DNA from: Amphiura filiformis
Taxonomy: Eukaryota; Echinodermata; Ophiuroidea; Amphilepidida; Amphiuridae
DNA: 64,000 bases
Direction: 5' to 3'
NCBI RefSeq assembly: GCF_039555335.1
Contig: NC_092628.1
Coordinates: 78,494,713 to 78,558,712, forward strand
Shown here: positions 1-64,000 of the stretch, in pieces
Layout of the letters: each line of letters begins with the position of its first letter
How positions within the stretch are numbered: position 1 is the first letter of the stretch
Program-made: the position numbers and the translations under genes
Notes under the pieces: model-generated
The model's database searches: none
Told to the model about the DNA's origin: nothing
What the model saw: the letters and a program-made list of their open reading frames with translations, nothing else

Positions 1-490
1 AGGTTAAGATTTACAAAAATATCTTAAATATAGTCAGAAAAAATTGCCAATGTGAAATCTCACTTAAAGTCGATTTGAAATAAATACAATTATTTGTTGT
101 GTGGCATTTCTTTAAAGGTCCGTAACCCGATCGACAGCATCATCCCCCCGATATTTTTCATTGTTGATGAGGTTTTGGTATCACATAATAGATACTATTT
201 TTCTCATTACTATCCTGAAATTTGGCGCCTAAGTCGATGTATTTCGGAGAAATCATGAAAAACATCGGCCTTTACAGGCTACCAATTTGTAAATACTAAA
301 AGTACTTCAGATTTCTGGGTAGGGAATTATGAATGAATAATCAGTCTCCTCAACAGCTACTTTTGTTTCGCGTCATTCTGTGAAAAGAGCGAATCACACT
401 AACTGCTGAGGAGACTCCTCGGGAGACTCCAGCTTTACCATGTTTACGGCGGTAGTATAATAGCTCCAAAAATTCCGTCATGGACGAAGC
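1..490. other. AT-rich intergenic DNA, nothing recognised
   Basis: No exon, RNA gene or terminal repeat could be recognised here by eye. Confidence 0.4.
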
Positions 491-558
491 GGGTTAAATA
501 GCTCAATTGGTTAGCGCGTTATGTTTTACCCATGAGGTACCCGGTAACAGTTCTCTTT
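491..558 (+). repeat. tRNA-like remnant (tRNA pseudogene or SINE head)
   Basis: The sequence has a good A-box-like stretch (TAGCTCAATTGGTTAGCGCG) preceded by GGGTTAAA. It is followed about 20 bases later by a degraded B-box-like region (GGTACCCGGTAACAGTTC). Order and spacing resemble a tRNA, but the acceptor stem does not close and the B box lacks the invariant GTTCGA core. It is more likely a tRNA-derived SINE head or dead tRNA than a working gene. Confidence 0.45.
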
Positions 559-1130
559 TTCCTCTCCATTTTTAACCCAAAGTTTTTTTACATTCATTTG
601 AAATGTACATATTGCAAGAGGAAATATATTTTGTTTCCTTTTTTTCTGAAATGGTACGAAAAAGAGTTAAAAACAAAAAAATCTGTTCAATACGTGCGCG
701 TGCATTTGCAGCATTGTCGTCAGGTCTGTTTTGATTTCGTCGATAATGGCATGACTATTGCCATCATTTATACACAAAAATATATCATGAACGATATAAA
801 GACGAAACTGGTTGTGGTAGGCCTATTATAATTATTAAAACTAGTGTCACAACTTAGCATTTGCTTAGTATCGGAACGTGACTAGTGGAGCTTGATTGTC
901 ATGTCAGTGCACCACGCACGCACGGCACCTGACGAAGGGAATTACGGCACATGTTGTTGTTGCTAGCCTGCCCAGAATGCAATTCACGCATACCAAGGTA
1001 TTGGATTGCGAATTTTGCTATTTATTCACATTTACGCTGAAAATGCTCTCGTTTTTTCATGAAGCAGCATAAAGGGGACGATATTTGATATTATTATGTA
1101 GTTTTAAAGACAATCCATATCCAAAATCCT
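559..1130. other. Intergenic DNA without recognised gene
   Basis: There is a 99-codon open frame at 532-831, but it has no recognisable domain and looks like chance. Nothing else is seen. Confidence 0.4.
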
Positions 1131-1134
1131 TTAA

Positions 1135-1604
1135 GGGTACATGCCACAAAATAGCTTTCCATAGACTTTACATGCAAAATAGGGGTCACGTTTTAGGCTA
1201 TAAGTCGAGTTCGTCTTACTTTGAAATATATATTTGATATCATCTTAATCAGAACAAAATTCTGCATAACATATCTGAAAATGACACCATATTTTAGGTC
1301 TACTTTTTGAGAAAAATAGCGCTATATAAAAAGGCCCGATTTTCCCGTGTTTACGTCCGACTGCTAACCGCGTTTTGACCTCGTGTGTTCATGCGCTCAT
1401 CATCGTAAACATCACTCAAATTTTCGCGTTTTCTGTTCAAATTAGTAGAGATCACATTCACAAGTTCTAGCAAAACACGATTTGCAACACTAAAATTGTT
1501 AATATTGTACCGATTTTGCACATTTTTTATGCAAAGTTGGGACTATAGTCGTGATAAACTTTTACCGGAAACCGCTTCACAGGCGGATTTAGTGGCATGC
1601 ACCC
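1135..1604. mobile_element. TTAA-flanked MITE, copy A
   Basis: This copy starts GGGTACATGCCAC and ends GTGGCATGCACCC, so it has terminal inverted repeats of about 13 bp. It is flanked by TTAA on the left and TTGA on the right, the latter a likely decayed TTAA. A near-identical 470-bp copy lies at 2468-2938. The TTAA duplication is the hallmark of piggyBac-type transposition. There is no transposase, so it is a non-autonomous element. Confidence 0.75.
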
Positions 1605-1608
1605 TTGA

Positions 1609-2463
1609 AGAGGCTAAAACATCGTTTTTAGGCCTTGAAAATGATTTTGTTATCTTTTTCACTACATTTTGAATTAATTGTAAGAAATTTTGGGTTATTT
1701 TCTTTCATACTTTAGACAGGATGTCGATTTCAAGCACAAGCATGATAGCCGACAATTGCCATTTTCGTCATTTTGATGCACATGAATGCACAATGGTTGC
1801 TGATTTGCTATTTTCATGAAGATATTAATTGATGTTAAGAGTAAACGTTCTTTGAACATCTTTTACAAGTGCATAACTTCAAAATTAAAACATTCTCAGT
1901 ACCTGCAGAATATTTAAAAGACAAGAAATGTCAATCAAGTAGGCCTACCCCCCTCCAGCGTCACTTTTAACCCGTTTTGTCCAAAAAGCAAATGTAATGA
2001 ATGGCTATTTGAAATTAAATATCAATATAAATTAAACTTTGAATGTTATAACAATTTAAAATACTGCACAGTGGTATAAATAAAGCAAACTAGAAACTTA
2101 AATATCTTAAATCTAAATTTTTATGTAATTTTATTAAAATTGAAGGCCAAAACTTGAGTTTAAATGACAAAAAATTGGTTAAAAATAACAATGAAATTGA
2201 AAAACTTCTTTGTAATTTAAACACCAATAAACAATGTTTTCAATATTTTGAAACTCTTCTTTATTCATATCAAAAGGTTTCAAACTTCTACCAAAATCGG
2301 AACTTTTATTAAATTGGAAATAAAAGCAGGCCTATTCATGCAAACGCACATACAGCGAAAAACCTGGCGGCGTCCATGAGCAGCGCTTGTTGATGTCCCT
2401 CCTCTTTTCTTCGTGTGCATTTTAAATAGATAAAGACGCCTGGAAAACGCATGGAATTGCTCC
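1609..2463. other. Unique AT-rich DNA between the two MITE copies
   Basis: No exon or terminal repeat was recognised. The short open frames here are low in information. Confidence 0.4.
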
Positions 2464-2467
2464 TTAA

Positions 2468-2938
2468 AGGGTACATGCCACAAAATAGCTTTCCATAGAC
2501 TTTACGTGCAAAATAGGGGTCACGTTTTTAGGCTATAAGTCGAAGTTACGTCTTACTTTGAAATATATATTTGATATCATCTTAATCAGAACAAAATTCT
2601 GCATAACATATCTGAAAATGACACCATATTTTAGGTCTACTTTTTGAGAAAAATAGCGCTATATAAAAGGCCCGATTTTCCTGTGTTTACGTCCGACTGC
2701 TAACCGCGTTTTGACCTCGTGTGTTCATGCGCTCATCATCGTAAACATCACTCAAATTTTCGCGTTTTCTGTTCAAATTAGTAGAGATCACATTCACAAG
2801 TTCTAGCAAAACACGATTTGCAACACTAAAATTGTTAATATTGTACCGATTTTGCACATTTTTATGCAAAGTTGGGACTATAGTCGTGATAAACTTTTAC
2901 GGAAACCGCTTCACAGGCGGATTTAGTGGCATGCACCC
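2468..2938. mobile_element. TTAA-flanked MITE, copy B
   Basis: This is the second copy of the element at 1135-1604, in the same orientation and nearly identical along its length. It is flanked by intact TTAA at 2464-2467 and 2939-2942. Confidence 0.8.
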
Positions 2939-2982
2939 TTAAATCATCTTTGTCATTAATGGTTGCATAATTAACCTTTTCG

Positions 2983-3147
2983 GTAAATCCCATAAGCCTT
3001 TGCGACTACACCTGAGATGTGGTCATTTGACTTCACACCGATCTGCACCAATGCGCACATCGTTTAGCAAACATCATAACAGCTCAAGTCGGTGTGACGT
3101 CAAATGACGCCATCTCAGGTGTACTCGAATAGGTTTATGGGATTTAC
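2983..3147. mobile_element. Hairpin (foldback) MITE
   Basis: The left arm (2983-3042, starting TAAATCCCATAAGCC) is the imperfect reverse complement of the right arm (3088-3147, ending TTTATGGGATTTA). The arms are about 60 bp with a loop of about 45 bp. No coding capacity is present. Confidence 0.7.
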
Positions 3148-4192
3148 TGAGTAATTGTGCAACAGACCAATGAGACATGCTACGCTATCCAAGTCTCAAC
3201 AGCAGGTGATAGTGAGAGAAAACATGGAGTCAAGCTAATAAAAATTATGTATATTAAGACCACATTCACTGTCCATATGTTTCAGTATCTGTAACCTGTG
3301 TAATGAGATATTCATGCTTAGTACTTTATTTGAAAAGAATGCCACTTTCAAATGCAACACTCAAGTTGCTGCATTTTCAATAAACATTAAAAGCAGATGG
3401 CTGACAATCATTATGATTCAAGTAGCACCACCGAAAAGATTCGCCTAATAATGCTATGGGATCCATTGACATTACTAGAATTTTAGGCACAAACTAAAAG
3501 TGCCCTCCCTTAAAAATCCCATCAGCAAATAAGGGCATGGACCTTTAATTCTTGTTGGGATTTTCAGTGGAAGGAGCTCTCTATTAATTAACCTGTAATT
3601 TACTTGATTCCATCTATTTATTATTTACCTGTGACCGGTATAATTATTAAAGCTGTGTGTGAATTAGTTCCTTACAATTCCGTCCATGTAACATCCATCA
3701 AATTATTGATACTATTGTTACATATTTCCATTTTTTGGGATCCATATTGTCACTGATAATAAATTAATATAATGACAATTGTATCATATGCAAATATACA
3801 GTTTTTAATAAACAAATATGTCACACAAAATGTACTGTTTCTGGAGTTTGTTATTTTATTTTGTCTGTGATATTCTCTCTTCAGCAACTTCAGCAAGTAC
3901 ATATAAACTTTGGATTAAGTAGTAACCAAAAGTTGTGGTTGCTCAGACAAATTATATTGTGCAGGTTACACAAAACTTGACTCATTTGACATGAAATTAA
4001 GATGTTAGTTTTGGGGTAAAACATTAGGCTAACCCCTACTTTCAAAATAAGGAATAAAATGTTCTGTTCATTACAAATGGGCTTTGGTTTGCCTTATATG
4101 ATTGCTCTGTGGGCCCACTTCAATTCAAAGTTCAGTCACTTCACTGGCAGGTGGAGCACATAGTATAGTATCTTATTCAATGTAATATTATA
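3148..4192. other. 3' flank of RNPC3, no gene recognised
   Basis: The region is AT-rich with several TTTATT motifs (AATAAA on the minus strand, for example near 3605). Any of these could serve as an RNPC3 poly(A) signal, but none can be singled out. Confidence 0.3.
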
Positions 4193-4346
4193 CAAATATT
4201 ACATGCCTATGAGTGTGATAGTACAAAATATATCATGAGGTCAAATTTTGACTTCTCTATTTCACAGGCGTGGCAGTGAAATAGATCAGTCAAAATTGAC
4301 CAAATGATATATTTTTACTATTACGAATATTAACATGTAATATTTG
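4193..4346. mobile_element. Hairpin MITE downstream of RNPC3
   Basis: The left arm (4193-4265, starting CAAATATTACATG) pairs with the right arm (4276-4346, ending CATGTAATATTTG) around a 10-base loop. It may be transcribed in the 3' UTR or flank of RNPC3. Confidence 0.7.
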
Positions 4347-4349
4347 TTT

Positions 4350-4450
4350 TATATCATGATATCACATGGTTTCTTTTCATGCCATGTGATAGTTCATCAT
4401 GATATAATGAAAACTATCACATGGCTAAAGTCACTGTAATCATGATATAA
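4350..4450. repeat. Second small palindromic cluster
   Basis: ATCATGATAT and CCATGTGATAG-type motifs occur in both orientations at 4352, 4384, 4397, 4412 and 4439. They can form nested hairpins directly beside the MITE at 4193-4346. Confidence 0.5.
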
Positions 4451-4591
4451 ATTCTTTGACTTTGGTAAACCAGTCCGCGGCAGATGCAGTAGGAATTCAC
4501 TTCATCGATCACAAATTTCTTCACGTCATAATGGATGGAACACTCTCCGATTTCCTTGCATCAGTAAACTGATGAGTATTTATAGCTGGTT

Positions 4592-4651
4592 TCATTTCTT
4601 TTTCTTCTTCCCTTCCTCTTCTGGTTTTGGTTTAGCGGACCTTGCAAATTG
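4592..4651 (-). CDS. RNPC3: RNPC3 coding exon 12 (C-terminal tail)
   Basis: It encodes QFARSAKPKPEEEGKKKKK and then TGA. QFARSA is invariant in the family, and the basic tail flanks the RNA-binding RRM2. Confidence 0.94.
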   Translation of the reverse strand, partial: QFARSAKPKPEEEGKKKKK

Positions 4652-7600
4652 CTGATAAATCTTAAGTTAAGGAAGTGATAAGACAATAGTATAATGCTCA
4701 TGCATATCATGCACATTAATAGACAAACATACACATCATCACATGCTTAAAACTTGGTATATGCAGATGCAATATTGCATCACTAGATATACAAACACAT
4801 CAATGTTACACATTCTGTCTAAATAATATCTTTGAAAAGAAAACAGGCACAGAAGGTACACCAACTTACCTTGGGAACCGAATTTATACCATTATTATGC
4901 AATGTGTATGTATTTATACCGTTATTCTGCTAGTCGACAAGAAATACTAAAAAGTTCACAAGTATTTGTCACTTGTGTTTTTTATTTTCCCTGTTATAGT
5001 TTAGTTTTCTCCCCTTAATATTTGCATACCTTGCTCTGTCACATGAATTTTGTTAAACAAGCAAACAAATTAGATGAAAATCATTCGGTTTTTGTTACTG
5101 CCCGCGTCAATTAAGTGCACACTCACACTTGCGTAATTTCACATAAGCGTGGGCCAATCACGCATTACGCAATGCACAATTAGCATATATGTGCTACGCC
5201 CAACTGCGTGCACACCATTATATATCAACACACGGTGTTATGAGTCTTATTTTTTTCACCTATTATAATCCAAACAAAAAGGTCTGAAAGAGGCAGACTA
5301 ACAAAAGCAGAGAGGTAGTAAGATAGATAGACAAACCAACTGATACTATACATGTATGATGACACATTTGTATAACAAAAGGATACAACCACTATAGGTT
5401 TGTCAAACAGTAGGTAGCCATTGGTGTCCTGTAAGGCTTTCTTAGCTGCATATTCACTAGGTAGACCTACAAAAGCTTGACCCTTCATTCGACCTTGCTT
5501 CATCAATTGAATTGTAAACCTGTAAGAAAGGAATATAAAACAATTAGATCAAAGACACTTGCAACTCTGAGACTAATTATGAAAACACGGTGGAAACATT
5601 GAAACCTGGATAACTGTTCATTTAGAGCTGGTAATCAGCTAATTAGATCATTACTGTGACCTGATTGAACCATTCCTTATTCTGAACCCACTGCTGATGC
5701 CATTGAATATGACTGGAGAAGGCAGACTCTGCAATGTTTGCCTGTCACTCAAGGAGCAGAATATGGTTTACTGCAGATTGTTTATAGTATATGCATGATT
5801 ACATTATGTGTCATGCAATTTTGTAGTCAACCCTACCCTACTGATAATTTTCTTCACATATAACTTACATGTCTTTGTCTATGGTTGATTCCCAGTCCAC
5901 ATACCGGCCATAAATAAACTTGAGATCCTGACAGAAGAATACAGAAAAGGACAATAACTTGATATTAATTTACATTAGAATAAATGCCTTGTGAGAAGTT
6001 TTCTGTACAAGATAATCAAGATTTGAATCAAGATTCCTATCCTAGAGATGAGAGCCTCTGCTACACACTTTCTGATTTACACACCTCATACACTGAATGT
6101 ATCACTACATAATATTTAAATTAAGATTACATCTACATGTTTCTCCTTCAAACTTCTTGCCCAAGAGATAACCCTATGGACATGGTTAGCTTTTGTGTGC
6201 TTTTGCACACAGAAAACCTGACCTCTCAGTGATTGCTAGAATTTTATCACACTGAGTGAGAATCAATCTTGATTCTTGCTTCTTGCTAAGAGATTTTATG
6301 GAAATCATTTGATGCTCTCAAAGTATTTACTATTTAGCTTTTGAAAATTTATGAGAACCAACTTTGATTCACATTTTTGCAAAAATCAATTTGAGGATTC
6401 ACACTAATATTCTAACCCCATTGTCCTATTCACACGTAAAGTTACTTAAGGTCCCTTAAAGCCTTAATATACGATTTCATTCAATTTTAATTTGGCTATT
6501 ATTTGCCAAATATTATAAAATATTATTAGTACCAACTGTCAGAAAGGTTTTCTGGTCATTTTAAGCAAAGCAAAATAATGAGGTAAAATGAAAGAAAACT
6601 CACTATCTTAGCTGCTTAACTGTGGTGTTCTATGAGGGATTTAAAGTTATAATAACGACTTTAATTCAAACATCTAATTAAAGTTTTTTGCCAAGACCAA
6701 AGGAAAAACTTACATTTTTCTGCTGACAGTTTCGACAGAAACCTTCTTGCTTTCTCAATGATCCAAGCAGATGGATCAATAACAACATCAATCGCTTTGA
6801 GAAAGCCAGAAGGTTTCTGGCGAAACTGTCAGCAGAAAACGTAAGTTTTTCCTTTGGTCTTGGCAAAGAACTTTAATTAGCTTTTTAATCAACAGACCTG
6901 ATGAACCTCTTCAGTCAGTTAATTCAAACATGCTCTATTGTCCAAAAAATACATCAAATCCTATTTGGTGTACATGTAAGTTAGGATATGTGTAAACATT
7001 ACAAATATGCCCAAAAATTAGGTTTGACAAAAATTGACCAAACTCATTTAAAAGATCATACATTATGGCTTAAGTAAATATCCATCTATTTATTTGCTAG
7101 TATCTTACCTTTTCCTCCACCTGTTTAGCTAGGTTCTTCAGATATAACCTCAAGGTTGGTTCTCCAGGATCATATTTCTTATACACTGACATGGACTTCA
7201 TTTCTGAAACATAACACAACACACACAAAGTTATAACCAATATTTCATATGGTTGTTTTTTTCACCTTCCTCAAATCTGTAAATTTTACTATAGTACTGT
7301 CAGGACAGGTGCAAACTTTTCACACTTTCCCTGAATATCACATGAAATAAGATCATGCCGCTTTGATCATTCAACCAATATCAGGGGTGTGAGAGTTCCT
7401 CTTTTTAGCTGATTTCCTCTTTTTTAACCTGATTTTATACTGTTTTTTAATGCCCAATTCCATTTTCAAAGCTTTTTTCATTGTAACGCGCTGTGTTCTC
7501 TGTAGAGTGCTTCATAAATGCTTGTATAGAATAGAATAGAATAGAATAGAATAGAATAGAATAGAATAGAATAGAATAGAATAGAATAGAATTTCAAAGT

Positions 7601-10600
7601 TTTAGGGGCCTGAGCTTTCGATCCTAGCAGGATCTTTATCAAAGGCAGAGTGACAAGACAACATACAAACATGCATAGGGACATGGACATAAGGGAAAAC
7701 AAAATTAGCAAGACAATAGAAGACATAGTTGTTTCTTGGGAAATATCAATTGGGGCAGGAAGTGGAATAGAATAGAATAGAACAGAACAGAACAGAACAG
7801 AACAGAACAGAACAGAACAGAACAGAACAGAACAGAACAGAATAGAATAGAATAGAATAGAATAGAATAGAATAAAATTCATGAGGTTTCCTGAACATAT
7901 TTTAAATACCAATTTGGCATGATAAGAACATCAACCAACAAAACTAATACAGTCATGTATGAGTTGCCTACCTCTGGACGATAATCTATTCTTTGATAAC
8001 TCTTTTCTTGAAATATATTCAGTTCCTTCTTCTTCCTCCTCTTCCTCTTGTTCATCCTCTTGTTCTTCTTCCTCTGATGGTTTAGGAGGTGGTTCAAATG
8101 TACCAAACCCTGATGGTTCTTCAGTTGTAGTAGGGATTTCCGGTGGCAATGGTGGATTGACAGTAAACATATCTGGTTCACTAGGCTCTGCAGCTGATGA
8201 TTAAAATGAAGAAATGACACAAGAATATAAATCAGTAGTGATTTTCAGATTCAGATCTACACCTAACAAATAATCCAGTCTTTAGGATAATGGCTGCAAC
8301 CCAAATAGATTAAGATTAGGGCAGCGATTAGGTTTAAGACAATTTTATGTTGCAATTAGAATTAGTGTTAGGGATAGGATTAGTATTGGAGTGGCAGTAT
8401 CGGTTCCAAGATACTTCAACAAATAACACAAAGATTGACTTGTATATTTCTGTAATGTGTAAACAGCCTGTACAGAGGTGTAGTGTCATATGGACACAGG
8501 GGGCACATACTCCCTCCTATCATATTCAAAATTTGACAAATTTCATAGAAGAAATATCAAAAACTGATACCCCTTAGTCAGACAATGTGTCCCCCAATCA
8601 GTCACCCCCCCTTCCGATTGGATGACTCACACTACACTATATAATATCCACCTTGATAGCAACATGATTAATGGGGGTGGGACAAAAGAAGTTTGCTGCT
8701 ATGTTGCATCTTTATGGGAGGGGGTACTAATATACTACACCATTTTATATCATACACCAAGTGAAACATATGGCAGACAACATGATGTTGTTAAGCAGAA
8801 ACCATCACACAGCCCCAAGTTGTGAATGGCAAAATCACATGTACAACTGATATGACTAGTGTGTCCATTACACCTACCATTTTCCTGTTGCTTCTCTAGT
8901 GCAAATGCAATACTTTCAGCTATTCTAAATTCAGGTTTCTTCCCTAGATCCTGTTGTGGTTGATCAAACACCTGTGCTGCTGTTGGTTGTGGCCCTGCTG
9001 GGACACTGGTTGGTGGTTTGGGTGGGGCAACCTGCTGTAACATCTGCTGTAGGCGTGGCCGTTTCCGTGTACCTGATGCTTTCTTGGCTGGTCTTTTCAT
9101 ACCAGGGGTAATTACTTCCTTTCTGGGTGCTCTGAATGTAATCAAAATTGTACATAACAATGCTGGATGATCAGCAATAATCAACATAATGAATCACTTA
9201 AAAACTTAACCTCCGTCTGCTAAATAAATTTGACATTCTGACATGGAATTTATGTCTTGTTTACATTTTGTACCTAAGACACATTTTATACAGTTTCAAA
9301 AAAGTTGACTATGTGGTTGACATATATACACTAATTTACCCTCTTATACTTGCAAGCATTCGCATGAAAGAAGTTGTATTTCCTACCCTTTCAAGATCTG
9401 CCACAAGATCTATCCAGAAAAGTACAGCTAGCATAGTAACTTTTCCAGTGGCGTGCACAGCACATTAAAAGTGGGGGGGGGGGGGCCAGATTGTTCAGTT
9501 CCCCCGAATGGAATCTGATTAGGAGTGTAAGGTGTGGGCATAGCCCGCACTGCGAGCGGCTTGCAGCGAAGCCCTTCACGGGTGGGGTCCAGGGGCCCGC
9601 CTTAGGGCCCGTGGTGAAGTCCAGGGACAAAGCGCCCCTGGCGGGTGTCCAGGGGGCAGCGCCCCTGAAATCTCTGCGGTTTTAGCGTTTTAAAAGGCCA
9701 AGGAATCCTATTTTGAGGGGGCAAATTTTGATGTTTTTGCACCGTCAAAAGTCATTCATAAATACATTTTTTTTCACACCATATGTAAATCAGGTACGGA
9801 TTTTGAACAAAACATCAATGGCCTTTGAGTTTTGCTCTCCGCGACAGCAAGCATTGTTTCGTTCTACTTGGTTTAGGCCTATATAAAAGGTTTTTAAATA
9901 ATTTTTTAATAATTTTTTTTTTCTTCTTTCCCTCCGATTTTATTCTTGATTTCCCTGAATTTCTCAGAGATTTTTCCTTCCACAGGACCTTCCAATTTCC
10001 CTGAATGACCGATTTCCCCGAATTACCAACAAAAGTGGGGGCCTGCCCCCCTTCTTTGCGCCACTGAACTTTTCTTACATCTAATAATATCAAGCATCTG
10101 TACATTTGTCAGGGAATTGATTAGCACAGTTTATTATATTGAGTTGTTTTTCACAAAATACCTTGTGACACTGAACTGCAGTCATACATTGTTGTAGATT
10201 AACTTGCTAGCAAACAGTCATTAATAACATGGGTAACACTGGGTGCACAAATCCTAGTAGCAGTTTCTAGATTTTTCTGCGGCTTGTGAAATGAAACATA
10301 ACCATGTATGTTCCATCATATAGTCTTGTCAGTATTGCCCTTTTCAACAAATACCATGGTCTTCAACAGGTCACTAAAACTGAAAGTCCCTTTATGTCCT
10401 GGAGAATGAGTCCTATAGAAACACACTACTCGACCCTCTTCCTGTACATTTGTAATTACCTTTGCTTGTCCTCTTCATCACTCTCCATTTCTGATCCTTC
10501 CTCACTAGAGCTTGATACTTCCATCTCAGCAGGATTACTATCACCTGGTTCAAATATATGCTGTTGCTGCTGCTGATTAACTGCCATAGGTTCATCTTCT

Positions 10601-13600
10601 TTCTGTTGAAAGAAAACAACCATGAAATGTGCACATTGACCACAACAAGAATTGTGTGCAACAAAAAACTGTGTCCAGTAATACTCATTGCCTTGATATC
10701 CTCTATTCTGTTGTTATAGTCTTCTCTGATTGGAAAGTCCGAGCATAAAAATCAGGCCGCGACAAATCGCCTGTCCGATAGCCCGGGGCAATCACATTTT
10801 TTGTCGGGCAATTAAAACTCTGAAGAGCTGTGCCCGATCGGGCAAGTCTGAATTTAAACCAATTAAAGCTTGATGATTTAAAATAGAATATTTCTGTCCA
10901 ACTTGGCGTGTTCACAGAAGTAAAAAACCAGTCAAAACAAAGTAGAAAACTTCTTGAAACGGAACTCAAATTTAGCTAGGCACTTTCGTGCTTCCCACAC
11001 CAGACTTGCAAACATATATGCTAATGAACATCATGGCATTACGTGACGTATTAGAAGTTTGGCCAATTATAGAACCTGTTTCGTTGCAAATATCATGGCG
11101 TCAATGATGTCAGCTGGCCATGTATTTGCATATGAGTGAGATTGAGATGTATTAGTGGTTGGCGAAATACGTAAATTGCTGTGACTTTACTGACAAAATT
11201 TCACATAAAATACACATTAGAAACAAACAGTTAGTGAAATAAGTGAATAAAATGTTTATTTTTATAGTGCATTTCATGAATACTCATTTATTTATCAACT
11301 TAACTGAGAAAAATATCGGATTTCCGTAAGAATGAAACTGCCAAATTTGGCACACTTACGGTACTATGCACTGCACTGCATGATGAGTACGGTTTGTAAC
11401 TTTGTTGACAATTGTTGCCGGGAATATGGGTTAATTTCGGGCAATTTCGGGCAACCAATTTTTGAATATTGCTCGGGCAAGCTAAAAAATAAAATTTGTC
11501 GCGGCCTGATAAAAATGAAACTGCAAGATTTACGTACAACCCTGACTTTTTAATATGATTTACTCTAAAATTAGACTTAGACATACAAAATTGTGCTTCT
11601 CTTTCACACAGAGTTTCAAATACCCAAGCCCACAGAGCAATAGAGCCCATTCCTGTTTCCATAACACAAACTTACCAATGGTGGTGCTTGGGTTACTAAA
11701 CCAAATGGAGCTGGAAGGTTCATCTTATTCATCAGATGTAGTACTTGGATATAAAAACGAGGACTGGATGCCAAAGCATTGATGATGTTGGTGAGGACTC
11801 CAATAGTTGGCGATGGGTAACGGTAGCATAGCTTAGGGTTCACAGGATACGTCATTCTAAATCAGGTGTAAATATGTTAATTCTTATCAATTATTGATCA
11901 GCAAAATTACATAATAAACCTGTATTCTATTCATACAAACCCAAATTCTTAATAACAATAATGAATAATCTTTGGGTTTTTTTTTGGAAAAAATGCATGT
12001 CTCCAAATCTTTGATACTGATAGCCAGTACATAACATTTAAAAGTGTAGGTACATGCTATAGAGGATGTTGAATTCAACATCTATGACACTGGTATATTA
12101 TGTAATGAATTGAAAATACTAGAGACAGACAGAAATGTGTACAGACCTGCAAACAAGGATGCACCTCTACAAATAACATAGCTTGAGTATTGAGGACACC
12201 CAGGAATTAAGAACATCCACGGTCCACTTTACCTATCAGCGTAAATTGCAAAAATGCATATAAGACCACACCTTGTTTGTCTGGGTAGGGTCATGTCTCA
12301 GTTGAACAGTAAAAAGTCAAGTGGGTCCACCGTTTGGAGCTTAGCTTTGGGTGGGCAAGATGAACAAGGTCCTCGGTTAGATAGAACAAAAGTTGTAGGT
12401 CCTCGTTTGTATGTCTTTGTTAAGTTAGTCAGCTTTGGTAATTACAACAGTCAAAGATATAAAGGTAGACTCTACATGTAGCTTACCCCATACTTGGTGC
12501 AACACCCTTTAGATCATTAGCCATCTCCATCTCCAAGACTCTACCATCTTTTGTCACATCATTAACTCCTTTAGTCTTCTCATCTGCATCAATGTCATCT
12601 TCAATGTTTGTTTTGTATCTGGGTGATTAAAAACAGACCATGGAATGGAATTCAATTACAAATTTATGTGTGCCCAATAATAGATTACTTGACTATGTTT
12701 TCTGTAACCTTTATATTGAACTTAATAATAATTGAATTAAATAATGGTCTAAGTCTCACACTGATTCTTTGTTCATACCTGCAAATGTACAATGTTAATT
12801 GAATCAATAATGCATGATTTTGGACAAATTTTAATTTATTTGTTCTTTGCCAAATATTACTACCTAATATTAGTCCCAAACAAAAATGTTTGGTAGACTC
12901 ATAACCGGTCGCGATCTTACCTTTCCGATGTTGATTAAGATACTTCTTGCATCGATCCCGAGATCTGGAAAAAACCAATAGTCATTTTGTCCCACATAAA
13001 TGAATAAATAACAAAAACCCCGATCCCCGAGTGGACTCACCCATTCGGTGACGTCACCTACGATAATCATCCCTTATCCGACTTGGGCAGCCCCTACTCG
13101 CCAAACTTGTAGGGGCGGCGGGGTCGGGATAATCAACATCGGAAAGGTAAGATCGCACGGTTATGAGTCTACCAAACATTTTGTTTGGGACTAGACTCAG
13201 TACACCGGTCGATCTTACCGTTTCCGATGTTGATTAAGATACTTCTTGCATCAACATCTGAAAGATCGATCTAGCAAGTAACCGACGGATGGAGGTACAA
13301 GATTAGCCAGCATCTGATAAGGACCGGGATAGTGGTTAGCTTTGTAATCGCGAGGTCAAACTATTTCCCCCCCTCACGGCCGGAAACAGAAAGACTACGT
13401 GAACAGACAAAAACCCTGAACTGAAAGTGCAGTGGTTAAGAATAGAAACACTGGTTCTTACCATGTTGGAATTCTGATTGTCCATAAAACACCTGATACC
13501 CAACCACCATATTATCTCCATAGAATAGCCCTGGAGAACTTATCGCCTGGTCGTTGGTTTACGTTTTTGTAGTAAACCGTGGAAAAGAACGACGGGTTCT

Positions 13601-16600
13601 TCCAAGACACAGCCTGACAAATCTCTCCTATGGGGACCCCCCTATGGTAGGCACACGAAGATGAGATAGATCTGGTTGAGTGGGCCTTGGGGCGGCGTCT
13701 TTGCCGCCCCGAGTCCACCAACACCTGGACCAGCCACCGTGCCAGAGTCTGTTTAGCGGCTGGACCGTGCGGTTCTCGTGAGTGATAAATAAGCGGTCAT
13801 GAGCCCCTCTTAAGGTTTGTGTTCGGCCAAGGTAGTGCTGTAGCGCCCTCACGGGCACCACAACCTGTCTTCGACTATTGATTTAACCCTGCCCAATACT
13901 GGGGAGGAAGAGGCGCGAGTGTCGGAATGTACTTCGCTCATTTTTTGCAAGGAAATCCGGGCGAAGAAACAGCGTCGCTCCGTTGTTAGTAAATCACGGA
14001 GGCTGACTTGAGACTGCGTGCAACTCTGAGCAGCGCCGTCCCGTAGCCAACGCCAGAAGAAAGGCCGCCTTAAGAGTGACGTATTTAAGGGTCGCTTTTG
14101 ACAGGGGCTCAAAAGGGGGAACCTTAATATACTCCAAGACTGTGTTGAGGTCCCATGGAGGGACCACCTTCCTTTCGGTGAGCTTCGTTGAACATACCGT
14201 CGAGAAGAAGACTTAGGGACCCATCTGAATTGATAGTCGACCCGTCTTCAAATCCCGATGAATCGAGAGAATGGCTGACTTATAGTTGGCTATCGTTGCC
14301 TGCTGAAGTCCTGACCTGAACTTTTCTGTCAGAAAATCTGCCACTAGAGGCACAGAGGCTCTAGTGGGAGATGTATTTCTCTCATCGCACCATGTGTAGT
14401 AGGGGGCCAAGCGCGGACTATACGTACGGAGGGGAGACTCTCGTCTACCCCGGCGATGAGAGAAGCAGCTTCTGATGAAAAGCCTCCCTCCGCCGCACGT
14501 TCCCTGATAAGGGCCATGCAGCTAACTGCAGGTGCTCTAGTGGTAGACTTGGTACCTCTCCTCCGGGCATCCGGAGTAGATTTATTAACTTTCGGGGAGT
14601 ACTCGCGGCTGTGCCGCTAGTAGATCCACCATCGGTCGAAACCACAGGTGTTTCGGCCAGAACGGTGCTATCAGAATGACGTTGCAGTCCGCCCTCCCGA
14701 TCTTGGTCACCACCCTTGCGAGTAGTGAGATCGGGGAAAGCGTAAGCAGTCATTCCTCCCCAGTCTCGGACAGAGCGTCCACGGCGAATGCCTGTGGGTC
14801 TGCGACCCTCGAGCAGTACACCGGCAGCTGATGATTGCGATGAGATGCGAACAAATCTCTCGAGGGGTGGTACATCACGTCGAAGATCGGCTGGGCGACC
14901 TGCGGAGCAAGGGACCATTCTGTAGGTCCCGACACCTTTCCTCGTGACAGATGCGTCCGCGAGGATGTTGGTGACTCCGCTATGTGCATCGCTCTCAACG
15001 TAATCTGCCTGGCCTTGCACCACGCTATCAGGCGGAGTGCGTGCAGGCACAACCGTGGTGACCTGGTGCCCCCTTGTCTGTTGAGGTAGGCCACCACGGT
15101 TGTGTTGTCCGTTTGGACAACGATATGAGATCCCACGCTCACCTTCTCGAAATGCTGGAGAGTTCTCTCCACTGCCCAAAGTTCGAGAAGGTTGATATGG
15201 AACTCCGTCTCCGTGGCCGACCATAGGCCGAGACTGAGTCCCGTGGATGTGGCCCCCCAGCCCAGCTTTGACGCGTCGGTCGTCACTCGTGGACGCACCG
15301 CTGGTGCAGGAACCTGACACCTTGAGTCAAATTGGGCTGATGGGTCCACCACCAGAGTTCTCTCGCGCGATCTCCGACATCGAACCGCGAGGGATATTGG
15401 TGACGACTGGGCCTGTAAAAGGCTAGAAGGTGTAGTTGTATAGGCCTCATGTGAAAGCGGCAGTGCAGTGCGAGGTCTACCATACTGGCCATAAGGCCCA
15501 AAACCTTCATCCATGCCACAGCGGGTGCCCCTCTGACTCGGCCAAGAGTCGGGCACACCTCGCCATGTTCGTCACCCTCTCGGGTGAGGCGCCCGATCCC
15601 CTCCTTGAGGTTGATCTGGGCCCCTAAGAATAGTGGTGTCTCTTGTCGGGACCAAATTGGATTTCTTGGCGTTGATCAGAAATCCCAGGTCCCGCACCGT
15701 ACGGACTACCACCTCCACGAGACACTGTGTCTCCAGTGGAGTGCGTCCGTAAATGAACCAATCGTCCAGGTAGCAACACATGTTGACTCCCCTGCGCTTC
15801 AGGTGCGCTGCCACCGCCCTGACCAGGAGTGTAAACACTCTGGGGAGGTGGACAAGCGAATGGCAGGCATCGAAACTGGTAAGTTTGACCCTGTACCTTG
15901 AAGCGTAGAAACCTCTGATCTTGAGGTGCGATCGGAACATGCAGATATGCGTCCGAGAGATCTAGCGATGCCGCCCACATACCCTTGATGGGGCAGGCTA
16001 GCACCGGCGAAGTCTCCATTCTGAACCTCTTGGGCCTGATGAACTCGTTCAACGGCTGGGGGTTCAGGATGGGCCTCCAGGCGCCGGTCTTCTTTGGAGC
16101 CAGAAAAAATGTGCTCCAAAACCCCTTGGTGAAAGGGGGGTAGACCGGGACAATCGCTTGCGCGTGAGAAGCTGAGTGACCTCTGACAGTAGTGCCCGGC
16201 GCTGGGGGCCGTCTGGCGGCACTACCGTGGACCTCTGAATCGTGCAGGCGCCACGAGGGTGGCTAGTAAATTCCAGTCTGTAACCCCCACTGACCACTGA
16301 CAATACCCAGGCGCCCGGTGAGATGGCATGCCATCTCTGGGCGTAATGCAATAGCGACCGCCCACAGGAATCCCTGTGGGAAGTCAAACCTGCCGGCATG
16401 GACTGTCGCCCTCCGTGCCCTCAGGACCGATCTGGTTTGCCACCCTTAGAAGAACGGCTCTTCTTAGGGGGCTTGCCATACGATCCAGCACTACTCTTGC
16501 GCTTCCCAGATTTTTTGGGAGGTGCTGGAGTAGCCTCGGGCTCGGGTGTAGTCTGTGGTGCGCGTCCTGCTGAAGCCGGAGCTGGCGCTGAAGAACGCTT

Positions 16601-19600
16601 AGAAGACTTCTTCTTCTTGTGCTTCTTCTTCGCCTTACTGCCCTTCCCCTTGGTCAGGGCAGCCTCTGACTTCTTCAGAGTGCTCTCATTGGTGGCCTTT
16701 TTTTCGCCCGGTCCTCCACCGTGGCGCAAAGGCCTGTCCAAAGTAGCCCCTGTCCCACCGAGTCTGACTTCTTCATTGCTTCAGCAAAGTCGGAGCCGTA
16801 AGTTGACTGGAGGGACAGACAGGCATTCTCCCGGCGGCGAGATGACATCCTATGGGCTAGGCCCATAGAACTCTCGTTGAGGTTAGCTGTTAGCACCGCT
16901 AACAGATTAACCTCATGGAAGAGTTCGGCGTTGCCCGTGGTCGTTCGCTACCTTCCTACCGAGGTGCTCGGCAAGCGTGGTAGCGGCGCTTAGAGACTCT
17001 GATAAGCGGCGTGCTCGCTTATCGATGAGCTTTAGCTCCTCCTCCCACTGGGGGAGAGCGACCCGTGCGCCTTGGCCGCTAGCGGCAGGCGCTTGCAACG
17101 CCTGGATCCATGTCAGGGACCCTGAGGTAGGTTTCAGTAGTCCTCCTGCGAAACACGCAGTGAAGCGTGCAAGCACGCGGCGTCGAAGCTCCAGCGAGCC
17201 TGACAGCCCTACTGAAACCTACCCTTGAGGTCCGCCCGGGAATGCAAGTGCGGGCGACCCTTGTGTGGGCGCTAGCTGGGCATCCTACTGAAAAGATGCC
17301 CTGGTCCTCCTGAACGGACTCCTCCTGAGAGAAAGCCAGGCCCAAACCTTGGGCCACACGGCTCATCACCTCAGCGGTGTCCGCAGGCAGACCATTGCTA
17401 GCGAGTTCCTCACGGGAAGCGGGGAAGGATACCTGAAGCTAGCTGCACAGTCTCATCAGACTGTGAGTCGCTACTGGTTTCATCTTCCGACTCCTTTCCC
17501 TCGCCTTCAGACTCTGACTCACTCTCTGATGAGGAAGAGATCTGACGACGGGCATCTGAAGGTGGACAGGGAGGTGTCGCCACCGTGTGGCTAGCCAACT
17601 GAACACCAGCAGAAGAGGGAGTACTCCCGCTAGACCCGAGATGCTAGCTATAGCACCCGGGATCCGCGCGCTCTCGCTGCTGTCGCCCTAGCCATAGCAG
17701 TGTGCGGCCTACCCTGAGCTGTATCAGGGTTAGCCACTCGCCGCCCGGGTTGGGTAACAACTGGTGGTACTGCTTGCCCAGCGCTAGGCGGCACTTGCCA
17801 CGGTGCTAGACCGTGGAAGAAACCACCCTGCGGCGGATACCACGGGGCATACCCTGTTGGTAGCTGACCCTGAAAGGATCCGCCACCAGGGAAACCCCAT
17901 GGAACGGCAGTACCAGTACCGCCTCCCCCCCCCCCCCTTGCCACAGAGACTGTGGCAACCCGGACGGCGCCCGCGGGACCTGCGGGGGTGTAGCGTAGGT
18001 GCCCGGTAGGGCTCCGGCTGCGCACCACTGTACCCATGCCTCACTGCGTTCCCGCTAGAGGATCAAGCCGTGTGTATGGGTACCCCGCTATACTGGCTGT
18101 CCCTTGGCTAAAAGGAGCTTGCCTAGTATCACGGGTAGCTGAGCGTGTATACCCTCGATCAGTCACCTCGCTACCTGAATAGGCAGTATCAATCAATGGA
18201 GCCATGCTCCGCTGAATAGATAGTGATCGATCATAAGAGGGTAATTGACCCATTGACTGTAATGGATCACCCACGCTCTGCTGGCTCTCGAGGACATAAG
18301 TGGGTTGTTGATCAGCCAGGCTGTTCAAACTACCTACCCTAACCTCTTGAGCCTCGCCCAAGGTCGCTGTGTGTGGCGGACCACTCACGGCAGCTATGGG
18401 CGCGTGCATAGTGGCTACCACTGAAGTCAAGCCGTAGCTCGTCTCGGTAGCTGCCACTGTTTGCACTTTGGTCGCTGTCCCGTGAGAGACTGCGAGCCCA
18501 ACCCGGTATAGCCGCTAGCCAGTCCCGGAGGACAGCCGCAGCCATTCCAAGGCCCAGGAATCACTCGGCGGTCCCACCATGGAACGCGGCCGTGTGACAA
18601 CCCCAGTTGGTTCTGCTAAGACTACACCCGAGCGTTAGCCCCGGTATCGTCTCTGCTAAACCCATGCACGTTTTCCTTCGACCCTTGCGGGGAACGAAAA
18701 GCGTGCTGCGTGCGTGGATCAACAGGCAAGCCGGGGTTCCACTGGCACGCTGCGTGCTACAGACCGGCCGAGGCAAGTCCGCTGCACGCTGTATGCTAGG
18801 ATTCAACCCAGGCAAGCCCAGGGTACCCTTGGCATACTGTCCGTCGCCGGCTACTTCATGGGTGCTAGACCCGCTTTCGTTAGCCAGCAATAGACGGGGT
18901 GTCCACCTGCAAGAAGCTCGCTAGAGATCTCACTGGTAGACTGGTACTGCGCCTGTTAGGGCAAGTACCGCCCTGCTGCCTGCTACTAGCTTAGACGTTA
19001 AGTCAGTGCTTTCGCTGGCTGCTAGGCCTTCGGCTCGCTAGCAGTCCCGGAGGGTCCGCCTGCTTGCCCGGGACCGGAGCCCCAGAGGTTACCTTAGCGT
19101 GGCCCTTGCCGCCGCGCTAGTACCTACCATATCAATCTTACCTGTAGGCTTCTGTTTCTTAGTCTTCGTCTTCTGTCTGTGTCGAAGACCTAAGCGAGCG
19201 CTACTTTCTAAATCCTCGAAGTGGATGTCCGATAAGCCTATGCAAAAGGAAGCACACTTATTTGATTTAGAGCAATCCCTGTGGGTGTAGCAGAGTGGAT
19301 GCGGGTCCCACTCTGCCACAAGGGAAGGGCATGATTGACAAGGCCTGGACATTGTAGTAATCGGGAGCGTACAGCACTACCCCCGAACACAAGCTCAAGC
19401 CCAATAAACAGACCCACACGCACAGTGGCTGGCGCTGATGTAGTGGTATGATATAAAAATATATATACAAGGGATGAAAAACTGAAAACCTTTTGGGAAG
19501 ATTTGTCAGGCTGGTCCTTCGAAACCCACCGAACTCTTAGCAGTAACTCGTCATCAGACGCGCACTGAAAGATATAACGATAGAGCACACCATAAACATA

Positions 19601-22600
19601 GCGATAATCACTCACCATACATGTATACACAGTACTGTACAAACATCTATTGTAACTTACTAGTCTGCTATAGTTGTTTTACGTGAGAACAAAAATAAAA
19701 TGGCGTCCTAAGGGCGGCCATTTTGAAAACGTGTCCCGTGTACTGAACGGAAACACACATACAAGCTAAGTTTTTGGATCGTTTTTGTCACTTTTCTAGC
19801 GAAAAATGTCGTCAAAACTATCTCCTAGCGACTATACTGGTTGGTTTTTACCTCAGTGTAACAAACAAACTGTATATCTCGTACTTTGGTTCGTAATGAT
19901 ACTTAGCGTTGGTAAAGAAAAATCCACACGTCTATCTCATCTAGAAACCAAGGAGGATAAGGGGTGATTATCGTGTGTGACGTCACCGAATGGGTGAGTC
20001 CACTCGGGGGATCGGGGGGTTTTTTGTTATTTATTCATTGATGTGGGACAAAATGACTATTGGTTTTTCCGCATCTCGGGATCGATGCAAGAAGTATCTT
20101 AATCAACATCGGAAACGGTAAGATCGACCGGTGTACTGAGTCTAGTAAAAACTGTCGGAGGTTTTCTGATCATTTTAAGCCGAATTAATGAGGTAAAGTG
20201 AAAGAAAACCACTAAGCCGTTTAAATGTGGAGTTTCTTGGGGAAATTGGAGAATACAACCGGTGATCCCCAGTTTTAATCCAAAACTTTTAAATCTGACT
20301 GTAATTAAAGCACTTCAGGCTTAGTCTTTCACAGGGTATTCAAGTACACCATTGGGTATTACAATCGTGCAAAAAGTATGAAAAAAGAAACAGAGGGCAC
20401 CCTTCTGAGCAAATCACACATTAATACTTCAAATTAACTGTCCACTGTAAAATAACATAAGGAATGTTAAAAACAATTAATCTATATTCCTCCCCCTCTT
20501 CCTCTGTCTCCTCCCCTTGTTTTCCTTTTACCTGTCATCAATGCTTGGTGCTGCTTGTGCTCTCTGGCTGCTGGTCTTTGCATATTCAGCAACTAAAGTA
20601 TGTCCAAGTATATCAAGCTGGTGTAGTCTCTGTAAAGCCTTCAAAATAACAATCAGTCTTACGAGTCAGTTTGGGTTGCAACCAATATTTACAAATAAGT
20701 CTACTTTACTTGAGCATGCACTGTGACTGTAGAACAAACAAAAAATCTAAAATGTGAGCATGTATGAGTGATGTCCATGACTGAAACATTTCTATGTTTA
20801 TTGTTAAATATTGTTATACAAAATAACCCACAACTAACTAATACACAGATTGTTTTCAGTAATTATCTGATGGGCTAAAACTCTACAATTCTAAGTAGAT
20901 TGGGAATGTTACAAATGTACATGATGCATCGAGGAAAACCGACATTCAATTGTGAATGCAATAGTGTACTGGTTGCTACTCTTTTTCAATGACAAGTTAT
21001 TCAACTATAATCCCTTCAAAAATGTTGGAATAGTTATAATTTTATGTCTGTTGCTATATAAATCTCTTAACGCATCAAACTACTGTCTCAAAGTTCAAGG
21101 TCAATAACTCAATTCCTTCTTTTGAATTTGAATATTGTGTAAATAATATCAATTCTTAAAACAATACTGGTTTTGTAATAAAATCAACAATTGAAACCCA
21201 ACTTACATTGGAAGCACTAAGTGGATCATTGAAAGATGCAAATGCTGTGTGTTTCTGAAAGAAAATATTACAAATAATTAGACACCGCGTCGACAAACAC
21301 AACAAAATGTTTAGATTTTTCAAAACACTCGAAAAACAACAGATACAGTCAATAACAACAAGGATAACTTGAACATAAAAGAGTACATCCATGATAATCA
21401 ATTATAATTCATGATGATCCACCGCCAAATTGTAAATGACATGACCACACACTTCTACAGGATAACCTGACCACTCTTGAGAATTGTGGCAAAATGATTG
21501 GCAAATGGCTTTCAATGTCAAAAAGTGTTTCATTATGAGAGTAACCCATGTCAGGAACCCCAAAATAAACTTGGAGCATGCATATTGGAGTCCCGGGACT
21601 GGAGGAGACAAACCAACATTCTAATCTTGGTGTAACAATATCTAATAACCTCTGGTGAACATATCGACAATGCAACATCGGCAGTCAACAGATCGCTTGG
21701 CTTCATCAGAAGCAACATTTTCCCTTTTCTCATGTCCCAAACCATTGAAACAAACAGCTTACATGTCACTCGTCAGACCCTTACTAGGGTACTCAAACTC
21801 ACTATGGGATCCCCACCAAAAAGAGTTCATAAATAAATTAGAAAAGATCAAAAAAAGGGCAGCAAAATTCACAACCAACACTTATGACAAAACAACCAGC
21901 ATTACAAAACTCATACAGGATCTGGTATGGGACACTATCCAAAACAGGAGAACAGCAAAGGTCATAAGGCCAGGCAGGGCCTCCTGGCAGAAATCTTACT
22001 CAATTGCTGCATACCCACCTTGAATCGTACCAAACAATAACCAGTAATAAAAGAACTGCCATAAATACTCATTTCTACCTACAGGAACAATTTACCATAA
22101 TTATGGTACTCAATCATCCAAATCAAAGATCCAGCTAGCTTCAAAGCAGCAGTTACTTCAGTGCCGTACTATTACGCTGACTTTCGTATTCGGCGAGGAG
22201 GACGATTTCGACCTCCTGGTTTGTTTACAAACAGAGGGGTAGACAAAAAACCGTTCCGCTTGTCCAAACACTCAAGTATCAGAAGGATGGTCCACAATAG
22301 CGTGATTCACGTAACCTGAATAGGGATTAAAAAGCTGTCACGTAGAACCATGTGCTTCTATTGTCCAATTTGCCATCAAGATTTCATATGGAAACAGTTC
22401 AGACCCAGTACACGATCATGTCAGAAATTAATATTTTGTTCTGGGTCTGATTATTCGGACTACAGTTACTTCAACACCTACGTCAAGACTAAGAAACCAA
22501 CCGCATGCACACATACCCTATACATCTGGCTCCAACTTGGGAGTGTTGTACATGTATAGTATCCCTAGATATACAGGTATAGAGGTTGTGCATGTGATGT

Positions 22601-25600
22601 ATCATACCGTAAATACACACATGACAAATGCACTACGATCAAATACGTTGATGACAACATTTGATTGAATGGACTGCACTGGGCCATGATTACGGTGAAG
22701 GACATCGTTTCAAATCCTTTGCTTGGAGCCAATTGATAAAAGCATGCAGGGCCTCTATACCTCTATCTGTGTAATTTATATTTTTATTTTCTGATTTTTT
22801 GTTGATCTATTCTTATTGAGTTATTTGCTTGCAAGTTGCGAATTGTATACAGTGATTGTACTTAAAGTTTTGTGCACTCTCTGAATGGCCATGCACCTTA
22901 GACTGACCATTAGTATAAAGACACTGAGGATTTGCGACCATACCACATTGGACAATTTCATGGCAAATTTGTGTTGACTACACCTTGCTCGAGAAACACT
23001 AGCAACGAATTTGCTCATGGAATCCCTCGCTTTAGTGCAGCTTTGCGTTTGTTCGAAAAGTTCTAACTTTAGTATGAACAACCGATAGCTTGTGATACGA
23101 AAGTTAGAAGGTGCAAGTATTTGTTCTCAATGTCACGTACCTTGTTTGGCACATGTACGCGGTTGGCATACAGGGCCCAATTTCAATTTTCATGCATATT
23201 AACTTCTTCCTCAAGTTAATTATTGTCTCAAAAATATGAAGATATTGTTCTTGACATATTAGTGACACATTAGACTTCTCCTTAGTCCACTTGCCAATTG
23301 GGCATACTCTGGCTATTGCATTTAAGCTTAAAACTCTGATTCAATTAATTTGTGCACAATTTATAGATTAACCCCAGACGGAGACAATGACACACAATTA
23401 AAATTTCTTGTCTATCCATTCTGGAAACCAATAATGTAATGAAAACAAAACACCACGACAGTGACCAGCGCAGACGAGAGGGCAGCTCTCATTGGTCAAC
23501 ACACGATGCTGTTACGCTGCTATGGCAACACCCGGCCGGGAAAACACAAACCCGATCGGTATGAACCGGAATTGCCTCCGCGTGGGGTCAAATTGGTTTT
23601 CTTACCGTTTCACGTTAGAAAACTTTATTTTCACATCTGATCTTTTCAGTCACCGTAGGCCTACTCCCTCTGTTTGTTAGCTTCCCAAGTGGACTACTGA
23701 CTTTGGATTGCGGTTTGCATGCTTAACACGGCTGTCTATGGATGAGATTGTCGGATTTCTGGCCTACTAAAATTGGCCATGATGTAATGCATCTTTAAAT
23801 GAATCTGGCTTGTGATTGGTCGCCCAGATCTCGTTATGGTTTAAATCCTCCGGGCACCTGCCATTACCATTAATAACTACATGGTACACAACTATATACC
23901 GCCCTTTGTGTTGGCGGGAACAGTAAACTCTCTGTAGGTGCGTGAGCGCATCTTGTACTTGCTTGTGGTTTAATTGGATTTGATAAACAAGAATGATTGA
24001 CAGTGTTTAGTGTGTGTTAGGGACTTTGCCCGTTCAAAGTCCCGTTTAAAATTCAAAGTACATAGTCGATTTTTAACTCGGGCTTTCGCGATTTAATAAA
24101 CTGGACAATCTAAAAAATTGTTTTAATGCATTTTAAAACTGACAACACTATGATGACTGAACGTATTATGCTAGCACCCTCTATCTTCTATCCACACCTG
24201 TGTACCGCGCTGGGGACGGGCTCGAAATATTTGTCAGGATGCCTCGTGCCCCGACCCCAGGTTAGTATTATTTTGCTTAAACTGATGGAGGCTGGCCGCC
24301 TGGATATCAAAATATCCAGGACCCGCTTGAAATACTGAACACCAGTCGGCAAGGTAGACAATTTAATCCAACACGTTTCGCAGCTTGGTTCACGAGTCAT
24401 TTATTACTACTACTAGTTCCCTGATCATCATCATTAATCAGTACATGAATTGGTACATGGATTTGTGTAACTTAACTTGTACACGTATATATAGCATGGA
24501 GGGCGTGCTCATATTGTGGGTTTCCCTCCTATAGATTACCTACGATACCCACGAATTATTCTCAGGGATAGCTTGAGGCCAAAACAGCAAAAATATGGAT
24601 GATTTCTACCACATCTTACAGCCTTCACGTATCACTCGTGTAGTATCAAAACAAAGGTCAGAGGTCGCGCACACATGAAGTACATTGTAAACATACAAAA
24701 TTCTCCTTTAAAGGGGGAAGGTCGTGCGAGGGGAAATTTTGTTACACAACCCCCCGCCAAGCCTTTAGCCGTCCCTGGCAAAGAGCTGATAAAACTTATT
24801 GAACAAAATTTTGTTTACATGTAAAGGATATGTTTCCTAGTAACATCTTCCAAATGTTCTGACTGGTCAACCAGCGACATCTTACACCACAAGCCACGGG
24901 ATGAAAAATCCTAGGTGATAGTGACGTTGACTCCATCCTGTCCAACTTTACACTCCTAACTTGAGGGTTCTAGATCATCCACTCACTGTCACTTGTCTCA
25001 TTTCACTCAATTGGTGTATTAAGAGTGTTGCTGTTGATTTCTTTACATCATTATACGCATGGTAAGGCCATCAACCTTGTTTATGCTATTGTTCTTCTCT
25101 CCATATTTCTTATAATTAGTCCATCGGGGAAAATGTAAAATCCATGTTCACATCCACAGGTAAAGTCACTGCAAGCCATAAATAATGTCCATATCAGGAT
25201 GGGGCTAGTAATAGCATAACCAATGTAGGAAATATTGCATCAACTACGGTGGTCACAGTCAATCAGACGTAGATATATGGCTACTTTCATATAGTCTGGA
25301 ATACTATTGTTTCTTAGACAATGCTTCAGTATGTCTAAATAAATGATTTCCTTTTCATTTTCAAGCTGATATGATAGAATTTTCTAGCAATAAGTCCAGA
25401 TGCTGGATGTTGCATCAAGTTGCTTATGACCATGATGACTGCCATTAATACCTCTGCTGAAGATATATCTGTAAAACATTGCATGATGATGTACATGGAG
25501 AGCAGGAGAGAAGTGCTGCTGCCTGCTGGTTACTTCTCCATTTAGCCAATCTATTATATTCTATTCTATAAATCCCAATTTGGCCAATCCAGCATGTTCT

Positions 25601-28600
25601 ATGATATGCTGATTGTCTCATACTTTTGATAAATTCCAGATGACACTCACCAACTGTGATGCTGCAAGGTATCAGTAGATATCCAAACTTTTTGTTTGAT
25701 GATGGGAACCCTTGTGTTCACTTAGCAAGTCACCTCCATGTTAACTCTCATGCTAATGAGCAAAAACGGTATAAATCCCAATGGCTTAATTCATCAACCT
25801 CCATTCAACAATCCTATTTCTAAATCTGACCTCAAGTTATGGTGTGAGAGTTTTAGTATTCAGCATATTCAAAGGTCATTCTTCCAATGCACAAATTAAT
25901 TTGGTTGAAGAGCTGTTTCCAGATGGATGAGCAAGTATAGGATCCTCCGGACAAACTCTTGTAGTCTATGAGACGTCTTATAAATATATTACATATTGTT
26001 CTCAGCTTTACGGTACCTCACGGGTAACCGCTTCTGCCTGGTCGAACGACGCAGCTGAACAGTTGGTTCCTGGTTTTCTTCACTAACACTGTCGACTCCA
26101 TGCGCTCCTTCCACAGGTACTAAGGTCACTTGCTCCACCTCATCTGGAGGGAAGCTCTCCTCTTGTACTTCTTCTGACAGTAAGTTCTCGGGCTGTCTCT
26201 CGTCTGTTTCAGTTCTCTCAACTGTATCTGTGTGGGCTTAACTGTTCCTCGTCTGTTCCAGTTCCATCAACTGTTTCTGTGTGAGTGCTTTCTAGGGTAC
26301 TTCTAATGTCTGCTCAGTGTCTTCCTGGTGAACTTCTGGTGTTACCCAAGAATCTAGTGGTTCTCCTCTGTATGGTTTCAACCTATCGCCATGCACTACT
26401 ACAGGCTTACTTCTACTAGTCTTCTGGACTCTAAACACTACATCTGCCAGTACCTTTATGACAAGGTATGGGCCTTCCCACGGAAGTAATAACTTCTTTG
26501 CCAGGCCTGGCTTCCTGGCCTTTTGAAGTAGCCATACAAACTCTCCTACTTTGAATGTTCCACCTACTGCACGTCTATCGTAGTTCTTCTTCTGTCTTCT
26601 CGTATTCATTGTCGCTACCTGTCGGGCTTTATCATGGATCAATCTTATCCTCTCCCGAAGCTCCTCGACGTAATCTGTGTCACAATCTGGTTCATCTGGT
26701 GGTCCTTCGACTATCAGATCTAATGGTAGTGTCACCTCTCTTCCCAACATCATCATATTGGGGCTTTCTTCGATAGTCTCATGTATGCATGACCGGTAAG
26801 CGAACCCAACATGGGGAAGGTATCGGTCCCAATCACGTTGCTGTCTAATTGGCTCCAACATCAGCGACACAGCATTTGCTATAGTTCTGTTATATCTCTC
26901 CACCATGCCGTCTGATTTTGGATTGTACGGCGTTGTCCTCGTTTTGGATATTCCCAACATTCGACAGAGTTCCTGAAATACTTTGGCCTCAAAATTTCTC
27001 CCCTGGTCGGAGTGAAGTTCCAACGGAACGCCGAAGCGGCAAACAAATTCTTCAAATAGCTTGGTAGCGACGGTCTCAGCAGTCTGATCTGGAATTGGGT
27101 ATGTTTCCATCCACTTGGTATGGTAATCTCCCACTACCAACACGAATACATTTCCAGACTCAGTCTCTGGTAGAGGTCCTAAAACGTCTATAGCTATTCT
27201 CTCTAGGGGTCCTCCTACTCTATATTGATGCAAGGAAGCTCGGCGGTGCCTCTGTGGTCCCTTCCTCCGTGCACACCCATCACATCTCCTGATATGGGAG
27301 CGAACATCTGCAGCCATACCAACCCAGAAGTAGCGATAAGCGCATTTCAATAGGGTCTTCTTCTCCCCATATGTCCTGCTGTATTTGAGCTGTGTAATTC
27401 CTTTAGCACTACAGGTCTCAGCGTTCTGGGTACAACAACCAGCCAACGTATCTCCTTCCCATCTCCGCTCTCCCACTTTCTATAAAGGACTCCATCCTTT
27501 ACAGCCAATAGTTGCCACTGTGCCCAGTACGTCTTCAATTCTGGTGGTCCAGGGGACACATCTTCCCACTTTGGTCTGGCTTGCTGGTTTTCTATCAACA
27601 CTATCAGGGGTGCCATAGAGGAATCTTTCCTCTGTTCTGTCTTTATACTATCAAGGTTGTATGTTGGCTCTACTGTAGCGGTACAAACTCTGTAGATTTT
27701 GCTATTTTCTGCTGACCACTTAAGGGCATGCTTTGCTGCTGAGTTTTCCCTTTCTGACTGACTCTGTCTGTTCTCTGAAAAGGGGTTGGAGTCTTTACGA
27801 TGATGCCTTCGCTGTGAACGACTCTTCCAATAGTACCTGACTTCTACCAATTGTGCATCTGGCTTCCACGTAACAGACTTCTTGGTCGAGAGGGTAGTAT
27901 CTCCACCTTGTCTCTTGAGACAACTGAGCCTTGTGGTCTTTTCAGGTACCTCTTCACTCCTAGCCATCTCTTCTTTGCCATTCTCTTCTCTTCCACACTC
28001 ATTCCTAACCGTCTCTTCTTGGTCATTCTGAACTCTTCCACATTCATTCCTAGCCGTCTCTTCTTTGTTATTCTCAACTCTTCCACATTCACTATTAACT
28101 GTCTCTGCTTTGTCATTCTCAACTCTTCCACATTGTCCGCAAGGAATGCGGGACAATCCATCCGCATTCTGATGGCGCGGCCTGGTCTGTATTCTAATTC
28201 CATGTCGTAACCTCCTAATACTTCTATCCACCTCGCTAACTGACCTTCGGGACTTTTAAAATTACATAACCAGCGTAATGACCCATGATCAGAGCGAACT
28301 TTCACCTTTCTGCCCCACAGGTAGTGTCTGAACTTCTTGAGAAACAGAACGACAGCGAGCAGTTCCGTTCTCGTAACACAGTAATTGCGTTCTGCTCTTT
28401 TCAAAGACTTGCTTGCATACGCCACCACACGTTCTTCCCCGTCCTGTTCTTGCGATAATACTGCTCCCACAGCAAATGCGCTTGCATCCGTGTCTAGTAT
28501 GAATTGTCCATCCGGTTGTGGGTAGGCTAATATAGGTGCGGTGATAAGAGCAGTCTTCAACTTCTGAAAAGAGTCTTCGCATTCGGTACTCCATTCAAAC

Positions 28601-31271
28601 TTTGTTGCTTTCTCTGTCAATTTCCTGATATCTTGACCTAGTTTATATAAAGTTTCTCCTGGGCGCTGCTCTCTACGAGTGAGTTCTAAGTAGTAACTCT
28701 CAGCACACTCACGTGGGCCAAACTCCTGTGTCATTTCATCCTCTAATTCCTGGTAAGTCATCCCTTCTAGCTGTATTTCATTCACTGTAAGGGCGCTTAA
28801 GGCATCCCCTGTGCAGCTTGCAAACAGATGAAAAGTCGCTTCGTCATCAGTCCATCGGTTGTACCGTTTGCATGCCTTGAAATGGTTCAAGAAGTCCTTC
28901 CAAGGGGTCTTGCCATCGTACTTATTAGGTTTCTGTTCTTTCCTATACTTGGACCCGAATCGCCGTCCAAAATCGTCATTTCCACATAACCGTTGCTCAC
29001 GCCTCAATGGCCATGGTTTCTCAGTAATATCATCCGCTGTAGTCTTCGGTGTTGTCGGTGGGCATGACCTATCCTTCTTGCCAGTCGATGTATGAAGTGG
29101 AACCGTTGCCCTGTCATCGGCTTCCCATGGTGGCCCATGGTTCTCCCACTGCAATGGTGAATCTCACTTGTGTCCAGTTACGGTACCTTCACCTACGTTA
29201 CTGTCTTCCATCGCGATTGTAGAGAATGGGGAAAATGCATTACCAGGCACTCTGTAAGATGGTGGTATGACATCGCTCTTGCCTAAGACTCTGGGTCTGG
29301 GTTCTGGTCTAGTACCCCCCACCAGGATCATGCTATCCGCTGAAGGTGCAGATAAAGCATCCACAAATGCAGGTGTACCTCTGTTTACCATAGTCGGCAT
29401 ATTTACATCAGTTGGAATACGCTGCTCTTCTGCCCACTTTGAATCTGGACCAAAATTAGACTCTCCACCTCGACTGCTATGAGCACCACCCTCCATGCTA
29501 TTAAATACTTGTGGCTGTAGCCTAAACCCGATTTCTGGGTCATATCGATCCCTTGCATATAATCCTGATGTACTTGGTGTAAAATCAACTGTGGTCCGTC
29601 TATCTGTTTCGGCCTTTGTTGGTGATGATTGTTCCCTATTAGTCAGGGAAGCTGGATATTTGGACAATATGCTTCTTTGTGCCTCGATTTCCATTGTTCC
29701 CATCCGACTTTCTAGGTGAGCTTGTTGTTGCTGTACTTCTGTAACTCTTTCCAGAAGAGCCCTTATTGATTGGTCCAAATCTTTATTCCCTTGCATTACA
29801 GTGTTGGTCATCTGTTTTGCAACTTCCGAGATAGCGATGTCAGTGCGGTGTCTCTCCTGTTGCAGCATACTTCTCATTCTTTCTCCTTCATCATAATCTA
29901 TCTGGGGTCCCAGAGATCCAATCCTTGATGCCGATTTCCATTACTTTCTGACTGTACATCGCTATCATCGTCACTATTCTGGGCGACCATTTCGTCTTCA
30001 TCACTTCCCCAAAGGTCTTCTTCTTCCTTAAGTTCACTCAACTTAACTTGATTTGGCCACGACATGTTTTTGATGCACAGTGAAGTGAGTACCACTTAAT
30101 TCCTGCAAGGTTTGGTCTACCGCTGCGTTAGTGTTACCAACAGTCTTTCTTAGGATCCCACTTCTGACACCACTTGTACAGCGCTGGGGGCGGGCTCGAA
30201 ATATTTGTCAGGATGCCTCGTGCCCCGACCCCAGGTTAGTATTATTTTGCTTAAACTGATGGAGGCTGGCCCGCCTGGATATCAAAATATCCAGGACCCG
30301 CATGAAATACGAACACCAGTCGGCAAGGTAGACAATTTAATCCAACACGTTTCGGCAGCTTGGTTCACGAGTCATTTATTACTACTACTAGTTCCCTGAT
30401 CATCATCATTAATCAGTACATGGATTGGTACATGGATTTGTGTAACTTAACTTGTACACGTATATATAGCATGGAGGGCGTGCTCATATTGTGGGTTTCC
30501 CTCCTATAGATTACCTACGATACCCACGAATTATTCTCAGGGATAGCTTGAGGCCAAAACAGCAAAAATATGGATGATTTCTACCACATCTTACAGCCTT
30601 CACGTATCACTCGTGTAGTATCAAAACAAAGGTCAGAGGTCGCGCACACATGAAGTACATTGTAAACATACAAAATTCTCCTTTAAAGGGGGAAGGTCGT
30701 GCGAGGGGAAATTTTGTTACACCTGATTCGTCTTTCCCCACCAGGGGTGTTGAATCGTATCCAACTAGAACAACTAGTAACTATCGTGGAGAGTAAATAG
30801 ATTTCTCGGTATTCACTGTCTTCCAACCACCGGATGAAGAATTTAGGGTTTGCGTTAGAGAATATGCTCGAACAAACTACATTGTACACCGAGCCGAGTT
30901 GATTTTTCAATAAAAAATATTAAGACAGCTGGCCCAGTATAAGCTCACTGGCCAGGCAGGGCCAGTAAAAAAACAGAAACCTTGATGATAATTAAATAAT
31001 TCTCTTTTTAATTAAAACAGTTTCAGCTGAAAATTAAAATTTTATGAACATTCAACATTACCAGTACAATAATGAATAAATTCAATGACAATGGCATGAC
31101 ATGCAAATGTTTTTGACTTACCATGCGTCCCTTTTCCCCTAAACAACGGACATGTGACGCCCCAAAGTGCTTGAGCAAATCCTCCTTATCTGCAGATGAA
31201 AGTGAACTTGGCAAATGCCGAATAATCAACACATTACTTCTTCCTTCCTCCATTTCAAGAATACTGTGCAA
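4592..31271 (-). CDS. RNPC3: RNPC3, U11/U12 di-snRNP 65 kDa protein (gene span, 12 coding exons)
   Basis: This protein bridges the U11/U12 di-snRNP of the minor spliceosome in the nucleus. In the family, the N-terminal part contacts the U11-59K protein and the C-terminal RRM binds the U12 snRNA 3' stem-loop. Coding exons are 31122-31271, 21207-21254, 20532-20638, 12487-12618, 11676-11856, 10460-10602, 8878-9131, 7972-8193, 7109-7203, 5869-5927, 5387-5519 and 4592-4651. All have GT/AG borders, all phases agree, and the total is 1584 nt (527 residues; human is about 517). RRM1 lies at about residues 10-85 (VLIIRHL, HTAFASF). A family-specific block, NALASSPRFYIQVLHLMNKM, falls near residue 170. 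RRM2 lies at about 415-510 (LYLKNLAK, RMKGQAFVGL), followed by a lysine-rich tail. Ten introns look U2-type and the last is U12-type. The start is the first in-frame ATG; a second at residue 7 is possible. Confidence 0.95.
4652..5386 (-). other. RNPC3: U12-type intron in RNPC3
   Basis: The donor is GTATCCTTTTG and the branch-site match TTCCTTAAC lies at 4666-4674 (minus strand). The branch adenosine is about 15 nt from the CAG acceptor, and there is little polypyrimidine tract. All three are the consensus signals of introns removed by the minor (U12) spliceosome. No second tandem U12 5' splice-site motif was found by eye in the intron. Confidence 0.93.
5387..5519 (-). CDS. RNPC3: RNPC3 coding exon 11 (RRM2 RNP1 and strand 4)
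   Basis: It encodes QLMKQGRMKGQAFVGLPSEY and NGYLLFDKPIVV. It ends in phase 0 exactly where the GTATCCTTTT U12-type donor begins. Confidence 0.95.
5869..5927 (-). CDS. RNPC3: RNPC3 coding exon 10 (RRM2 helix 1)
   Basis: It encodes DLKFIYGRYVDWESTIDKD, the first helix and loop of RRM2, and ends at a GTAAGT donor with two bases of a split Met codon. Confidence 0.92.
6421..6660. repeat. Dispersed repeat, uninterrupted copy
   Basis: The stretch from AATTTTAATTTGG through CCAAATATTATAAAATATTATTAG and on past ACTGTCAGAAAGG is paralogous to the two sequences flanking the DIRS-like element (12820-12871 and 20144-20245). It therefore preserves the empty target site. It lies in RNPC3 intron 9. Confidence 0.7.
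6674..6880. mobile_element. Hairpin MITE in RNPC3 intron 9
   Basis: CTAATTAAAG at the left is mirrored by CTTTAATTAG at the right. The arms of about 80 bp pair (for example CTGCTGACAGTTTCG against CGAAACTGTCAGCAG), with a loop of about 45 bp. Confidence 0.75.
7109..7203 (-). CDS. RNPC3: RNPC3 coding exon 9 (start of RRM2)
   Basis: It encodes YDPGEPTLRLYLKNLAKQ, where LYLKNLAK is the RNP2 strand of the U12-binding RRM. It ends in phase 0 at a GTAAGA donor. Confidence 0.92.
7529..7592. repeat. (AGAAT)n microsatellite
   Basis: About a dozen pure tandem copies of a 5-bp unit lie in RNPC3 intron 8. Confidence 0.95.
7769..7874. repeat. (AGAAT)n/(AGAAC)n microsatellite
   Basis: This is a second array of the same 5-bp unit. 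Its central block is converted to AGAAC, flanked on both sides by AGAAT copies, so the variant spread inside the array. Confidence 0.95.
7972..8193 (-). CDS. RNPC3: RNPC3 coding exon 8 (Pro/Glu-rich linker to RRM2)
   Basis: It encodes a proline-rich then glutamate-rich linker that ends YISRKELSKNRLSSR, matching the YISRRELEKGR signature ahead of RRM2 in orthologues. It is phase 1 at both ends. Confidence 0.9.
8878..9131 (-). CDS. RNPC3: RNPC3 coding exon 7 (basic, proline-rich region)
   Basis: It begins in phase after the split arginine codon. It carries a basic stretch (KRPAKKASGTRKRPRL), a Pro/Ala linker, and AAQVFDQPQ followed by IAESIAFALEK, which parallels the VFDQPQ region of orthologues. 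The donor is GTAGGT. Confidence 0.9.
9446..10066. mobile_element. Non-autonomous hAT-like element 1
   Basis: The terminal inverted repeat is CAGTGGCG...CGCCACTG, flanked by a perfect 8-bp duplication AACTTTTC (9438-9445 and 10067-10074). An 8-bp duplication is the hAT superfamily signature. The interior has a GC-rich block around 9540-9680 and no transposase frame. It lies in RNPC3 intron 6. Confidence 0.88.
10460..10602 (-). CDS. RNPC3: RNPC3 coding exon 6 (Gln run and acidic Ser/Glu region)
   Basis: It contains a run of five glutamines and an SSSSEEGSEMESDEEDKQ stretch, corresponding to the acidic low-complexity region of orthologues. It ends with two bases of a split codon that joins directly to the exon at 8878-9131. 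Confidence 0.88.
10753..11508. mobile_element. Non-autonomous hAT-like element 2
   Basis: The terminal repeats are CAGGCCGCGACAAAT and its reverse complement, flanked by a perfect 8-bp duplication ATAAAAAT (10745-10752 and 11509-11516). It lies in RNPC3 intron 5 and has no transposase frame. Confidence 0.88.
11676..11856 (-). CDS. RNPC3: RNPC3 coding exon 5 (conserved central block)
   Basis: It carries the most diagnostic part of the protein: YPVNPKLCYRYPSPT, then NIINALASSPRFYIQVLHL and MNKMNLPAPFG. This matches the family closely. It ends in phase 0 at a GTAAGTT donor. Confidence 0.95.
12487..12618 (-). CDS. RNPC3: RNPC3 coding exon 4 (acidic linker)
   Basis: It encodes an acidic linker (EDDIDADEKTKG and so on) that ends GVAPSMG, the lead-in to the conserved central block. 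The donor is GTAAGC. Confidence 0.88.
12871..13079. repeat. Left inverted terminal repeat of DIRS-like element
   Basis: It is the reverse complement, with small changes, of 19954-20144. Shared blocks include GATGTTGATTAAGATACTTC and GGTGACGTCAC. Confidence 0.9.
13130..13252. repeat. Internal complementary region of DIRS-like element
   Basis: The left half is the reverse complement of the element's left end and the right half is the reverse complement of its right end, meeting at about 13191. This joined-ends sequence is the diagnostic DIRS feature used to complete replication and circularise. Confidence 0.9.
13512..14410 (-). pseudogene. DIRS tyrosine recombinase, frameshifted
   Basis: This enzyme family integrates circular element DNA without target duplication. 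The N-terminal DNA-binding part is readable (LVADFLTEKFRSG, ANYKSAILSIHRD). The first catalytic Arg lies in ALATGRRCSELH near 14045. The C-terminal box has HSTR, a Trp (SWKNPS) and a candidate tyrosine in FFSTVYY near 13590. These pieces fall in at least three frames, so the copy is inactive. It is the most 3' gene of the element, after RNase H, as in DIRS1 relatives. Confidence 0.85.
14750..15556 (-). pseudogene. DIRS RNase H region
   Basis: A long frame carries the RNase H pattern of DIRS elements: TTDASKLGWGAT (first acidic residue), FHINLLELWAV (Glu) and VVQTDNTTVVAYLNRQGGT (Asp), with a further region toward the recombinase. RNase H degrades the RNA strand of the replication hybrid. It continues from the RT region in another frame and overlaps a second open frame that is a shadow. 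Confidence 0.85.
15572..16399 (-). pseudogene. DIRS reverse transcriptase, several frameshifts
   Basis: Successive fragments in different frames give an RT. The lead-in is HYAQRWHAISPGAWVLS. The first catalytic Asp is in SLDLSDAYLHVPIAPQDQRF near 15960. The YLDDW catalytic box of the DIRS type lies near 15770, followed by FLINAKKSNLVPT. At least three frame changes in about 800 bp show it is not translated as one protein. Confidence 0.85.
16421..19352 (-). pseudogene. DIRS gag-like ORF1, broken
   Basis: The beginning (19352 downward) has a Cys/His cluster, CQSCPSLVAEWDPHPLCYTH, followed by DCSKSNKCASFC. It resembles the DPH-containing zinc-binding start of DIRS gag proteins. Further down are low-complexity Ser/Glu-rich (about 17530), Gly/Pro-rich (about 17900) and Lys-rich (about 16620) stretches. 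The fragments shift frame repeatedly. Assignment as gag rests on position and the Cys/His start, and boundaries are uncertain. Confidence 0.6.
19954..20144. repeat. Right inverted terminal repeat of DIRS-like element
   Basis: This is the partner of 12871-13079. It ends ...GTGTACTGAGTCTAG, which is copied in reverse complement inside the internal complementary region. Confidence 0.9.
20145..20320. repeat. Right half of dispersed repeat split by the DIRS insertion
   Basis: ACTGTCGGAGGTTTTCTGATC and what follows to about 20245 match 6535-6615. The left half is at about 12820-12871. Confidence 0.7.
20532..20638 (-). CDS. RNPC3: RNPC3 coding exon 3 (end of RRM1)
   Basis: It encodes ALQRLHQLDILGHTLVAEYA and a short serine/alanine linker, finishing RRM1. 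The exon ends with two bases of a split arginine codon at a GTAAAA donor. Confidence 0.92.
21207..21254 (-). CDS. RNPC3: RNPC3 coding exon 2 (RRM1 RNP1)
   Basis: This is a 16-codon exon reading KHTAFASFNDPLSASN between a TTTCTTTCAG acceptor and a GTAAGTT donor, phase 0 on both sides. HTAFASF is the RNP1 strand. The intron before it is about 9.9 kb because of retroelement insertion. Confidence 0.92.
21470..22025 (+). mobile_element. LINE (non-LTR retrotransposon) RT fragment
   Basis: The C-terminal part of a non-LTR reverse transcriptase is readable in shifting frames. LGVTISNNLW is followed by HIDNATSAVNRSLGFIR, then MSLVRPLLGYSNSLWDPHQK and LEKIKKRAAKF. This is the usual thumb-region signature of Jockey/CR1-type LINEs. 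It is 5'-truncated and interrupted, and antisense to RNPC3 in its intron 1. Confidence 0.8.
22245..22480. repeat. Dispersed repeat family, copy 1
   Basis: Shared blocks such as GGGATTAAAAAGCTGT and TTTGCCATCAAGATTT show this is the same sequence as 34650-34875, in the same orientation about 12 kb away. Confidence 0.8.
22481..24200. other. RNPC3 intron 1, no further element recognised
   Basis: A moderately GC-rich patch at 23450-23700 stands out slightly. No exon or terminal repeats were recognised. Confidence 0.35.
24201..24746 (-). repeat. 3' LTR of gypsy element
   Basis: It is a direct repeat of 30175-30721. TATATATAGCATGGAGG near 24486 could be part of a promoter only if read on the plus strand. 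The polypurine tract (GGCGGGGGG on the minus strand) abuts at about 24750-24765. Confidence 0.93.
24747..26291 (-). other. Gypsy element region between integrase and 3' LTR
   Basis: About 1.5 kb without a long frame or recognisable env. A Ser/Thr/Glu-rich coding tail may continue to about 26030 in broken frames. Confidence 0.5.
26292..27520 (-). pseudogene. Gypsy integrase, frameshifted at the N terminus
   Basis: The long frame holds the end of the HHCC zinc domain (HIRRCDGCARRKG). The DDE core follows: IDVLGPLPE, HSDQGRNFEAK and DGMVERYNRT. A GPY/F-type tail (LPWEGPYLVIKVL) completes it. The two zinc-binding histidines (NTAGHMG) lie in the adjoining frame near 27360, so one frameshift separates the zinc finger halves. 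The protein inserts element cDNA into the genome. Confidence 0.9.
27520..28612 (-). pseudogene. Gypsy RNase H and degenerate acidic repeat spacer
   Basis: RNase H motifs are present: FILDTDASAFAVGAVL, TRTELLAVV and VRSDHGSLRW. After a frameshift near 28160 there is NADGLSRIPC, the usual end of gypsy RNase H. It is followed by about five degenerate copies of a CGRVENDKEET-type unit of about 20 residues before the integrase. The segment begins abruptly in gag sequence at about 28605. Confidence 0.85.
28605..30065 (-). pseudogene. Gypsy gag, interrupted
   Basis: A charged coiled-coil N-terminal part (EVAKQMTNTVMQ, VTEVQQQQAHLESR) is followed by a capsid-like retrotransposon gag region (FLNHFKACKRYNRW, then RREQRPGETLYKLGQDIRKL). 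The frame shifts near 29890, and a single in-frame TGA at 29164-29166 splits the rest. The zinc knuckle is absent because gag is cut and joined to RNase H at about 28605. Confidence 0.85.
30153..30172 (-). other. Primer binding site, tRNA-Leu type
   Basis: On the minus strand, two bases after the 5' LTR, the sequence reads TGGTGTCAGAAGTGGGATCC. It is complementary to the 3' end of tRNA-Leu (CAA isoacceptor type) including the CCA tail. Confidence 0.88.
30175..30721 (-). repeat. 5' LTR of gypsy element
   Basis: It is a direct repeat of 24201-24746 and is followed on the plus-strand side by the CCTG target duplication. Confidence 0.93.
31122..31271 (-). CDS. RNPC3: RNPC3 coding exon 1 (RRM1, first half)
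   Basis: Exon 1 holds 50 codons from ATG and ends at a GTAAGT donor in phase 0. It carries the RNP2 strand VLIIRHLP and the helix with KEDLLKHFGA, both characteristic of RNPC3 orthologues. Confidence 0.92.
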
Positions 31272-34200
31272 TGCAATTCAACACAATTCAAAGCAAACAT
31301 TAGGTTGTAGACGCCATCAACCACAGTTGTTAGTTTGCTGGCTTCCACTACTTAGTTGTCAACGGTTCTTTATCGTTAAAAATGATAAACCGGGAATAAT
31401 AATCAACTGTGGTCGATAGCAAATAATACTTTTTTTGAGTGGGGATTTCCCGGTTGCGAAAGTGTTTTGTTCTATTCATCATCAAATTGTATAATTTTCA
31501 TAACATATTTTCGAAGAAATTATAGATAATTAAACCGTCAACAAATTAGTGCTATTACAGGGTTACGAGCCTCTGTAGGCGTGTGTTTAACACAGACAAA
31601 GTAAGTTTCTCGGTGTCGGCAAATTCAAAACAATGAATAAAGTCAAGAAAATGGGTGAAATGTAGACATTCGCTTTTCGTATCGCTTTCCTTGTTGAGAA
31701 AATTAACGTTCCGTCGTTGTGGAGATAGGACATCCGGGCCCTACTCTGCCATGTTTGGCTGAGTAACGGTACATGAACACGGCCTTTTGTGCCTATGTAA
31801 ATTAGTCATTGTGTAAAGCTGTGTTTATACTCATGGGTTTAATTGAATCATTGTCGTTTACAACTGCACAAGTTTATGTGTGTAATTTTAGTAAACGTTG
31901 ACCGACAGGATGTCAAATATAGGCATACGTGTCACTTTTGAAAAACGACAAATCATGCGCATGCTCAGCATGCAAATATGACGGCAATTTAATGCACTGA
32001 TCATACATGTATGCGATTCAGTTTTCTGCAAAAGCGATTGAGTATAAATGCATCTTTAGAAATGACCAGTGATATACGCGGAAGATCATACTAACTAACA
32101 TTCCCAATGGACTACCACAACATGCCACCTTCAATGTACAGCTGTAATTTTCTCCCATATATGTTTCACTTACCATTTCTTGTTTTGTCCAAACTTGACC
32201 ACCACATGGTGAAAAATTGATAGAACCCATTTTCAACATTTATGTTCCTTCAAAAATGATAATTCCATGTCAATATTCTCACCAGCAGCTTCCTAAGTCT
32301 CCAACTTTCATGAATTGATCAGAGATGTTATCATAGCATGCTCTGACCTTTATGACAATGTGCTTGGCCAAGCCTCCCAATTGCCATATCAACTCCCAAC
32401 CACACTCATTGGGAGATGCCTTCTTCCCAAATGCAGAATAGGATGTTTTTTTCCATCTCATTCCTTGCACTGGCTGACCTATTCTTCAATACCATCTAGT
32501 GCAGAGAATAAGAACTATGCCTCAATAATGATGATAATATGCACACATGTTCCAGATAATGATGCAATATTGCACACATCATTGCACATGCATGGCATGC
32601 TATGTCTTGAAATACCCTCCACTCAAGCATGCAAGCATTAACCAATGAGGAGTTAACATGTTGGCAATTTAGAAAGGGTTGCCATTTCATGCCTTTCTGC
32701 ACACATTTGGTGCTATGGATTACTGTGCTCTTTTATTGCTTGCACTGCCTTGGGCTGTATTGAGGTGTAATAATTGGAAATCATGATTAGGGGTTATGTT
32801 TTGGAGCATATACATTGAACATATACAGCTGAAATTTGACTGTGGATATTTAAACTTTCTTCAACAAAGTGAGTACAAGTTGGGGATCATATTTTTCAGA
32901 TATGGAATAAGGGTTTTAGTGCATTTTGAAGGTGGTAGGTGTGTGGGAATTCTCATAACTGGTGCAGATATCGTGTTTTGAAATATACACTCTTTGACAG
33001 CTCTCTCCGTGGCTGTTTGAATGCCTGGTTATACCATGTACCCATACACTAGTGACTAGGTATGGGTACATGGGACCAGGTATAGACCAGTGATTGTGTG
33101 TTCTCAAGTGCGTTTTATCATGTTTATTAGCGACCTGACACTGACACACATTTGTATTGGTTCGATCAAGCATTGAAATGCTTTCAGCTTTTGTACTGGA
33201 TCGTTCAAGCATGCTCAACAAATTTTATTTGTTATTAATTCTGTTGATGTTTAAATTGGATGAATGAGTCAACCGTATCTTTAATATTTTTAGAGCAAGG
33301 GTTGCCTAGCCTTGAATGTGAAGCTCTGTGTTTGACTTGTGCAGTATTATAACCAAAAATGAACAATTTTTGCCAATTATAGTTAAAACAAGTTATAGGG
33401 CAGTTTATGCACATTGGCTAACATTCTTATTGAGCTGTTTTAGGTTTGTGTCCACACCCACAGGAGAGGAACACGCAATAGGAGACAGAATTGTGATCCC
33501 ATAATGCTTAGCTGAAGTTGTTCTGAAAGGTGTTTACTGCATGGAGTTAAGACCAGCGCACTGAATGGTCTATTGTTGTATTGTGTCCGATTTGAGCGCT
33601 GACATATTGGAAAATGTTGCCAATCAATATTCATGAGAGTGTACATTCAACGTCCAATTTTCAAAATTGGGTGACTTGTGCTTGGCAGGTGTAAAATACA
33701 TCTGACTGGGCGTTTTAAATACGTAACGCATAAAGGCATTGACATCATCGAATGGCTGCTTATAGTGCTGTTAGTGTTAGGCCTTTGTGGGGGGGGGCTG
33801 TGTTTAGTTTCTATAATAATTATTATAAGGCCTACATTTATTTGTTATTCCTTTCTTTTCCTTTCTCTGTACTTATTCTTTCCTTGCTAAAGTATCACTC
33901 CCTTATCTTCTTATCTCCCTTCCCTTCTCCATCCCCTCATACTGTTTGTCCCTCTTTCTCTCTTCCTCCAGCCCCCTCCCATTCTTCATGTCCCCTCCTC
34001 CACCTCTTCCTCCCTCATCCCTCCCAAGACCTCTCACAAAAGAGCTGCCCCCCTTCAGTACGCCACTGTTTAAGACATTCTCCTTCTTAAAATAAAATAA
34101 AATGTCAATTTGTGAAACAACTTTAATATAGGCCTATACCGGTATACTTAGTATATGTTACATGTAGGCCTATACGTAGCTATTACCATTATACAGTAAT

Positions 34201-34649
34201 AGACATGCAGACATGGCAGCCTTGATATGTAATCATTCATAAAGCGCATTCAATTTATTTAAATGAAGCACCTACAGTCAGTGGGGTGACAACGAACTGC
34301 ATCAGCGGCTAATGTGTGCCTTTTGAGCTTACGGCTACTCAATTACACCCTTGAGTGGTATAACAACAAAAGGTACTTTTTCGTTATAGTAAGCGCTTTC
34401 ACGCGACTTTCGTTTGATCACTTATTGACAGTAGTCTGCTAGGTAAAGCGTTAATACACTGTCTGGTCAGCTTACCGATTTAATGGTGGAAGCCCTTTGT
34501 CCCAAACAAAAGGTACCTTTCGATGAATAGCTTCTCAGATTTCAAATCGGCACAAGTGTACAATGCGTTACATAATCTATTGCCTCTCCATTCTTAATAG
34601 CTCCATGGTTAAGACCAACTAGTGGGTGTGCATCTACTGTACACAGTAC
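31272..34649. other. Intergenic region between RNPC3 and the CARD gene
   Basis: The two genes are divergent, so promoters for both are expected here. The RNPC3 promoter should lie just right of 31271, but no TATA box or other site is clear. No coding exon was recognised. Confidence 0.4.
33840..34069. repeat. Polypyrimidine tract (C/T-rich)
   Basis: About 220 bases are almost all C and T on the plus strand. The tract ends in CGCCACTG, the same octamer that ends hAT-like element 1, so it may be the tail of a related DNA element whose left end I could not place. Confidence 0.6.
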
Positions 34650-34875
34650 ACACCTGTCCAAACACTCAAGTAGCAGAAGGATGGCCCACAATAGATTGAT
34701 TATATTCATGCAGCATGATTAAGGGATTAAAAAGCTGTGAAGTGGGACCATGTGCTTTCTTTGTCCAGTTTGCCATCAAGATTTTGAATGGAAACAGTTT
34801 TGGCCCAGAACATGATCATGCCAGTAAATGAATACTTTGTTCTGGGACTGAATATTCGGACTAAAGATCAACATG
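34650..34875. repeat. Dispersed repeat family, copy 2
   Basis: Partner of 22245-22480, in the same orientation. Confidence 0.8.
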
Positions 34876-35251
34876 GAGTTGAAATGTTACACACTGATAC
34901 ATATAAAACCAAAAGAGGGCAAGTGCATTAAATCCTCAATATAAGGGAAACATGTCAAATATTCAAGGAGGGTCGAAATGTATCGCTATCATGGTGCCGG
35001 TATACTCACACAGCTACAGGAATACCGGTACCCAGGTCACCTTAAAATATCTGACCCCTTTTTGACTATTAAGAAAAATGAGATCCCTCTTTTCCTCTGT
35101 TAAATTTTTTTAGAACCCTTCCATATTCTCTGTGAACACCACACCAAAGAACACTCACTCCTTTTATGGGTAGGAGAATCAGGTTACGGTTTGATTTCCG
35201 CAAAGTGTGATCCCTAATGTTTCTGTTTGATATTGATGTTTACATTTCCAG

Positions 35252-35429
35252 GTAATAAAGATACTGATCAAGAATGAATGCAGCAGGTGCACACCTACAC
35301 AGACTTACTTACAATCGCCAACTTATTGTAGATGATGTAGATTCCAGACACGTAGTCAATCATCTTATTGCTCAAGGTGTCCTGGATGTGGATGATGATG
35401 AGGAGATTAGAGCAGAGAGGACAAGGAAG
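35252..35429 (+). CDS. CARD gene exon with start codon
   Basis: The acceptor is TTTCCAG, with 22 nt of 5' UTR and then ATG at 35274. Its 52 codons cover CARD helices 1-3 and end EEIRAERTRK in phase 0 at a GTATGA donor. Confidence 0.85.
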
Positions 35430-38400
35430 GTATGATAACCATATAGCCATTGTAGGCTGGTCATATTGCATTAAAATTATGTTGTTGGGGAAACAAAATT
35501 CTGATAGCATCATGAGTATTTTTGCTTATCATACATGTACCATCGCATAGTTTCCTGTGTATTCTGTACATTCTAGAAGTATGTCTTACAAGATGCAAGT
35601 ATTTTTGCACCTTGTACATATGCACCACAACTTTGACACCACACAAGAAGTTATTTCCTTGCTCTACATCCTATAGAGGATTATGCTTCAACATAGAAGT
35701 AGAAGTGGGGTATTTTGTATGCCAGTAGTATATATCCTTTGTGAATGGAGCACAACATGCACAATAGGGCATTCACAAAGGACATACTGCTGGATTGTAC
35801 ATGAATATAGACATGTCACTACTTTTTTGAGCCCTTTTTCCTAGTAAAATTGAGTTTTAAAATGTGTCAAATTTTGTTTTATGGTGACCCTATTTAAGCA
35901 CAAGAGTTAAGTTTGAGGACAATCATTTTGGCATGTTAAAATGCTCTGAATAACTGGAGTAAAACATGGGATATTGATTTTAATGCCAAAAAATGTGTGG
36001 TGCTTCAGGTCAAAACTCGTAAACGTCACCATGTTGATCCTGTTGATTATAAACTTGGTAACCACAATTTACTTTCTGTTACTAGTCAAAACGATCTTGG
36101 TATCATGGTCACTAATAATTTGAATTGGAAAATGCATATTAATCGTATGATTTGCAAAGCTAACCGTATTTTGGGCTTGATCCGTCACACTTGCAATGAG
36201 GTAAAAGACCCCCTTACTCGTAAAATTCTTTATTTGGCTCATGTCAGACCTATTTTGGAATACTGGGTCAGAAATTTGGAATCCATCTACAAAGGGTCTC
36301 ATTACTGCCATTGAAAGAGTTCAAAGGCGTGCTACCAGATTTATCCTTCAAAGTTCTGCCCCTATGAAGAGCGTCTTACAGAACTCAACCTTTCTAGTCT
36401 TGAGGACCGTCGCAAGTTTAAAGATAACATCCTGCTCTTCAAGGGTTTACATGGCATGTCTTTTATCTCATTGCAAGATAGAGTGAATTTCCGTGGCACT
36501 GAATCCATTTCTTTAAGATCTTCTGACTCACCTACAATTATCCCAAATAAGTGCAATACCAATATTTTCAAGCAGACATTTTTTAACCGTGTGTACAACT
36601 CCTGGAACAACCTCCCTGCTGGCGTTAGGAGCGTTCAAATTTTCAAATATTTCAAATCCGAGATCCTAAATTACTACATCTCAAATTCACCTGTCAGTAT
36701 CCATAAATAATGTCATCGGGTTTGTTCATAATTCACAATTTGCAAATGTCTCTTCTGTACATGTCCGGAAATGCTTCGGTATGGAGGTCGTAGGCAGGCC
36801 TCAGTGGCGTGTCGTGCTGCACAGTGGTACATTCTCAAATTGACGCCACCAACGTCAAGTTCCAGCAGGAATCAGACGAGGAGTGTGAGTGTGATCACTC
36901 CATTGGATACGGTGCTACGGTGTGGTGCGGAGCGTCATTGGGGTGTGTAGGGATCTTTGTGCCGAGGTGTTCTTGGATTTGTGCGTGGGAACATTTGCAG
37001 ATGGTGAACTTATCAGTTTGCCTATCTTGTGCAATTTCACTAATGTTTATTGAATTATCACGATGTCTTTACGCTATATTTGGCAACTCAATTTTAGTAT
37101 TATATTGTATTTTTAATGTATTTTATAGTGTTTTTTAAATATGCTTATAATTATGTACTGTGTAATTTTAGTTCTTTTATTTTGGTGTGTGTATAAGGGC
37201 CCCCATCCAGTGGGCCTGCGTGCCTGTTCGGGGTTGCCCTTTTGCACCACACACCGCATTTTGATATTTTGTGCAATAAAGATATTAAACTAAACTAAAC
37301 TAAATCATATTGCCATTTACATCTAAAGTTCAAATGTGAAACAAATATGACAACACTGGATAATGAAAGGCAGATAGATGCATACATCAGATGATGTGTG
37401 TACACAAGTTGTGATCGTGATCAGTGAATGAGAAGAAATAAGTATGAACATTAGTTTGCAACAGTGATGATGGATGTGTACATGAGATGATGTGTGTATA
37501 TAAGTTGCTATGGTGACCAATGAATGAGAAGAAACAAGTGATGATAATTTGTTTTAGTGTTAATAATTTTCTGAATATATACAGTATGCTTTGTTAATAT
37601 TTGATCTGTGAGTTATTCAGATAATTGCTTTACAAGCTTTTATGTTTTATGTTACAAAAAGTGGTCTTGTGTTAGCTGTTAATACTGAAATGGGGTTTTC
37701 TTTCTTTCAGATTAAATTCAAGACTTTTTTCTATGTAATGGGGCTGTATTTGGGGATGATATCTTGGTATCCAAGACTGGGTCTAAGTTCAAATTGCTCT
37801 CAGTTTTATCATTTACAATTAGGTGTGAGTCTATGTCATGTCTGTATGAAGGTTATGAGTGCAGTCATTTTATGTCTGGCACTGAAACTGTAAAATACCT
37901 CTTTCAAAAATATAATAATGACATAGCTCAGTGATGCACATCTGCATTGACATAATGGTTCTTTGGCCCCGGTCAAAGGTGTCAAATTCAGCACGGCCAT
38001 GTACCCATGTTTGTGTTTTTGTGTGGTCAGCTTGACTCAAGTCAGATGGCTGCAAGATTCAAATCTAATCAAATCTTTGGGCTTTTGACTCAAAGTCAAG
38101 TCAGTTGGGCTTTTGACTGCATTTAATTTGAGAGTCCTTAAATAATTTTCATTTATTATGTGTTATATTATATCTAGGATAAAGTGGAGTTATTGATTGA
38201 GAAGGTGACAGAAGGTGGACCAGATGCTTACAAACATTTTCGAGAGGCTTTAGGAGACAACTACCAACACATTGTAGTCAAACTAGATGCTACTCCAATG
38301 GATGCAGGGAATTACCAAAGAGGTGAGACAATGATACCAAGAAAATTGTGACTTTCATATTTATACTTTTTGTTAATAATATGTTACGGGCTTATGTGAC

Positions 38401-39673
38401 CGTCCATCACAAACCGCTTGTAAAGTCGGCAAATTGTATTTCGAGTTACAGTGCAAAATGTGCATAAAGGTTGTATTTATATGTACCTAATGTTTGTTTC
38501 TCATGTTTCTCAATTTAGTCCAGTCAAACACCAATCTTTAATCCTATTGTTGAAGAGGATAATAAGCTTATACTTATGTATAGAATTAGTAAATAGCTTT
38601 AGTCTTTGTTTGCTTTGGCTAAATCCTGTTCAAGTGGTGCGTGAACCAACAATTAACAATGAGAGGACATTCCTGAATCTCGTTGACTTGAGGATGATTT
38701 GAAGTGACTGCCAATTATGACCATTTGATATTTAAAATATATATATGGAAAAAGAGAAATAATGTAGCACCAAAATAATGTACCCTTTTACTGAAGGAGC
38801 AAAGTTTAACAAGCCATAACTCCGCTTCTGGATATCGTTTGAAGTCAAATGATATATCATTGTAAAGCTTATGATATATATTTTCAAGACACGGAAAACA
38901 AATTTGACCAGGGGCCGACTTTAAAAGCGTTTTGTCATGGACGGTCACATATATTCATCCTTGTGGAGCATTTCTCTTGAAGTGTATCTAATTTTTCAGG
39001 CTTCGAATTTGTTTTGGATACAGCATTTTCAAGGAAAAAGTGGCATGATGGCACAAAAAATAGGCGAGCTTAAAATAATAAATTTTGACAGATGCAGGGA
39101 ATCAGATTATGTTATTTTCAACTCAAAAAGGTTTTACAGATTTCACAAATTTATTGCAATACCATATAATTCCATTTGCAAGCATATATACTTCTCTAGA
39201 AATGAGGGGTTTTTGTTTGACGGAAGGCAGTTTGGAGTTTCAGCAACTATATTACTGATACAGGCAGAATTGTATATTATTGTAAGACCAATCTATTGTA
39301 ATGTTTTTGTGGAGGGTATCTGCCATCACTTTTGTCTCTCCTTGGTCTCTTTCGTCAAGAAAACCCTCATATAGAGACATGTATGCTTGTAGATGAAATT
39401 CTACAGTATTCTATGTCCTGAATTTCGTTTCCTCATCTCATCTCATCTCATTTAATGCTTCACTTCCCCTATTGATGTTGTGTTTCAATTCTCTTATCTA
39501 CAGGAGATGCCTTTGTGCACAAAGGAAGCAATATAGACATGAAATTTGCAGAAAGAAATAAAGGTGCTACCAAATATGTTGAAGTCAAAGGAGATGGCAA
39601 CTTTGTTCTTATGGCAGACCATGGAAGTCAGATAAACTTTAATAATGGCAGAAAACCTCAAGATTATATGTGA
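35274..39673 (+). CDS. CARD-domain protein (gene span)
   Basis: Death-fold CARD proteins form helical assemblies in apoptosis and innate immune signalling. Exons are 35252-35429 (ATG at 35274), 38178-38322 and 39504-39673. Phases agree and the last exon ends in TGA, giving about 156 residues. Residues about 5-95 match the CARD pattern: RQLIVDDVDSRHVVNHLIAQ, GVLDVDDDEEIRAERTRK, KVELLIEKV and GPDAYKHFREAL. The roughly 60-residue tail (KGATKYVEVKGDGNFVLM and so on) is not recognised. A possible extra 3' exon lies at 40262-40360. Closest known architectures are single-CARD adaptors; no caspase domain follows. An upstream 5' UTR exon is expected because the first coding exon has a CAG acceptor at 35249-35251. 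Confidence 0.82.
35943..37302 (+). mobile_element. LINE 3' end with AACTA tail
   Basis: 5'-truncated non-LTR element in CARD intron 1. RT thumb motifs fall in three frames (LGIMVTNNLNWKMHINRM, ANRILGLIRHTC, IERVQRRATRF). A C-terminal part, FKQTFFNRVYNSWNNLP, follows. The 3' UTR ends with AATAAAG and a short tandem tail (ACTAA)n at 37285-37302, typical of CR1/Jockey-like insertions. Confidence 0.85.
38178..38322 (+). CDS. CARD gene exon 2
   Basis: It encodes DKVELLIEKVTEGGPDAYKH and then FREALGDNYQHIV, CARD helices 4-6. The acceptor is TATCTAG and the donor GTGAGA, phase 1. Confidence 0.88.
38395..38949. mobile_element. TA-flanked DNA element in CARD intron 2
   Basis: The terminal inverted repeat is TGTGACCGTCCATnACAAA, with TA on both sides (38393-38394 and 38950-38951). 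There is no transposase. The TA duplication suggests the Tc1/mariner mode. Confidence 0.8.
39504..39673 (+). CDS. CARD gene exon 3, unrecognised tail
   Basis: It continues in phase from exon 2 with GDAFVHKGSNIDMKFAERN and more, ending RKPQDYM and TGA. The composition is that of a real protein but no family is recognised. Confidence 0.65.
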
Positions 39674-39951
39674 TGCATCAACTCTTGTATATGACAAATC
39701 ATGGTTAAATTAAGGTGACAGTGACACTGAACTGAGAGGTTCTCAAGTCTGTATTTTGTATGTGTAGGATATGATGCCTATGAGCCCATCACTGATAAAC
39801 CCAATTTTGGACATGTGTGTATCTTACAAATTTTACAGGCAGCTGAAAAACTATTAAATTTCTTCAAGTCATGTGATTGTTGTTCAAAAAGTTCTGTCTC
39901 AGCTTGAAAGAATACAGACTGGGAGAAATCAAGTAAATGTCCAGTGCAAAA

Positions 39952-40132
39952 TGGGCTATTCCAGTTGAAATTTATACACCCCTTATGGAAGGCATGACTT
40001 TTATCTCCCCCACAGGAGGGTGTAGATTCCAAATGGAGTCACCCATTCGGGTAACCCCATTTGAAATTCACACTCCCTGTGCGGAAGATAAGGCCATGAG
40101 TGGGTTGTATGGATTTCAACTGGAATAGCCCA
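39952..40132. mobile_element. Short hairpin MITE downstream of CARD exon 3
   Basis: TGGGCTATTCCAGTTGAAAT at the left is mirrored by ATTTCAACTGGAATAGCCCA at the right, with partly pairing interiors. Confidence 0.82.
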
Positions 40133-40261
40133 ATACAGATTCCTTGAGACTTCTTCTTTCAGATTTATGGTTTAACATTCACAATACTAGTTTGAATTTG
40201 GAGGAAAAGGGAAAAATTATGAAACTGAATATTTGGGGTATCGTATACACTAAAGTCTCAG

Positions 40262-40360
40262 GAAAAAGTGACCCTGCCTAGCGGTGAAGTTAAAGAATCG
40301 GTGGTGGAGGAGATCGTCAAACCGAAGAAGACAGGATCTGGAAGAGGAAGCAGGAAATAA
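40262..40360 (+). CDS. Possible alternative 3' exon of the CARD gene
   Basis: After a TCTCAG acceptor an open frame reads EKVTLPSGEVKESVVEEI, then a basic tail KPKKTGSGRGSRK and TAA. It looks coding, but its frame does not fit the only good donor of exon 3 (GT at 39670). It would need another donor or an intervening exon. Confidence 0.4.
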   Translation, partial: EKVTLPSGEVKESVVEEIVKPKKTGSGRGSRK

Positions 40361-40379
40361 AAAAAATCATTATAAATTT

Positions 40380-41440
40380 TAGACCATATCAAAAAGAAAA
40401 AAAAGGCAAAACATGCTAGTTAGGCATGTAGTCCTTATCTAAGTTTTTCAAAATTTAAAAGAAACCAAAATTGAATGTTTATTAGGCCTTTTTGGAAGTA
40501 TAATATATATATAAAAAAAAAATTAAAAGGAACCAAAAATTGTGTTTTCTTAGGACTTTTGGAGAAATTGTTCAAACAAAATTTAAATGGAACCCAAAAT
40601 TGTAGTTTTTCTTTAAAATAAAATAATAAAATTTGTATATCCTCTCCAGATTTAAATTAGACAGATTCAAAAAAATAACAGAGCTAGTTGGGCTTTGGAT
40701 TTTGTGAAAAAAAGTTAGGCATATTTTTGTACAAATTATTACCAAGCCAATTGGCTTTGGATTCTTCTTCCTTCTTCCTATATATGTGCATACCTCAAAT
40801 TGAGTATTGTCGCACAGGCTTAACGTGCACAGTTTTTTACCTATGCACGATCCTGGAACCTAGGATTGATTGCAGATATCAGAACCGGGGATGGTCCCCC
40901 TTTTCTTTTCGAATTGCTCTAACACTTAACGTGCACAGGGTTTGACTCTTCCTGTACACAGGACCAACGGCTTTACGTGACTTGAATTGGAAATTTTTAA
41001 CAGAGCTAGTCAGCTCTGGTATTTGAAGAAAATTTGTACAGAGAGATAACCGAGCTAGTAGGCTCCGGTTTTGTATTTCATTTTGGAATTGTAATTGTTA
41101 AAAAAAAAAATTAAAAATCACAAGTAAAGTATTCAATAATTGTCATAAAAAAGGTTTTTATAATTAGTGACAGTAGATGTAAAGTAATATGTACTGTGTT
41201 CATTCTATTAACCATCCATGCCCCTATAAGCGCCCACTTGTTGTAAAGTCACTGGGTCTTTACAACAAGCAAACTGTGATAAACTTTATTAACTACTAAA
41301 ATATACACACTGATGATGATGGATGAATGTTTTGGGCCTTTTTTACATATTGTAGGCAAACAATGTAACAAAAGCACCCACCAAAAATGACTTTGTTAAG
41401 TGCCCTGCACTGGCGGTTAATGGAAGGAATATGGAACTAT
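40380..41440. other. AT-rich flank with short repeated motifs
   Basis: Variants of CAGAGCTAGTnGGCTnTGG occur at about 40680, 41000 and 41050, and a GAACCnAAAATTG motif recurs near 40460, 40530 and 40590. No gene is seen after the possible terminal exon. Confidence 0.4.
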
Positions 41441-41604
41441 TTTTTGGGACGCGGAATTGTGCAGTACCGCGTGCGGTACTGCACACTTCCGTTTACAGTC
41501 CCGCATGCGAACTGCACATCCCGACCTGCATTCCCCGCATGCGGGAATGCAGGTCGGGCTGTGCAGTACCGCATGCGGGACTGTAACATTTTGGTGCATT
41601 TCCG

Positions 41605-42175
41605 CTAGGGATGTGCAATATTTTTGTGTTTTTTTTCGCATGGGGATGTGCAATATTTTCGGTGTATTTCCGCGTGGGGAACTGCAATATTTTGGTGCAT
41701 TTCCGCTAGGGATGTGCAATATTTTTGGTGTTTTTCCGCATGGGGATGTGCAATATTTTTGGTGTATTTCCGCCAGAGATGTGCAATATTTTTGGTGTTT
41801 TTCCGCATGGGGATGTGCAATATTTTCGGTGCATTTCCGTTAGGGGATGTGCAATATTTTTGGTGCATTTCCGTTAGGGGATGTGCAATATTTTTGGTGC
41901 ATTTCCGTTAGGGGAACTGCAACATTTTTGGTGTTTTTCCGCATGGGGATGTGCAATATTTTTGGTGTATTTCCGCCAGGATGTGCAATATTTTGGTGTT
42001 TTTCCGCATGGGGATGTGCAATATTTTGGTGTATTTCCTCGTGGGGAACTGCAATATTTTTGGTGCATTTCCGCTAGGGGATGTGCAATATTTTTGGTGT
42101 ATTTCCGCGTGGGGAACTGCAACATTTTTGGTGCATTTCCGCTCAGGGGATGTGCAATATTTTTGGTGTATTTCG
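41605..42175. repeat. About 35-bp tandem array, left arm
   Basis: About 16 units of the type GATGTGCAATATTTTTGGTG plus TTTTTCCGCATGGGG, with an alternative AACTGCAATATT start in some units. Open frames through it (CNIFGVFPHGDVQYFW and so on) are by-products of the repeat. Confidence 0.92.
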
Positions 42176-42889
42176 ATCATTGATTGTCTAAAACTAATTA
42201 CTAAAAAAAGTAAAAACACCTAAGAGCCTGACGTATTTTTCACCACGAATGTAGGCCTACTAAATTTTTGTCATACCTATTTTGTTGCATGTCCGCATGC
42301 GGAACTGCAAAATATTTGGTGCAGTTCGAATGCGGTATTTTTCGCATGCCAGCGTCTTGAACTGTCAAATATTTGGTGTAGTTCCGCATGCATTTAATGT
42401 GAATGTCCGCGTGCGTAATGTAATATATTTGGTGCAGGTCCGCATGCGGGATGTACGGTACATGTTTTTTCGCATGTCCGCATGATGAGGGAATGCAAGA
42501 CGAGATGCACAGTTCCGGATACGTAGGCCTACAGTATGTTGTACATGTTTTATTTATTGATATTTTTAAAGAAGAAAGTCTTGTTCCAAATTTCTGCATA
42601 TAGTTTCATTGTTGTAATTAAAAAATAAAGTCTTCTCCAAAGGTCGGCAGAGTCAGGCCTAAAATATGTACACAATTTTATATTAAAATCATTTTCACAC
42701 GCCTCTTATGATGATTAGTGACTATTATAAATCTACTTGATATTGTTCTATTATAAGAACCCAGCGGACATTCCTCAAGTGGATCAATCATCAATTCACA
42801 CTGATCTCAAACGATGCATGCGCATCAATAGCAGCGACAAGATCAGAAAACAACTTTTAATGTTTATCACAGCATGACCAAGTCAGTAT

Positions 42890-43430
42890 TGGGCACACAG
42901 GTATGTCCCGGGGATGGGGCACTTCAATATGAAATGGATATAGGTGTAGGGCTGACACTTTCGCACTAAGGGGCATCCGGTGAGAGCAAAATGTAAAAAA
43001 TATGGGGTCATTGGGTGAGAGCATGATTTTTGGCATTCGGTGAGAGCAAAATGTAAAAAATATGGGGTCATTGGGTGAGAACATGACCTTTTTATAAAAT
43101 GGAATCTTTGGGTGAGAGCCAAAACAGCGCCTTAAAAACCTCGAAAATCTCGTATTTCTAGTTCTAAATGGCTTCAAATTTCATTGTTTGTTTTTTTCAA
43201 AATAAGTAACAAAATCAGTGATAAATGAAAGTTGCTGTTCAAATTGAACTTGTAAGGGTCTTTGGGTGACAGATCAAATGGAAAAATAGGGGGTCTTCGG
43301 GTGAGGCATGTGTTCGTAAAAAAATATGGGGTCTTTGGGTGACAGCGACGCTGAAAAAAGGGGTCTTAACAGCCCTACATACGCGTCACCTCCAAAGTGG
43401 GAGTGCCCACTGCCCCCGGGAGGTCTGTCT
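42890..43430. mobile_element. Element nested in the loop of the palindrome
   Basis: TGTAGGGCTG at 42945 is mirrored by CAGCCCTACA at 43370, and a G-rich block at 42908 is mirrored near 43405. The interior has several copies of GGGGTCnTTGGGTGAGAG. It is unrelated in sequence to the surrounding arms. Confidence 0.6.
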
Positions 43431-43540
43431 GGTCTACCTGAAGAATTTTAAGATTAAAAAAACCTTTTAATTTTTTTTTGTGTGTGTGTGCATAAAATGT
43501 ATACAATATACTGACGGTCATATTATTATAATCAAGACAA

Positions 43541-43690
43541 TATGGAGGCACGCGGAATATTTGGTACGATTACGCATTGGTTATACTAGTGAAAATTTAT
43601 TTTCGCATGCCCGCATATCTTGAACTACAAAATATTTGGTGCAGTTCATCGCATGCGTAACAGCCGCTTTTAATACCTGGTAAATATATA
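43541..43690. repeat. Extra fragment of the palindrome-family end
   Basis: It holds CAAAATATTTGGTGCAGTTC and GCTTTTAATACCTGG, which match the left arm near 42305 and the outer right end near 45355. A further partial copy of the family is therefore present inside. Confidence 0.65.
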
Positions 43691-44699
43691 CATTTCATCA
43701 TGCTAAATACAATTATTAGTTGATTATATAATAGTATATACATTTCATCATGCTAAATTAAATTATTATCCTCCGTAAATTGATAATCGATCCACTTGAG
43801 AAATTCCCGTTGGAACTTTAATAGAAAGTGGTCACAACGTCAAGTTGAATATATAATAGTCATCATTAAAGAGGCGTGTGAAATTGATTTTAATAAAATT
43901 AATTTCATACAATAACTATTAGCTAGGTTTCTATGCTATGCCGACCTTTCGGACAAGACTTTTCAAGACTCTCTTTTAAATACAAATAATGAAACGGAAA
44001 GTAAAACGATAGTGGGCCTAGGCCTAATATTGAATTAATATTCATATCTACATGCGAATATGCGGATACATGCGACGATCATTGATTGTCTAAAATTCCA
44101 TGATCTTGATCCTATTTTTATCGATATACATCGATCACTTATCGGATTAAGTATTGGACACAATAGATGAAGTATTTGATTGACAAAGTTGGGCAGCTTC
44201 TAACATGAATAAAATGCACACAATGTCAAGTTTATTACAATGGTCACTAAATAGATTCATCACAATAGCCACTTATCATTAAGCTTAATGCGATAATATT
44301 TTTAATATAATAAAATACTATAGACTTTAAAGTTTATAACACTTTCTTTTAATTACAGCAAATGAAGCAAAACTCACAATAGGCTAATAGGAGGTAATAG
44401 TCAAAGTAAAACGATAGTAATATTAAAGAAATTTATATATGCATGTGATAATATTTTCTACGCCAGCAGGGCCTACAAATAAAAAACAAAACAAATAAAA
44501 CCAAAACAAACAACAACAACTACAACAACAAAAACCTTTTTTCGCCGCAAGACACGCTGAACTGTAGGGCATACAACTCGCCTTGCATTCCCTCCCGGAT
44601 TCTCTCATGAGGACATGCGAAAAAACATGTTCACCCATCATGCAGGGCTGCACGAAATATAATTGCATTTCCGCACGCGGACATTCGAACAAAAACCGT

Positions 44700-45150
44700 T
44701 CATTATGCGGAACTACACCAAAAATGTTGCAGTACCCCATGCGGAAAGACACCACAAATATTGCAGTTCCCCATGCGGAAAATACACCAAAATATTGCAC
44801 ATCCCCTAACGGAAATGCACCAAAAATATTGCAGTTCCCCATGCGGAAAAACACCAAAAATATTGCACATCCCCATGCGGATAAACACCAAAAATATTGC
44901 ACATCCCCTAACGGAAATGCACCAAAAATATTGCAGTTCCCCATGCGGAAAAAACCCCAAAATATTGCACATACCCTAACGGAAATGCACCAAAATATTG
45001 CACATCCCCTAACGGAAATGCACCAAAAATATTGCAGTTCCCCATGCGGAAAAATCCAAAAATATTGCACATCCCTAACGGAAATGCACCAAAAATATTG
45101 CACATCCCCATGCGGATAAACACCAAAAATATTGCACATCCCCAAAATAT
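44700..45150. repeat. About 35-bp tandem array, right arm (inverted)
   Basis: About 13 units of AAAATATTGCAGTTCCCCAT plus GCGGAAAAACACC, the reverse complement of the left-arm unit. Confidence 0.92.
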
Positions 45151-45360
45151 TGCAGTTCCCCATGCGGGACTGCACATCCCGACCTGCATCATCAAGATGC
45201 GGTACTGCACATCCCGACCTGCATCACCGCATGCGGAATGCACGCCGGGATGTGCAGTCCCGTATGCGAAGTGCGTGACGGAAGGTGCAGTTCATGCATG
45301 CGGACTGTGAGCGAAGTGTGCAGTACAAGACGCGGTACTGCGCGAGATAACAGTCGCTTT

Positions 45361-46606
45361 CAATACCTGGAATATGTGTATGTTATTGAATGCAACATAT
45401 CTTGGCATAATTATAATGAGGTCTCAGTTACTGAACAATTCAGATTTTTGAATCTCAGTTTCAGTTCTACCAGTTCAATCTACCAGTTATTGATCAGGAA
45501 ACCCCAAGTAAAAAATTTTGGAGCTAGCAAACTGATGGCATATGGTAACTGAAAAGATCAGATGTGAACATCTCAATTGTACACAAACTTATACAAATCA
45601 GAGTTTTATGTATAAATGTGATATGCACAATGGGCAAATGGACTACGGAGAAGTCTTCCTTTTAAGAAATTTTAAAACTTTATTTTCACTTTAATTTTTC
45701 AAGTAACAAAGACAAATATGTATAAGTATACATTTTTGGAAAGGAAATGATTAAAGGAATTCAACGGTATCTTTGACATTTGGAATAAAATAACCATTTT
45801 TTAAAAACATCCAACATATGCTTACACTTCTCAATGATAAAAATTGCATATTAAATAAATTAAATAAATGTCGGTGATTTAACACACGCTACACCTAAGT
45901 ACCAGCACACTTCAACAATTATATTATTGTTCTAGAGTCAAAAATCTGGTTACTACTTTCTGAAATTTGGTTTATTTTTCCAAATATGGACCAAAAAAGG
46001 TCTAAATTTGTATATTTTCAACTGTTTTACAATTTTGGAATATCTTTGGCCGTAAAACTAATTTGAAAACCTAGTTAACAAAAATGAAAGAGTAGTAACT
46101 AGACATTTGTTCCTAGATTAATAATATGTAATTTCATTATTTGGAAATGTAAGCATAGCATAATTAGTTATAATGGACCGAAAATGTTGACCTTTATGTG
46201 TAGCCTGAAAGGAGGAGATTATATAATCACTTTTCTGGCTGCATGTATGGATCGATGTGGGCTCTATGTATGGGTGGCTCTATGTATGTAATGAGATGAT
46301 TGGTTTGTCGCCAGCTCTGAGAGCACTTTTTCTGGCACCACTGTATTGTATTTTGCAGATATCTAATAAAAATATATGAATATGTACATGTATGTGATAA
46401 ATTTTCTGAAAGTTTTGGTTAAAGTTTTGATTATGTGATTAAATGCTCTCAGGTGAATAGATAAAATCATGTTGCAACCAAACTTGGGTCATAGCTGCAC
46501 TATGGGTATACATTAACAAGCAGCCAATACCTGTACTCTTTAGCTCTGATTTAAGACCTCATTTGTTGAAATTGGTTGAGAATAAAAGAAACGGTGGTCT
46601 AAAACC
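45361..46606. other. Intergenic DNA, nothing recognised
   Basis: AT-rich sequence without supported exons. Confidence 0.4.
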
Positions 46607-46607
46607 T

Positions 46608-46867
46608 AAGGCCAAAAAAAAAAAAGGTTCGGTCTCAAAGCTTGCGCGTGTTTGTAAAATCCCACGATTTGACAAAAAACAAATGCGGAAATTTTTTTAT
46701 TTCAAAAAAATCTTTTTTAGTTTTTTCCAGAAAAATCGGCGAAAATCAGACTTTTTTCTCAAAATACCATGAAAAAAAGTCGGGAATAAAAAAATAAAAA
46801 AATTGCATTTCGCATTTGTTTTTAAATTTCTCATGAGCTTTGAGACAAACCTTTTTTTTTTGGCCTA
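46608..46867. mobile_element. Short DNA element with A-rich terminal repeats
   Basis: TAAGGCCAAAAAAAAAAAAG plus GTTCGGTCTCAAAGCTT at the left is mirrored by AGCTTTGAGACAAACC plus a T run and GGCCTAA at the right. The terminal repeats are about 33 bp. Confidence 0.75.
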
Positions 46868-47400
46868 ATAAAGAAATGAAATCAAAAGTTGCGCTTTTGT
46901 GTTCTAAGCAATGAACGCATGACGCTATTTTTAACATGTTAATCAATGGAAGCACAGCGATGGTTTTCTTGTTCGTGAACGCTTTGTGTGCAAATCAATA
47001 GGGTGTGCAATGGAGCAAACTGCAACTTTTAAGTTGGCATCTTCCTTGGGTTTTTGGATCGTCATATCTTTATTTCTTGAACAATTTCAACAAATGAGGT
47101 CTTAAATTCGACCTAAAAGATGCAGCTATTGGCTGCTGGTTCCAATTATGACATATCTGTCTTTGTTTAGGATATACAAGGTGAACATAACTGGTACCTT
47201 AATTTTTTGGCTTACTGTATACATGTATTGGTGGTATCAAAGATCACATACAGGTCAAAGCTCAATTTGAGGTCAACTCACTCAACTGGTAAAACAGCCT
47301 AAAAATGACAAGTCTGGTCTCCTGGGAACAGTTCAAATCCAATTGCAACCATTATTATGTTTTGATGAATCCAAGTGTGTGAAAATATTGGATCCAAAAC
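46868..47400. other. Intergenic DNA
   Basis: No exon is seen. Motifs near 47225-47280 (GGTCAAAGCTCAATTTGAGG) recur near 47690, so a dispersed repeat is likely. Confidence 0.4.
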
Positions 47401-47556
47401 ATAATAATGATAAAATTGGATGCTTTACGCCCAATATTTATTGGTCTTGCTATGAGTTTTAAAATATTGGACTCGACTACGCCTCGTCCAATATTTTTAA
47501 ACTCATAGCTCGACCAATAAATATGGGCTCAATCAATCCAATTTTATATCATTATG
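47401..47556. mobile_element. Long hairpin MITE
   Basis: The left arm 47401-47472 and right arm 47485-47556 are reverse complements over about 72 bp, with a 12-base loop. The right-arm sequence recurs once more at 47568-47640. Confidence 0.82.
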
Positions 47557-47981
47557 TTTTACGTCTTGTCCAATATTTTAAAACTCCTAGCTCGACCAAT
47601 AAATTTGTGTATTGGGTTCAAACCATCTAATTTTATTTCAAACTTGAGCCATAGCTGCACTATGGGAACTTTCATGTATTGGTGGTGTTCAAGGTCACAC
47701 ACTGAGGTCAAAGGTCATTTGAGGTCAACATGTAAAAAAGGCTGAAAATGAAAAAAAAAATTCTTTGGATGACCTATTTGGGACCACCGTCCCTTGTTTT
47801 TTACTTCTTTTACCAGAAGTAATCGCAAAAGCAGGTGGTGGCGAAGCAGGTGAGACTCATGGTTCGAGAACGATCTTTTCAATGTTATAATTACATAATA
47901 ATATGTTTAAAACTACACACATTGTACTTCTAAATTAGTGCAAATACTGATTGCCAGCATTGTGACTGTGTTGATTTCTTT

Positions 47982-48830
47982 TTATTGAAATATTTTGATA
48001 AGACTTTTGTCAGTATCAACCACAAACAATTCCTGTTCATCCGCAGACAGTGCAATACCATATGGATGGTTTTCCATTGTAGTGATACAGTCTAGATACT
48101 TGTATTCTCCACCTGTACACATATATCTAAACACAGCCTCAGGTTTACCCATGTTGCTAACAAACAATTCCCCTTGATTACTGCAGCACACATACACAGG
48201 CTCCCAATATTCTGAATATTGAATTCCAGGAGGGCGTTGTATGATGCTAGCATTATGACCTGATTGATCCATTACCTGCAGGGTATTGTCATCAAATGAT
48301 ATGATAAGCTTATCATCTGGCGTACAGGTTAGGTTGTATGGCGAAGATGTTGTTTCATACTTTGATATCAGAGTCCCATCAGGCTGATGAATGGACACAG
48401 TCTTGTGACCATCCCAACCTAATGCTACTATGATTCTACCTGTTGAATCTACAGCAACTGAGGTAGGTCTGGATGGCTTATTATCGATATTATGTGTGGG
48501 AGTAGTACTGACTAGGACACCTTGACTGTCATATATGTAGAATTCATTAATACCATGCTCAGAAGGTATGATGTATTTGTTGCTGGGACTAATAGCAATG
48601 TCAAGTATACTAGAAGGAGAGCCTTGGATGACATGTTTGACATCGCCATTCCTAGAGAACACAGTCACAGGTGACCAGTCACTGGTTAAGGCAATATCCC
48701 CATTAGGATGAGTAGTAATACCTGATGGCTCCTCAACGTGTGGGGTAGTTTTGATTTGTCCACATTCTTTCCACTTTTTACCAGTGCTGGGCTGGGTGTG
48801 AGGCGGTGTACTTGGCACAGATTGGGCCAT
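47982..48830 (-). pseudogene. TRIM/NHL-type beta-propeller, probably from a decayed TRIM gene
   Basis: A 282-codon frame encodes NHL-like propeller repeats: EEPSGITTHPNGDIALTSDW, ILDIAISPSNKYIIPSEHGI, RPTSVAVDSTGRIIVALGWD, YGIALSADEQELFVVDTDKS. This is the C-terminal module of TRIM2/3/56/71-like E3 ligases, which binds protein or RNA partners. The frame is intact. Just upstream in the same strand, however, coiled-coil and B-box fragments lie in other frames with a TGA between, and there is no RING. Either the gene is dead or only this module is expressed, starting at the ATG at 48830. Confidence 0.75.
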
Positions 48831-48949
48831 TGGATATAAAATCGGATGAAACTTGGATCTTGCCGCTACTGATCATGACAAATGTTTTGCTGTAGCTGAT
48901 GGTAAGGGGTTTGTTGTAGAGTCTGTATCTTTGTATCTGTAGGCCTATC

Positions 48950-49176
48950 TCAGTCAAAATTCTGCTTTACTTGCTGTATTTGTTGGATTATTGCAGTTGT
49001 GAACTTCTCTTCTGCATTTCCGACTCTTCTGGTGAGGTTTTCCAAGGAGTTGCTCAGTTGCTTTGATGCTTCCTTCAGCCAGATGCATTAATGGTCTTGA
49101 TAACAGTCACAATTCTCACAGAAATATATCAATTTTTTACCATGCTTGTCATCACAGAGGTCAGCGGTAGATTTCT
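48950..49176 (-). pseudogene. TRIM B-box and coiled-coil remnant
   Basis: After a pyrimidine-rich CACAG acceptor, a frame reads DLCDDKHGKKLIYFCENCDC (B-box 2 zinc-binding pattern) and stops. In the next frame a coiled coil is readable (SKQLSNSLENLTRRVGNAEE, TTAIIQQIQQVKQNFD) and ends in TGA. Order and strand fit the NHL module at 47982-48830 as parts of one former gene. Confidence 0.65.
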
Positions 49177-49280
49177 TCTGTGGTATGAGGAGAAGAAGAA
49201 GGAATAAGAAAAAAGGAAGAGGAAAAGGGAAAAGAAGAAGACAGGTGGAAGAGGCGAAGATAATAATAATAATAATATAA
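49177..49280. repeat. Purine-rich simple repeat with (AAT)n end
   Basis: GAAGAAGAAGG/GGAAAAG-rich purines are followed by six AAT units. Confidence 0.85.
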
Positions 49281-50792
49281 GGGTACATGTGTTATGATTT
49301 TTGTTTTTGGAAAATGTTGTAATGAATCCCCAGGATTTAATCTTGGGTATATATTGTATTTTTTGTGTCTGTTTGCAGTAGCAATAACTGTGGTACAGAA
49401 ATCTGCAGATGTTCCCACAAGGCAACTAAACTTTCTTAGTATGATTAAAATACCAAGAAGAAGATCAGAACAAAAGTAACAACAAACCTATTGTTTAAAT
49501 AAAATGTCCAGCAGAGACCGAGAATGAAATGACCATGGAAAATGCAATAGTTGTCTCAATGGCAAAATGCACACACAAAATAACATTGGACTATACTACT
49601 GATACTAGCTGCCCCTGCAAATACTACATACCTATTCTCAGTGCTTTATCTACAGTGTCTTGCAAATTAGTCACAAGAAAATGAATAGGAAAACCTTATA
49701 GGTTAAATACCACTAATTATGTATTACACGGGTTTCAATGGGAAAATGCCTAATTTCGGGTGGAATTTTCTCATATTCAGAACTCTCACAGTTCAATGCC
49801 ACCAATATCAGGTGAAACTATATGATTTAGATGCCAAATGATCAAAAATTCAACATAGGTTGACCTGAGACTTTTCTTGTTTTAACGCACTGAACCGTAA
49901 ACACCTTAAAATGACAGTGCGCCCTCGAAGCTGAAAGTTACAATATGATAAGGCGACTATTTACTAAAAACCGAAGCTGTGCGTATGAATTTTGGTACTA
50001 TTACATCAAAAATGTCATATAATGAGAGAAAATAGATCTTTTTACAATACTATTATCATCACTGCAGCATTTTACCCAGTGTTCCAAACACCGTTCACAA
50101 CAGAATGGATGGAACTCTAGGATCACTGAAAGGCTGAGAAAAGACTGCACACTAAAGAAAATGGCTGTTTATTGTTGATTCCTAGAATACTGGCTTCGCC
50201 ATATTGCCCTAGGGAAAGCTAGCACTGTACAATAAACAATATTATGATAAAAACTTGCTGATCAAAGTCAGTGTTAACACTTACTGCACAGGTAACACAT
50301 GGCCGGGTTAGCAGGTCAAGGCCTGTCTTCAACAATCAAAGGTACCACACAACCTTTTGCAGTCAGTTTTGATCACCATTATCATGCAGCCTGCATGTCA
50401 CCTTAAGTGCAAAGACTACTAATGCAATGATATTTACATAATAAATGGTATAGGAACACATCATTTTGGGTCATGGAGGTAATTTGGCTGAATAAAGAGT
50501 CAAAGGAAATATGACATTCTTTAAAATTAAAAGAGAAAGTTAAAGAAATTTGTTAGTTTAAGGAATCGTCTATTTCATGGTTTTCATATAAATGTCAGTT
50601 GACAGAAAATCCTTAGAAATAATGCACTTTAGTTTCAGTTGTGAATATGACCACTGGAATCATAGGTGCTGATTGTGCAAGATTTATCAGCCATGATGTT
50701 TTATGGAGGTCACACTAGTTTGTTTGGATGTTTGATAGATTTCCGTGACATTAAATCAATTCTCAAAGCAAATTTGCTGTTGGTATACAAGT
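49281..50792. other. Intergenic DNA, no gene recognised
   Basis: If the TRIM gene had upstream exons they would be here on the minus strand. No RING exon was recognised. Confidence 0.4.
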
Positions 50793-50964
50793 ACATGTAT
50801 ATCATCAGTTGATAGCTACCGGGTACTTCATCAATACAAGTATCAGCAGTAGATAGCTACTTTTTCAATTCCAGTATCAGCAGTAGTTAGCTACTCCATC
50901 AATACTAGTATCAGCAGTATAGATAGCTATTTCATCAATACAAGTATCATCAGTAGATGGCTAC
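50793..50964. repeat. 34-bp minisatellite, left part
   Basis: About five diverged units of CAGTATCAGCAGTAGATAGC plus TACTTCATCAATAC, cut off by the LTR element and resuming at 58337. Confidence 0.9.
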
Positions 50965-52044
50965 TGTGATGTGCCCTGAGTAATTTGATTTAATTTAATT
51001 ATTTAACTTTGTTTACAAGCTGAAAGTATTTCATGAGATGGGAAACCCCTTGTATTTTGGAATTCCCCAAATTATTGTAAACAAAGTCAGATCTATGTTT
51101 GGAACTTGGAAAGCCCCAGTTCATTGTTGCACCATCAGGAAAACCCCCAGGAAGTGATGTAATGTGAATGTATAATTAATCTTGGGAAATCCCAAGATTG
51201 CAGCAATGTTGTGAAAATGTGATTGAAGTAATGGTTTATTAATAGATGATGGGTTTTTTTGCATGAGTACTGATATAAAAAGCTGGAGGTTTTGTTGGGA
51301 CTTTACAGAATGCCATGGGAGATTGAGATATTCCACATGTGTGTGATGGTCTTCGTGCTTCAAAAAAGAAGTACATTTTAACCAGTTTATATAGCCAATA
51401 ATTGAGCTAATTTTAATACAGCAACGAAGAAGACAGCGAGCACACAAAAGTGCTCTTCCTCATCAAAGGATTAAAAGTTCTTCTGTCAAATTGCTGGAGT
51501 TTGCTGGGTTTGTGAAGGCCACGCATCTGTCAAAAAACAGCGGAGCTGTGTTAAAGAAACCTGTTCCCTGGAAAAAGAGTGATTGGTGAAAGAAACACCA
51601 TTTTTGGAGAAAGCAGCGCAAGGAGATATATTTGTGAAGAAAGCAGCGCAAGGAGATATATTTGTGGAGATAACAGCAAAAGGAGATTGGAGAAAGCATC
51701 ATCATTTTCGTACGAGGATTTTATACGCAAGGATTTATAAGCGCAAGTGTACACTGGACTTCGCAGGACAAGCGAATAAGGATATATTACATCAGTCGTC
51801 CAGAACATTGCAAGAACTCTAGGATCACCAACAAGAAGACAGCTGGTTAAGTAGTCATAGAGTAAAACTGTCATTGTGTGATTTTATTGTATATGCGATA
51901 TTGTTATCATATGTACCAATCATACTCTGTTTTCAATTAAAGACTTAGATTTTGTTAGCTTAAATAAACAGTGTATTTGTGTTGTGCATTCGTGTGAGTT
52001 CGGGTAAAAGGTGATTTTGGCCTTGAGTCGTACGACTCGTAACA
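50965..52044 (+). repeat. 5' LTR of Gmr1-like element
   Basis: 1080 bp. It contains a tandem duplication of a 30-bp unit (GAAAGCAGCGCAAGGAGATA and following) near 51605-51665. GATATAAAAAGCTGG near 51271 is a good TATA-box candidate for the element promoter. Confidence 0.95.
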
Positions 52045-52048
52045 AAAT

Positions 52049-52066
52049 TGGGGGCTCGTCCGGGAA
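52049..52066 (+). other. Primer binding site, tRNA-Pro type
   Basis: TGGGGGCTCGTCCGGGAA lies four bases after the 5' LTR. It is complementary to the 3' end of tRNA-Pro, the same primer used by murine leukaemia virus-type retroviruses. Confidence 0.92.
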
Positions 52067-52123
52067 ATACACTGTAAAAAAGTTAACATTAATTTACTAA
52101 AGTCTTGAACGTGAAAGTACAGT

Positions 52124-53671
52124 ATGGCAGAGTTTAAAGCAGAAGAGTTTCTTGAAACTATAAATTGGGAGAAGTTTGATGAGTTGAAGAAGCCTGATTT
52201 ATTAGCATTTGCCAAACATTATAACTTGAAAGTAAAGCAAGCTACAAGAAAGCAAATAATCAAAAATGCATTGATTGATGTTTTGGTCGGGGAGGACATT
52301 TTTGATGAATCCTATTTGGCAGAGAAACTTGACGTAGAAACTGAAATTGGTGGGGACTCAGCATTTAAATTGAAAGAGTTGGAAATTCAATTAGAACTGA
52401 GGAAAATGGAAATGGACCAAAAGAAAATAGAAATGGACCAAAAAGAAAAACTGGAAATGATCAAGTTAGAGAATGAAAATAAAGAAAAACAAGAAAGGCT
52501 AGACATTGAAAACAAAAACTAGCAATGGAAGACAAAGCTCGCCAAGACAAGATGGCGCTTGAACACCAAAAGTTGGAACTTGAAGAAAAGGAAAAACAAA
52601 CAAAGCTGCAAATAGAAGCACATTTGAAAGAAAAAGAAATTGAGGAAAAGTACAAGTTTGAACAAGAGAAGTTGGCAAAGCTAGGTGACAAATACTCATC
52701 AAGTTTCTCCTCAAAGTCAGGGTTTGATGTTACAAAGTATGTAAAGCTTGTGCCTAAATTCAAAGAAAAAGAAGTTGACGAGTATTTTCAACATTTTGAA
52801 AAGGTAGCTACAAATTTGAAATGGCCTCCAGAGCATTGGACCCTACTGTTACAAAGTAGTTTTGTGGGGAAGGCCAGGAAACTTACTCAGCTCTACCAAT
52901 AGAGAAGTGTAATAATTATGAAGAAGTCAAACAGGCAGTCCTTAAGGCCTATGAACTGGTGCCTGAAGCATACAGACAAAAGTTCAGAGATTCAAGAAAG
53001 CAAGCAGATCAAACCCATGTAGAATTTGCTAGAGTAAAAGAACAAATGTTTGACAGGTGGCTTGGGTCAAAAGAAGTCAAAGATGATTTCGCCAACTTAA
53101 GCAATTAGTTCTTATAGAAGAGTTCAAGAAATGTGTCCACGCTGACATTAAAACCCATTTGGATGAAAGCGCTAGCAAAATTAAGACACTAAACGAGGCG
53201 GCGACAATGGCGGACGACTATGGCTTAACTCACAAATTGAATGGGAGTAGATTTGGTCATAACAGAAGTTATTCAAACAGATTCAGCCATAATCAACCTA
53301 GAACAAATCAGGGTGGCACACAAGAAGTGAAACCTCAGTCTAATTCACAGCATAGTGCTGGTGGTAGAGGGACCCCAGGGAGTTCAGGTAACAGAGCAAA
53401 ATTTGGGACTGAATTTAAAGCCAAAGTAACTTGTACTCATTGTAAGAGACCAGGGCATACGATGACCCAGTGTTATTTCTTAAAAGGCAGACAAGACGCA
53501 CAAAAACAGCAGCAAACTGCTAGTAATACTGTAGGATGTGCAGTGTCACTTGAGTCAAAGAAACGAGTCAGTCAAATCAAGAAACAAGAATTCCCACAAA
53601 GGGAGGTGACACAGACAAGGTGTGTGAGGAATTTGAACCTTTGTGTTAGAGGGAGTAGTATCACTAGGTGA
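52124..53671 (+). pseudogene. Gmr1-like gag with SCAN-like capsid and zinc knuckle
   Basis: Gag forms the particle around element RNA. The start MAEFKAEEFLETINWEKFDE leads into a SAP-like KKPDLLAFAKHYNLKV segment. A long charged coiled coil follows (EMDQKKIEMDQKEKLEM and so on). A capsid region at about 52960-53230 then reads EAYRQKFRDSRKQADQTHVE, FARVKEQMFDRWLG and AATMADDYGLTHK, resembling the vertebrate SCAN domain. Last comes a CCHC knuckle, CTHCKRPGHTMTQC. A TAG at 52520, a frameshift near 52880 and another near 53095 break the frame. The original gag is about 500 residues. Confidence 0.85.
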
Positions 53672-53990
53672 TAATGGTAGTCCAAAGCCCATTAAGATTG
53701 TGCGAGATACGTGTTGTGCACGGTCTATGATTCTGGAAGGAACTTTGCCCTTTAATGAGGATAGTTCAGTTGGTGATGCTTTGATCCAGGGTATTGGGAT
53801 GGAAATACTTAATGTACCTCTCCACAAAATTAACTTGACATCTGACTTAGTTTCTGGTCCTGTAACCATAGGAGTTAGACATGAATTGCCAGTCAAGGGA
53901 GTGTCCATGTTGCTAGGAAATGATCTGGCAGGGGGGGAAGGTTTTTCCTGACCCAATAGTCACAGATAAGCCCTGTATACAGGATGATAA
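53643..53990 (+). pseudogene. Gmr1-like protease region
   Basis: It is a retropepsin-like segment between gag and integrase. VRDTCCARSMILEG occupies the catalytic DTG position with Cys in place of Gly. GVSMLLGNDLAGG is the C-terminal motif usual in this clade. The frame changes near 53940 into the region leading to integrase. Confidence 0.75.
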
Positions 53991-54353
53991 TAGTGAGGAA
54001 GAGGAGATATTTCCTGCATGTGCAGTGACACGGGCAATGAGTAAGAAGGCCTCATTAGAAACAATTGAGGACAACCAAATTGACGACTTAGGCTACAATT
54101 TGGAAGACACATTTGTGTCAAAGTTGAATGAGAAAGAAGATAAACTTCCTTCTCCTGGGGATAAAAATACCCCTAAAGATGATGACACAGCCTCTGAGCA
54201 TGAACAAATTGGGGAAACCATGAAAGACCCATTAAGTCATGACAAGCTGATTCTGGAGCAACAAAATGACCCAGAACTCAAAGAGATCAATCAAAGGGCA
54301 TTGACCCTAGAAGAAGCAGAACAAAATTCTGTCTGTTTTACAAACAAGATGGT

Positions 54354-55490
54354 GTGCTAATGAGAAAATGGCGGCCACCTGATGTACCTGCCGATGAAGA
54401 GTGGAAGGTAGTGCACCAAATTGTGGTACCAAAAGTATACCACACTGAAGTAATTAACATAGCACATGACAGTCCAATGGCAGGGCATTTGGGTGTTAAG
54501 AAAACTCATGAAAGAATTCTGAGACATTTCTGGTGGCCCACTCTCAGAAAAGATGTTTCTGAATATTGCAAAACATGTCACATATGCCAAGTAGTAGGGA
54601 AGCCAAATCAGAAAATACCTCCTGCTCCATTAAAGCCAATTCCAGCCTTTGATGAACCATTTAGTAGGGTTATTATTGATTGTGTAGGCCCCCTACCAAA
54701 GACTAAGTCAGGTAATCAATACCTTCTGACAATTATGTGCGCGTCAACACGCTTTCCTGAAGCCATACCCTTGAGAAATATTAAAGCAGTGACAATAGTG
54801 AAAGCTTTAACCAAGTTCTTCACATTTGTGGGGCTCCCCAAGTCCATCCAGTCAGATCAAGGATCAAACTTTACTTCTGGAGTATTTCAGCAGGTCATGT
54901 ATCAATTAGGTATAGAACAGTATACCTCAAGTGCATACCATCCAGAATCACAAGGTGCACTAGAAAGGTTCCACCAAACATTGAAAAACATGATCAGGAC
55001 ATATTGTTTGGAATTTCAGAGGGACTGGGATGAGGGAGTACACTTGTTGTTGTTTGCTGCTAGGGAAGCTGTTCAGGAAACTTTAGGATTTAGTCCTTTT
55101 GAGTTAGTGTTTGGACACACAGTGCGCGGGCCCTTAAAGTTGTTGAAAGAAAAGTGGCTCAATGAGAAATCAGATATCAATTTATTGGATTATGTCTCCA
55201 ATTTTAAGCATAGGCTTAACAGAGCAACTGATATCGCCAAGGAAAACTTGAAACAGGGTCAGGCCAAAATGAAGCAATGGTATGATAAACATGCCAAAGA
55301 GAGAGTGTTCAAACCAGGTGACAAAGTTCTAGTACTGTTTCCAATTCCAGGACACCCATTACAAGCCAGATATCATGGCCCATGTGAGGTAGAGTCAAAA
55401 GTGGGTGAAGTAGATTATATTATCAAGACTCCTGGGAGACGCAAGAGCAGGCAGTTATGCCACATAAATATGCTCAAAGAGTATGTTGAA
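54354..55490 (+). CDS. Gmr1-like integrase (in pol frame with RT)
   Basis: It inserts the element cDNA. The zinc domain is HDSPMAGHLG with CKTCHICQ. The DDE core is VIIDCVGPLPK, IQSDQGSNF and GALERFHQTLKNM. A GPY/F-type module follows (ARYHGPCEVESKVG, RQLCHINMLKEY). All catalytic residues are visible. It is in one open frame with the downstream RT start, so integrase precedes RT in the polyprotein. An acidic linker with three ANVDK-type repeats lies between the two (55530-55600). Confidence 0.92.
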
Positions 55491-55689
55491 AGAAGTGACA
55501 GTGGCATTCCAAAACCTGTGTGTACAGTAAAACATGCTGATAATGTAGACAAACATGCCAATGTAGACAAAATCGCCAATGTAGACAAGAGTAAAGATGA
55601 CAATTCTGATGTCACATTTGACCAGGATAAAGAGCTAGAGCACAAAGAGTATAATGTAAAATTGAACAATTCTGATGTGCTCACTAATT

Positions 55690-56560
55690 TGGACTCAAAG
55701 TTAGGTCATCTTTCTCAAGATCAACAAAGTCAAATTGCAAATTTGATTCACAAATTTGACAATATATTTCCTGATACGCCAAGTAGAACAAATGCTGCAT
55801 TTCATGATGTAGATGTTGGTGATACAAAACCAATCAAGCAGCATCCTTACAGAGTCAATCCATTGAAAATGGAACATCTCAAAAATGAGATTAATTATAT
55901 GCTAGACAATGATATCATAGAACCAAGTAGTAGTGAGTGGAGTTCACCATGTATACTTGTTCCCAAGCCTGATGGTTCATACCGATTGGTCGCAGACATG
56001 AGAGCTGCAAATGTTCATTCAAAGACAGACTCGCACCCAATTCCAAGAATTGATGATTGCATAGACAAAATTGGGAATGCAAAATTTGTTAGCAAATTTG
56101 ATCTTTTGAAAGGGTACTGGCAGGTTCCACTCACAGACCGTGCCAAAGAGATTTCTGCTTTTGTACACCATTTGGTCTTTACCAATACAAAGTTATGCCA
56201 TTTGGGTTGAAACATGCCCCAGCAACATTTCAGAGAATGGTGAACCAAATTGTGGCAGACATAGAGGGATGTGAAGCGTATGTAGATGATTTGATTGTTT
56301 ACAGTCAAACTTGGGAACAACACATGGAACAACTCCATCAATTGTTTAAGAAGCTGTCAGAAGTACAATTGACAGTCAATCTGGTAAAAAGTGAGTTTTG
56401 CCATGCCACAGTCACATACTTGGGATATGTTGTAGGTCAAGGTCAGGTAAAACCTATCAAAGCCAAAGTTGAAGCAATTGAGCAATACCCCACACCTGTA
56501 AATAAGAAGGCACTCATGAGATTTCTAGGAATGGTTGGCTATTATAGAAAGTTCTGTCCA
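55690..56560 (+). pseudogene. Gmr1-like reverse transcriptase, one frameshift
   Basis: RT motifs are HPYRVNPLKMEHLKNEI, SSPCILVPKPDGSYRLV, KFDLLKGYWQVPL (first Asp), MPFGLKHAPATFQRM and YVDDLIVYSQTWEQH (catalytic pair). The thumb is readable as FLGMVGYYRKFCPNFSEIAS. A frame change near 56165-56195 separates the first and second halves. Apart from that, all key residues are kept. Confidence 0.9.
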
Positions 56561-56689
56561 AACTTTTCAGAGATAGCAAGTCCTTTGACTGATTTGTTGA
56601 AGAAAGATGCAAAATTCATTAGGTCAGAACAGTGTGAAAATGCTTTTCACAAAGTCAAATCAATACTCATGAGTTCACCAGTACTTACT

Positions 56690-57084
56690 GCACCTGATTT
56701 TCAGAAGCAGTTCAAGTTGACTGTTGATGCCAGTGACATAGGCTGTGGAGGTGTTGTGATGCAAGAGGGTGAAGATCAAATAGATCACCCCATTTGTTAC
56801 TTTTCAAGGAAATTCAACAAGCACCAGAGAAATTACTCCACAATTGAGAAGGAGTGCCTAGCATTGCTATTAGCATTGCTACATTTTGATGTGTATTTGG
56901 GTACCACAGTATACCCTGTGCTTGTTTTCACAGATCACAATCCCTCACCTTCATCAACAGGATGAAGAACAAAAACCAAAGACTGGTGAGGTGGAGTTTG
57001 ACCTTACAAGAGTACAATCTGGACATCAAACATATTAAGGGAAAAGACAATGTAATGGCTGATGCCCTGTCCAGAATTGCATAA
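56690..57084 (+). pseudogene. Gmr1-like RNase H, frameshift near its end
   Basis: FKLTVDASDIGCGGVVMQ, NYSTIEKECLALLLAL and LVFTDHN give the three acidic residues. A one-base change near 56943 moves the rest, including DNVMADALSRIA and the TAA at 57082, into another frame. This is the last gene of the element; no integrase or env follows. Confidence 0.88.
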
Positions 57085-57254
57085 AAAGGGCTGATAAACA
57101 AAAATTCCTTTAAAAAGGGAACTTGTGTGACAAGTAGTCACTGTGTATGATGAGTTAACTACTCAAAGTTGATAATATGTTGAAGTTGATGTAAAAGAAG
57201 AAAGCATTTAAGAAAGTTTTCATTACATTCGAACTTTCTTCTTTTAAGGGGAGG

Positions 57255-58336
57255 TGTGATGTGCCCTGAGTAATTTGATTTAATTTAATTATTTAACTTT
57301 GTTTACAAGCTGAAAGTATTTCATGAGATGGGAAACCCCTTGTATTTTGGAATTCCCCAAATTATTGTAAACAAAGTCAGATCTATGTTTGGAACTTGGA
57401 AAGCCCCAGTTCATTGTTGCACCATCAGGAAAACCCCCCAGGAAGTGATGTAATGTGAATGTGTATAATTAATCTTGGGAAATCCCAAGATTGCAGCAAT
57501 GTTGTGAAAATGTGATTGAAGTAATGGTTTATTAATAGATGATGGGTTTTTTGCATGAGTACTGATATAAAAAGCTGGAGGTTTTGTTGGGACTTTACAG
57601 AATGCCATGGGAGATTGAGATATTCCACATGTGTGTGATGGTCTTCGTGCTTCAAAAAAGAAGTACATTTTAACCAGTTTATATAGCCAATAATTGAGCT
57701 AATTTTAATACAGCAACGAAGAAGACAGCGAGCACACAAAAGTGCTCTTCCTCATCAAAGGATTAAAAGTTCTTCTGTCAAATTGCTGGAGTTTGCTGGG
57801 TTTGTGAAGGCCACGCATCTGTCAAAAACAGCGGAGCTGTGTTCAAGAAACCTGTTCCCTGGAAAAAGAGTGATTGGTGAAAGAAACACCATTTTTGAAG
57901 AAAGCAGCGCAAGGAGATATATTTGTGAAGAAAGCAGCGCAAGGAGATATATTTGTGGAGATAACAGCGCAAAGGAGATTGGAGAAAGCATCATCATTTT
58001 CGTATGAGGATTTTATACGCAAGGATTTATAAGCGCAAGTGTACACTGGACTTCGCAGGACAAGCGAATAAGGATATATTACATCAGTCGTCCAGAACAT
58101 TGCAAGAACTCTAGGATCACCAACAAGAAGACAGCTGGTTAAGTAGTCATAGAGTAAAACTGTCATTGTGTGATTTTATTGTATATGCGATATTGTTATC
58201 ATATGTACCAATCATACTCTGTTTTCAATTAAAGACTTAGATTTTGTTAGCTTAAATAAACAGTGTATTTGTGTTGTGCATTCGTGTGAGTTCGGGTAAA
58301 AGGTGATTTTGGCCTTGAGTCGTACGACTCGTAACA
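57255..58336 (+). repeat. 3' LTR of Gmr1-like element
   Basis: It is a direct repeat of 50965-52044 and is followed by CTAC, the target duplication. Confidence 0.95.
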
Positions 58337-59487
58337 CTACTCCATCAATACCAGTATCATCAGTAGATAGCTACATCATCAATGGGCCTACCAGTATCAG
58401 CAGTAGATAGCTACTTCATCAATATAAGTATCAGCAGTAGATAGCTACTTTTTCAATACCAGTATCAGCAGTAGATAGTTACTCCATCAATACAAGTATC
58501 AGCAGTAGATAGCTATTTCATCAATACAAGTATCATCAGTAGATAGCTACGCCATCGATATCAGTATCATCAGTAGATAGCTACTTCATCAATGGGCCTA
58601 CCAGTATCAGCAGTAGATATATATTAGCTACGTCATTAATACAAGTTTCATCAGTAGATAGCTACTTCATCAATACCAGTATCATCAGTAGAAAGCTACT
58701 TCATCAATACCAGTATCATCAGTAGATAGCTATATCATCAATACAAATATCATCAGTTAAGATAGCTACTTCATCAATAGGCCTACCAGTATCAGCAGTA
58801 GATAGCTACTACGTCAATACCAAATTATATCAGCAGTAGATAGCTACTTCATCAATACCAGTACCATCAGTAGATAGCTACTACGTCAATACCAATATCA
58901 GCAGTAGGTAGCTACTTCATCAATACCAGTATCAGCAGTAGATAGCTACTTCATCAATACCAGTATCAGCAGTAGATAGCTACTTCATCATTAGGTCTAC
59001 CAGTATCAGCAGTAGATAGCTACTACGTCAATACCAATATCATCAGTAGATGGCTACTTCATCAATGCCAGTATCAGCAGTAGATAATTACTTCATCAAT
59101 ACCAATATCATCAGTAGCCTAGATAGCTACTTCATCAATACCATTATCAGCAGGAGATAGCTACTTCATCAATACCAGTATCAGCAGTGATAGCTACTCC
59201 ATCAATATGCCTACCAGTATCAGCAGTAGTTAGCTACTACGTCAATACCAATATCAGCAGTAGATAGCTACTTCATCAATACCACTGTCGGCAGTAGATA
59301 GCTACTTCATCAATACCAGTATCAGCAGTAGATAGCTACTTCATCAATACCAGTATCAGCAGTAGATAGCTACTTCATCAATAGGCCTACCAGTATCAGC
59401 AGTAGATAGCTACTACCTCAATACCAATATCAGCAGTAGATGGCTACTTCATCAATACCAGTATCAGCAGTAGATAATTACTTAAAC
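58337..59487. repeat. 34-bp minisatellite, main array
   Basis: More than 30 diverged units of CAGTATCAGCAGTAGATAGC plus TACTTCATCAATAC. Some units carry a TAGGCCTAC insertion that recurs every few units, indicating a higher-order repeat. Confidence 0.93.
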
Positions 59488-59815
59488 CCCATTAAAAGCT
59501 ATTAAACCAAGATAACACTCATTGAAAACAGCTCAACTATGTTACATCAGATCTTCTCTGGTTAAATCCACACTACACATGTTTCTGTTTTACCTGTGCA
59601 ATGAGCAATGAGCTGGTATTATAGTTTCAGTTGGGTGACCGATTATAAGCAAACGCAAGGTTACAATACTGTGTGGGCCTTTGTTCACGAAATGAGACAA
59701 TAGTGTGCACATTGTTAACCAGAATTCTTGAAAATGAGAAACATTTATAATGGCGATTACGTCAATGGTGAGAGCACTGTGTATTGTGTATAGGAAAACG
59801 GACAGTAACTGCAGT
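59488..59815. other. Unique spacer inside the minisatellite
   Basis: About 330 bp without the 34-bp unit and without recognised content. Confidence 0.5.
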
Positions 59816-59985
59816 GTGTCAGCAGTAGATAGCTACTCCATCAATACAAGTATCATCAGTAGATAGCTACTTCATCAACACCAGTATCATCAGTAGATAG
59901 CTATCTCATCAATATGCCTACCAGTATCAGCAGTAGATAGCTACTTCATCAATAGCGGCCCAGGTATCATCAGTTCCTAAGATAA
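59816..59985. repeat. 34-bp minisatellite, distal block
   Basis: About five further units of the array family. Confidence 0.88.
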
Positions 59986-60104
59986 ATTGGGCCCGTGAAA
60001 CGACCAAAACTATGGATAAAGTAAATATGATATTGAAGTAGGCTAGTATAAGAAACGTCCTTTTGCTATAACTATTTGGTCGCAACAGCTCGGCATGCCT
60101 TTAA

Positions 60105-60572
60105 GGGGGCGCAACACTAAATCACTACGCATTTTTTAAGAACGAAATTCGGCTAATATAGTCCATAGTGAGTATGAGATTGTAGCGACCATATCTACCG
60201 ACATGTTCACTTTAAATCACTCAATATCAGCTCATATGAATTCGACAAGTGTCTCCAATGATAACATGCAGAAAAAACCGGACATTTTATCTCAAAAGCA
60301 ATTCTCTGTGGCGGATGAAGACAACTTCCGATTTTGAAATGTGAGTGGTGAATTTAGTATATTTTAGGCCATATTTTTTGCACCGCGACATAGCGAAAAA
60401 AGTCAACGGTCATCGATATATGCCGACAAATGTTTTGGAATCTACAGAAACAAAGCTTTAATTTCATACCAAATTTATTTTTCCAAGTATTGCAGGGACG
60501 CCAGGAATGGCGCTCGCAGTAGGCCAAAATCACACGTTATCCTATGGAACGCTTATTTAGTGTTGCGCCCCC
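60105..60572. mobile_element. TTAA-flanked MITE with 18-bp perfect terminal repeats
   Basis: GGGGGCGCAACACTAAAT and its exact reverse complement bound a 468-bp element between TTAA at 60101-60104 and 60573-60576, indicating piggyBac-type insertion. It ends about 260 bp upstream of the start codon of the repeat-protein gene. Confidence 0.88.
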
Positions 60573-60576
60573 TTAA

Positions 60577-60834
60577 TGCAAGGTAATGCGAGCGCGTAAA
60601 GTCAGTGCGTGAACGCGCCACGCAAGCGTTTGAAGCCATGTTGCTGTGGTGTTAACGTTTGTAAAGCGCACACGCGTACTACGCGTCACCATAACCACCG
60701 TGTTTATCTCTGCAAGTTACGCATACTTCATTTCTCGATACAAACCAGAAGGAGTGTATTGAGAATTGCTTACAGAGAGATTACGAAAAAGTTGAAGAGT
60801 TTAAGAAGTTTTATTTGATCAAATTTTAATCATC
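60577..60834 (+). promoter_or_regulatory. Probable promoter/5' UTR of the repeat-protein gene
   Basis: A CpG-containing, less AT-rich stretch lies between the MITE and the ATG at 60835. An in-frame stop (TAA at 60802-60804) precedes the ATG. No TATA box is clear. Confidence 0.4.
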
Positions 60835-60908
60835 ATGCTGGTTTCAATGCTAACGATCCTGTCGTTTGTTGGTGATATCTGGGTCGAAGTCATAGAAAGA
60901 TACCAAAG
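60835..60908 (+). CDS. Exon 1 of the repeat-protein gene
   Basis: 24 codons plus two bases end CAAAG before a GTAAGC donor. The split arginine codon is completed by the first base of the exon at 62089. Confidence 0.68.
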
Positions 60909-63900
60909 GTAAGCGTGCGTTTTCATATCGTGTATTAATTACTCCAGCTCCACTTTTACCCAACGTATCAGATAGAGCGAAGAGGCGTTAATGTTGGACT
61001 AAAAGACAGATTTGTTTTATTTCACATTAATTGGTCTAATGTCACTTTGGTTAAATTCTCATTTCGCCCAATACTTCATCGTCTTCACTTTAAGTCAAGT
61101 GTTGAAACCAAATTACTTGATCTAAATTCCCACTTGGGCCAATAATATTCCCACCTAGTCAAAAAGTTCCACTGCACAAACTTTGGTGTTAAAAGTAACT
61201 CAAGCGGGCGCATAGCAACCAGCTCGAGAAAGGGGAACTGCACATGCTCACACTGGTTTTACGGCTATTTCCCCTTTATGACGTCAGCCCGACCGAGAGA
61301 ATAGAGGACCGCACGTACTCAAGTGGTGTTGTGTTAATGTTTTAACACTTTTGGTGTTATTGTATACCTTCCAGGTGTCACAGATGACAACAAGAGTGTA
61401 ATAATAACATCCAAAAGTGTTAAAAAACAACACCCCTTGGGTTCGGTCCTCTATTGATTGACTCCAACCGGTGCTACCTTTAACACCTAAGTTTTTGCAG
61501 GGATTGACCCCCGGCAAAAACGAAAAAATGCTCTTAAATCTTCTTAAAACGTTTATTCAAAGCGTTTTAATAACATTTGAATGTCAGGTTATATAACAGA
61601 TCATAAATTTGTTTTTAAACATTAGGCAGGTCCGCATTGTAAAATAATTTGTTGTCAACAGTTGAATAACATTCTCTTGTTTTACATCATGTTTTCAAAA
61701 ATGTTTTATGAATGTTATTAAAACGGGATTTTTTTTGCCTTTTTATAACCCGACATTTAAACCTTTTCTGTGTGTTTGTTGAGCTTATGCTTTTGCAAAA
61801 TCGATACTGAAGTATCTATAATGTCTGTATGATTTATCGTTCAAGGCTTAAATCAAGATTTTGTAGCTCGTATAGAGTCGCTAAAGTATAGCATTGTCGT
61901 ATGTAATAAAATATTATACTGCATGAGCCTCTGCATGAGGAAACAGACCATTACAAAATTGCACACATGTATTTCCATGGGTTTTTTTTACCGGAGGAGT
62001 CCCCTTGCCCCGCAATCGACACGCCAGGCACCGTAATTGATTTATATAATAAGGCAACTGATTTTTATTAACTTTGGTTATTTCACAGAAGATACTCCCG
62101 CAAGCATCACGACTACATTCATGACATACTGAATGGGTCATTTGGGATAACACCTACAGCAAGAAAGATTTTTACAGTACGTCCCGCGAGTCTTTCAGAC
62201 ATTAATGGACTGAGATCATCGTCGTTGTCACTGTCTGGTTTTTCGTCATCAGCCAAAGGCCCTGGATACCATGGATACGTGCTGAAAGGTCGATTCGGCA
62301 TAAAGCCCGCAGCAAGAAAAACCACGAAAGCAAATCATGCTGAAGCGAGTCTGTCTGATATCTACGGACTGAAATCATCGTCGCTGTCACTGTCGGCTTC
62401 TTTGCCCTCAACACCCAAGCAAGATTGTGTCCTGAATGGTAGATTCGGCGTGGAACCCACTAAACGAAAAGTAATCAAAGCAAGTCCAGCTAAAGCGAGT
62501 CTGTCGGATATCTACGGACTGAAATCATCGTCGCTGTCGCTGTCGGCTTCTTTGCCCTCAACACCCAAGCAAGATTGTGTCCTGAAAGGTAGATTCGGCG
62601 TGGAACCTGCTAAACGCAAAGTCTTCCAAGCAAGTCCAGCTAAAGCGAGTCTGTCGGATATCTACGGACTGAAATCATCGTCGCTGCTACTGTCGGCTTC
62701 TTTACCCTCAACACCCAAGCAAGATTGTGTCCTGAAAGGTAGATTCGGTGTGGAACCCACAAAACGAAAAGTCGTCCAAGCAAGTCCAGCTAAAGCGTGT
62801 CTGTCGGATATCTACGGACTAAAATCATCGTCGCTGCCACTGGCGGCTTCTTTGCCCTTAACACCCAAGCAAGATTGTGTCCTGAAAGGTAGATTCGGCG
62901 TGGAACCCACAAAACGAAAAGTCGTCCAAGCAAGTCCAGCTAAAGCGTGTCTGTCGGATATCTACGGACTAAAATCATCGTCGCTGTCACTTTCGGCTTC
63001 TTTGCCCTCAACACCCAAGCAAGATTGTGTCCTGAAAGGTAGATTCGGCGTGGAACCCACAAAACGAAAAGTCGTCCAAGTAGGTCCAGCTAAAGCGTGT
63101 CTGTCAGATATCTACGGACTAAAATCATCGTCGCTGCCACCGTCGGCTTCTTTGCCCTTAACACCCAAGCAAGATTGTGTCCTGAAAGGTAGATTCGGCG
63201 TGGAACCCACAAAACGAAAAGTCGTCCAAGCAAGTCCAGCTAAAGCGTGTCTGTCGGATATCTACGGACTAAAATCATCGTCGCTGCCACTGTCGGCTTC
63301 TTTGCCCTCCACACCCAATCAAGATTGCGTCCTGAAAGGTAGATTTGGCGTGGAACCCACAAAACGAAAAGTCGTCCAAGCAAGTCCAGCTAAAGCGTGT
63401 CTGTCGGATATCTACGGACTTAAATCATCGTCGCTGCCACTGTCGGCTTCTTTGCCCTCCACACCCAAGCAAGATTGCGTCCTGAAAGGTAGATTTGGCG
63501 TGGAACCCACAAAACGAAAAGCCGTCCAAGCAAGTCCAGCTAAAGCGTGTCTGTCGGATATATACGGACTAAAATCATCGTCGCTGCCACTGTTGGCTTC
63601 TTTGCCCTCAACACCCAAGCAAGATTGCGTCCTGAAAGGTAGATTCGGCGTGGAACCCACAAAACGAAAAGTCGTCCAAGCAAGTCCAGCTAAAGCGTGT
63701 CTGTCGGATATATACGGACTAAAATCATCGTCGCTGCCACTGTCGGCTTCTTTGCCCTCAACACCCAAGCAAGATTGTGTCCTGAAAGGTAGATTTGGCG
63801 TGGAACCAACAAAACAAAAAGTCATCCAAGCAAGTCCAGCTAAAGCGAGTCTGTCGGATATCTACGGACTGAAATCATCGTCGCTGTCACTGTCGGCTTC

Positions 63901-64000
63901 TTTGCCCTCAACACACAAGCAAGATTGTGTCCTGAAAGGTAGATTTGGCGTGGAACCCACAAAACGAAAAGTGATCCAAGCAAGTCCAGCTAAAGCGAGT
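60835..64000 (+). CDS. Unrecognised tandem-repeat protein (partial, runs off the window)
   Basis: Two exons are visible, 60835-60908 and 62089-64000+, joined in phase. The first encodes MLVSMLTILSFVGDIWVEVI, a short hydrophobic start that could be a signal peptide or a buried helix, then ERYQ. The second stays open for 637 codons and is made of 50-residue repeats, each with ASLSDIYGLKSSSLSLSASL, LPSTPKQDCVLK and GRFGVEPTKRK. I know no family with this unit. KR and KRK sites in every unit would suit a processed secretory precursor if the first exon is a signal peptide. The same sites would act as nuclear signals if it is not. Frame retention across all units argues that it is translated. Confidence 0.72.
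60909..62088 (+). other. Intron 1 of the repeat-protein gene
   Basis: The donor is GTAAGC and the acceptor TATTTCACAG. It contains a hairpin element at 61172-61500 and no other recognised feature. Confidence 0.65.
61172..61500. mobile_element. Hairpin DNA element in the intron
   Basis: CTGCACAAACTTTGGTGTTA at the left is mirrored by TAACACCTAAGTTTTTGCAG at the right. An inner inverted pair (AATAGAGGACCG near 61301 and CGGTCCTCTATT near 61444) nests inside. Confidence 0.75.
62089..64000 (+). CDS. Exon 2 of the repeat-protein gene, 50-residue repeats (open at right edge)
   Basis: The exon begins RYSRKHHDYIHDILNGSFGI and is followed by two diverged units (FGITPTARK, FGIKPAARK). Then come regular units whose KAS/KAC motif starts at 62492 and recurs every 150 bp. 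The spacing from the first diverged unit is 159 bp, still a multiple of three. No stop codon occurs in this frame to base 64000. Complementary-strand frames in the same region are shorter and broken. Confidence 0.75.
62341..64000 (+). repeat. 150-bp tandem repeat array
   Basis: The motif TnAAGCGWGT recurs at 62341, 62491, 62641, 62791, 62941, 63091, 63241, 63391, 63541, 63691, 63841 and 63991 with no length variation. Adjacent units differ by only a few bases. Confidence 0.97.

Follow-up and report, generated by a model that had tools for sequence, protein, structure and literature searches.

A putative Amphiura filiformis gene of tandem 50-residue units that may encode a disordered multivalent scaffold

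We tentatively interpret the end of a 64,000-nucleotide stretch of Amphiura filiformis DNA (the window) as a protein-coding gene that may encode a disordered intracellular scaffold, multivalent through two short motifs in each repeat unit. This one gene would consist of a short initial exon followed by a large exon of repeats, and its product would be a novel protein of an already known kind, a lineage-restricted tandem-repeat protein. The interpretation starts from an open frame, its periodicity, constraint at the codon level and the lack of a confident predicted fold, from which we infer location and binding partners. The features are listed below, with the exon and intron assignments putative.

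60835..60908, + strand: putative exon 1, 74 nt (24 codons plus 2 nt), MLVSMLTILSFVGDIWVEVIERYQ, assigned from donor score and translation
60909, + strand: donor GTAAGC, 7.0 bits by a matrix not fitted to this species
60909..62088, + strand: putative intron, 1,180 bp, phase 2, 3' end tttcacag
62089..64000, + strand: putative exon 2, open until the window end
62135-62287, + strand: U0, diverged unit of 51 codons
62288..62437, + strand: U1, 50 residues, of intermediate divergence, 22-28 nt from U2-U11
62288-63937, + strand: U1-U11, 150 nt each, in protein register
62438..63937, + strand: U2-U11, ten 150-nt units, pairwise 3-14 nt apart of 150
63938..64000, + strand: U12, 21 codons, then the window end

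A forward-strand frame at 62072-64000 comprises 643 codons without a stop and continues to the window end. Tandem Repeats Finder reported a period of 150 with 11.1 copies, 95% matches and 0% indels for 62328-63997, and the two results agree on the single open exon of 150-bp units given in a preliminary description of this DNA. Within exon 2, the diverged 51-residue U0 is followed by eleven units, each exactly 150 bp long, and by a twelfth that the window end truncates; one middle unit reads GRFGVEPTKRKVVQASPAKACLSDIYGLKSSSLPLSASLPSTPKQDCVLK. The earlier term "exact 50-residue repeats" holds for the length of U1-U11 but is slightly strong for their sequence, given the differences of 3-14 nt within U2-U11 and of 22-28 nt from these to U1. 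Unit position 21 is Cys in U4-U10 and Ser in U2, U3 and U11, a distribution that nested amplification would give. The number of cysteines per unit varies from 0 to 2 and there is thus no conserved disulfide pattern. U0 and U1 share 27 of 47 aligned residues, 13 of these 27 via different codons. A small ancestral repeat may have been amplified by unequal exchange and homogenised while the edge units escaped.

The length of the frame and the spacing of its units are weak evidence for coding because a tandem array copies the frame of its founder unit. Tandem copying would leave one or more of the six frames open for 48% of the 150-bp pieces drawn from 30001-60000 and for 62% of Markov-1 units; in the consensus repeat unit one of six frames is open and the five others carry 1-3 stops per unit. 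The preliminary observation that all spacings are multiples of three is correct but nearly automatic in a homogenised 150-bp array, and little weight is given to it. These controls favor a non-coding satellite or dead gene with one frame open by chance, as do the minisatellites and transposons in which the surrounding region is rich and the failure of the searches described below to find a relative. Changes among units nevertheless make this explanation improbable. In U2-U11, 33 distinct changes comprise 16 synonymous, 17 replacing and 0 stop changes, compared with neutral means of 10.1, 21.5 and 1.4 in 5000 simulations. Zero stops occurred in 22% of simulations (P 0.22), which by itself suits a satellite, but the synonymous excess (P 0.017) and the joint outcome (P 0.005) argue against one; these P values are approximate since gene conversion among units makes changes non-independent. 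Pooled pN/pS in U2-U11 was 0.43. Between U0 and U1, differences at codon positions 1, 2 and 3 numbered 11, 12 and 23 (P 0.014), and 2, 1 and 6 in a 17-codon core (P 0.042), with codons aligned as protein, a procedure which biases toward third-position differences. Estimates of dN/dS were 0.50-0.67 for U0/U1 and about 0.58-0.76 for U1/U2, and constraint at values near 0.5-0.76 is modest. Also at odds with a satellite, the diverged U0 stays in frame despite length changes and preserves the motifs described below partly by different codons, and no second copy of the array was found in the first 60 kb of the window (blastn E<=1e-3, tblastn E<=10). As far as sequence can indicate, this codon-level evidence appears to support a real gene more than the open frame does. 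The synonymous distance between U0 and U1 is about 0.8. At the neutral rate of 1.885e-9 given in the source excerpt (PMC11310086), synonymous distances would correspond, if clock-like, to ~27 million years within U2-U11 and ~200-215 million years for U0/U1, ages that are rough because conversion resets the clock.

Splicing 60835-60908 to 62089-64000 yields a stop-free translation of 662 residues, so that the in-phase junction between a 24-codon exon and the repeat exon, as described earlier, is upheld as a putative one. Splice sites were scored with matrices that are not fitted to Amphiura filiformis. Across the window, donors of at least 7 bits number two on the + strand and five on the - strand, and of these seven the exon 1 donor alone lies behind an in-phase ATG exon of at least 30 nt. 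None of 54 control windows (2,050 bp) contained such an exon together with a donor of at least 6 bits. The acceptor at 62089 is mediocre at 3.0 bits, and another acceptor, at 61375, reaches 4.0 bits. We count the donor, which appears unusually good where the acceptor does not, as a third argument for a gene.

The 662-residue product is basic (net charge +62) and rich in Ser, Leu, Lys, Pro and Ala, with 106 Ser, 78 Leu and 72 Lys. AlphaFold2 modeling of the first 249 residues of exon 2 as a single sequence gave a mean pLDDT of 42.3 with weak strands once per unit at ~50, while U2-U5, modeled with eight shifted array pieces as alignment, gave a mean pLDDT of 34.8 without secondary structure. The repeat protein is thus predicted to be mostly disordered, AlphaFold2 having returned no confident fold, while the weak strands leave order possible. 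Within the unit, all 9 changes at codons 45-50 plus 1-7 and 22-33 are synonymous, whereas the 25 linker codons carry 17 replacing and 7 synonymous changes. This suggests two short constrained motifs per unit, approximately DCVLKGRFG[VI]xP and LSDIxGL[KR]SSSL, with looser linkers between them. U0 retains VLKG, FGIxP and LSDIxGLRSSSL, with GY in place of DC. Motif and linker boundaries were drawn post hoc, after the data had been seen, and permuting the labels matched the split in 1616 of 20000 cases for a run statistic and in 367 of 20000 for a span statistic. A test of the contrast on codons conserved between U0 and U1 was not significant (P 0.18). With mixed tests, we keep the motif/linker mosaic as suggestive.

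Inside the cell, each unit of the scaffold would present the same two binding peptides, avidity would depend on the number of units, and docking might be tuned through proline-directed phosphorylation at the SPAK and TPK linkers. A nuclear location via PTKRKV is conceivable at a further, weaker level. Of the 13 units, 10 have an NLS-type pattern and 10 a [ST]Px[KR] (CDK-type) pattern; by shuffling, such patterns arise in 10% and 16% of units, respectively. The nuclear alternative offered in the preliminary description would fit somewhat better than a secreted precursor, but these matches are confined to the amplified units and absent from U0 and U1, and a nuclear scaffold leaves the hydrophobic start of the protein unexplained.

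That hydrophobic start speaks for a secreted repeat protein, an explanation we regard as possible though doubtful. Here, a signal peptide or anchor would come from exon 1, and exon 2 would encode the mature repeats of an extracellular matrix, mucus or adhesive protein, or of a precursor cut into ~50-residue peptides at basic sites. The best 19-residue Kyte-Doolittle mean of exon 1 is 1.88; among 869 open stretches of the window that begin with ATG, 2.3% reach this value. By eye, however, the hydrophobic core is 11 residues long, its N-region is not basic, and positions -3/-1, close to where the core ends, lack the small residues expected at a cleavage site. The putative layout of a short leader exon plus a repeat exon resembles that of silk genes. 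The echinoid Transformer genes (SpTrf, formerly Sp185/333) offer an echinoderm parallel of two exons, a hydrophobic leader followed by repeats, the layout in Amphiura being putative; compared by layout, the excerpted account of SpTrf describes small clustered genes whose exon 2 is an element mosaic with several repeat kinds, as opposed to one homogenised 50-residue unit (PMC5491942). Processing at basic residues receives a mixed answer. Of the basic, cleavage-like residues that had been attributed to each unit, KR occurs in 10 of the 13 units; U0 and U1, which are older, do not have it and U11 has lost it. An RK doublet occurs in every unit except U11 (12 of 13). Single basic residues are present in every unit, and the precursor rule accepts monobasic or dibasic flanking sites. 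No RxKR or G[KR][KR] site was found in the part of the repeat protein seen. The KR/RK pattern and the variable cysteines argue, not decisively, against a processed or disulfide-bonded precursor, leaving the earlier proposal of such a secreted precursor weakly supported. Some ophiuroid neuropeptide precursors, as far as the source excerpt describes them, carry several peptide copies between basic sites after a hydrophobic start; the Amphiura gene differs in its lack of a credible signal peptide by eye, of KR in all units and of G[KR][KR] (PMC5627052). The units are also basic, in contrast to the three low-complexity C-type-lectin skeletal proteins of one brittle star, which are reported to be acidic. 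An echinoderm spicule-matrix protein (C-type lectin, acidic) was rejected as a candidate on the absence of a lectin from the Pfam matches and the charge of +62, both for the part of the gene seen.

Exon 1 could also be internal or spurious, with the array forming a single exon of a larger, known type of protein such as a Ki-67-like nuclear repeat protein; the remaining exons would then have been overlooked or lie beyond the window. We consider this rather unlikely. The weak acceptor and a hydrophobic reading that extends 5' of the exon 1 ATG in frame 0 are in line with this explanation; the exon 1 donor, among the best of the window, is not. Ki-67 repeats likewise occupy a single large exon, much of that protein is predicted to be unstructured, and its repeats are under relaxed purifying selection (median Ka/Ks 0.675, compared with the pooled pN/pS of 0.43 here), according to the portion of the Ki-67 study consulted (PMC8354752). 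That portion also reports that species differ in how many repeats they have and in the size of the unit, and describes human units of ~120 residues with a Ki-67 motif alongside FHA, PP1-binding and LR parts, features to be compared with an Amphiura gene seen in part (PMC8354752). LSDIxGLK resembles LEDLAGFK of the Ki-67 motif (PMC8354752), but shuffles score as high in 7-13% of cases and Pfam reported no Ki-67 repeat family at E<=10, on which grounds we rejected the Ki-67 repeat motif as an identification.

Within the limits of our searches, the earlier statement that no described family has this unit was borne out. No sequence relative was found at E<=1 among 1343 candidates with lengths of about 139-441 or 6302 candidates of about 354-1125. 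This search reached ~1,125 residues and would miss longer models, the array continuing past 64000; the negative result carries some weight because the database includes Amphiura NCBI proteins. Searches of the PDB by sequence and of Rfam at gathering scores returned no match, and no tRNA was detected. Pattern matches in prokaryote genomes (47) and viral contigs (3), where a relative is not expected, yielded no confirmed case. The Pfam families EAR, PLA2G12, Hum_adeno_E3A and Receptor_2B4 exceeded their cut-offs for the 637-residue array and were weaker in four-unit pieces; five single units of the 13 gave no family at E<=1, so these matches were rejected as the summed scores of many copies. NCBIfam PsaK, at 17.9 bits, was far under its cut-off of 105.3. 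Peptide strings of the unit occurred in no paper of the open-licence text searched, and titles and abstract openings on ophiuroid repeat proteins, bindin and neuropeptide precursors, among the matches listed, do not describe it.

As a tandem-repeat protein, the predicted product can be compared with those of Nematostella, of which the excerpted source states that most have units unshared across species, are disordered and are mostly predicted only (PMC2805694). Their units are mostly 5-20 residues long and 80% of segments are readable in more than one frame, as opposed to 50 residues and one of six frames in Amphiura (PMC2805694). Strongly relaxed purifying selection among repeats has been reported as universal in the part of a further study at hand (PMC5120217).

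The repeat gene lies in a genome of 36.67% GC and 59.3% repeats, according to the excerpted description (PMC11310086). A MITE-like element with TTAA at both ends and 22-bp perfect arms is present just upstream of exon 1 (60101-60576), and a MITE-like inverted-repeat element (61172-61500; 26-bp arms, 88%) lies within the putative intron. Further upstream is a Gypsy-type LTR element (50824-59954) that is young: its LTRs, 50965-52044 and 57255-58336, share 99.1% identity over 1084 bp. At 54270-56210 its integrase domains precede the start of the reverse transcriptase, an unusual order. A 34-bp minisatellite adjoins both LTRs, with about 4 copies at the left LTR and 32 at the right one, and is a candidate part of the element; from its last copies downstream to the repeat-gene ATG the distance is 0.9-1.4 kb. 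Related 34-bp minisatellites at 41588-42174 and 44705-45144 are inverted, ~2.5 kb apart and 78-87% identical in their best alignments, an arrangement that we take to be reminiscent of foldback-type elements. An RNase H-like frame and a reverse transcriptase frame, the latter below its Pfam cut-off, occur at 14750-16262 on the - strand and presumably resemble a DIRS-type element. A - strand frame at 47982-48872 matches an NCBI uncharacterized protein of Amphiura filiformis (P0001) at 98% identity over 64% of the query, the first 185 of the 191 residues of P0001 being identical to the frame. The last six residues, ILSSSV, and the stop are encoded near 40334 (- strand) behind CTTCCAG, and the first-exon donor reads CAG|GTAATG. 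This spliced neighbour assigns the window to Amphiura filiformis, a brittle star. This NHL-type model (40334-48872, - strand) thus uses 185 of 282 residues after the ATG and then a distant six-residue end; the annotation may be truncated or represent an isoform.

A long homogenised array that codes for protein may pass for a satellite, and a satellite may pass for a gene. Diverged edge units, and whether changes respect codons, allow the two to be discriminated from sequence only. A more specific version of the scaffold reading, which we consider unlikely, is that the unit of an undescribed echinoderm family, with two ancient motifs, underwent recent amplification in Amphiura, giving a long multivalent scaffold tuned by phosphorylation. 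If the array is not expressed, it would be a clean example of a satellite mimicking a gene; if it is expressed, it would provide a brittle-star repeat protein with a testable pair of motifs.
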